30,995 bases of DNA from a virus, in IMG/VR virus record IMGVR_UViG_3300049456_000051, positions 1 to 30,995 of that record; one strand, given 5' to 3'. How positions within the stretch are numbered: the stretch's first letter is position 1; every line of letters begins with the position of its first letter. Positions 1 to 30,995 of this stretch are shown piece after piece. The notes under the pieces are model-generated. The model was not told the DNA's origin, made no database searches, and saw nothing but the letters and a program-made list of their open reading frames with translations. Position numbers and translations under genes: made by a program.

Positions 1-7
1 CCGGCGT

Positions 8-29
8 CGTACCAATTTCGTACCAATTT
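8..29. repeat. Tandem 11-bp direct repeat
   Basis: The sequence CGTACCAATTT occurs twice back to back, at 8-18 and 19-29, with no mismatch. It is more AT-rich than its surroundings. No function can be assigned: it could be the end of an upstream gene whose protein repeats a short peptide, or a protein-binding site. The window edge hides the left context. Confidence 0.7.
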
Positions 30-372
30 GGGTGTCGTCTTTGACGGTGCTGGTCCGATACAAGCCACAGTAGTGGGGGCCGGGCGGTCGCAGGTGCAAA
101 CCCTTTCTCCCCGATACGCAGTCCGCAGCAATAGGGAGCATCACCAAGGAGCACCAAGGAGCACCGATCGGCCGCGGTTCCTAGGGTTTGCGGGCCGAAT
201 CGCCCGTCGTTGCTCAGCCTCGCCGAATCTCGAAGCCGAGCCCGTCCGCACACGAAACCGCACACGGCTCGGCGCGTGTGCGGTTTCACTCGCCGATCCC
301 TGCGGCAACTGCGGCCTTGAGCGGCTGTTCTGTGGCTGCGAACCGCCCGAGCCGTGGGAGGGCGCGCGATGA
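28..372 (+). CDS. Possible small cysteine-motif protein, start uncertain
   Basis: This frame is open from the window edge to the TGA at 370-372 and overlaps the next gene by ATGA, the junction style of genuine genes in this cassette. Its C-terminus carries a C-x2-C-x7-C-x-C pattern (CGNCGLERLFCGC) that could bind zinc, like other small proteins nearby. Against it: the candidate starts (TTG 28, GTG 73, GTG 94) lack convincing ribosome binding sites, the first two thirds are of low protein quality, and a 13-bp inverted repeat lies inside. The real gene may be shorter, or absent. Function unknown. Confidence 0.22.
   Translation: MGVVFDGAGPIQATVVGAGRSQVQTLSPRYAVRSNREHHQGAPRSTDRPRFLGFAGRIARRCSASPNLEAEPVRTRNRTRLGACAVSLADPCGNCGLERLFCGCEPPEPWEGAR
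142..161. repeat. Tandem 10-bp direct repeat
   Basis: CACCAAGGAG is repeated exactly at 142-151 and 152-161 and followed by another CACC. Each unit contains an AAGGAG that looks like a Shine-Dalgarno core, but no start codon follows at a usable distance. It may be part of an operator cluster with the inverted repeat at 246-287, or chance repetition in leader DNA. Confidence 0.6.
246..287. promoter_or_regulatory. Inverted-repeat cluster, candidate operator
   Basis: GAAACCGCACACG (254-266) pairs perfectly with CGTGTGCGGTTTC (275-287), a 13-bp stem with an 8-nt loop. The 9-mer CCGCACACG occurs three times: directly at 246-254 and 258-266, and inverted at 275-283. No T-run follows either arm, so it is a poor intrinsic terminator. 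Two direct copies plus one inverted copy, 12 bp apart, suit a dimeric DNA-binding protein. It lies about 80 bp before the first well-supported gene of the early cassette. The rest of 1-368 shows no convincing promoter. Confidence 0.45.
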
Positions 373-686
373 GGCAGGGCCACAACCTCACCTTCGAGGC
401 CCTGCTGCGCTGCAGCCGGATTGGCCAGTTCGCACCGCGACTCACACGAGCACGTGACCAGCTCGTCGAGGAGCGACGACTCGGCCGCCGACGCCGCGGC
501 TGGCTGCGCGACCGCGTCCTGGACGCCGAGCGCCTGGTCGCACATCGCGAGCTGCAGCTGATCCGTGAGAGCGATCGCGGCAGCGCGTTCAAGGTCCGCC
601 GTCGCTCGCGGCTGCTCGACGAGGCGCGTCGCGAGCTCGCCTCCTACAACCGACTGCTGGATGACGCGGAACGGGAGGCAGCGTGA
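369..686 (+). CDS. Hypothetical Arg/Leu-rich helical protein
   Basis: A 105-residue protein, unrecognised, strongly basic and predicted almost entirely helical, with arginine-rich heptad-like stretches around residues 20-90 suggesting a coiled coil or nucleic-acid contact. The ATG at 369 is chosen over the in-frame ATG at 354 because GGGAGGG lies 7 nt upstream of it. The gene ends in REAA, and the bases coding those residues (GGGAGG) form the ribosome binding site of the following gene, whose GTG overlaps this stop as GTGA. It is the first well-supported gene of the coupled early cassette. Confidence 0.65.
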   Translation: MRQGHNLTFEALLRCSRIGQFAPRLTRARDQLVEERRLGRRRRGWLRDRVLDAERLVAHRELQLIRESDRGSAFKVRRRSRLLDEARRELASYNRLLDDAEREAA

Positions 687-982
687 TCGGCGTGCGCCTT
701 CAGGGCGGCCCCTTCGACGGTGATCGCGCGCCGAGCGAGACGCTGATCGGCAATCCACCGGGGCGCATCTACGCCTTCCCATGCCCGTGCTGCGACGGCT
801 GCAACTGGTTCCTCGAACCCACCCGCGCCGCTGAGATCTACGACCGCGACGACGAGGACGAGAAGGGCTGGCTCGTCTACGTGTACACCGACGCGGCGCT
901 CGACGGCGGCCAGTGCACTGAGGAGCGCGAGCTCGTCGGCGCTGGGGCGTCAACCTCGACGCGCGACAGGGGCGCAGCGTGA
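683..982 (+). CDS. Hypothetical CPCC-motif protein
   Basis: A 99-residue protein starting at a GTG that overlaps the previous stop (GTGA), with GGGAGG just upstream. Residues about 30-40 read FPCPCCDGCNW, a dense cysteine cluster (C-x-C-C-x2-C) that could bind zinc. The N-terminal segment with GGPFDG and the later LVYVYTD strand resemble small phage proteins with the layout 'GGP-DG ... Y' seen in many actinobacteriophages, but no function is known to me. It ends in a Gly-Ala-Ala whose codons overlap the next GTG start. An early-region accessory role is inferred from context only. Confidence 0.65.
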   Translation: MIGVRLQGGPFDGDRAPSETLIGNPPGRIYAFPCPCCDGCNWFLEPTRAAEIYDRDDEDEKGWLVYVYTDAALDGGQCTEERELVGAGASTSTRDRGAA

Positions 983-1074
983 GCCCGAGCAACGCCGGCC
1001 GTGTGGCCGTGAGCAACGAGGAACTGTTCACCGTGCGCGAGGTTGCAGTCGGGCAGGAGCGTCTGGCGGCATGA
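979..1074 (+). CDS. Very small coupled ORF (31 aa)
   Basis: A 31-residue frame starts at a GTG overlapping the previous stop (GTGA) and ends in a TGA overlapping the methyltransferase ATG (ATGA). Its protein contains NEELFTVREVAVGQ and ends ERLAA. The four-base overlap at both ends is exactly the junction pattern of its larger neighbours and would bridge an otherwise untranslated 88-base gap, keeping ribosomes coupled into the methyltransferase. No domain is recognisable. It may be a genuine microprotein or simply a coupling peptide. Confidence 0.4.
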   Translation: MSPSNAGRVAVSNEELFTVREVAVGQERLAA

Positions 1075-2870
1075 GCGCCTCCTGGGAGATCCGCGAGGGC
1101 GACTGCATCGAGCAGATGCGAGCGATGGAGGATCGCTCGATCGACGCGATCGTCACCGATCCGCCCTACGGGATCGGCTTCATGGGCCACGAGTGGGATC
1201 AGCCGGGAGAGTTCGGGCCGGTTGCTCCCGACGAGGACGTACCCCTGCAGGGCGGCAAGCGTCGGCGATCGCAACCGTCGGCGGCGGTCGGCGCCGGTCA
1301 CGCGCGCGAACGCAAGCCGCTCCACGGTCACGGCACGCGCGAGGGCGTCAAGTTCGGTGGGCCGACCGGCACCGACAACACCACGCACAATCTCCGCGGC
1401 GGCGCGATGCACGCCGGCCGCTACGACCTCTCACCGACCGCGAATCAGCGCTTCCAAGCGTGGTGCGAGGCGTGGGCAGCTGAGGCGTACCGCGTGCTCA
1501 AGCCTGGCGGCCACATGCTCGTCAGCGGCGGCACGCGGACCTACCACAGGATGACTGCCGGCATCGAGGATGCGGGCTTCGAGATCCGCGACTGCCTGAG
1601 CTGGCTCTACGGTTCGGGCTTTCCAAAGTCGCTGGACGTGGGCAAGGCGATCGACAAGGCGGCCGGTGCCGAGCGGCCGGTGGTGGGCACGACGCGCAAG
1701 TCCGTGGCCAGCATGGGGCCGGGCGAAGGCGCCTTCTCCGACGATGCCTACGAGTGGCAGTCCGAGTTCAACAGGACTGGCCCCGCAACTCCCGATGCCG
1801 AGCGCTGGCAGGGGTGGGGCACGGCACTCAAGCCCAGCTGGGAGCCGATCGTCGTTGCACGCAAGCCGTTCAGCGGGACGGTGGCCGCGAACGTGCTCGA
1901 GCACGGCACCGGTGCGATCAACGTGGACGGGTGCCGGATCGGGGGGCCATCATGGGGCGAGCGCGCTCCGAACATCGGCGGTCGCTCGGCGGGGATCATG
2001 GGCGATGCCGCAGACCATCCTGGCGGCGTCGCTCATGTCGGAGGCCGCTGGCCGTCCAACGTCGCTCTCGGCCACACCGAGGACTGCCGGATGGTGGGCG
2101 AGCGACGAGTCGCGACCGGGACAGCGGGACCGCAGTCAGGAGGCATCGGCGCGGCTGTGGTCTACCAGCCCTCGGTGAGCAATGAGAGGGGCATCGGTGA
2201 CGCGCAGGGCTACGCCGACGAGGACGGCATGGAGACGGTCGAGGCGTGGGACTGCTCCGCTGAGTGCCCGGTGCGGATGCTCGATGAGCAGACCGGCGAG
2301 CTCGTGTCGGGCGCCAACCCAACCCGGCGCGGGAGCGACAAGTTCCGTACCGCTTACGGCGACTTCGCGGGTCGGGTCGACGTCGAGCCAGCGCGTGGTG
2401 CCGACCGCGGCGGCGCGTCGCGCTTCTTCTACTGCGCCAAGGCATCCACCGCCGAGCGCAACGCCGGACTGGCTGGGTTCGAGGAGGGGTCGAGCCTGAA
2501 GTTCGACCCGACGTCAGCGATCGCGCGGGACGGGCATCGAGGAGCGGGCGTGATGCAGAACGTCCACCCGACAGTCAAGCCGATCGACCTCATGCGCTGG
2601 CTCGTGCGCCTGGTCACGCCTCCCGACGGAACCGTGCTCGACCCGTTCACCGGCTCGGGCACGACCGGCTGCGCTGCCGTTCGCGAGGGCTTCAGCTTTG
2701 TCGGGATCGAGAGGGAGGCGGAGTACGTGGCCATCGCCGAGGCGCGCATCGCATGGTGGGCCGAGCACCCGGAGGGCGTAGAGACCACGAAGCTCTACGC
2801 CGCCGAGCGCAAGCGAGCTGAGACCGCCGCGGCCGGGCAGGTCGGGCTGTTCGATGAGGCGGCAGCGTGA
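1071..2870 (+). CDS. Site-specific DNA methyltransferase, beta class
   Basis: A 599-residue AdoMet-dependent amino-methyltransferase. Catalytic motif IV, DPPYGIGF, is at residues 30-37 and the AdoMet-binding motif I, DPFTGSGTTG, is near residues 524-533. The order motif IV - target recognition region - motif I defines the beta class. DPPY favours N6-adenine or N4-cytosine as target. The middle holds the usual LKPGGHMLV strand and WLYGSGFPKS segment, with a long recognition region between. No restriction enzyme gene accompanies it, so it probably protects phage DNA from host restriction or marks it. It overlaps both neighbours by 4 bases and ends in DEAAA. Confidence 0.93.
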   Translation: MSASWEIREGDCIEQMRAMEDRSIDAIVTDPPYGIGFMGHEWDQPGEFGPVAPDEDVPLQGGKRRRSQPSAAVGAGHARERKPLHGHGTREGVKFGGPTGTDNTTHNLRGGAMHAGRYDLSPTANQRFQAWCEAWAAEAYRVLKPGGHMLVSGGTRTYHRMTAGIEDAGFEIRDCLSWLYGSGFPKSLDVGKAIDKAAGAERPVVGTTRKSVASMGPGEGAFSDDAYEWQSEFNRTGPATPDAERWQGWGTALKPSWEPIVVARKPFSGTVAANVLEHGTGAINVDGCRIGGPSWGERAPNIGGRSAGIMGDAADHPGGVAHVGGRWPSNVALGHTEDCRMVGERRVATGTAGPQSGGIGAAVVYQPSVSNERGIGDAQGYADEDGMETVEAWDCSAECPVRMLDEQTGELVSGANPTRRGSDKFRTAYGDFAGRVDVEPARGADRGGASRFFYCAKASTAERNAGLAGFEEGSSLKFDPTSAIARDGHRGAGVMQNVHPTVKPIDLMRWLVRLVTPPDGTVLDPFTGSGTTGCAAVREGFSFVGIEREAEYVAIAEARIAWWAEHPEGVETTKLYAAERKRAETAAAGQVGLFDEAAA

Positions 2871-3208
2871 TCACGGCCGCCCTCCAGCAGACCGAGGCGC
2901 AATTCCAGACGGCCGTGATCGACCTCGCCCGCATCCACGGTTGGCTCATCGCCCACTTCCACGATTCCCGCCGCCAGCTCGGCGGCAAGCTCGTCGGCGA
3001 TGCTGACGCAGCTGGCTGGCCGGATCTGACGCTCGTCCGCGGTCCCGAGCTGCTCCTCGCCGAGCTGAAGACGGAGAAGGGACGCATCAAGCCGACGCAG
3101 CTCGTGTGGATGGAGGCGCTCCTCGAGGTTGCGCGCTGCAGCGAGTACGTCCACGTGCGGCTGTGGCGGCCGAGTGACTGGAGCGAGATTGAGGCGATGC
3201 TGCGATGA
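2867..3208 (+). CDS. VRR-NUC domain nuclease
   Basis: A 113-residue single-domain protein of the PD-(D/E)xK superfamily, VRR-NUC type. E10 in an N-terminal helix, D53 in GWPDLTLV and E66-L-K68 in LLAELKTEKG give the expected E...D...ExK metal-binding set, followed by a helix with QLVWMEAL. Stand-alone phage VRR-NUC proteins are small nucleases; Holliday-junction or flap cleavage has been shown for relatives, but the substrate here is unknown. It starts at a GTG overlapping the methyltransferase stop, so the two are translated together. That pairing is consistent with DNA processing or host-DNA attack. Confidence 0.85.
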   Translation: MITAALQQTEAQFQTAVIDLARIHGWLIAHFHDSRRQLGGKLVGDADAAGWPDLTLVRGPELLLAELKTEKGRIKPTQLVWMEALLEVARCSEYVHVRLWRPSDWSEIEAMLR

Positions 3209-3639
3209 GCTCGGTGCAGATCGACATCGACGGCCACGACCAGCCCGAGCGCATCTGCGCGTGTGGGTGCAAACGCTCGCTGGAGGGCATGAGACGAAAC
3301 GCGATCTACGCAACCTCAGCCTGCCGGGCACGGGATTGGAAGCGCAGAGAGGGTTACGCCGACCCAAGGCGTCGCAAAGCGTCTCGGAACGGCAGGAGAC
3401 AACGCCCGAAACCCTCAGGTCTGCAGGTCAGCTTCCCGAAGGCCGTCGAGCAGCTGGAGGAATACCTCACACAGCACGGTCACCTCACGCCGTACACGAC
3501 GGCGAGAGCCATTCTGAAGGGTGCGCTGTCTGAGCGTCAGCGCGCGAAGTTGGCCGGACGCGAGCCGATCGCGCCGACGCTCACGACTGACGAGCAACGT
3601 GCTCGCTTCGAGGAACAGCGACTACGGGAGGCAGCGTGA
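3205..3639 (+). CDS. Hypothetical zinc-knuckle protein
   Basis: A 144-residue protein. Residues 18-44 carry CACGCKRSLEG then SACRARDWKRR, matching the C-x-C-G-C...C-R-x3-W-x-R-R pattern of short phage zinc knuckles (typically CxxCG...YCSxxCRxxxWRRR). The rest is basic and then helical, ending LREAA. The GGGAGG inside its last codons is the ribosome site of the next gene. Zinc binding is inferred from cysteine spacing; DNA or RNA binding is plausible from the Arg/Lys-rich segment at about 45-70. No catalytic motif is visible. Confidence 0.65.
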   Translation: MSSVQIDIDGHDQPERICACGCKRSLEGMRRNAIYATSACRARDWKRREGYADPRRRKASRNGRRQRPKPSGLQVSFPKAVEQLEEYLTQHGHLTPYTTARAILKGALSERQRAKLAGREPIAPTLTTDEQRARFEEQRLREAA

Positions 3640-3836
3640 CCGACCAGCGTGAGCGGCGCATCTACCAGATGGAGACGATGACAGGGCGCTGCTACGACAT
3701 CGAGGCAGTCGACCGCCAGGAAGCGTTCGCCATCCACGAGAGCAAGTACCCCGGCGAGGTCGTCATCGACTCAAAGGACAAGACAGCCAAGCGGGCACAT
3801 GAACGTGCTCGGGCCGACCAGCGTGAGGAGGACTGA
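3636..3836 (+). CDS. Hypothetical small protein
   Basis: A 66-residue protein beginning at a GTG that overlaps the preceding stop (GTGA). It has a short beta-rich centre (RIYQMETMTGRCYDIEAV, then PGEVVIDSKD) and a charged helical tail ending QREED. That tail is encoded by a GAGGAGGAC sequence serving as the next gene's ribosome site, and the same ending recurs in the next gene. No recognised family. Context is the translationally coupled early cassette. Confidence 0.55.
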   Translation: MTDQRERRIYQMETMTGRCYDIEAVDRQEAFAIHESKYPGEVVIDSKDKTAKRAHERARADQREED

Positions 3837-3997
3837 TGGCTGACCTTCTATGGCTGTTGCCGCTAGGCATGACCTTCTGGTTCGGCTACTGCATCGGCGA
3901 GTGGGCCGAGGAACGTCGGCGCAACGACGAGTGGTGGGCCGAGCGCGGCGAGCCGCCGATGCGTGTCTGGCAGAAGTCCCAGCGCGAGGAGGACTGA
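3836..3997 (+). CDS. Small predicted membrane protein (53 aa)
   Basis: ATG at 3836 overlaps the previous stop as TGATG, with GAGGAG 6-7 bases upstream. The N-terminal residues 4-20 (LLWLLPLGMTFWFGYCI) form one hydrophobic stretch long enough to span a membrane, followed by a charged Trp/Arg/Glu-rich cytoplasmic-type tail (ERRRNDEWWAE) that ends QREED. Single-pass architecture is a prediction; the role is unknown. Small early phage membrane proteins often act on host envelope or exclusion processes, but nothing here specifies that. Confidence 0.55.
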   Translation: MADLLWLLPLGMTFWFGYCIGEWAEERRRNDEWWAERGEPPMRVWQKSQREED

Positions 3998-4137
3998 TGG
4001 ACGAGGACGACCAGCGGCAAGAGGAACAGGCGACCGCCGAAACCGAACTGATCGATGCAGCGCGGATGCTCGTGGAGGACTTCGATTACCCGCGCTCAGA
4101 GGTCATCAAGATCATCGAAGCCACATGCAAGGCGTGA
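3997..4137 (+). CDS. Small acidic protein (46 aa)
   Basis: ATG at 3997 overlaps the upstream TGA (TGATG) and is preceded by the same GAGGAGGAC sequence as the gene before it. A longer in-frame start exists upstream but would overlap the membrane protein completely, so the short form is chosen. The protein opens MDEDDQRQEEQ and is strongly acidic at first, then forms a likely helix-turn-helix-sized pair of helices (LIDAARMLVEDF, SEVIKIIEATC). Function unknown; acidity would suit a protein-binding or DNA-mimic role, which is speculation. Confidence 0.5.
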   Translation: MDEDDQRQEEQATAETELIDAARMLVEDFDYPRSEVIKIIEATCKA

Positions 4138-4149
4138 GGAGACGAAGCG

Positions 4150-4293
4150 ATGACTTGGCTCTGCCATCTCTGTAAGCAGCCGATCGCCTCCGGTGACATG
4201 GTCTTTTTGCCACCCGGCCCGTTACCTCACGGACGAGATCATCCAAGTTGCGGCGCACAGGAAGTGTGCAGCATCGACCGAGGAGACGGGTGA
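4150..4293 (+). CDS. Zinc-ribbon N-terminus, probably frameshifted
   Basis: The frame from ATG 4150 (GAGGAG 8 nt upstream) begins MTWLCHLCKQPI, giving a C-x2-C knuckle, and stops at 4291. After the T5 run at 4203-4207, codon quality in this frame drops, with many A- or T-ending codons. The +1 frame instead becomes well coded and reads through CHPARYLTDEIIQVAAHRKC, the expected second half of a C-x2-C...H-R-x-C zinc ribbon. Removing one T in the run would join this segment to the following frame, giving a protein of about 140 residues. Either a real mutation, a sequencing error or recoding. Confidence 0.45.
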   Translation: MTWLCHLCKQPIASGDMVFLPPGPLPHGRDHPSCGAQEVCSIDRGDG

Positions 4294-4300
4294 GGGCGGA

Positions 4301-4573
4301 GTGGCGTCGGCGACTGATCGAGAGCAGCTTGAAGGTGAGTTCGAGGCTGCGCGTGCGTCGGGCCTGCGGGTCGCCGAGGCAGCTGCGGCGTTCCGCGTGG
4401 CGACGAATGACTTGGAGTGGGCACTATGGGCAACCGATCCCGCTAGTCACGAGGACGCCCCGTTCAATCACGACTACGCCGCGCGCCGCTTGGCCGAGGC
4501 CGCGCCGAAGTGGCGCAATGCCCGCGACAACCTGCATTTCACGCTTGAGCAGGACACGAAGGCAATTCGATGA
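4301..4573 (+). CDS. Hypothetical helical protein, or C-terminus of the split zinc-ribbon gene
   Basis: A well-coded frame, open since 4154, ends at 4573 with an ATGA-type junction to the next gene. If it is separate, the best start is the GTG at 4301, with a GAGGG just upstream overlapping the preceding stop, giving 90 residues. If the upstream frameshift is an error, this is the C-terminal two thirds of one protein starting at 4150. The sequence is alanine- and glutamate-rich and helical (EAAAAFRVATNDLEWALWATD, then LAEAAPKWRNARDNL), probably a short helical bundle. No family recognised. Confidence 0.5.
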   Translation: MASATDREQLEGEFEAARASGLRVAEAAAAFRVATNDLEWALWATDPASHEDAPFNHDYAARRLAEAAPKWRNARDNLHFTLEQDTKAIR

Positions 4574-4836
4574 CCCCCTCCCACCCTAAGAGCGAGCACA
4601 CAGAGGGGTTTACCTATGCCGACCTGATGCCCGTGCCAGGCGACGTGATGATCCTCGTGCGGGACGGCGGTCTCCGCGGTCGCGCACGCATACGGATCGG
4701 TGACGACATCCTCACTATGCCGATGGACGTGCGCGTTGAGTACTTCGCGGACGACGATCATCCGCCGCTGACTCCGCGCCGCGTCACGGTCAAAGCGGGC
4801 TGGCTTGCCCGGAGAAAGAGGCCCAATGCCTCCTAA
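4570..4836 (+). CDS. Hypothetical small protein with SEHT N-terminal motif
   Basis: An 88-residue protein overlapping the previous stop by ATGA. Its N-terminus PKSEHTEG is echoed in the next two genes (PKSGHTPEP and SEHTPGKG). The middle is beta-rich (VPGDVMILVRDGG, RARIRIGDDILTM), and the end is basic. SEHTPG-like N-termini recur in many unrelated small phage proteins and are of unknown role. No catalytic motif is seen. Confidence 0.6.
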   Translation: MTPSHPKSEHTEGFTYADLMPVPGDVMILVRDGGLRGRARIRIGDDILTMPMDVRVEYFADDDHPPLTPRRVTVKAGWLARRKRPNAS

Positions 4837-5059
4837 GAGCGGGCACACACCCGAGCCGACGGCTGAGGAGCAGAAGGCGATCGACTCACTGGGACGGCTT
4901 GCGAAGCGCTGGCCGAAGTCGCTGACGCTGTTCTCCGCAGCGGGATCGCTTGTCATCGTGCGAACCGACCGCGTGCGCGAGGCCGATAGTCGCATGGCCG
5001 AAGACGATGTACTCGCCCACATCTACGGCATCCCGAACGACGGAGGCGACCCGTGGTGA
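4826..5059 (+). CDS. Hypothetical small protein with HTPEP N-terminal motif
   Basis: A 77-residue protein. ATG 4826 is chosen over the in-frame TTG at 4805 because GAGAAAGAGG lies just upstream and the resulting N-terminus MPPKSGHTPEP matches its neighbours. A helical part (EEQKAIDSLGRLAKRWPKS) precedes a strand pair (LTLFSAAGSLVIVRTD) and an acidic tail. It overlaps the previous gene by 11 bases and the next by GTGA. Function unknown. Confidence 0.6.
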   Translation: MPPKSGHTPEPTAEEQKAIDSLGRLAKRWPKSLTLFSAAGSLVIVRTDRVREADSRMAEDDVLAHIYGIPNDGGDPW

Positions 5060-5457
5060 GCGAGCACACACCCGGTAAGGGGGAGCCGGAGGTGGCGCTA
5101 ACACGGTCCGAGGCGAGAGCGATTTACGACGTACTTCGTGGGGACGATTACGGGGATCTGGCCGCAAACCCGATGACTCGCCTTGCGTATCGCTCGGGTG
5201 AAACGAAGCTCGCCGTGTTTCTCGAAGGCGGACAATCCCCCGGACCCGAGAGGAGAGCAGAGCCGATGAGTGACGGAGCGACGCTGTACTACCTCGACGT
5301 ACCAGTCGTGCCCATATCGACCGACGCGCCAAACGTCAAGGGTCGCACCGCCGAGTCCTTCGGTCCCGGTCACGTCAGCGCACGGTGGCCCGATGGCAAG
5401 GTCTACACGCACTGGTACACGCAGCTTTGGGCAAAGCCGTTTGGCAGGCCTCGATGA
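5056..5457 (+). CDS. Hypothetical protein with SEHTPG N-terminal motif
   Basis: A 133-residue protein. Of two adjacent GTG codons (5053, 5056), 5056 is preferred: it forms the GTGA overlap, sits 9 nt after GGAGG, and gives MSEHTPGKGEPE, the canonical form of the motif shared with the two upstream genes. An internal in-frame ATG at 5266, with AGGAG 10 nt upstream, could yield a second 63-residue product beginning MSDGATLYYLDV. That part is beta-rich and aromatic (KVYTHWYTQLWAKPFG). The gene may thus be a fusion of two small proteins. No known function. Confidence 0.6.
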   Translation: MSEHTPGKGEPEVALTRSEARAIYDVLRGDDYGDLAANPMTRLAYRSGETKLAVFLEGGQSPGPERRAEPMSDGATLYYLDVPVVPISTDAPNVKGRTAESFGPGHVSARWPDGKVYTHWYTQLWAKPFGRPR

Positions 5458-6110
5458 ACCCGACTCCCACACCAGGACGCCGAGAGGTGGCGATAGAGGC
5501 GGCGGCGAAGGCCGTGCGTCACGAGCTTGAGCAGGTTGAAGCAGTGAACGACTACACCTATAGCGAGCGGGGCATCCGTGAGATCTGTGACGCCACCGCT
5601 CGTGCCGCCATCGACGCCTACGAGGCTGCCATCGCTGAACAGGCAGGAGAGATCACCGAGCCCGAAGTAGAGCGGCTGATCGACAAGATGCTCGACTACG
5701 ACCTCCTCGCGGACCCAGAAGACAGCGAGCGTAACCGCGTGATCGCCTGCGACCTTATTCGCACCCTTGCCGAGCAGGCGGAGTACGGCGGCGTCCCGAT
5801 CGACGTGGAGCCGAGGATGCCACCAGGTCAGGTGGCGCTCGTATCGGACGAGGACGCGGTGGTCATCGACCTCGCCGAGCAGCCACGAGGAGACGCGAGG
5901 CCCGCACACGACAACCACGTTGAATCCGAGGCGCTAGCCAGGTATCAGCGCTCCCGAGGAGACGAGCAGTCACGAGGCGAGGAGGAGGGGCTGCGGGAGG
6001 CGCTGGAAGCTGCGTTTGAGTTCATCGAGGGCCTGCCCGAACCGAACGACAAGGCCGATGCCCTTTACGACCGTATCGGTGGCCTTCTTGCCACCCTCGC
6101 GGCCACATGA
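5454..6110 (+). CDS. Hypothetical acidic helical protein
   Basis: A 218-residue acidic protein starting at the ATG of an ATGA overlap (an earlier in-frame start would lie inside the upstream gene). It looks like several helical repeats: AIEAAAKAVRHELEQVE, AARAAIDAYEAAIAEQ and EPEVERLIDKMLDYDLL, then a linker around residues 140-180 and a final helix pair (LREALEAAFEFIEGLPE). No motif for catalysis is seen. Early phage proteins with this 'AAKA...CDATARAAIDAY' layout are common in actinobacteriophages and uncharacterised. Confidence 0.6.
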   Translation: MNPTPTPGRREVAIEAAAKAVRHELEQVEAVNDYTYSERGIREICDATARAAIDAYEAAIAEQAGEITEPEVERLIDKMLDYDLLADPEDSERNRVIACDLIRTLAEQAEYGGVPIDVEPRMPPGQVALVSDEDAVVIDLAEQPRGDARPAHDNHVESEALARYQRSRGDEQSRGEEEGLREALEAAFEFIEGLPEPNDKADALYDRIGGLLATLAAT

Positions 6111-6691
6111 GGCACGAGACCTTCGACGAACTGGTTACGCGCATACGCAAGGCGAACGCGCGATTGTCGACGAAGTCGCGCCACGACATCGCCAACGGCG
6201 ACACGGAGCTCGATCAGCGCGCGCTCGTCGAGCAGGACCTGCGCCAGGTGATTGCCGAGCTGTCACTGCTGTCGCATGTGGCTGCAGCGAGCACCGGGAC
6301 GTCCACCCGAGACGCAGGCGAGTCCATCGGCGGCAAGCGGCCACCTGGTGGGATCGATCGCCGCGAAGATCGACAGCGCGCCGAGATCGGTGTGACGAAG
6401 GACGATCAGCCCGATCGCATCTTGCGATCAGCCGAGCACTATCGCCGGCGCGCTGAACGAGCTCACAGTCTGCACACACTGGAACAGATCCTCAGCGAGG
6501 CGCGAGCATCGCTGACTGCATGGAGGCGACAGCCGTCATCGGCGGACAAGGCGCATCCGATGCCTGGTGACTTCAACTGGAAGCGCTGGGTGGCTGAGTC
6601 GTCGTTGCCTAGCTCAGAGATCGCACGCAAATGCAGTGTGAGCAAGCGCTATGTGAACCGTGTTCGAGCGATCTACAGAGAGGCGGCGTAA
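6107..6691 (+). CDS. Hypothetical protein with C-terminal helix-turn-helix
   Basis: A 194-residue protein, ATGA-coupled to the gene before it. The N-terminal half is helical and basic. The C-terminus, about residues 164-190, reads SSLPSSEIARKCSVSKRYVNRVRAIY, which fits a helix-turn-helix (EIARKCSVSKRYVNRV as helix-turn-recognition helix). It ends REAA, with AGAGGCGGCG overlapping the next possible start. A DNA-binding or regulatory role is inferred from this motif; position just before the packaging module would suit a late regulator or terminase-associated protein, but that is a guess. Confidence 0.6.
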   Translation: MRHETFDELVTRIRKANARLSTKSRHDIANGDTELDQRALVEQDLRQVIAELSLLSHVAAASTGTSTRDAGESIGGKRPPGGIDRREDRQRAEIGVTKDDQPDRILRSAEHYRRRAERAHSLHTLEQILSEARASLTAWRRQPSSADKAHPMPGDFNWKRWVAESSLPSSEIARKCSVSKRYVNRVRAIYREAA

Positions 6692-6765
6692 TGGTCTGTC
6701 CGATGGATCGCTATCGTTCCGGGAACTATCAGCTAGCGTCGCCACAGGCGGCTCTAGGTGATTGA
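6691..6765 (+). CDS. Possible 24-residue coupled ORF
   Basis: ATG 6691 overlaps the previous stop as TAATG with AGAGGCGG upstream, and the frame ends at 6765. The product (MVCPMDRYRSGNYQ...) shows no motif. Support is only the junction style; it could be a leader peptide for the gene at 6796 or a chance frame. The next 30 bases hold only that gene's ribosome site. Confidence 0.22.
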   Translation: MVCPMDRYRSGNYQLASPQAALGD

Positions 6766-6795
6766 CCTTCCACGCGCCACACGGAGCGAGGCCAT

Positions 6796-7077
6796 ATGAC
6801 CGTCAAGCTGCTTCTGCCGGCATACGGCAAGCACGGCTCTGCCGTCGTCGCTGTTGATGGCAAGCTCCGGCTGGTCGATCCGCCCAAGCGGATCTGTCAC
6901 GGTTTCCAAAACGGCTGCCTGTGCGGTACGTGTACACCACGTGCTCGTCGTGCTGAGCGAGCGACTGCCAAGCGTGCAATAGCTCCGAAGCGCTGCCGTT
7001 GTGATCGTCCCATGATCGGCGACGACGGCGACTGCGCCAAGTGCGGCAAGCCGATGCGACTCGCCGCGGCCGCGTAG
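6796..7077 (+). CDS. Hypothetical two-knuckle zinc protein
   Basis: A 93-residue basic protein with GCGAGG just upstream of its ATG. It has two cysteine clusters: CHGFQNGCLCGTC at about residues 34-46 and CRC...CAKCGK at about 67-84. Both look like zinc knuckles flanking an Arg/Ala-rich helix. Such double-knuckle small proteins are often nucleic-acid binding. It lies immediately before the non-coding stretch preceding the packaging genes. The specific role is unknown. Confidence 0.6.
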   Translation: MTVKLLLPAYGKHGSAVVAVDGKLRLVDPPKRICHGFQNGCLCGTCTPRARRAERATAKRAIAPKRCRCDRPMIGDDGDCAKCGKPMRLAAAA

Positions 7078-7247
7078 TAAGGCCGACGTAGAAGGCTCAC
7101 CCGGCACGCATGCCTCGGTGCTGTGTGCCGAGGTGCTCGTGGTCGAGGCGGGCGACTGGTGTGCTCGCTCGAGCCACCCCGCGCCAGGGTCAAAAGTCTG
7201 AGCGGCCTCGGGTAGACCCGCGGTCAGTAACAAATCCCCTCCCCGTG
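7078..7247. other. Non-coding stretch before packaging genes; candidate cos/packaging region
   Basis: No supported gene lies in these 170 bases. A 6-bp stem CCTCGG/CCGAGG with a 9-nt loop lies at 7113-7133. Further on, GGGTC is followed about 23 nt later by GACCC, with GTCT and AGAC nested between. No T-run marks a terminator and no good -35/-10 pair was found. It sits directly upstream of HNH, small and large terminase; in HK97-type phages cos lies beside such a trio. Assignment as packaging site is inference from position. Confidence 0.3.
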
Positions 7248-7934
7248 ATGAATAAGCCCGATAATCGGCTTACTAGAGCCAAAAGCCCGACCCAGCGCTG
7301 TTACCGGTGCGGCGAGACGCTTCCCCTGGAGAATTTCTCCCCGGACACGTCAAAACGCTCCGGGTACCAGACGATCTGCAGGGCGTGCGATCGGGTCAGG
7401 GCGCGTGCGTACTACGCCGCCAACCGTGCCGCCAAGATCGCCAAGGTTCAGGAAGCGTTCCGCGAGCGTCATCAGGGTCGTCGCTGCGAGCGTTGCGGGG
7501 GGCCTTCGGCGGGTCCGGGTTGTCGGTATTGCGACGGCTGTCGAGCTGCCTCATACGTCGAGGCCGGAAGGCGCCGGCGGGAGCGACACCTCGAGCAGCT
7601 CGGCGTCTCTTCGGAGGAGGACTACCGGCTCGTGTCCAGGCAGCTCAGGAACCAACGCGAACAGGGACGCGACCGCGGAACCACCACCGAGCGCGGCTAT
7701 GGTCCCGAGCACCAGCGTCGGCGGAAGCTCTGGATCCCTCGGGTCGAACGGGGAGAGGTCGTGTGCCCTCGGTGCGATCACCTGATCGCCCCAGGGGAAC
7801 CGTGGGATCTCGGCCACGATGACGATGACCGCTCGCAGTACGCCGGGCCGGAACACCTCCGCTGCAACCGCGCCACCAACGGCCGACGTCCGGCGCGCCG
7901 CATTCCGCGGCGGTGGACATCGAGGGACTGGTAA
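7248..7934 (+). CDS. HNH endonuclease with extra zinc ribbons
   Basis: A 228-residue protein. Near the N-terminus a zinc ribbon (RCYRCGETLPLENF ... CRACDR) is followed by a second cysteine set (CERCG ... CRYCDGC). The HNH nuclease proper begins at RGYGPEHQRRR, then CPRCDHLI, WDLGHDDDD and HLRCNRATNGR: a zinc-stabilised beta-beta-alpha metal site with the DLGH histidine. In HK97-like phages this HNH protein works with terminase to cut cos ends. ATG 7248 is chosen because upstream frame quality is poor; no clear Shine-Dalgarno is seen, so a longer start at 7110 is possible. It overlaps small terminase as TAATG. Confidence 0.88.
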   Translation: MNKPDNRLTRAKSPTQRCYRCGETLPLENFSPDTSKRSGYQTICRACDRVRARAYYAANRAAKIAKVQEAFRERHQGRRCERCGGPSAGPGCRYCDGCRAASYVEAGRRRRERHLEQLGVSSEEDYRLVSRQLRNQREQGRDRGTTTERGYGPEHQRRRKLWIPRVERGEVVCPRCDHLIAPGEPWDLGHDDDDRSQYAGPEHLRCNRATNGRRPARRIPRRWTSRDW

Positions 7935-8542
7935 TGGCGCCCGTCAAGAAACCGGCGCCGCGCGCCGCGCCGAAACCGCCCGCCAAGAAAGGACCGGCCA
8001 AACGCCGTAAGCCGGCCACCGCCAAGGCGGCCGCGAAGCGCGGGCCGCAGAAGCCGTCCAAGCCGGCGGCCAAGCCAAAGCCGGCGGCCAAGCGCAAGCC
8101 GAAGCCGAAGCCGAAGCCTGCGCCGCGGCGGTCAGTCGGCGCCAGCCTCGATCTCCACTCGCTCGGGGCGCGCGTGATCGGCATCTTCGGCACACGCGGC
8201 AACCACACGTTGATCCAGCTGCCGACCGAAGTCGCTGAGCAGCTCTTCGCCGATCCGCTGGCCGCGTCCGGGAGCACGGACGTGATCGCTGCCGCAGAAC
8301 GTGACGTCGCCGCGATCAAGAAGCGCGACAAGGCCCTCGGCGAGTCGGCACTCGCCCGCGCGGCTGTCGCGCTCGCCTTCGAGATCAACCACCCGTGGAA
8401 CTCCGCCACGTCGAAGTCCATGTGCGCGCGTGAGATGCGCGAGACCATCGACCGCCTGCGCGAGCTAGCGCCAGAGGAGGAGGAGGCGGATCAGCTTGAC
8501 GACCTCCGCGCTCGTCGCGCCGCCCGGATCGAGTCTGGCTGA
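7934..8542 (+). CDS. terS: Terminase small subunit with histone-like N-terminal tail
   Basis: A 202-residue protein. Residues 1-66 are almost only Lys, Pro, Ala and Arg, with no acidic residue and repeated KPK, AAK and PAK units, like histone H1 tails. The remainder is a normal actinophage small-terminase body: an ARAAVALAFEINHPWNSATSK helix pair and REMRETIDRLRELAPEEEE, the typical 'select, then RELR-x-LLDxLRELAP' C-terminus. Small terminases recognise the packaging site and regulate the motor. ATG 7934 overlaps the HNH stop, with GAGGG 7 nt upstream. The tail probably adds non-specific DNA affinity. Confidence 0.8.
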   Translation: MAPVKKPAPRAAPKPPAKKGPAKRRKPATAKAAAKRGPQKPSKPAAKPKPAAKRKPKPKPKPAPRRSVGASLDLHSLGARVIGIFGTRGNHTLIQLPTEVAEQLFADPLAASGSTDVIAAAERDVAAIKKRDKALGESALARAAVALAFEINHPWNSATSKSMCAREMRETIDRLRELAPEEEEADQLDDLRARRAARIESG

Positions 8543-10031
8543 GCCGCTCGGAGTCCAGCTCCCGCGAATTTCCTGGGTCCCGCCGTACGTCTCGTCGGTC
8601 GGGCCCGAAGCAATCGAGCTGTGTCGGATGGCCGGGCTCTTCCTCGACCCGTGGGAGGAGCACATCCTCACGGAGTCGCTCGGCGAACGCGCGGACCACA
8701 AGTGGGCTGCGTTCGAGGTCGGCGTGGTCGTTCCCCGACAGAACGGCAAGGGATCGATCCTCGAGGCACGGGAGCTGACCGGGCTCTTCCTGCTCGACGA
8801 GCGCCTGCTGATCCACTCGGCGCACCAGTTCGACACGTCGCTCGAGGGATTCCGCCGGCTGCTCATGCTGATCGAAGACACGCCCGATTTCGATCGGCGT
8901 GTTTACCGCGTCGTCAAGTCGCACGGCGAGGAGGGCATCGAGCTCAAGAAGAACCCGCGGACAGGCCTGCGGCAACGCATCCGGTTCCGCACCCGCACCA
9001 AAGGTGGCGGCCGCGGATTCACTGCCGATTGGCTCGGTCTCGATGAGGCGATGATCCTGCCCGAGACGACGGTGGGTGCTCTCCTCCCGACCCTGTCGGC
9101 AAGGCCGAACCCGCAGGTCATGTACGCAGCCTCGGCCGTCGACCAGGAGGTTCACGACGAGGGCGTCGCACTCGCCCGACTTCGCGAGCGTGCTCTGTCC
9201 CGTAACGATCCGTCGCTCGCCTACTTCGAGCACTCGGTCGACGCCGCGAACCCTGCGGAGGTCACGCTCGCGATGGCGAAGGACCCAGAGCGCTGGGCCG
9301 AAGCCAACCCTGGGCTCGGCATCCGAATAACGACAGAGCACGTCGCTCGGGAGCAGCGATCTATGGACCCGCGCACCTTCGCTGTCGAGCGCCTGGGCGT
9401 CGGCGACTGGCCGCGCACAGATGGCCTTGAGGGCGTCGTCATCACGCCAGAGGCGTGGGCGAGTCGCACCGATCGCGAGTCCTCAGCTCTCAACCCAGTC
9501 TGCTTTGCGCTGGACGTCAACCCCGACCGCACCGCCGGAGCCGTCGGCGTCGCCGGGCTGCGCACCGACCGGCGGTCACACGTCGAGATCATCGAGCACA
9601 AGAAGGGAACCGGCTGGATCGTCCCGCTCGCCGCGGAACTCGTTCTCAGCCACAAACCGGTCGGCGTCGTGTGCGACGCGAGCGGACCGATCGCGTCGCT
9701 GCTCAGCGAGCTCGCCGACGCCGGCGTCGAGGTCACCCTCGTCAACGCCAAGGAGCAAGCGCAAGCGTGCGGCCTTCTCTACGACGCTGTCGATCAGGAC
9801 ACGCTGCGCCACCTCGGCACGCGCGAGCTGACGACGGCGATCGCCGGCGCCGTCAAGCGCCCGCTCGGCGACGCCTGGGCGTGGTCGCGCAAATCGTCCG
9901 CCGTCGACATCTCCCCACTCGTCGCGATCACGCTCGCGCACTGGGGCTCGCAGACGCTCACGCCGCCCAAACCAGAAGTCATCGATCTGAACGAGCTGAA
10001 GGCCGAGATGGAAGCCGACGGCGAGCTCTAA
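8496..10031 (+). CDS. terL: Terminase large subunit
   Basis: A 511-residue packaging motor. The ATPase has Walker A PRQNGKGS (residues 80-87) and Walker B LGLDEA (D183, E184). The RNase H-like nuclease has acidic residues in CFALDVNPD (D340, D344), VVCDASG (D394) and near AVDISPLVA (D471). The start is a TTG at 8496 with AGGAGG 9 nt upstream, inside the small-terminase gene (47-base overlap, different frame). It pumps genomic DNA through the portal and cuts it. It is of the HK97/actinophage Terminase_1-like group. Confidence 0.95.
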   Translation: MTTSALVAPPGSSLAEPLGVQLPRISWVPPYVSSVGPEAIELCRMAGLFLDPWEEHILTESLGERADHKWAAFEVGVVVPRQNGKGSILEARELTGLFLLDERLLIHSAHQFDTSLEGFRRLLMLIEDTPDFDRRVYRVVKSHGEEGIELKKNPRTGLRQRIRFRTRTKGGGRGFTADWLGLDEAMILPETTVGALLPTLSARPNPQVMYAASAVDQEVHDEGVALARLRERALSRNDPSLAYFEHSVDAANPAEVTLAMAKDPERWAEANPGLGIRITTEHVAREQRSMDPRTFAVERLGVGDWPRTDGLEGVVITPEAWASRTDRESSALNPVCFALDVNPDRTAGAVGVAGLRTDRRSHVEIIEHKKGTGWIVPLAAELVLSHKPVGVVCDASGPIASLLSELADAGVEVTLVNAKEQAQACGLLYDAVDQDTLRHLGTRELTTAIAGAVKRPLGDAWAWSRKSSAVDISPLVAITLAHWGSQTLTPPKPEVIDLNELKAEMEADGEL

Positions 10032-10043
10032 CACTCGAACCAA

Positions 10044-10062
10044 AGGAGATCCTCCATGGAGG
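10044..10062 (+). promoter_or_regulatory. Self-complementary ribosome binding site and start codon
   Basis: The site AGGAGATCCTCCATGGAGG can fold two ways: GGAG (10045-10048) with CTCC (10052-10055), covering the Shine-Dalgarno, or CCTC with GAGG (10051-10062), a perfect 12-bp palindrome across the ATG at 10056. Either would limit initiation at the next gene unless ribosomes arrive from terL. Confidence 0.5.
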
Positions 10063-10355
10063 CATCAGTCGCCACACCCGCAGCGCCCGCCGCATCCGAG
10101 CAGGCCAACGACGAGGCGCCCAAGGCGCCGGTCGCCGCTGCGCCCGACGCTCCGGAGCCCGAGGCTGCTGTCGAGGCCGAGCCGACCACGCCGGGCACCG
10201 TTCACCTCATCGACGGCAAAGCCGTCGACATCACGTCGATCGAGAGCTTCCTCGAGCAGATGGCCGGCGACGCCGGCGAGCTCTGGGTGAAGCTCGAGCA
10301 GGCTGGCGGCAAGGCGATCGCCTTCCTCAAGAGCGCCGTCGTCGCGCACGAGTAG
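10056..10355 (+). CDS. Hypothetical acidic Ala/Pro/Glu-rich protein
   Basis: A 99-residue protein between large terminase and portal. Residues 1-50 are a low-complexity Ala-Pro-Glu chain (EPEAAVEAEPTTPG) likely to be disordered. The C-terminal half folds as a short helical domain (VDITSIESFLEQMAGDAGELWVKLEQAGGKAIAFL). No known family. Its position suits a head-assembly accessory or terminase-portal linker, which is inference. Its acidity contrasts with the highly basic tail of small terminase two genes upstream. Confidence 0.6.
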   Translation: MEASVATPAAPAASEQANDEAPKAPVAAAPDAPEPEAAVEAEPTTPGTVHLIDGKAVDITSIESFLEQMAGDAGELWVKLEQAGGKAIAFLKSAVVAHE

Positions 10356-10363
10356 CGCGCCTC

Positions 10364-10406
10364 GGCCGCGTCCGCGCGGCCTCCAGCACACGACGACGTG
10401 GAGGCC
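10364..10406 (+). promoter_or_regulatory. Two mutually exclusive hairpins covering a ribosome site
   Basis: Hairpin A pairs GGCCGCG (10364-10370) with CGCGGCC (10375-10381), loop 4. Hairpin B pairs GGCCTCCA (10378-10385) with TGGAGGCC (10399-10406), loop 13, and buries the GGAGG (10400-10404) of the gene at 10413. They share 10378-10381, so only one can form: A frees the ribosome site, B hides it. Confidence 0.5.
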
Positions 10407-10412
10407 TAGCCG

Positions 10413-10676
10413 ATGCTCTTGCGGAACCCGTTCACCATCAAAAATCACCAGGTCAGGATGCACCTGCAGGGCGGCACGATCCTCACGGATGGGGGGCCGC
10501 CCGTCCAGCAGTCCGACATCACGATCGAGGGGGTTCTCGCCGGCGAATCGCGGCGTCACTACATCGTGTGGGCGCCGAAGGTGATGGCCGAGGGCGCGAG
10601 TGGCGAGCCGGCTGATCTGTCCGGGCACGTGCAGATCCCGCGCGAGCGAGTCCTGTTCATCCAGGTCCTGGCGTAG
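10413..10676 (+). CDS. Hypothetical small head-module protein
   Basis: An 87-residue beta-rich protein, starting at ATG 10413 8 nt after GGAGG. It opens MLLRNPFTIKNHQVRMHLQ and includes QSDITIEGVLAGESRRHYIVW and PRERVLFIQVLA, strands consistent with a small beta-barrel. It lies 3 nt before the portal gene. No family known to me; the fixed place between terminase and portal suggests a structural or decoration role. Its expression may be controlled by the hairpins just upstream. Confidence 0.6.
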   Translation: MLLRNPFTIKNHQVRMHLQGGTILTDGGPPVQQSDITIEGVLAGESRRHYIVWAPKVMAEGASGEPADLSGHVQIPRERVLFIQVLA

Positions 10677-10679
10677 GTC

Positions 10680-11957
10680 ATGTCCGGCCTGGTGTTGGCC
10701 ACCCCGACCGGGAACCGAGAGGTCCGCGCGGTCAGCGGCGCGGTGCCCTGGGGGCCGACTACCGTTCCGCCGCCTCCGGGCTGGGCCGACGGGAGCGTCA
10801 CACAGTCGGCGGCGCTGCAGATCGCCGCCGTCTATGGCTGCGTCGGACTGCTCACGAGCTCGGTCGCGACGCTGCCGCTGCGCCTGGTCGACAACAAGAT
10901 CCTGCGCAACGCGAAAGAGCTCCCGGCCTCGCCGCTGATCACCGAACCGTACGCGGAGATCAGTCTCCTCGACTGGATCGTGCAGTTCGTCGCCGGCCTG
11001 GCATTGCGGGGCAACTTCTACGGGCACATCATCGACCGCGATCGCGATCTGTACCCGACGCAGATCAAGCCGATCCCGGCCGACAACGCGACCGTCCGGC
11101 GCAACCGCGAAGGGCAGGTCGAGTACCGCTTCTTCAACAAGCTGATCCCGATCGACGACGTGTTCCACGTCAAGATGCTCTCGATGCCCGGGATGCTCGA
11201 GGGCGTCAACCCGATCCAGTCGCTGCGTCTCACCTTCAGCCTGTCGATCGAGCAGGCGCGCTACGGCGAGGGGTTCTTCAAAAACAGCGCCTACCCCGCT
11301 GGCGTGATCGAGGTCGCGGGGAAACTGGAGCGCGGCGAGACGAAGGCGATGCTCAGGAGCTGGCTGAGCGCGCACCAGGGCGTCCCCAACTCGAACCTGC
11401 CGGCAGTCCTCACCGACGGAGCGACGTTCAAGCCGGTCACGATCACGCCGGAGGACTCGCAGTTCCTGCAGTCGCGTGGCTTTTCGGCCGGCGAGATCAG
11501 CGGCATGATCTACCGGATCCCGCCGCACATGATCGGCCTCGTCGATCGCACCACCTCGTGGGGGACCGGCGTCGAGCAGCAGGAGCTCGGCTACACACGC
11601 AACACCCTCCAGGACTACATTGGCCGGCTGCAGGAGTCGCTCACGGCCCTGCACCCGCCCGGGCAGTTCGTGAACCTGGATCTGAACCACCGCCTGCGCG
11701 GCGACACGCTGCAGCGCGCGCAGGCTGGCTCGCTGATGATGCTCGCTGGCGCATGGTGCGCCGACGAGGTCCGGGCGCTGTTCGACATGCCTGCCGCGCC
11801 CAAAGGCCAGGGCAAAAAGTTCTTCGCGCCGATCAACACCGAGCTGCTGCAGGCGGCTCTGGCGCAGGTGGCAGCTGCAGAAGCCCAAGCGAATGAACCG
11901 CCTGCCCAGCTCGGCAGCGGCGAACCCGATTCCGGCGTGACCGGAGGTACAGCATGA
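10680..11957 (+). CDS. HK97-type portal protein
   Basis: A 425-residue portal, normal length for the HK97 family. Hallmarks are the AAVYGCVGLLTSSVATLPLRL helix near residue 50, KLIPIDDVFHVKML and IQSLRLTFSLSIEQARYGEGFFKNSAYPAGVIE in the middle, then FSAGEISGMIYRIPPHMIGLVDRTTSWGTGVEQQ and the closing YTRNTLQDYIGRLQ stretch that forms the crown side. Twelve copies form the ring through which terminase loads DNA. The ATG follows the previous stop by 3 nt; the protease gene overlaps its end as ATGA. Confidence 0.95.
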   Translation: MSGLVLATPTGNREVRAVSGAVPWGPTTVPPPPGWADGSVTQSAALQIAAVYGCVGLLTSSVATLPLRLVDNKILRNAKELPASPLITEPYAEISLLDWIVQFVAGLALRGNFYGHIIDRDRDLYPTQIKPIPADNATVRRNREGQVEYRFFNKLIPIDDVFHVKMLSMPGMLEGVNPIQSLRLTFSLSIEQARYGEGFFKNSAYPAGVIEVAGKLERGETKAMLRSWLSAHQGVPNSNLPAVLTDGATFKPVTITPEDSQFLQSRGFSAGEISGMIYRIPPHMIGLVDRTTSWGTGVEQQELGYTRNTLQDYIGRLQESLTALHPPGQFVNLDLNHRLRGDTLQRAQAGSLMMLAGAWCADEVRALFDMPAAPKGQGKKFFAPINTELLQAALAQVAAAEAQANEPPAQLGSGEPDSGVTGGTA

Positions 11958-13210
11958 AAAAGCCGACGCAGGCGGAGTTGGACCTCGAGGGCGCTATCCG
12001 TGGCGCCGTGCGTGCCGACGCGAGCTTTGACATCGCGCGCAGACACATCGCGCGAGAGGCTGAGTCGCTGAAGCTCTCCGAGCTGATCCCCGAGAACTGG
12101 CGCGAGGACGGGTCACTGAAGAACGCGGCCGGCGTCTGGTCGACCTCCGAGTTGCGCGACACGGCAAACGACGTCTTCACGGCGCTAGAAGGCGCGATCA
12201 GCGACCTCTACGAGGGCGAATACTCCTACTACGCCTGGGTGCAGGATTGGTACGGCGGCGGAACGACGGAGGAACCGTACATCGTCGTCTTCCGCGCTGG
12301 CGGTGAGCTCTACGCCGCCGAGTTCACCTACGACGACGACCAGAAGATCGAGATCGGCGAGAAGGTCAAGGTCCGGCCGATCACGCTGTACGTCGAACGT
12401 GAGCAGAAAGCGTCGCCGGAGAAGCGCACGGCAGCCCACGACCTCGAGTGGCGCAAGTCCAAGGCCCGGTCGCTCGGCAAGGGCACGCCCGAGCGACGCG
12501 ACGTATTCGAGCTGACCTCGATCTCCGCCGAGGTCGAGCTGCGCGCGGATGGTGAGGACGAGGGTGTCCTCGTCCTCACCGGCTACGCCTCTGTCACGGG
12601 GACTCCGTACGACGTCGGCTTCTACCAGGAGACCGTCGAGCGTGGTGCCTTCAAGCGCACGCTGAGCAACAGCGATCTCGACGTGCAGCTGCTCGTCAAC
12701 CACATCGGCCTGCCGCTCGCGCGCACTACCTCGGGCACGCTCACGCTGAGCGAGAACGAGAAGGGGCTGCTTGTCCGAGCCGAACTGGATCCGGAGGATC
12801 CGGACGTCCGCTCGCTCGCCCCGAAGATGCGCCGCGGCGACGTGACGGAGATGAGCTTCGCCTTCCGCGTGCTCGATCAGGAGTGGAGCGACGACTACAC
12901 CGAGCGTTCGCTGACCTCGCTGGACATCCACCGCGGCGACGTGTCGGTCGTGTCCTACGGCGCGAGCCCAACCACGAGCACAACGTTGCGCTCTGAGGAG
13001 GCCAATGAGTTCATCGCCACGGTGGAGAGGCGCAGCGGCGAGAGCCTGCCTGCTGCAGCCAAGCGCCAGCTATTCGCCGATCTGACCGGCCAGGAGCCGA
13101 CGGAGGTTGAGGAGGAGCAGCGCGAGGTCCCATCTCCCACGCCGCTGGTCATCCCTGACTACACCAAGCGCGCCCGCCTGCAGCTCGCGGCGCTTGGAGT
13201 CCGGCGATGA
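11954..13210 (+). CDS. Prohead protease with extra N-terminal domain
   Basis: A 418-residue protein, about twice the usual size. The protease core (about residues 186-345) has GYASVTG, FKRTL, catalytic H250 in LLVNHIGLPLA, and S301 in VTEMSFAF, as in HK97 gp4-type serine proteases. Residues 1-170 form an added region: a helical part, then SYYAWVQDWYGGG, PYIVVFRAGGELYAAEFTYDDDQKI and KVRPITLYVERE, resembling the 'Y-V-x-D-W-D-x-x-V-V-F' beta domain fused to some prohead proteases. It cleaves the capsid N-terminal arms during maturation. GGAGG lies 7 nt before the ATG. Confidence 0.9.
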   Translation: MKKPTQAELDLEGAIRGAVRADASFDIARRHIAREAESLKLSELIPENWREDGSLKNAAGVWSTSELRDTANDVFTALEGAISDLYEGEYSYYAWVQDWYGGGTTEEPYIVVFRAGGELYAAEFTYDDDQKIEIGEKVKVRPITLYVEREQKASPEKRTAAHDLEWRKSKARSLGKGTPERRDVFELTSISAEVELRADGEDEGVLVLTGYASVTGTPYDVGFYQETVERGAFKRTLSNSDLDVQLLVNHIGLPLARTTSGTLTLSENEKGLLVRAELDPEDPDVRSLAPKMRRGDVTEMSFAFRVLDQEWSDDYTERSLTSLDIHRGDVSVVSYGASPTTSTTLRSEEANEFIATVERRSGESLPAAAKRQLFADLTGQEPTEVEEEQREVPSPTPLVIPDYTKRARLQLAALGVRR

Positions 13211-14409
13211 GTGGCGAGGCGGGCGACACGGTCATCGAGGACGTGCCACGGATGGATCTCGCGACGGCGAGCAATGAGGATCTCGTCGCCGCAGCGCGCG
13301 GCGGCGACTACCGGATCGTCCGTGAGCCTCGTACGTACGAGCGCCACGGCGCGCACTCCTACTTCCAGGACCGCTTTCTGGCCGCTCGTGGCGAGAGTGC
13401 CGAGGCCGAGGAGCGACTGCAGCGCCATGCGGTTGAGTGGCGTGTCGACACCCGCGAGCGTGAGCTGCGCGCGATGCTCGCGGTGGACGCACCCTTCGAG
13501 TTGCGGGCTACGCCGAGCTGGACTCCGGGCGAAGGTGGGTACTTCGCCCCGCCGCTTTGGCTGATCTCGTACTACGCCGACATCCCTCGACCGGAGCGAG
13601 TGCTCGCGAGGCTCGCGCCGAACTTCCTGCTGCCGAAGGGGTTCCAGGAAATCAACCTGCCGGTGCTCACCGGCAGCGGCCCGGCAGCTGACCCGCAGAC
13701 GCTTGACACGCCGGTCCTCGACACGGACATGACTGACTCGGCTGCGAAGAGCTCGGTCGTGACAATCGCCGGAACGGAGGACGTGCCGCTGCCGATGCTC
13801 GAGCAGTCTCCTGCCGGAGCCTCCCTTGACTGGCTGGTCGGGAAGGCGCTCGAAGCGGCCTACCAGGAACAGCTCGAGCAGCAGCTGATCAATGGCAGCG
13901 GCGTCAACCAGATCCTCGGGCTGTTGAACGTGAAAGGCATCAACGCGATCGCCTACCCCGGGGCGCCAGAAGGCACGACGCTTTACCCGGTGCTCGGCAA
14001 GGCGATCGCCGCGATCGGGCGCAAGCGCAAGATCCCGATGGAAGCCTGGCTGATCAATAGCCCCCGGTTCGCGTGGATCGCGACGTCTGAGGACAAACAG
14101 GAACGCCCGCTGCTGCTCTCCGATTACGCGGGTGACTTCCCGACGGCCGGGCTTGCAAGCCGCCCTGTGTACCTCGACGACGGGATCCCGACACTCGCCA
14201 ACGGGCAGGAGCCGATCATCGCGTGCTGCCCCTCGGATCTGATGGTCCTTGAGTCCGACCCGATCATCGACGTGATGACCCAGCCGCTCGCCGGTTCGAT
14301 GGGCGTCCGCATTCAGACCCGGCGCTATGTCGTCGGGATCACGGCGCGCTACCCGACAGGGATCAGCGCGATCACGGGCGCCGGCATGGTGCCCGTCGCT
14401 GGCTACTAG
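13207..14409 (+). CDS. Major capsid protein 1 (HK97 fold)
   Basis: A 400-residue HK97-fold capsid protein, ATGA-coupled to the protease. After an N-arm of about 110 residues comes GGYFAPPLWLIS (residues 110-121), then VVTIAGTEDVPLPMLEQSP, GKALEAAYQEQLEQQLINGSG and the closing RRYVVGITARYP segment, all standard for this fold. It is clearly paralogous to the next gene: PPLWLIS, TIAG-x2-D-V/I-P, LEQSP and an N-arm EP-x2-Y-x-RH motif are shared. The N-arm is much shorter than its partner's and lacks the long acidic coiled coil. It may be the shell or a minor vertex or mixed capsid component. Confidence 0.9.
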   Translation: MSGEAGDTVIEDVPRMDLATASNEDLVAAARGGDYRIVREPRTYERHGAHSYFQDRFLAARGESAEAEERLQRHAVEWRVDTRERELRAMLAVDAPFELRATPSWTPGEGGYFAPPLWLISYYADIPRPERVLARLAPNFLLPKGFQEINLPVLTGSGPAADPQTLDTPVLDTDMTDSAAKSSVVTIAGTEDVPLPMLEQSPAGASLDWLVGKALEAAYQEQLEQQLINGSGVNQILGLLNVKGINAIAYPGAPEGTTLYPVLGKAIAAIGRKRKIPMEAWLINSPRFAWIATSEDKQERPLLLSDYAGDFPTAGLASRPVYLDDGIPTLANGQEPIIACCPSDLMVLESDPIIDVMTQPLAGSMGVRIQTRRYVVGITARYPTGISAITGAGMVPVAGY

Positions 14410-14461
14410 CCGGCCCCCGAACGTCCTGCAGCGCCCCGCATTGTCGTCTCGCCCCGCAGCA

Positions 14462-14545
14462 CCCGCGTGCCCCGTCCAGGCACACGCGGGACCTGCTCGG
14501 CCCGGCGCAACCCGGGAGTCACCCACCGCCCGCCACGGGCTCCCG
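14462..14545. promoter_or_regulatory. Two intercistronic hairpins between capsid genes
   Basis: In the 149-base gap between the capsid genes, CCCGCGTG (14462-14469) pairs with CACGCGGG (14483-14490), and CGGGAG (14513-14518) with CTCCCG (14540-14545). Neither is followed by a T-run, so they are more likely transcript-stability or partial-attenuation elements than terminators. No promoter was recognised in the gap. Confidence 0.4.
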
Positions 14546-14558
14546 AAAGGAACACACG

Positions 14559-16292
14559 ATGCGACACCTGACCAAGGCCGAAGAGCGCTGGGGCAGCCCG
14601 CTCCCGCCGCTTGCGGGAGGCGATCCCGCACTGACGGAGCCGTCGAATGAGACGGAGCCGGAGACCGACGAGCGGTCGCTCCTGCAGAAGATGCTCGACC
14701 GCCGGGCTGAGCTCGCCGGCGAGGTCGACCCGCTCATCGAGGAGCGAGAGAAAGAGCACGCCGAGTTCGAGGCGCGCGAGGCCGCAGAGAAGGACGAGGA
14801 CAAGCCGACCGACGAGGAGCGCACCGTCTTCATCGAGGCGGAGGAGGCGTTCAACAAGCGCGTCCAGGCGAACCTCAAGGAGATCAAGTCGCTCGACTTT
14901 CGGATCGAACGGCAGGAGCTCGTTGAGCACGGCCGCGAGCTCGCGACCCGAGCGAGCGAGCGCGAGGCGAGCACGAGCGTTGTGATCACGCACGAACCGG
15001 AGGTCTACGGCCGTCACCGCGAGGCCAAGGGCGCCTCCTATTACCTTGACCTCGCGGCGAAGATGCGCCCCGACCTCCGGTCGGAGCTCGGCTCGAAAAT
15101 CGATGGCTTCGCCGAGCGCCTGGAGAAGCACGGCAAGATGATGGACGAGCTGCTGCCCAAGCGCGAGCAGCAGCGCAAGCGTGTCGCCGAACGCCAGATC
15201 GAGCGCGCCGAGATGGAGACCCGGGGACGTCTGGGGATCCAGCGGCGCGGGCTTGACGTCAGCCCGTTCGAGAAACGGGCGCCGTCGCGCGAACCCGGTC
15301 AGGGTGGCTACGCGGTTCCCCCGCTGTGGCTGATCTCCGACTACCTCGAGTTCCTGCGTCCGGGTCGCGTCGCTGCTGGCCTGTGCCGGCAGATGCCGCT
15401 GCCTCCGGGCACGGACTCGATCAACATCCCGAAGCTCACCACGCCGACGGCGGTCGCGATTCAGACGGCCGACAACGCGCCGGTGGTCTCCCAGGACATC
15501 AAGGACAACTACGTCAACGCGGCGGTCAAGACGATCGCCGGGTTCGCGGACATCCCCGTGCAACTGCTCGAGCAGTCGCCCGGGACGATCATCGACCAGG
15601 TGATCACCCGCGACATGATGGCCGCGTACGACGTCGCCCTCGACAAGCAGGTCATCTTGGGCAAAGGCGTCGGAGCGCCGCTCTCCGGTGGCGAAATCAA
15701 GGGCATCTACCCGAACACCAACTGGGAAGCCAACACAGTCACGTGGACCGCGGCGTCGCCGAAAGCACAGGGCTTCTTCCAGGTGCTCGGCGCGATGGCG
15801 TCCAAGACGGCCCAGACGAGGTTCAACCTCAAAGACTTCACGTTCCTGGTTCACCCCAGGCGTGGATTCTGGGCCTTCACCGCGGTCGACACCGTCGGCA
15901 GGTTCCTCGTTGGCCAGGACGACGGCGGCTTCAGCAACTTCAACGCTGACGCGATCTACGGGTCCGAGGACGCGCCCTTCGAGGGCTATCTCGGGAAAGT
16001 CCCGTTCGGGCCGAAGCTGTACATCGACGCGAACATGCCGACCACAGACGCCTCCGGAGTTCCCGGCGCCGGCGCGGCCGACATCGGGATCGGTGCGATC
16101 TGGGATGACCTCTGGCTGATGGAGGGCGACATCCGCACGGACGTGTTCGACCAGACGCTCTCGGGCACCCTGGAGATTCGCTTCCGGCTCTACAACTACG
16201 TCGCGCTGTTGCAGCGCTACGGGCCGTCGGTGACGATCGCCTCCGGGACCGGCTTCGCCGCGCCGGAAACCGAAGACAAAACGCCGTACTAG
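14559..16292 (+). CDS. Major capsid protein 2 with scaffold-like N-terminal domain
   Basis: A 577-residue HK97-fold capsid protein. Residues about 35-135 are an acidic, charged coiled coil (ERSLLQKMLDRRAELAGEVD and following) like the scaffolding delta domain removed by the prohead protease. The conserved EP-x2-Y-x-RH arm motif follows, then a second helical stretch to about 240. The mature fold starts near GGYAVPPLWLIS (249-260), with TINIPKL-like strand, KTIAGFADIPVQLLEQSP, and the end RFRLYNYVALLQRYG. With a scaffold and a terminator directly after it, this is probably the main shell subunit. Its Shine-Dalgarno is AAAGGA. Confidence 0.93.
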   Translation: MRHLTKAEERWGSPLPPLAGGDPALTEPSNETEPETDERSLLQKMLDRRAELAGEVDPLIEEREKEHAEFEAREAAEKDEDKPTDEERTVFIEAEEAFNKRVQANLKEIKSLDFRIERQELVEHGRELATRASEREASTSVVITHEPEVYGRHREAKGASYYLDLAAKMRPDLRSELGSKIDGFAERLEKHGKMMDELLPKREQQRKRVAERQIERAEMETRGRLGIQRRGLDVSPFEKRAPSREPGQGGYAVPPLWLISDYLEFLRPGRVAAGLCRQMPLPPGTDSINIPKLTTPTAVAIQTADNAPVVSQDIKDNYVNAAVKTIAGFADIPVQLLEQSPGTIIDQVITRDMMAAYDVALDKQVILGKGVGAPLSGGEIKGIYPNTNWEANTVTWTAASPKAQGFFQVLGAMASKTAQTRFNLKDFTFLVHPRRGFWAFTAVDTVGRFLVGQDDGGFSNFNADAIYGSEDAPFEGYLGKVPFGPKLYIDANMPTTDASGVPGAGAADIGIGAIWDDLWLMEGDIRTDVFDQTLSGTLEIRFRLYNYVALLQRYGPSVTIASGTGFAAPETEDKTPY

Positions 16293-16293
16293 A

Positions 16294-16362
16294 CCGACCA
16301 CTTGGGAGCCCCCGGCCACTCGGCCGGGGGTTTCCCTCTGTCATCTGACCCTGAGTGGTCGG
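16294..16362 (+). terminator. Intrinsic terminator enclosed by a long-range stem
   Basis: CCCCCGGCC (16309-16317) and GGCCGGGGG (16322-16330) form a perfect 9-bp stem with a 4-nt loop followed by TTT, a strong intrinsic terminator after the second capsid gene. Around it CCGACCACT (16294-16302) pairs perfectly with AGTGGTCGG (16354-16362), so the whole element can fold as a stem enclosing the terminator, ending right before the next gene's ribosome site. It would lower downstream transcription relative to capsid protein. Confidence 0.85.
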
Positions 16363-16376
16363 AAAGGAGTACTCCC

Positions 16377-16994
16377 ATGTCCGGATCAGATCTGGTGGCC
16401 GCGGGCTACCCGACGACGTACCCGTTTCGAAAGCTGCTCGGCCTGGCCGGGCAGGTACAGCAGGCCAACCGAAGCCAGCGCTCGAACCTGGAGTTCACGG
16501 GGCTCGCGAACCCGACAGACGGGGCGCTTGCCGGCACGGGCGTCGGCTGCTTCGTGCCGATCCCCGTCGAGGTCGGTGATGTGCTCAGCAAGATCACGAT
16601 GCTGGTCGGCGCCACCGCGGCCGAAACCCCGACGCACTCGTTCGCGGCGCTCTACTCCGGTATCGCCGTGCCGGCGCTCCTCGGGCAGTCCGCAGACGGC
16701 ACGAACGCGGCGATCGCCGCGTCCAAACCGTTCACGTTCACGCTGGAAAACGCGCTCGAAGCCACGGCGGCGAACGCGCCGAACGGCTTCATCTACGCCG
16801 AGGTGGCGGTCACGGCGACCGTGGTCCCGACCGCGGCCGTCGTCTCCATCCCGACGGCGATCGGCTACCAGTGGTTCACGAACGGGCCACTGTTCCTGTC
16901 GGCCACCGCTGGGGCGGCGCTGGTAGGCAAAGCCGCCGCGACCATCGTGACGCCGGCGGCGAAGGCCGTCGCGCCACTGCTGTTCGTCTCCTAG
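16377..16994 (+). CDS. Hypothetical virion protein, candidate capsid decoration
   Basis: A 205-residue protein just after the capsid terminator. ATG 16377 has AAAGGAG 7 nt upstream; this site lies in a palindrome, GGAGTACTCC (16366-16375). The sequence is Ala/Thr/Val-rich, beta-structured (VGCFVPIPVEVGDVLSKITMLVG, FIYAEVAVTATVVPTAAVV) and ends in a hydrophobic tail APLLFVS. It resembles jelly-roll structural proteins that modify phage surfaces. The position right after capsid genes suggests a decoration or head-fibre base role; this is inference. Confidence 0.6.
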   Translation: MSGSDLVAAGYPTTYPFRKLLGLAGQVQQANRSQRSNLEFTGLANPTDGALAGTGVGCFVPIPVEVGDVLSKITMLVGATAAETPTHSFAALYSGIAVPALLGQSADGTNAAIAASKPFTFTLENALEATAANAPNGFIYAEVAVTATVVPTAAVVSIPTAIGYQWFTNGPLFLSATAGAALVGKAAATIVTPAAKAVAPLLFVS

Positions 16995-17000
16995 CGCGCC

Positions 17001-17261
17001 ATGCACGCCCGCGCCCGCATGTTCCTCCAAGAGCGCGAAGACGCTCGAGCGCGCGGTGACCGCGGGGTGGAGCGCTGCATGAACGTGGAGCTCGCCCGGA
17101 TGGGGTACAGGGACGTTCCCGTCCGGGGTGAGACCACCACGGTCGAGCCCAAAGAGAACACCTCGCAGCCCAAGCCGAGGCCGAAACGGCCGAAGGCGCG
17201 GTGCGAGCACGGAAGTGTGCCCGAGCGCTGTCCCGTGTGCACCGAGGAGATCGCAGCCTGA
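17001..17261 (+). CDS. Hypothetical small zinc-knuckle protein
   Basis: An 86-residue protein with a helical Arg-rich N-terminal half, a Pro/Lys-rich linker (QPKPRPKRPKARC) and a C-terminal knuckle CEHGSVPERCPVC (C-x8-C-x2-C). No clear Shine-Dalgarno precedes ATG 17001; an ATG at 17019 is an alternative start. The stop overlaps the next ATG as TGATG, and the GAGGAG within its final codons serves that gene. It is an unusual small zinc protein amid structural genes. Function unknown. Confidence 0.55.
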   Translation: MHARARMFLQEREDARARGDRGVERCMNVELARMGYRDVPVRGETTTVEPKENTSQPKPRPKRPKARCEHGSVPERCPVCTEEIAA

Positions 17262-17611
17262 TGGCCGGTCAGCTGACGATCGGCGGCCAGTCCGCCGGCA
17301 TGCTCTCCGGCTCCAAGGAGATCGGGCCCATCACGATGCAGGGCAACGCGATCGTTGGCCAGGTCAGCGACGTGCAGCTCGTCGTGGGCGACAGCACGAT
17401 CCCCGTGCCAGCCGGCAAGACCGCCGTCTGCATTGCCTTCACGCCTGCCTTCGAACCGGGCGAAGTCAAGATCCGCACCAACCTCAATGCATCCGATGCG
17501 GGGCTGCCGATCCTTGCGACGGGCTTCACCGTCTTCCCGATCCCAGCGGCCGTGACGTCGCTGATCCTGCACGCCACCGCCGTGGCGAACGTCGAGCTGT
17601 CGTTCATCTAA
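17261..17611 (+). CDS. Hypothetical beta-rich virion protein
   Basis: A 116-residue protein from ATG 17261, GAGGAG 11 nt upstream. It is beta-rich with few charged residues: GQLTIGGQSAGMLSGSKEIGPITMQGNAI, VQLVVGDSTIPVPAGKTAVCIAF, and a final VTSLILHATAVANVELSFI. This looks like a compact beta-sandwich, such as a decoration or fibre-attachment protein. It is immediately upstream of the large fibre gene (11 nt gap), suggesting they act together. Family unknown. Confidence 0.6.
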   Translation: MAGQLTIGGQSAGMLSGSKEIGPITMQGNAIVGQVSDVQLVVGDSTIPVPAGKTAVCIAFTPAFEPGEVKIRTNLNASDAGLPILATGFTVFPIPAAVTSLILHATAVANVELSFI

Positions 17612-17622
17612 GGGAGGTCCCG

Positions 17623-20256
17623 GTGGACAACTACAAGGACTTCGCGCAGAGCACCGTCGCGGTCGCGCCCGTTCCAGCGACCACGGACACGAAACTCACC
17701 GTGAAGCCGGGGGATGGCGCGAAGTTCCCCGAACCGCCCTTCAACGCCGTCGTCGCACCCGTCAACACGGTCCCCGTCGACGAGAACGCAGAGCAGCTGC
17801 GCGTCACCGCGATAGAAGGGGACGTCTTCACCATCGAACGTAGACAGGCGGGCAGCCTGCCGCGGGGCATCCTCGCCGGAGACCAGATCTTCGCGGGCGT
17901 CACAGCCAAGACGATCGCCGACCTCGCCGCGCTCGTCACCACAGAGGCCGCAGCGCGCGCTGTAGCCGTGAGTGCTGCGGAAGCCGCCGGCTCGCAGGGT
18001 CTCGTCCCGACCGCGGTCAAGACAGCCGCCTACGAAGCCAAACCGGGCGACTACGTCCCCGTCGACATCTCCGGCGGCTCCGTCGCGGTCGCACTTCCAA
18101 ACGCGCCTGCTGACAAAACGCGGGTTGGCCTGAAGATCGTGAAAATCGCCGGGACTCCCGGCTCGACGTCGCTCACGATCAATCGCGCCGGAACGGACGT
18201 ATTCAACATCGCCGGCGGGAGCACCGCGCTTACTCTGTCGGCGAAATCCCAGGGTGTTCTGCTCCAGTACCAGCACTCCTCGGGGATCTGGTACGTGCAG
18301 ACGACCGACACGCCGCTGAACTCGCCGCTCGGTGCAGCCATGCTCGGCGGCGACGGCACTATCGGCGGTCCCGGTGGCTCACTGGTCGCGGGCGGCAGCA
18401 TCATCTTCGCGCCTGCGCCGTCGGGCGACGAAACGGGAGCAGCCGACACTGCCGCGATCGCCGCGGCGATGCCCGCAAAAGGCTCGCTCGTACTCCGGGC
18501 CAACGCGCCTTATTTCGTCACAAGTCTCCCGGATATAGGACCCGAGCAGGGAATCATCTGCCTGGGTCTGCCGATCGTCAACATGGTCGGCAACGGCGTC
18601 TGCCTGCACATTCACAACGCGGCGATGTCCACCGCCGGTGGCGAAGCCGAGTTCACCAAAAACATGCCCGGCCGCATGGACCCGTTCATCATCGACGGCA
18701 GCAAAGCCGGGGCAAAAGCCGTCGGCGTCCAGATCGGCGACATCAACGACTTGACGTGGCATGGCCCGATCGTCCGGCACTTCACGGGCGCGGAAGCGGT
18801 CGGCTGGCTCCTGAAGTCCGAAGTCGCCTGGTGCGAACGCAATAACCTGGTCGGCGTCTCCGTCAACAACACGGTTTGCGTCCAATTCGACAACGGGGGC
18901 GCAGGCACGGGCGCATTCGACTACTCCCGGTTCGACTTCTCGATCCAGGCGTTGCCCAAACAGCATGGCCTCGTGATGCAGAACGCGATCGGCCTGTGGG
19001 GTTCGAACCTCAGGTTGAGCGGGAACTGCTTCACAGCGGTCGGTAACACGGGGGTCGCCTGGAAGCTCGGCGCTGACAACTCGAGCGTCCAGATCCTCGG
19101 CTCCCACATCGAGGTCGGGCTCGAGACCGACGGCACCCAGGGTGTCGGGCACATCACGGTCGAACGCGGCACCAAAGCCGAAGTCAGCGCCCAGGGTGTC
19201 CTGTCTTACAAGATAGGTGGATCCGTCGGCTGGGCCGCCGGGAACATCACACAGCCCGACAGCCGGTTCGCGTTCAGCGGCATCGTCAACATCGACGAAA
19301 ATCTTGGGCAGAACAAGCAAGGCGAGGGACTCAACGTATTGGGCGGCAGCACCTGGTCACGCGGGTTCACCACCGTTACCGAAGCCAACGTCGCCATCAA
19401 AGTCCAGTCCGGCGACTACTTCACCGCAACCCTGGCGTCCGGCGTCAACACCCTGAAGCTCGAAAACAGCACGCAGGGCCGCGCCCGCCGGATCCTCGCC
19501 GTCCTCACGCAGCCAGCCGCCGGGGAACCCGCCACTCTCAGCATCGCCGCGCCCGGTAACAATCTGCAAGGCAACGCCCAGGTCGTCAGCACCGCCGCCG
19601 GCGGCTCCATCGTCCTTCAGGCAGCGCACAGCGCGGTCGACGTAGTCGAGCTCGCCACCGTCGACGGGCAGCACTGGTACATCCGGATCCTCGGTCCCCG
19701 CGCCGCGCAGGACGCGTTCCTCGGCATCATTCGTCCCGTCTATGCCGCGAGCATCATCCCGTCCACCGAATCGGTGATCGGCACCGCGTTCCGCGCGTTC
19801 TTTGCCCGGTGCATTGTCCCCGTCACCGGAACCCTGCACGACATCACCGTGTTCAACGGGACCGTCGTGAACGGCAACCACAATGCCGCCGTATTCGACA
19901 CCGGCCAGGCCGAAGCTGGCCACTACACATCCCTCTGGGAATCCGGGTCAGTCGCGGCCGCCGGCGAAAACAAACCCCAGGTCGTCGGCGATCCGGCCCT
20001 GGCGGTGACCGCCGGTCAGCATCTGATGCTCGCGATTATGAACAGCGGCACCACCCACAAGTTCGGGGAGGTCCCAACCGCCAGCCATACGGGGTGGATG
20101 CAGCTCCCCGGTAGCTTCGCCCCCACCGGCGGCGGAGCGTCCCCCAAGATGCTCGCGCAGCACAATTACGCTGAATTGAAATATGCCGCGATCGCGGAGG
20201 CCGAAATGGAAGCACAGGGCAGCCCGCCACTGGCGATCATTGGTCGGATCGTCTAG
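17623..20256 (+). CDS. Large beta-helix fibre or spike protein
   Basis: An 877-residue protein starting at GTG 17623 with GGGAGG upstream; longer in-frame starts run through another gene. Residues 1-105 form an attachment domain of the type with 'NAEQLRVTAIEGDVFTIERRQAGS', common at phage fibre N-termini. Then come a short Ala-rich coil, a strand-rich domain, and a pectate-lyase-like parallel beta-helix (about 265-590: IIFAPAPSGDETGAADTAAI opening, then IIDGSKAG, many NG/SG turns). The C-terminus (about 700-877) looks like a receptor-binding jelly roll. It may be a tail spike or a head fibre, since it lies between head and neck genes. Confidence 0.8.
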   Translation: MDNYKDFAQSTVAVAPVPATTDTKLTVKPGDGAKFPEPPFNAVVAPVNTVPVDENAEQLRVTAIEGDVFTIERRQAGSLPRGILAGDQIFAGVTAKTIADLAALVTTEAAARAVAVSAAEAAGSQGLVPTAVKTAAYEAKPGDYVPVDISGGSVAVALPNAPADKTRVGLKIVKIAGTPGSTSLTINRAGTDVFNIAGGSTALTLSAKSQGVLLQYQHSSGIWYVQTTDTPLNSPLGAAMLGGDGTIGGPGGSLVAGGSIIFAPAPSGDETGAADTAAIAAAMPAKGSLVLRANAPYFVTSLPDIGPEQGIICLGLPIVNMVGNGVCLHIHNAAMSTAGGEAEFTKNMPGRMDPFIIDGSKAGAKAVGVQIGDINDLTWHGPIVRHFTGAEAVGWLLKSEVAWCERNNLVGVSVNNTVCVQFDNGGAGTGAFDYSRFDFSIQALPKQHGLVMQNAIGLWGSNLRLSGNCFTAVGNTGVAWKLGADNSSVQILGSHIEVGLETDGTQGVGHITVERGTKAEVSAQGVLSYKIGGSVGWAAGNITQPDSRFAFSGIVNIDENLGQNKQGEGLNVLGGSTWSRGFTTVTEANVAIKVQSGDYFTATLASGVNTLKLENSTQGRARRILAVLTQPAAGEPATLSIAAPGNNLQGNAQVVSTAAGGSIVLQAAHSAVDVVELATVDGQHWYIRILGPRAAQDAFLGIIRPVYAASIIPSTESVIGTAFRAFFARCIVPVTGTLHDITVFNGTVVNGNHNAAVFDTGQAEAGHYTSLWESGSVAAAGENKPQVVGDPALAVTAGQHLMLAIMNSGTTHKFGEVPTASHTGWMQLPGSFAPTGGGASPKMLAQHNYAELKYAAIAEAEMEAQGSPPLAIIGRIV

Positions 20257-20798
20257 ACCGTCACGGCGTCGAGCTCGGCCCGCTCGCCGAGGATCTTCGC
20301 CGGCACTCCGCCGACGATTGCGTAGTCGGGGACGTCTTTCGTCACGACGGCGCCAGCGGCCACCACCGCACCCGTGCCGACATGCACTCCGGCGAGGATC
20401 TTCGCGCCAGCACCGATCCACGCGCCCTCCCCGATCACGACCGGTGACGAAACGCGAGGCTGTTGTTTGATCGAGCCTCGGCCGGCGAAGCAGTGGTTCG
20501 CGTCGGTGATGTGGCATCCCGGCCCCACCATCGCGTCCCGTTCGACACGGATGCTCTCCGTCGAACTCAACCAGCACCCCTCGGAGATCGTGGCCTGCTC
20601 GCCCAGGTAGATGGACCCCGGGACGCACTTGATGATGCTATTGCGGCCGATATTCGACCACGCACCCAGGTGAACGCCGCGGGCGTGGTCGATGCTGACC
20701 CGCTCACGGACATGCGCTGTTGGCGCCGCGTGCAGTCCAAGTAGACGCCACCTTAGGGTGACGAGAAGCCACCGGATCTGCCGCATGCGGACGAGCAT
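20253..20798 (-). CDS. Hexapeptide-repeat acyltransferase (moron)
   Basis: The only minus-strand gene. It has a left-handed beta-helix: repeats such as GVHLGAWSNIG, VVIGEGAWIGAGAKILAGVHVGTG, AVVAAGAVVTKDVP and the family ending YAIVGGVPAKILG. The catalytic-type histidine is H102 in DANHCF. Relatives (CatB/WbbJ/maltose-acetyltransferase group) move acetyl groups from acetyl-CoA to sugars or antibiotics. Its basic amphipathic start (MLVRMRQIRWLLVTLRW) may touch membrane. ATG 20798 is chosen (20786 possible); no Shine-Dalgarno is seen, and a TAGACT at 10 nt upstream could serve a near-leaderless promoter. Its stop shares CTAG with the fibre stop. It probably modifies host surface sugar. Confidence 0.85.
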   Translation of the reverse strand: MLVRMRQIRWLLVTLRWRLLGLHAAPTAHVRERVSIDHARGVHLGAWSNIGRNSIIKCVPGSIYLGEQATISEGCWLSSTESIRVERDAMVGPGCHITDANHCFAGRGSIKQQPRVSSPVVIGEGAWIGAGAKILAGVHVGTGAVVAAGAVVTKDVPDYAIVGGVPAKILGERAELDAVTV

Positions 20799-20842
20799 CG
20801 AGGCGGGAAGTCTACGGAAACCCGGCCCACAGGAGGCGCATG

Positions 20843-21916
20843 ATGCCCGCCCTCGGCACCGCCTACCTCGGAGAGACCTTCCTCGGCGGGGCACCCTTCC
20901 TCGAAGAGCAGCCGTTCCCGGTCGGTCTCGCCGGCCTCGTCGACAGCAGCATCGAAGAGTTCTTCGCCAAACAGGGCGATACGGGGCCCGCCTGGGTTGA
21001 CCATCTCACCTGGTCAGACGAAGACCCAGTCAACCTCAACGGATGCACCGTCGAGCTCGTCCTCCGATCCCTCAGCAGTCGTACGCCCGTCAATCTCGCA
21101 CGCAAGGTCGAAGTCCCCGAGAAGACGGGGAACACCGTCATCTACTCTCCTTCCGCCGCAGATACAGCGGCTGCCGGGGAGTACATGGCGTGCTGGATCG
21201 TCACAAACGCCGCGGGCGAACGGATGACGTTCCCGACTGTCGGCTACCGCGCAGTGCGGATCGAGCCGAGCCTGGTTGCAGAGAGTCAGCAGCTGCTCTC
21301 GCTCACTGAGGTCAAGGACTACCTGAACATCGAGGAGGGCGATCGCGCGCACGACGCGAAGCTCCTCGAGCATATCCAGGCGGTCCAGCCGCTGATCGAA
21401 GCCGAGGTAGGACCGATCATCCCGACGGTGTACGACGAATGGTTCAACGGCGGCCACGCGACGATCGCGCTGCCGTACCGCCCCAACACTGGATTTGGCA
21501 CGAGCCCGATCATGCGACTGCTCGCTGCAAGTGAGTACCGCGGGCCGGTCGAGTACGACCTCGCGATCATCGCGACGCCGGCCGAAGGACAGGTCTACAG
21601 CGTCATGCTCGACCCGATCCACGGCGTCGTCACACGCCGCAGCGCCGGCGGCGGCGTGATCCCGTTCCCGTTCGACCCCGAGCGGGGCGACCAGCAGGTC
21701 CACCTCGTCTACGAGTCGGGCCAGGAACGGGTGCCCGAGAACGTGAAGATGGCCGCCAAGGAGGCCATCCGGGTCAACTACCGCAGCACGCAGTCGACGG
21801 GCAAGGGCAGGCGTGCGCAGGCGGATGAAGAGCCGGGTCCGGCAGTGCCGTTCTACCTGCCGCGCAAAGCACTCGAGCTGCTCGGCCCCAACCGGAGGTT
21901 CCCCTCGTTCGCATGA
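20843..21916 (+). CDS. Head-tail adaptor (gp6-like) fused to BppU-like domain
   Basis: A 357-residue protein. AGGAGG ends 6 nt before ATG 20843; the adjacent ATG 20840 would be only 3 nt away. Residues about 45-145 form an Ig/BppU-type beta-sandwich (WSDEDPVNLNGCTVELVLRS ... AADTAAAGEYMACWIVTNAAGERMTFP). Residues about 150-355 are a gp6-like adaptor: LLSLTEVKDYLNIEEGDRAHDAKLLEHIQAVQPLIEAEVG, then a strand region and VKMAAKEAIRVNYRS. Gp6-like rings bind under the portal. In many phages these two domains are separate genes, so the fusion is of interest. Transcription is divergent from the acyltransferase, with 44 bases between starts. Confidence 0.78.
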   Translation: MPALGTAYLGETFLGGAPFLEEQPFPVGLAGLVDSSIEEFFAKQGDTGPAWVDHLTWSDEDPVNLNGCTVELVLRSLSSRTPVNLARKVEVPEKTGNTVIYSPSAADTAAAGEYMACWIVTNAAGERMTFPTVGYRAVRIEPSLVAESQQLLSLTEVKDYLNIEEGDRAHDAKLLEHIQAVQPLIEAEVGPIIPTVYDEWFNGGHATIALPYRPNTGFGTSPIMRLLAASEYRGPVEYDLAIIATPAEGQVYSVMLDPIHGVVTRRSAGGGVIPFPFDPERGDQQVHLVYESGQERVPENVKMAAKEAIRVNYRSTQSTGKGRRAQADEEPGPAVPFYLPRKALELLGPNRRFPSFA

Positions 21917-21931
21917 CGCCGGAGGTCTCGC

Positions 21932-22576
21932 ATGGAGTCGATCTTCGGCCCGCTGCTGTCCAGTTGGAACGTCGACCAGGCCGTCCTCGCCACGCTGCGC
22001 GTCTGGTGGCGGAGCTACATGGCGGAGGTCGAGCGCCAGAACGGGGTGCCGAAGGGGACGATCCCGCGACCGCCCGACACCGAGTCCTTTCGCCGCGGGC
22101 TGGACTTCGAGTACTACGAGGAAGACGATCTGCCGGCCGTCATCGTGGTCTCCAAACCGTCGGGCGAGCCTGAGGTCTCCGACGCAGGCTACGTCCAGCG
22201 CTTCGAGGTCAAAGTCGGCATCGTCTGCGAGGCCGAGGACGAGCTGACCGCGCAGCTGCGAGCGGCGTTCTGCGGCGCCGCGAGCCAGCTGCTCGTCCAG
22301 CAGAGCGAACTCGAAGGCTTCGCCGAGCGCACGCGCATGATCGGCGCACCCGAGCTCGAGATGCCCGACGACGAAGAGCGCTGGCTGTGTCGCGCGGTCA
22401 CCACCTTCTACGTCTGGGTCGCACCGGTCGTGATCGCCGAGGAAGGGCCGATCGAACCGCCCGGGCCCGGCATGGGTCCAGGCGGCGAAGACCAGGAACC
22501 CGAAGAACCGTACCCGCCGTGGCCGGAAGCCGCGTCGACTCACATCACCGTCACTGGCGAGCCGATCGCCGACTAG
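21932..22576 (+). CDS. Neck or tail-completion protein
   Basis: A 214-residue protein with GGAGG before ATG 21932. The N-terminus (VDQAVLATLRVWWRSYMAEVERQ) is followed by YYEEDDLPAVIVVSKP, YVQRFEVKVGIVCEAEDELTAQLRAAFCG and WLCRAVTTFYVWV, a layout typical of head-closure or tail-terminator proteins before the sheath gene. A Pro/Glu/Gly-rich acidic tail (GPIEPPGPGMGPGG) ends it. It has no enzymatic motif. It likely caps the tail or joins it to the neck; the assignment rests on position and fold pattern. Confidence 0.65.
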   Translation: MESIFGPLLSSWNVDQAVLATLRVWWRSYMAEVERQNGVPKGTIPRPPDTESFRRGLDFEYYEEDDLPAVIVVSKPSGEPEVSDAGYVQRFEVKVGIVCEAEDELTAQLRAAFCGAASQLLVQQSELEGFAERTRMIGAPELEMPDDEERWLCRAVTTFYVWVAPVVIAEEGPIEPPGPGMGPGGEDQEPEEPYPPWPEAASTHITVTGEPIAD

Positions 22577-22594
22577 CCCCAGAAAGGGGATGCC

Positions 22595-24022
22595 ATGCTC
22601 AACGTGAAAGTCACAACGGGCGAGACGGCTGCCGCCAGAGGTCCGTTCCCCTCCGCCGCAACGACGATCGTCGTCGGCAAGTTCGACCAGGGGCCTGCCA
22701 TCCCCGTGCAGATCCGCAGCATGGCGCAGCTGATCCAGACGTTCGGCCCGCGCAGCAACGTCAGTGCTCCGGCCTATGACTCCGTGCAGACGATCCTCGC
22801 GATCGCGGAATCGCAGTGCTTCGTGATGCGCGAGACCGACGCCACGGCCACCACGGCGAAACTGGTCCTCAAAGACGCTGCGGCGAAGCCGACGATCGTC
22901 GTCAGCGCCAAGACGCCCGGCGTCGATGGCAACAACCTGAAAATCGAAGTGGTCGTCGCCGCCGGCAAATACACGATCGTCGTGAGCAACGCCGAAGGAG
23001 TGCTCGAAACGAGCCCCAAATTCACGACGCAGGCCGAATCGATCGCCTGGTCAGTCGCATCGCCCTACGTGACGCTCGCCGCCTCCGCCGAATCGGAACA
23101 CACAACGGAACCGCCCGTCGCTCTTGTGGCCAAAGCGCTGTCCGGCGGCGCCGACGCGAGCGACCTCACGGAAGCGTCGATCGCGGCAACGCTCGCGCTG
23201 ATCCCGAAGAGCGTCGGAGAGGCGCAGCTGATCGTTCCCGGGGAAACCGGTGCTACGGCGCACAACGCGATGGCGCTGCACTGCCGAGAAAACAACCGGT
23301 TCGCCTGGTTCGACCTCGCCGACTCGGCGGTTGCCGCGACGCTGATCGGCGAGAAGAGCATCGAAGCCGTTCTGGCGGGCTACGGAGGCTCGCTCTCCTC
23401 GAGCGCGATCATCCCCGGCCTCACGCCGGGCACCACGCGCACCGTCCCCGGCTCGGCGGTCATGGCCGGCTTGTGCGCACTGGTCTCCAAGCTCGGCAAC
23501 AACAGCGTTGCGCCGTCTGGGGCTGATTGGCCGATTCCCTACGTCCTCGGCTTCACAAACTTCTTCACCGAAGCGGAAGCCGAAACGCTGCAGCTGGCCG
23601 GGATCACGCCGGTCGTCGAAGAACGCGGCATCTTCTGCCTGCAGGGGTTCTACACGTGGCTCAGCCGCGAATCAGACGCGATCTTCTGGCAGGCGTCTGC
23701 GGCCAGGGAGCGGATGGCGCTCGTCGGCGAGGGCGAAATCATCACCGGCCGCTACCGGCGCAAGCTGCTCGGCGGCCGCAAGTCGGTTCTCGGCAAGTTC
23801 CAGATGGAGCTGCAGGGCCTGATCACTCGCCACTGGGAAGCGGGCGCGCTGTTCGGCGAAACCGCTCCCGAAGCCGGGACGGTGGACATCGGCGAACCGA
23901 TCAACACGCCGGCGTCGCTGCAGGCCGGTGAACTCGGAGGAGAACTCGAGGTCAAGATCGCTCCGTTCGCGGACAAGGTCAACCTCAAACTCGTGACCGC
24001 GCCGATCAGCGAACCGCTCTAG
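22595..24022 (+). CDS. Contractile tail sheath protein
   Basis: A 475-residue tail sheath protein, the key evidence for a contractile tail. It has the characteristic AIIPGLTPGTTRTVPGSAVMAGLCALVSK stretch, an N-terminal TIVVGKFDQGPAIPVQI with SMAQLIQTFGP, and the C-terminal RYRRKLLGGRKSVLGKFQMELQGL block involved in sheath handshaking. The middle (about 105-185, KPTIVVSAKTPGVDGNNLKIE) is an inserted beta domain. Its ribosome site is AAAGGGG. Sheath subunits wrap the tube and contract on adsorption. Confidence 0.93.
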   Translation: MLNVKVTTGETAAARGPFPSAATTIVVGKFDQGPAIPVQIRSMAQLIQTFGPRSNVSAPAYDSVQTILAIAESQCFVMRETDATATTAKLVLKDAAAKPTIVVSAKTPGVDGNNLKIEVVVAAGKYTIVVSNAEGVLETSPKFTTQAESIAWSVASPYVTLAASAESEHTTEPPVALVAKALSGGADASDLTEASIAATLALIPKSVGEAQLIVPGETGATAHNAMALHCRENNRFAWFDLADSAVAATLIGEKSIEAVLAGYGGSLSSSAIIPGLTPGTTRTVPGSAVMAGLCALVSKLGNNSVAPSGADWPIPYVLGFTNFFTEAEAETLQLAGITPVVEERGIFCLQGFYTWLSRESDAIFWQASAARERMALVGEGEIITGRYRRKLLGGRKSVLGKFQMELQGLITRHWEAGALFGETAPEAGTVDIGEPINTPASLQAGELGGELEVKIAPFADKVNLKLVTAPISEPL

Positions 24023-24030
24023 GAGGCCGC

Positions 24031-24450
24031 ATGAAGTACTACCGCTCAGACCAGGCAGCGATTCACGTGAAATTCGCCGCGATCACGATCGACGACGAGT
24101 CCTGGAGCGTCCTCGACGGGGGCGACAACGTCGCCCCCAACAAGGTCGTGCACCCCGGTGGGATGGCGCCCACCGTTGCACTTGGTGGGATCCCGATCCG
24201 CTCTGACATCACCGTCGAACGCGCTTGGTCGGATCTGCTCTTCGGCGCCTACAAGGCGCTCGACGCGGCGTCTGGAATCGAACCCATCGAAGTCGGCTAC
24301 GTGATCCTCAATGGGCCCGGCAAACCGCAGGGCACCGTCTTCACGTACACCGGCGTGCTGCTCAGCGCGTCACGCCCGGGCTATAAGGCCGGGGAAAGCA
24401 ACGACGCGATGCTGAAGCTGACTGTGGGCCCGAACGGCCCGATCGGTTGA
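24031..24450 (+). CDS. Tail tube protein
   Basis: A 139-residue protein 8 nt after the sheath stop, with AGGAGG just upstream. Its position right after the sheath, its size and its beta-rich sequence (AAITIDDESWSVLDGGDN, GIPIRSDITVERAWSDL, VFTYTGVLLSASRPGYKAG) match inner-tube proteins of myophages, which stack as hexameric rings under the sheath. The GG-PTVALGGIPIRSDITV segment is typical of these tubes. No catalytic motif. Confidence 0.8.
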   Translation: MKYYRSDQAAIHVKFAAITIDDESWSVLDGGDNVAPNKVVHPGGMAPTVALGGIPIRSDITVERAWSDLLFGAYKALDAASGIEPIEVGYVILNGPGKPQGTVFTYTGVLLSASRPGYKAGESNDAMLKLTVGPNGPIG

Positions 24451-24473
24451 TCCAAGAGAGAACGGAGAAGACG

Positions 24474-24962
24474 TTGAGCCACGAGCCACTGGAGCAGGCA
24501 GCACAGTCGGTGCAGCAGCGGTTGCGCAACGCGCGAGCGAGGATCCAGGTCCGCCAGAAGGTGACGTTGGAGATCCCCGGCTACGGCGGTCTCTTCGGCC
24601 AGTACCGGTTGCTCGACTTCCACGAGACGCGCGCCGTAGGTGCGGAGGTCGAAGCGTCGGGTGTGGAGGGCGACACCGAGAAAACGCTGTATCTCGCCGC
24701 TCACCACCTGCTGGCTGCGTCCATCGGGACCGAGGCGCACATCGACGGCCAGGTTCACGACATCGGGCTGCCGCTCGGGCGCGAGCTCGCCATCTACCTC
24801 GGGCTCGACGAGTGCGAGAACGACCGCCAGGCGGTCTTCGTGATCTTCCGCCGCGCGATGGACGTCGCCGAGCAGTTCGAGGCGCTGCAGCTGCAGAAGG
24901 CCTACGCGGACCGGGAGGCCGACAAGAGCGTCGTGGGGGAATCCGAGGCGGCCGGCGAGTAG
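24474..24962 (+). CDS. Tail assembly chaperone, short form
   Basis: A 162-residue helical protein. TTG 24474 is preferred to the upstream TTG 24447 because GGAG lies 6 nt before it. It includes QVRQKVTLEIPGYGGLFGQYRLLDF and ALLAHHLL-like central helices (TLYLAAHHLLAASIG, LAIYLGLDECENDRQAVFVIFRRAMDVAEQF). Its place between tube and tape-measure genes and the second frame opening at its end identify it as the G-type chaperone. It wraps the tape measure during tail assembly and is not part of the virion. Confidence 0.8.
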   Translation: MSHEPLEQAAQSVQQRLRNARARIQVRQKVTLEIPGYGGLFGQYRLLDFHETRAVGAEVEASGVEGDTEKTLYLAAHHLLAASIGTEAHIDGQVHDIGLPLGRELAIYLGLDECENDRQAVFVIFRRAMDVAEQFEALQLQKAYADREADKSVVGESEAAGE

Positions 24963-25111
24963 AGCTGGCCGCTTTCTGCTGCATCCTCGGCGCCGGCCAT
25001 CTCGCCGAGGGCCTCTACAGCGACCCAGATCCCTCGCGCGTCGTGTGGGTGGAGGCCGTCACCAAGCGCATCGACGACATCTACGAGCGCATGAGTGAAA
25101 AGAGGGGCTGA
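24474..25111 (+). CDS. Tail assembly chaperone, -1 frameshift form
   Basis: Near the end of the short form, the -1 frame is open and well coded to 25111, giving a tail such as VELAAFCCILGAGHLAEGLYSDPDPS and TKRIDDIYERMSEKRG without its own credible start. A -1 slip at GGGGGAA (24935-24941, zero-frame GGG GAA) would make a protein of about 212 residues, the G-T counterpart known in most long-tailed phages. The product's TGA overlaps the next ATG as TGATG, tying expression to the following gene. Confidence 0.75.
24935..24941 (+). promoter_or_regulatory. Candidate -1 ribosomal frameshift site
   Basis: The heptamer GGGGGAA, read G GGG GAA in the zero frame, allows the GGG-bound tRNA to re-pair perfectly after a -1 slip; the GAA tRNA re-pairs with GGA less well. 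It is the only homopolymer run in the last 80 bases of the short chaperone frame. The A-site mismatch makes it imperfect, so another slip site just upstream is possible. Confidence 0.55.
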
Positions 25112-25581
25112 TGGCCACTACGACCGTACTGAGCAGCGGCAAGGAGGGCGTCGACCTCAAGGAGTTCCGCCAGCTCACCCGTGACCTCAAGCGGTTCAAG
25201 GTGGACAAGCCGCTGAAAAAGACGCTCCGCGCGGCGGGGCAGCTCATCGCCGAGGATGCCAAGGCGAACGCCGAGGAGTACTCGAAGAGCGTCCCGCCAT
25301 CGATCAAGGTGAGGATCCGGGGCACGAGCATCTCGGTCGTCGCCGGCGGCGAGGGCGTGCCGCTCGCTGGGCTATTCGAGCTCGGCAACAAGGGCAAGGG
25401 GAAATCACAGGTCGCTGCGAAGAGCGGAGTCTTTAGGCATCCAGTTTTTGGCAGCGACGTTTGGGTCGAGCAGGAGATGCACCCCTACCTGCTCCGTGCG
25501 GCCGCGCGCAACGCACGCGGCATCGAACACTTCGAGGGCGCGATCGTGGCCGAAGCGTTCCGTGAAGTCGGGTGGCGGTGA
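25111..25581 (+). CDS. HK97 gp10-like tail completion protein
   Basis: A 156-residue protein. It has the gp10-like pattern: an N-terminal helix (LTRDLKRFKVDKPLKKTLRAAGQLIAEDAKANA), RIRGTSISVVAGG, then GLFELGNKGKGKSQVAAKSGVFRHPVFGSD and MHPYLLRAA, where 'FE-x-GN-x-G...FRHP-x-FG' is diagnostic. In most phages this gene lies with the neck genes; here it is between the chaperone and the tape measure. GAGGGG precedes its ATG, and its stop overlaps the tape-measure start as TGATG. Confidence 0.78.
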   Translation: MATTTVLSSGKEGVDLKEFRQLTRDLKRFKVDKPLKKTLRAAGQLIAEDAKANAEEYSKSVPPSIKVRIRGTSISVVAGGEGVPLAGLFELGNKGKGKSQVAAKSGVFRHPVFGSDVWVEQEMHPYLLRAAARNARGIEHFEGAIVAEAFREVGWR

Positions 25582-27155
25582 TGTCTGAGGACCGAGTTGT
25601 CAAGACCACCCTCGTAATCGACGAGCACGGGGCCGTACGGGCCGTGCACGCGGTCGGAAGCGAGTCTGGCCACACCGAATCCAAGCTCGGCAAGCTCGAC
25701 AAATCGATCAAGGGGCTCGGCCATTCGTTCGGCGGCCTGAAAGGGCTCGTCGCCGGCGGGCTCGGGCTCGGGACGATCGCGTATGGGCTAAAAAGCGTCC
25801 TCGGGACGACCAGCGAACTCGCCGAGGAAACGCACAAGTTCCATACGATCACGGGCATCGGGGGGCAGTCCTCGCTCTTCTACACCGCGGCGCTGAAGGC
25901 GCGCGGGATCGGAGCCGAAGCGGGCGGCAACGCGTTCAAGTTCCTCGCCAAGAACATCCAGATCGCCGAACGCCAGGAACAGACCTATGGGCTCGCCCAG
26001 GGCAAGGCGACGGCGAAACACAAGATCGCGACCGGCCTGCTGGGCGTCCAGGCGACCGCGTTCAAACGGCTCGGGATCGATCTGACCAGCTTCTCCCACC
26101 TCTCCGAACAGGGCAAGTTCGAAGACATCACCCACAAGTTCGAATCGATGAAGGACGGTGTCGAAAAGACGCGTCTGGAGGTCCAGATCTTCGGCCGCGG
26201 CGGGACGGCGCTCTCGTCCGTGCTGGACAAAGGCGCGCTCAGCCTCAGCCACGCCGACGACATGGCCAAACGGTTCTTCCCGACGCTCAAAGGCGGCACG
26301 CACGAGCTCGAGGAACTCCAGGAAAAGCAGACCGAATCGAAAATGGCCTGGGAAGGTCTCGAGTTCACGCTCGGCACCCAGGTGGTGCCCGTCTTCAACG
26401 CCGTTGCGGGGGAATTCTCGCACCTGATCGGCGAAGCCGAGAAGGGCAAAGGGCCGCTCGCCGAAGTCGAGCACGTGTTCGAAGGGATCGCGCACTTCGG
26501 CGAGAGCGCGTTCAAGTTCGTGAAGGGCGTCGCCGACCAGTTCGGCATCCATCTCGGCGCCGGTACCCTCGGCGCCGGACTCGTCGCCTTGGAGGCCGCG
26601 CACAGGGCGAAAAAAATCACACACACCGCGAGCGCGGCGAAGAAAATCGCCGAATACGGCGTCCACCACCCCGAGACGCTGCCGGTCACACTGGCTGCAG
26701 CTGGAGCCACGGCCTACGGGCTGGACGTCTACAAGAGCCGCGACGAACTCGCCGCGCATGCGAAGGGCGCCCTGGCGATGCTCGGCGGCGGCCCGACGTC
26801 TTTGAGCGCGATCGAAGAAGGGATCCTCGGTCGGGTTCCGCACGGCAGCGGCGGCGGCGGTCGCTACGCGCACGCCGGCGGCAGGGCGGAGAAGGGCTCG
26901 CTCAGTCCAGCCGAATCAGCGGCGGTCTCGCGACTGCTCGAACGCCCACAGGACCTGACGAGCAAGACCGCACTGACGGCGGGGGAGCTCGCCGCGATCA
27001 CCACGGCGATCGAACGGGCCATGGCCAGTCACAACACCGAGATCTACGTCGACGGGAAAAAGCTGGCCGAAGCACTCCGGCAGAACCCGGGCGCGAGCCG
27101 GCATCTGTCTGAAGCCGTCACGCACTACGCGCAGAAGCAGGCGGCACGACGGTGA
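25581..27155 (+). CDS. Tail tape measure protein
   Basis: A 524-residue protein, short for its class, starting at ATG 25581 (an upstream GTG would overlap the previous gene more). It is glycine/alanine-rich and helical, with hydrophobic stretches (GLKGLVAGGLGLGTIAYGLKSVLG near 45-68; LPVTLAAAGATAYGL near 370). A tape-measure core has LKARGIGAEAGGNAFKFLAK and EKTRLEVQIFGRGGTALSSVLDKGA, the phage_tape_meas type pattern. At about 0.15 nm per residue, 524 residues predict a tail near 80 nm. It also assists DNA entry through the host membrane. Confidence 0.88.
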   Translation: MSEDRVVKTTLVIDEHGAVRAVHAVGSESGHTESKLGKLDKSIKGLGHSFGGLKGLVAGGLGLGTIAYGLKSVLGTTSELAEETHKFHTITGIGGQSSLFYTAALKARGIGAEAGGNAFKFLAKNIQIAERQEQTYGLAQGKATAKHKIATGLLGVQATAFKRLGIDLTSFSHLSEQGKFEDITHKFESMKDGVEKTRLEVQIFGRGGTALSSVLDKGALSLSHADDMAKRFFPTLKGGTHELEELQEKQTESKMAWEGLEFTLGTQVVPVFNAVAGEFSHLIGEAEKGKGPLAEVEHVFEGIAHFGESAFKFVKGVADQFGIHLGAGTLGAGLVALEAAHRAKKITHTASAAKKIAEYGVHHPETLPVTLAAAGATAYGLDVYKSRDELAAHAKGALAMLGGGPTSLSAIEEGILGRVPHGSGGGGRYAHAGGRAEKGSLSPAESAAVSRLLERPQDLTSKTALTAGELAAITTAIERAMASHNTEIYVDGKKLAEALRQNPGASRHLSEAVTHYAQKQAARR

Positions 27156-27934
27156 CACCGCCCAAGCGCGCGGTCCTCACCGGGCAGCTGATCGGCTTCT
27201 TCGGTCACACGGCGACGGGAGACTCGCGTACGTTCAAAGTGCTGGCTGGAGACGGCGCGCCCACTCCCAAGGGGGGCTGGGCGAAGATCGCCACGATCGA
27301 CCGTCCGGGTCGAGTGGGCTACACCGTCTCGACCGGCTATGACCCGATCGCCATGACCGTGCCGATCCTCTTCGACGCGGTCATGAAGACGGCCAACCGC
27401 GAAGACATCGAGCTGAACATCCTCGCGCTCGAATGGATGGCGGGCCGCAGCCCCAATCCGAAGGGCGGCGAAGTCAAGGGCGAACCGCCCTACGTCGAAG
27501 TGTTCACCGTCAACAGCCACGGCAACACGATCCCGCTCGTGCCGCGGCAGTTCCAGAGCGAACCGGGTCGCTCACGGCAGTGGTGGATCACTGACATCGA
27601 ATTCGACTCGACCGAGGAAGGCTGCAAACGCGACTCCGGCGGTGCACGCGTGCGCCAGGCGGCTGTAGTGACGCTCGAGGAGATCGTCAGCATCCCCAGC
27701 ACGCTCGCGCAGAACCGCAAAAGCCGGGACGCGGTCAAGGGCAAGTACAAGACGGTCCACTCCACTGCGAGCGCGAACACCATCAAAAAGGTGGCCGTTC
27801 GCGAAGGGATCCCAAGCTCGTGGAAAGCGATCCTGGAGGCCAACCGCAAGCTGGGGGCGAGCGCTGAAAAGGCGCTCAAACCGGGCACGAAGATCAAGAT
27901 CCCACTCACCGCCTTCCGCCAGGTCCCCGCGTGA
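27152..27934 (+). CDS. LysM-domain baseplate protein
   Basis: A 260-residue protein starting at a GTG that overlaps the tape-measure stop. Residues 1-185 are beta-rich (WAKIATIDRPGRVGYTVSTGYDPIAMTVPILFD, DIELNILALEWMAG, WWITDIEFD). Residues about 197-251 are a LysM domain (KYKTVHSTASANTIKKVAVREG, ILEANRKLG, LKPGTKIKIP). This layout fits the gp53/XkdP-like spacer that joins tape measure, tube and hub and can bind peptidoglycan. It is translationally coupled to the hub gene downstream. Confidence 0.85.
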   Translation: MTPPKRAVLTGQLIGFFGHTATGDSRTFKVLAGDGAPTPKGGWAKIATIDRPGRVGYTVSTGYDPIAMTVPILFDAVMKTANREDIELNILALEWMAGRSPNPKGGEVKGEPPYVEVFTVNSHGNTIPLVPRQFQSEPGRSRQWWITDIEFDSTEEGCKRDSGGARVRQAAVVTLEEIVSIPSTLAQNRKSRDAVKGKYKTVHSTASANTIKKVAVREGIPSSWKAILEANRKLGASAEKALKPGTKIKIPLTAFRQVPA

Positions 27935-30900
27935 CCCAGCCGGATCCGCACATCGTCAGCCGGTTCGTCGCCAAGCAGATCGTCAAGAGCGCGAAGAAGG
28001 GCGCCCCCGCTGTCGAGGACCTCGCCAAGGCGATCAGCGAGATCGAACTCGAGACGCAGATCCTCGGCGCGAGCTTCATCAAAGTCACGGTGATCGATCC
28101 GGACTGGGCCCTGATCACCTCCGGCTGGCTGAACGTCGTCGAAGGGCTCGTCGATCAGATCGAGGTCGAATTCCCCGAAAAGAGCGGCTGGTTCTGGCGG
28201 CTGTGTGCGATCGATGGCAGCACCGATCGCACGCAGGCCAATCTCACGCTCACCTTCGAGGACCGCATCGTGGCCTACATGCGTGAGTACTGGGGGCCGA
28301 AGACGGCGCCGCCGGGGACCTCGACGCGGGCGCAGTTCATCCGCGACCTGGTGCGCGAAGTCGGCCACAAAGGCGAACGGCCGATCGACTTCCGCTGCAA
28401 AGCGATCAACAAGGTCCAGCCGATCGAACCGAGCGCGGAAGAAAAGACGGAAGGGCTGAAGACCGCGGCGGCAAAAGACGCCAGCGAAGCCAAGGCGAAC
28501 AAGGCGCCCGGGCTCAACGCTGGCTCTCCTGCGACCGTCAAGGGCCAGAAGCTCAACGCGCAGCAGGTCGTGGAGGCCAACACCCTTTCCTCCACGGCAG
28601 ACGGCCTCAACGCGCCGCTCGTGGCCAAGGAAGCGCTGATGTTCGCGGCGATCGCCGAGAGCTCGCTCGGAGCTGGGGCTGGCGCATTCACGCCGAACTC
28701 GCTCGGCTTCTACGGCACGCTGCAGGGCAACTCCCAGACCTGGCCGGATCCGCACGACACGAAAGGCATGGCGACGAGCTTCCTGCTCGGCGGCAAGGGC
28801 TTTCAGGCCGGCGGGGCAATCGCGCTTGCGCATAGCGGTGTGACGGACCCCATCGAGATCGCCGTCCGGGTCGAGGCGCCGAGCGTGTGGCCCGACAATG
28901 CCTACGCGAGCGAGTCCGGCTACAGCAACTTCCTGCCCGAGGCCAAGCAGATCGTCTCTGCCGGTGGAGGGACGGCCGAAAGCGCGGCCGGCGAAAACGT
29001 CAGCGACGTGGGCCAGCTGACCCGCGGGACCACCGACAACCCCGACGAGGACAACTGGGAATGCTCCTCACGCCTGGCCGCGCAGGTGGACTGGTCGCTC
29101 TTCTCCAACGGCAACAGCCTGTTCTACATGGACGGGCCGGAAATGCTCAAGCAGCGGCCTGCACTGCACGTCAACGTGCCGGCCAACAGGATCACCAAGG
29201 CGAACGGCACGGTCGAAGACGGCGTTCTCCAGACGCCGCTGACGTTCACGTTCGACAACTGCCTGGCGCTCGACACGCCGATCCCAACCCCCGACGGCTG
29301 GACGACGATGGGCGCCCTTGAGACCGGCGACGCGGTGTTCGGCGCCGACGGGCGTCCCGTGCTAGTCGATGGCGTGTCGCAGGTGCACGAGGGTCGTCGC
29401 TGCTACCGCGTTTGCTTCAGCGATGGCACGTCCATCGTGGCGGACGCCGGGCATCTGTGGGAGACGCGCACCGAACGTACGTCGCTGGCACACGCGGCAG
29501 GCGGCGACAAGCGACTCGGCATCTACACGACTGAGGAGATCGCAGGCACTCTCCGCGGCTACGGCCCGAGGTTTCCCCATAATCATCGGGTCAAGGTCGC
29601 CGAGCCGCTTGACCTCGCGGAGCGCGAGTTGCAGATCAACCCCTATATCCTGGGCTACTGGCTCGGAGATGGCCGGGCAGCGGGGCCGCAGATCACGGTT
29701 GATGATGCCGATCTCCCGCACCTTCTCCGCGAGATCGACGCAGCTGGCTATTCGCATCGCGCCAAGCAATATGCTGGCACCGGCTTCTCGACTAAGCCGG
29801 AATGGCTGGTCACGGTGTCTCCGCGCCGGCCCTACCGCAGGAGCCGACGCAACGATGACAGTCTCACGGGTCGACTGAGAGCACTCGATGTGCTTGATAA
29901 CAAGCACATCCCCGCGCCGTACCTGCGGGGTTCACGTGAGCAGCGGACGGCACTTCTCCAAGGCCTGATGGACTCGGACGGCACGATCGGCAGAGTCTGC
30001 TGCCTACAACTCGGCGACAGGACACTTGCCCTGGGGGCGCTCGAGCTGGTACGCAGCCTGGGCTTCCGCGTTCGGTGCAGTGACGAGGACCCTGTGGGTG
30101 CCGGCGTCAAGCGCCGCTATCGGATCACGTTCTCGGCGCGCGATCACACGGGCGCATTCCGCCTTGCACGCAAGGCTGATCGGTACGTGCAGCGCGTCAA
30201 CCGGACATCGCGCAGTCACTGCGCCCATCGGACGATCGTCGCCGCTGATCCCGTTCCCTCGGTGCCGGTCAAGTGCATCGCCGTGAGTACGGCGGATCAT
30301 CTCTATCTCGCCGGCGAGGCGATGATCCCAACGCACAACACCCAATTCCAGTACCGCCAGACGCACAAGGTCAAGGGCAAAGTGCAGCGCAAGTCGCGCG
30401 CGAGCAAGCCCTCCACGCCCGCCGAGGTGCGCCTGCCGCTGGTCTGTGGCCTCGAGGAGTACCGCGCCGGCGACGTCATCGAATTCCAGCACTCAGGTCC
30501 GATCGACGGCCGCTGGATCGTCTCCAACGCGACCCGCAACTGCCTCAAAGACATCTTCACGACCCTGATCCTGCAGCCGCCGTTGGAACCGCTCCCCGAG
30601 CCCAAAGGCACGCCTGGCGGGGAAGCCACATCGGCGGCGATCGGCGGGGGTGTCAGCTCGGTCGTCGAAGCCGCAAAGCGGTCGCTGACCGAAAAGAGCA
30701 AGTACGAATACGTCTACGGCGGTGGTCGAGAACCTGGCGCCGACCTGTTCGGTCCAGCTCCCCGCCGGATGGACTGCAGCTCCTGGACGACGCTCTGCTT
30801 CAAAGCGGCTGGTCAGCCCGACCCGAGCGGCCTGAACTACAACCCGATCGGGACGACGGAAACGCTGATCAACAACGCCACGAAGGTCGCCAACCCGCAG

Positions 30901-30995
30901 CCCGGCGACCTCTGCCTGTTCGGCGAAGTCGGTCACACGACCCACGTGACGATCTACGTGGGGGGCGGCAAGGCGATCTCAATGGGCGCGCCCGG
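27931..30995 (+). CDS. Tail hub / cell-wall lysin with intein, 3' end beyond window
   Basis: Open for more than 1021 codons from GTG 27931 (GTGA overlap). Residues 1-210 are a hub domain of XkdQ/gp27 type (FIKVTVIDPDWALITSGW, QIEVEFPEKSGWFWRL, LTLTFEDRIVAYMREYWG). Residues about 225-345 are lysozyme-like, with probable catalytic E243 in FAAIAESSLG and GFYGTLQGN, RVEAP. A second hub stretch (NPDEDNWECSSRLA...) is interrupted after residue 443 by an intein, then resumes TQFQYRQTHKVKGK. The C-terminus is NlpC/P60: MDCSSWTTLC (C949) and GHTTHVTIYVGGGKA (H1005). It therefore combines two wall-cutting activities on the tail tip. The mature product after splicing lacks 360 residues. Confidence 0.92.
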   Translation, partial: MTQPDPHIVSRFVAKQIVKSAKKGAPAVEDLAKAISEIELETQILGASFIKVTVIDPDWALITSGWLNVVEGLVDQIEVEFPEKSGWFWRLCAIDGSTDRTQANLTLTFEDRIVAYMREYWGPKTAPPGTSTRAQFIRDLVREVGHKGERPIDFRCKAINKVQPIEPSAEEKTEGLKTAAAKDASEAKANKAPGLNAGSPATVKGQKLNAQQVVEANTLSSTADGLNAPLVAKEALMFAAIAESSLGAGAGAFTPNSLGFYGTLQGNSQTWPDPHDTKGMATSFLLGGKGFQAGGAIALAHSGVTDPIEIAVRVEAPSVWPDNAYASESGYSNFLPEAKQIVSAGGGTAESAAGENVSDVGQLTRGTTDNPDEDNWECSSRLAAQVDWSLFSNGNSLFYMDGPEMLKQRPALHVNVPANRITKANGTVEDGVLQTPLTFTFDNCLALDTPIPTPDGWTTMGALETGDAVFGADGRPVLVDGVSQVHEGRRCYRVCFSDGTSIVADAGHLWETRTERTSLAHAAGGDKRLGIYTTEEIAGTLRGYGPRFPHNHRVKVAEPLDLAERELQINPYILGYWLGDGRAAGPQITVDDADLPHLLREIDAAGYSHRAKQYAGTGFSTKPEWLVTVSPRRPYRRSRRNDDSLTGRLRALDVLDNKHIPAPYLRGSREQRTALLQGLMDSDGTIGRVCCLQLGDRTLALGALELVRSLGFRVRCSDEDPVGAGVKRRYRITFSARDHTGAFRLARKADRYVQRVNRTSRSHCAHRTIVAADPVPSVPVKCIAVSTADHLYLAGEAMIPTHNTQFQYRQTHKVKGKVQRKSRASKPSTPAEVRLPLVCGLEEYRAGDVIEFQHSGPIDGRWIVSNATRNCLKDIFTTLILQPPLEPLPEPKGTPGGEATSAAIGGGVSSVVEAAKRSLTEKSKYEYVYGGGREPGADLFGPAPRRMDCSSWTTLCFKAAGQPDPSGLNYNPIGTTETLINNATKVANPQPGDLCLFGEVGHTTHVTIYVGGGKAISMGAP
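29260..30339 (+). mobile_element. Intein with LAGLIDADG homing endonuclease
   Basis: Residues 444-803 of the hub precursor are a complete intein. Block A: CLALDTPIPTPDGWTTMGAL, starting with nucleophile Cys444. Block B: GTSIVADAGHLW, with H508. Endonuclease motifs: YILGYWLGDG and LLQGLMDSDG, both acidic residues kept. Blocks F/G: VKCIAVSTADHLYLAGEAM then IPTHN, with terminal His802-Asn803 and the +1 residue Thr804. The frame is uninterrupted, so splicing and endonuclease both look functional. Codons ending in A or T (GAT, CGT, CTT, TAT) are more common than in the flanks, suggesting separate origin. It is 360 residues (1080 bp). Confidence 0.95.

Follow-up and report, generated by a model that had tools for sequence, protein, structure and literature searches.

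Two adjacent HK97-fold capsid protein genes in a clade of uncultured phages and their proposed division between hexamers and pentamers

Background

Bacteriophage T4 is described as the one virus in which two HK97-fold proteins serve separate roles (PMC12407261, 2025). These proteins, gp23 in the hexamers and gp24 in the vertex pentamers, are paralogs of low identity encoded in one genome, and gp23 is reported to lose an N-terminal peptide of 65 residues and gp24 one of 10 residues (PMC9958956). A comparable division is described for the satellite SaPIbov5, whose capsid-protein homolog Ccm forms pentamers while the CP of phage phi12 forms hexamers (PMC8569155). In Family 2B encapsulins, nearby genes likewise encode two shell proteins of HK97 fold, but these are described as being incorporated in a seemingly random mixture and do not form viral heads (PMC12407261). 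Beyond T4, SaPIbov5/phi12 and the encapsulins, no other two-MCP (major capsid protein) tailed phage appeared among the open-access PMC papers listed.

The locus studied here lies in a window, i.e. the whole stretch of DNA that was analysed, of 30,995 bases (positions 1 to 30,995 of virus record IMGVR_UViG_3300049456_000051). Its capsid family is that of single-MCP Mycobacterium phages (Omegavirus, Typhavirus) and actinobacterial prophages with the order portal-protease-MCP, which differ in having one MCP only, as indicated by a single match in each of four complete Mycobacterium phage genomes. In contrast, the window encodes two, MCP1 and MCP2, which, like gp23 and gp24, are HK97-fold paralogs of low identity in one genome. 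The best reading of the analyses below, made by analogy, is that the pair works like gp23/gp24 in an unrelated subfamily, the HK97/S78-protease lineage. A split of hexons and pentons between two HK97 proteins is already known from T4, and the MCP1/MCP2 pair would be an independent variant of it with a possible satellite twist.

Results

The head module of the window (8496 to 16292) has the gene order TerL, portal, S78 protease, MCP1, MCP2 (Table 1). The initial annotation had reported two adjacent HK97-fold capsid genes, the first coupled to the protease. The coordinates given are exact, profile matches and predicted models agree with the assignment, and the coupling is borne out by the sequence ATGA at 13207-13210, which holds both the stop codon of the protease and the start codon of MCP1. 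No Pfam match was found for the N-terminal extension of the window protease. Homologs of the gene that follows MCP2 occupy the same place in most pair loci having enough downstream sequence, and no Pfam or PHROG match was found for its product (within E 5 and 0.01), which is a candidate decoration or accessory head protein. Elsewhere in the window, a tail-sheath-like gene (22595-24022; phrog_23, 1.2e-16) makes a contractile tail probable, and a DNA methyltransferase gene is located at 1071-2870 (PF01555, phrog_67).

Table 1. Features of the head module in the window, and group I introns in MCP2 genes of related loci (L numbers)
Feature	Position	Strand	Support
Terminase large subunit (TerL)	8496..10031	+	phrog_9 1.3e-64
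Portal protein	10680..11957	+	PF04860 9.5e-62
S78 prohead protease with N-terminal extension of ~190 aa	11954..13210	+	PF04586 1.3e-28, residues 194-350
'W-D' domain within the protease extension	12161..12496	+	MCP1-N-terminus profile, domain E 3.7e-5
MCP1, 400 aa, capsid protein with HK97 fold (pentamer or vertex subunit in the proposed model)	13207..14409	+	PF05065 6.1e-13
MCP1 N-terminal domain, 109 aa preceding the GGYxxPP core, without coiled-coil hairpin	13207..13533	+	
MCP2, 577 aa, capsid protein with HK97 fold (hexamer subunit in the proposed model) and a putative built-in delta (scaffold) domain	14559..16292	+	PF05065 1.6e-6
Coiled-coil-like helical hairpin of the putative MCP2 delta domain (residues 41-137), absent from MCP1	14679..14969	+	AlphaFold2
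Conserved gene after MCP2	16302..16994	+	homologs at same place in pair loci
Group I intron in MCP2 gene	L018:6947-7175		E 1.7e-7
Group I intron in MCP2 gene	L165:6265-6523		E 4.2e-11
Group I intron in MCP2 gene	L165:4906-5123	-	E 1.2e-6
Group I intron in MCP2 gene	L148:7769-8003		E 5.9e-9
Group I intron in MCP2 gene	L162:5068-5270	-	E 1.7e-4

Both proteins scored above the curated cut-off of Pfam PF05065 Phage_capsid (24.2 bits), with 49.2 bits for MCP1 and 28.2 bits for MCP2, and both matched the major head protein family phrog_2263 (9e-21 and 3e-27, respectively). They are 30% identical to each other over 391 alignment columns (E 4e-42). No T4-capsid family appeared among Pfam matches at E up to 0.1, which consisted of Phage_capsid and, for MCP1, a sub-cut-off match to Major_capside. 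The AlphaFold2 models (mean pLDDT 84.7 for MCP1 and 77.1 for MCP2) matched HK97 1ohg_A with Z 21.0 and rmsd 3.4 over 257 residues for MCP1 and Z 18.8 and rmsd 3.8 over 255 residues for MCP2, and all HK97 elements were predicted in the MCP1 model; structure prediction thus bore out the shared fold proposed initially. PDB sequence searches with single MCP sequences gave nothing useful, whereas a profile search does find HK97. Vertex placement from the best-matching PDB chain was tried and abandoned, as MCP1 did not consistently match pentamer chains and the Z differences were ties. The A-domain deletion seen in the window MCP1 is not shared by the clade, and the idea that such a deletion is a general trait of MCP1 was dropped.

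The motifs PPLWLIS, TIAG-x2-D-[VI]-P, LEQSP and EP-x2-Y-x-RH, from which a duplication had been deduced, are present in both proteins, but their columns are also conserved in single-MCP Mycobacterium phages. Being largely family-wide, the motifs indicate kinship and not recent duplication. The EP-x2-Y motif had been assigned to the N-arm; it sits upstream of the GGYxxPP core start and is probably part of the removed pro-domain rather than of the mature N-arm.

The N-terminal domains of the two proteins differ in length. At 20 paired loci, 175-264 residues precede the GGYxxPP core in MCP2 and 77-197 in MCP1, the domain of MCP1 being the shorter in 20/20. In the MCP2 model, helices 41-74 and 85-137 form a hairpin (pLDDT 89-95 for residues 41-120, 81 for 121-130 and 60 for 131-140), and MCP1 is without such a hairpin; common to both is the later part of the domain with EP-x2-Y, SYF or SYY, and RL-x-[RK]H. 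The MCP2 hairpin is a putative delta scaffold domain, and the stretch preceding GGY may, by analogy with HK97, be the cleavage region.

A profile of the W-D domain, constructed from the MCP1 N termini of L018, L022, L024 and L032, four subclade members with longer MCP1 proteins, matched the window protease (residues 89-200 of its stop-to-stop ORF). In L022, the domain in MCP1 begins at 4671. Among the matches listed, the 45 pair loci have the domain in the protease (19), in MCP1 (4), in both (0) or in neither (19), and three have no protease in view; this distribution indicates that the W-D domain has moved between the two neighbouring genes. Zinc-finger-like CxxCxGxG motifs were also observed in proteases of L037 (3376-4100), L018 (3127-4608), L133 and L167, those of L018, L133 and L167 being found by eye.

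Relatives of the pair were collected in IMG/VR scans (the best 80 of 485 relatives; 71 relatives; and, with an MCP2-based scan, the best 80 of 578 relatives) and in one genome scan (32 loci). The MCP2-based scan was added to the MCP1-based searches, which are blind to MCP2-only elements. Near-identical copies were removed (97% clusters), and the repeat-copy loci L001, L002, L003 and L005 were dropped before counting. Among the matches listed, 56 distinct MCP1 proteins were obtained at 97% identity, of which 45 had an MCP2 on the same contig and 11 did not. Some of the contigs without MCP2 are truncated, and five have more than 2 kb of downstream sequence lacking MCP2. A protease was in view in 42 of the 45 pair loci, before MCP1 in 41 and after it in L100 (order portal-MCP1-protease-MCP2); by a loose test, the MCP1 start codon is near the protease stop in 37 of these 41.

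Within the best 80 of 578 relatives, L189 was the one contig that scored above 400 bits with the MCP2 profile and lacked an upstream MCP1. Contigs with intermediate scores (about 265-350) had a single MCP, except for L201, whose MCP2 is cut by the contig end, and L196, whose MCP2 is split. Whole-record searches found no third MCP gene in the window, in 16 pair records or in another set of pair records. Among named phages, the nearest relatives were 57 Mycobacterium phage records per query, with one place in each. The view that most relatives have a single MCP gene was upheld when 26 control records were searched whole, using a capsid profile of 55 rows: there was one match in each of 25 records and two in the 26th, the pair contig L035 included as positive control. 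The sole pair locus from a bacterial genome is L100, from an Actinomycetes MAG, and the hosts of the pair phages are therefore probably Actinobacteria. The pair is real, ancient and widespread in uncultured phages, and it is probably functional.

Another phage with two capsid genes was also observed: in L161, which covers 12 kb of a contig of 24 kb, they lie far apart (1704-3278, and 8614-10023 on the minus strand), the order being MCP, TerL, portal, protease, MCP. The nearest relatives of each copy are single MCPs from mycobacterial contigs, so this case is separate from MCP1/MCP2. In addition, group I introns interrupt the MCP2 gene at several loci, mostly right at the core start (Table 1); the Rfam gathering score was reached by only one of them, in L165. 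The MCP2 gene of L038 is split at the same place as the intron-bearing genes, and no intron match was found there.

In a tree of 159 cores, MCP1 (53 rows) and MCP2 (39 rows) each formed one clade (SH-aLRT 100 and 96, respectively), although the class labels were taken from profile scores and the test is not fully independent. The MCP1 and MCP2 distance matrices of 20 loci were correlated (Mantel r 0.79, a value reached in none of 9999 permutations); L018 and L038, with split MCP2 genes, are excluded from all 20-locus statistics. Neither copy has decayed: dN/dS was 0.12-0.31 for MCP1 and 0.11-0.23 for MCP2 (ten pairs each), indicating purifying selection on both. In 159 of 171 pairs, the divergence of MCP1 exceeds that of MCP2.

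A single clade of the MCP1 and MCP2 of pair phages was rejected when L189 was left outside (p-AU 0.007) but not when L189 was included (p-AU 0.19), so that the pair may stem either from an old duplication or from acquisition from another phage. The simple reading of a recent tandem duplication is also rejected by this test, although the long branches may be distorting the tree. L189 is a 35.9-kb contig with an MCP2-type protein directly after the protease and no MCP1; in that tree, its protein is the sister group of every pair-phage MCP2 other than that of L100, and its pentamers presumably consist of that one protein. L100 has a true MCP1, and its second MCP lies, weakly placed, outside the MCP2 clade, so the partnership may lack a single history. 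At 13 columns diagnostic for MCP1 and MCP2 (L100 omitted), single MCPs agree with MCP2 in 10 and with MCP1 in 2, which marks MCP1 as the changed copy.

The effective number of codons (ENC) was lower for MCP2 than for MCP1 in 17 of 20 loci (p 2e-4); as a calibration, the MCP of single-MCP phages had a lower ENC than the portal gene in 50 of 53 cases. C-ending codons exceeded those of the portal gene in 17 of 19 loci for MCP2 and in 10 of 19 for MCP1. The weaker codon bias of MCP1 is typical of low-copy genes and fits a minor protein; together with the missing hairpin and the diagnostic columns, it points to MCP1 as the derived, minor partner. Shine-Dalgarno strength did not differ between the two genes (MCP2 stronger in 13 of 20 loci, p 0.42), and a stronger ribosome-binding site on MCP2 was rejected.

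Eight contigs (L137, L153, L135, L020, L154, L133, L026 and L151) carry MCP1 without MCP2 or portal. An own portal gene is part of the definition of capsid-forming PICIs as given in PMC10690885; PF04860 was matched in 0/8 of these contigs, which are fragments, and in 10/10 pair contigs. A protease usually accompanies MCP1. An integrase was found in three of the eight, the three longest, and replication genes on the contigs L163, L164, L166 and L167; contig ends were not reached in either case. L163 (the contig of L153, 13.1 kb) encodes an integrase, a replication initiator, MCP1 and the protease; L164 (of L137, 18.0 kb) an integrase, a helicase, RusA, a TIR-domain protein and MCP1; L166 (of L135, 11.5 kb) Prim-Pol, AAA, HNH, TerL, the protease and MCP1; and L167 (of L020, 8.5 kb) a D5-type primase, HNH, TerL, MCP1 and the protease. 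Since L166 ends about 540 bases after MCP1, its MCP2 may be cut off. The TIR-domain protein of L164 (2987-4219, minus strand; PF13676 3e-13) is possibly defence cargo.

By eye, a small, charged, helical-looking protein was noted between MCP1 and the protease in L167, L133, L154, L151 and L163. No match was found between the small coiled-coil-like proteins of these contigs and the MCP2 delta domain, and the idea of their homology was dropped. On the MCP1 tree, the satellite-like sequences (L135 not counted) need four label changes, at least three of which are forced by well-supported branches. The MCP2-less contigs look like satellites, although all are incomplete and an MCP2 gene may be located outside the part in view, and they fit a role of MCP1 as a vertex part that can be pirated alone.

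Discussion

Following the precedents of T4 gp24/gp23 and SaPIbov5 Ccm, we propose that the hexamers consist of MCP2 and the vertex pentamers of MCP1, as two specialised shell proteins of one capsid, and we consider this arrangement rather probable. MCP2 would keep the ancestral design, with an N-terminal coiled-coil delta domain as internal scaffold, a cleavage site and the HK97 core, and would build the hexamers and thus the bulk of the shell. MCP1 would have lost the scaffold hairpin and would be made in smaller amounts via translation coupled to the protease gene. The two proteins would co-assemble into the procapsid, MCP1 would form the pentamers at the vertices without portal, and the single S78 protease would trim the pro-domains of both. 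We infer each of four elements of this proposal: the presence of both proteins in one virion, the pentamer position, the protease cleavage and the lower copy number of MCP1. Counted against the division are the equal Shine-Dalgarno strengths, the best-matching PDB chains of MCP1, the 11 of 56 distinct MCP1 without MCP2 on the contig, L189, the second MCP of L100, and the longer MCP1 N-domain with W-D homolog in four subclade members.

The likeness to T4 extends to the minor protein, since gp24 and MCP1 both have the shorter N-terminal pro-piece, the removal of which is presumed for MCP1. The systems differ in that MCP2 appears to carry its scaffold as a domain of its own and that the protease is of the S78 type. 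SaPIbov5 differs in that Ccm is encoded by the satellite, whereas MCP1 and MCP2 are both encoded by the phage; the closer parallel to Ccm is offered by the satellite-like contigs with MCP1 and without MCP2. Of the two possibilities raised at the outset, distinct capsid positions are consistent with conserved, undecayed paralogs, the placement itself being our proposal, and alternative shells are less likely for the phage, although the satellite-like contigs may do something similar.

MCP1 might instead set capsid size or shape (for example by making the head prolate or larger, or by switching between two shells) by replacing MCP2 pentamers in some particles. Ccm pentamers are described as turning the prolate helper capsid isometric (PMC8569155), MCP1 occurs without MCP2 on the satellite-like contigs, and L189 manages on an MCP2-type protein alone. 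However, among the matches listed nearly all phages of the MCP2 clade keep MCP1, which suggests a constitutive role, and nothing points to two particle sizes, so that such a role appears unlikely.

It is quite unlikely that MCP1 and MCP2 are mixed in hexamers and pentamers in variable composition, as in the two-component Family 2B encapsulins, those of Streptomyces lydicus being described as tiling irregularly (PMC12407261). The same fold and core elements in the predicted models of both proteins would allow such mixing, but MCP1 lacks the scaffold hairpin and has just 30% identity to MCP2, and the codon bias would fit one clearly minor and one major protein.

The coupling of the MCP1 start codon to the protease and the position of MCP1 directly after the portal in L100 could also suggest a non-shell protein reusing the HK97 fold, whether a structural or portal-vertex adaptor protein or a regulator; this we regard as improbable, given that all HK97 elements are predicted in MCP1 and that its Phage_capsid score is higher than that of MCP2. 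That the second gene is merely a passenger, or a duplicate undergoing decay, as the greater divergence of MCP1 might suggest, is scarcely credible in view of its dN/dS of 0.12-0.31, its intact frames and its conservation down to about 40% identity, and decay of one copy was rejected on the dN/dS of both.

Conclusion

The hexamer and pentamer division proposed for MCP2 and MCP1 may be part of a wider history, which we put forward tentatively and at somewhat less than even chances: a large clade of uncultured phages, probably infecting Actinobacteria, would have independently evolved a dedicated pentamer protein, and satellites would several times have taken MCP1 and the protease, without the hexamer protein or portal and sometimes with a small coiled-coil protein encoded between the two, rebuilding the helper shell at a smaller size. 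If the division is true, the pair would be a second independent case beside T4, with more than 40 sequence-diverse examples from which the rules of pentamer specialisation could be read by comparison. A scaffold built into one partner alone would be a natural test of the role of the delta domain. If satellites pirate the corner protein alone, control of capsid size via the vertices would be a repeated strategy.

Follow-up and report, generated by a model that had tools for sequence, protein, structure and literature searches.

Class 3 inteins are recognized by the WCT signature, which consists of Trp at B:12, Cys at F:4 and Thr at G:5 (PMC3196547, PMC5050341, PMC6195587). The link between this signature and the splicing mechanism is experimental in relatives of the intein described here (PMC6195587, PMC7664689, PMC3196547). 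The strict definition of class 3 additionally demands that Cys1 is absent, and inteins that carry WCT together with Cys1 are left out of strict surveys (PMC7891396). A LAGLIDADG endonuclease is present in 82.5% of class 3 inteins (PMC7891396). Conserved sites are the typical locations of inteins (PMC5050341), and in phages the described host genes include those for portals (PMC5050341) and a minor head protein (PMC7468147). Here, we have analyzed an insert in a tail gene of a virus. The window, by which we mean the whole stretch of DNA that was analyzed, is a linear virus record of 30,995 bases. We put at about 85% the probability that the insert is a full-length homing intein, probably an active one, that belongs to the phage WCT (class 3) lineage and lies in the hub-lysin gene of a contractile-tailed phage, a reading based on sequence comparisons.

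Results

The last gene of the window runs for 1021 codons without a stop (27931..>30993), and judged against its nearest hub relative, a 60 kb IMG/VR contig (L002), about 24 C-terminal residues are absent. It closes a contractile-tail cluster with the order sheath, small tail genes, tape measure, LysM-type gene and hub-lysin gene. The last steps of this order are kept in relatives, in which the LysM-type gene upstream of the hub is likewise conserved. The features of the host gene and its surroundings are as follows.

22595..24022, plus strand: tail sheath gene (contractile tail), phrog_23, E 1e-16
25572..27155, plus strand: tape measure gene, phrog_9483, E 7e-5 (L002 homologue phrog_8462, E 7e-15)
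27152..27934, plus strand: LysM-type gene immediately before the hub gene, weak LysM match over residues 223-251, below cut-off
27931..30993, plus strand: tail hub-lysin precursor gene, one open frame that begins with GTG, truncated at the window end
27931..29259, plus strand: N-extein, 443 aa, 80% identity to the intein-free L002 over residues 1-443
28531..28968, plus strand: lysozyme-like (SLT transglycosylase) domain, approximate limits, matches in L002 and L087
30340..30993, plus strand: C-extein, 218 aa to the window end, 83% identity to L002
30706..30978, plus strand: NlpC/P60 peptidase domain, Pfam E 2.4e-8, above cut-off

The N-extein comprises an N-terminal hub-like region, the SLT/lysozyme-like domain and the start of a second conserved region, while the C-extein opens with the +1 Thr and a conserved TxFxYRxTHKVKG segment. 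The first-pass annotation had placed the insert between a lysozyme-like domain and an NlpC/P60 peptidase of the same polypeptide, and this placement is right: the peptidase is matched by Pfam, SLT scores above the Pfam cut-off in the hub homologue L087, and the L002 fragment has a weak transglycosylase match (phrog_29757, E 0.019). From synteny and the lysin domains, that is the place after the tape measure and LysM genes in a contractile-tail cluster and the presence of one or more muralytic domains, we infer with good reason, hub fold aside, that the product is a tail hub. Direct matches to hub families, however, are weak or absent. The hub families phrog_177 and phrog_196 gave weak matches to one homologue each and no match in a six-frame search, hhalign of the hub to a Listeria phage hub matched the peptidase domain only, and with regard to a gp27/XkdQ-like hub fold, the AlphaFold2 hub model built on 3 sequences reached a pLDDT of 28. 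No hub relatives were confirmed on scanning bacterial or archaeal genomes. One hub homologue (L091, 5980-8124) lacks an NlpC/P60 match and seems to end in another kind of domain, which on inspection by eye may be an M23-like peptidase; hence the terminal lysin domain of the hub seems exchangeable. Elsewhere in the window, the major head family phrog_2263 is matched by two adjacent genes, 13207-14409 (E 9e-21) and 14559-16292 (E 3e-27), which are possibly capsid paralogues.

The insert corresponds to residues 444-803 of the hub-lysin precursor and contains no stop. Its first codon is TGC at 29260, and it has the following parts.

29260..30339, plus strand: intein, 360 aa, Cys1 to His359-Asn360, +1 Thr (profile, sequence, fold and empty-site comparisons)
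29431..29460, plus strand: block B, Asp62-x-x-His65 and Trp67 (W of WCT), His65 and Trp67 invariant in aligned relatives
29650..29673, plus strand: LAGLIDADG motif 1, LGYWLGDG, acidic Asp137, conserved in relatives
29953..29982, plus strand: LAGLIDADG motif 2, LLQGLMDSDG, acidic Asp240, present in all aligned relatives but one
30274..30276, plus strand: Cys339 at block F:4 (C of WCT), invariant, predicted to act as the first nucleophile
30331..30339, plus strand: block G, Thr358 (T of WCT), penultimate His359 and cyclising Asn360, from the alignment of relatives

Blocks A, B, F and G are all present, with His65, His359-Asn360 and a nucleophilic +1 Thr. PHROG profiles that contain inteins match residues 444-803 with an E value of 2e-33, whereas the Pfam matches to Hom_end and LAGLIDADG_3 are weak; the one to Hom_end (E 4e-4) narrowly misses the curated cut-off. 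In a phmmer search against PDB sequences the first 70-83 and the last 35 residues align to mycobacterial DnaB inteins, the best structures being 6rix and 6bs8 (E about 1e-28). A tblastn search with the intein matched 698 phage records, none of them at 60% identity or above. The AlphaFold2 model, built with 50 relatives, has a pLDDT of 91.8 and a pTM of 0.91 and shows a Hint fold; its Foldseek matches include PI-SceI (E 3e-18) as well as 6bs8 and 6rix, both of them class 3 DnaB inteins (E about 1e-9, TM by target 0.81-0.86). Taken over sequence and model, these comparisons identify residues 444-803, well past chance, as a complete intein that includes a LAGLIDADG homing endonuclease, and profile, sequence and fold agree on this identity. 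The boundaries that had been proposed at 29260-30339 are exact. A second intein was considered in the methyltransferase gene 1071-2870, where the profile match has a long gap; no Pfam intein family matched there and none was seen on reading.

In PHROGs the hub-lysin gene scores best against 'terminase large subunit' (E 3e-33), and this is due solely to the intein columns in these profiles; the genuine terminase of the window lies at 8496-10031. Automatic naming would thus mislabel the hub-lysin gene as a terminase.

The insertion is exact and in frame. At the junction, L002 reads TYTFDN-TTFQYR, while the window reads TFTFDN-[360 aa]-TQFQYR, and other relatives have empty junctions such as FDN-TSF and FDN-TAF. 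As the first-pass annotation had proposed, intein-free homologues can be aligned across FDN/TQF: all 12 distinct hub homologues (L104 and L109 are identical, and the remote L110 is left out of the count) lack the intein and read straight across the conserved junction (FDN|T). An insert that is a conserved structural domain of the hub is ruled out by these homologues, 0/12 of which carry the 360 residues. In the 12 intein-free sequences, Asp at the second position ahead of the junction and Thr at the first position behind it never vary. Among the first eight homologues, 9 of the residues 440-469 at the site are invariant; a 30-residue window of the hub has 3.7 invariant positions on average, and 7% of such windows reach 9. 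No second copy of the hub intein was found among the hub loci in IMG/VR, nor does this intein occur anywhere in the L002 or L084 contigs.

The host gene was compared with those of other inteins of this kind. When 65 non-duplicate extein pieces of IMG/VR relatives were compared with PHROGs, every one of the commonest families was either terminase large subunit or without a name; among ten extein pieces examined closely, the others were exonucleases and portals, the latter from at least three families. The portal proteins that carry WCT inteins (L042, L057, L059, L065 and L082) fall into at least three PHROG families, and their inteins occupy several insertion sites. Of the 698 phage records, 60 were sampled stepwise down the ranking, many being unnamed or named after the endonuclease; their genes encode terminase, exonuclease, helicase, an antirestriction protein, HNH endonuclease and others, and no tail gene was found as a host in these 60. 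The literature searched, with incomplete coverage, likewise yielded no intein in a tail hub or lysin, and a tail hub-lysin as intein host gene is apparently unreported. The intein interrupts the gene of a virion protein for cell-wall penetration, and this host is unusual among the classified relatives, as had been claimed. The broader claim that phage inteins are rare in structural genes was too strong, since portal and minor head inteins exist.

The splicing class was assigned from the conserved residues. Trp67, Cys339 and Thr358 of the window intein make up the WCT triplet. Block B (Asp62-x-x-His65 with Trp67) has numbering identical to that of M. smegmatis DnaBi1, and Cys339 is equivalent to Cys118 of that intein (phmmer alignment; PMC6195587). 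In an alignment of 81 sequences, namely the window and its relatives with some near-duplicate rows, so that counts are of sequences and not of events, Trp67 is found in 81/81, Cys339 in 81/81 and Thr358 in 80/81. Residue 1, in contrast, is not conserved in the lineage (Ala 35, Gly 12, Pro 9, Gln 7, Leu 5, Cys 3, Ser 3). The window intein belongs to the WCT lineage and most likely uses the class 3 splicing route, while the presence of Cys1 keeps it outside strict class 3, which allows neither Cys nor Ser at position 1. Cys1 is probably dispensable for splicing.

Cys1 is not unique to the window intein within the WCT lineage. It is also carried by L031 (intein 5001-5993) and L040 (intein 5001-5999), both in terminase large subunit genes and on a separate branch of the intein tree. 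The neighbours of the window intein in this tree have Ala, Gly or Pro at residue 1, and this suggests that its Cys1 was gained secondarily; the intein shares <50% identity with every relative found and sits alone on a long and poorly resolved branch. It is conceivable, though rather unlikely in our view, that we are dealing with a hybrid in which Cys1 and Cys339 are both usable as first nucleophiles, either as a bridge between class 1 and class 3 or after Cys1 was regained. If true, this would be relevant to the debate on how class 3 arose, either from a class 1 phage intein that lost its Cys1 or separately, and the hybrid would sit in a virion protein where failure of splicing is presumably lethal to the particle.

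A plain class 1 intein, as which the insert had first been annotated, would form the linear thioester by Cys1 with Cys339 merely assisting. Cys1 is indeed there, class 1 calling for Cys1 or Ser1, and so are His65, His359-Asn360 and the +1 Thr. However, block B reads DxxH instead of TxxH and position F:4 is Cys339 instead of the usual Asp (TxxH and Asp are typical of class 1 but not absolute), and the Cys at F:4 is found in all relatives. The close relatives are all WCT inteins, most of them without a nucleophile at residue 1, and the structures that the window intein most resembles in sequence are those of class 3 mini-inteins. Conservation of WCT leads us to reject class 1 as the most likely reading; the original assignment is probably wrong, and we regard it as quite unlikely. 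The combination of Cys1 and WCT falls between the published class definitions: it is missed where absence of Cys1 is demanded and read as class 1 by motif.

The codon usage of the intein deviates from that of its surroundings. GC3 is 0.76 in the intein against 0.88 and 0.85 in the exteins, and the synonymous codon score is -1.10 against -0.79 and -0.82, less like the structural genes. Part of the gene 17128-20256 scores as low as the intein. This gene of 1042 residues lies between the head and tail genes and has weak tail-fibre matches. The codon usage of the intein is consistent with acquisition. Two LAGLIDADG motifs with their catalytic acids (Asp137, Asp240) are present, and the sporadic presence, the divergent codon usage and the intact endonuclease together point to a recently acquired homing parasite.

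It had also been suggested that splicing could time the release of the active hub. A regulatory switch of this kind, for example a redox-sensitive disulfide between Cys48 and Cys339, would draw on the fact that these residues stand at positions equivalent to a pair in M. smegmatis DnaBi1, in which a Cys48-Cys118 disulfide is documented (PMC6195587). Yet Cys48 is common throughout the lineage (56/81) whatever the host gene, and therefore gives no sign of a control specific to the hub. A needed timing role is argued against because the intein is absent from all homologues, every other phage with this hub doing without it. The codon usage looks acquired and the LAGLIDADG motifs are intact. Nothing seen points to regulation, and we consider a switch very unlikely.

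Discussion

We return to the preferred reading, a homing intein of the WCT lineage that splices by the class 3 route. The intein interrupts the hub-lysin directly after Asn443 and ahead of the invariant Thr. Once the precursor has been translated, Cys339, together with His65 and Thr358, is expected to attack the peptide bond between Asn443 and Cys444, so that the N-extein would be held by Cys339 as a thioester and then handed to the +1 Thr. Cyclisation of Asn360 would release the intein, and the exteins would be ligated as ...TFDN-TQFQYR..., giving back the uninterrupted hub. Once released, the endonuclease would cleave uninterrupted hub genes carried by co-infecting relatives, close to the conserved TTCGACAAC|AC site, after which the intein could be copied into these genes. 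Its persistence would be due to a site that encodes residues which the hub cannot readily change, rather than to a regulation of assembly.

Two further explanations can be weighed against this reading. The insert might be a non-splicing domain or a decayed intein, in which case the hub would be used with the insert or be dead. That only a single copy is known speaks for this, but all splicing residues are intact, no stop interrupts the frame, the predicted fold is complete and of high confidence, and the exteins are intact at 80-83% identity to the intein-free relative, making this explanation highly improbable. An assembly artefact that joined a foreign intein to the hub is conceivable for a gene at the end of a metagenome contig and yet extremely improbable, as both junctions are codon-exact and in frame, both exteins match one relative, and a chimera would very unlikely hit both splice junctions exactly.

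The locus extends the target genes of phage inteins to a tail protein for cell-wall penetration, at one of its most conserved sites. The window and L002 form a matched natural pair of interrupted and uninterrupted genes (80-83% identical) for tests of splicing and homing.

Several known systems resemble parts of this locus. A C-terminal NlpC/P60 domain in a tail hub is also found in the hub-hydrolase CD1368 (8v3w_H) and in the 'baseplate hub 2 protein' of a Listeria phage, the gene of which comes after the tape measure; unlike the window protein, both are without an intein, and the similarity is in the peptidase domain only. The best full-length fold match of the intein, PI-SceI (the S. cerevisiae VMA intein), shares the arrangement of a Hint splicing domain with a LAGLIDADG endonuclease. 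In contrast to the window intein, PI-SceI is a class 1 intein of a eukaryotic vacuolar ATPase, and the two are 15-18% identical. The portal inteins, both those among the IMG/VR relatives (L042, L057, L059, L065, L082) and those of C1 mycobacteriophages (PMC5050341), and the minor head intein (PMC7468147) likewise interrupt virion structural genes at conserved sites. The five from IMG/VR belong to the WCT lineage like the window intein, while the published ones are likened here by host gene and not by class; all of them differ from the window in lying in head or connector genes and at other insertion sites. The closest systems are the class 3 (WCT) inteins of mycobacterial DnaB-1 (6bs8, M. smegmatis DnaBi1; 6rix, M. 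chimaera DnaB1) and of mycobacteriophage TerL and RecB (PMC5050341). They have in common with the window intein the WCT triplet, the DxxH block B, the Cys at F:4, the HN terminus and a Thr or Ser at +1. What sets the window intein apart from them is the Cys at position 1 and its host, a tail hub-lysin instead of a helicase, terminase or nuclease.
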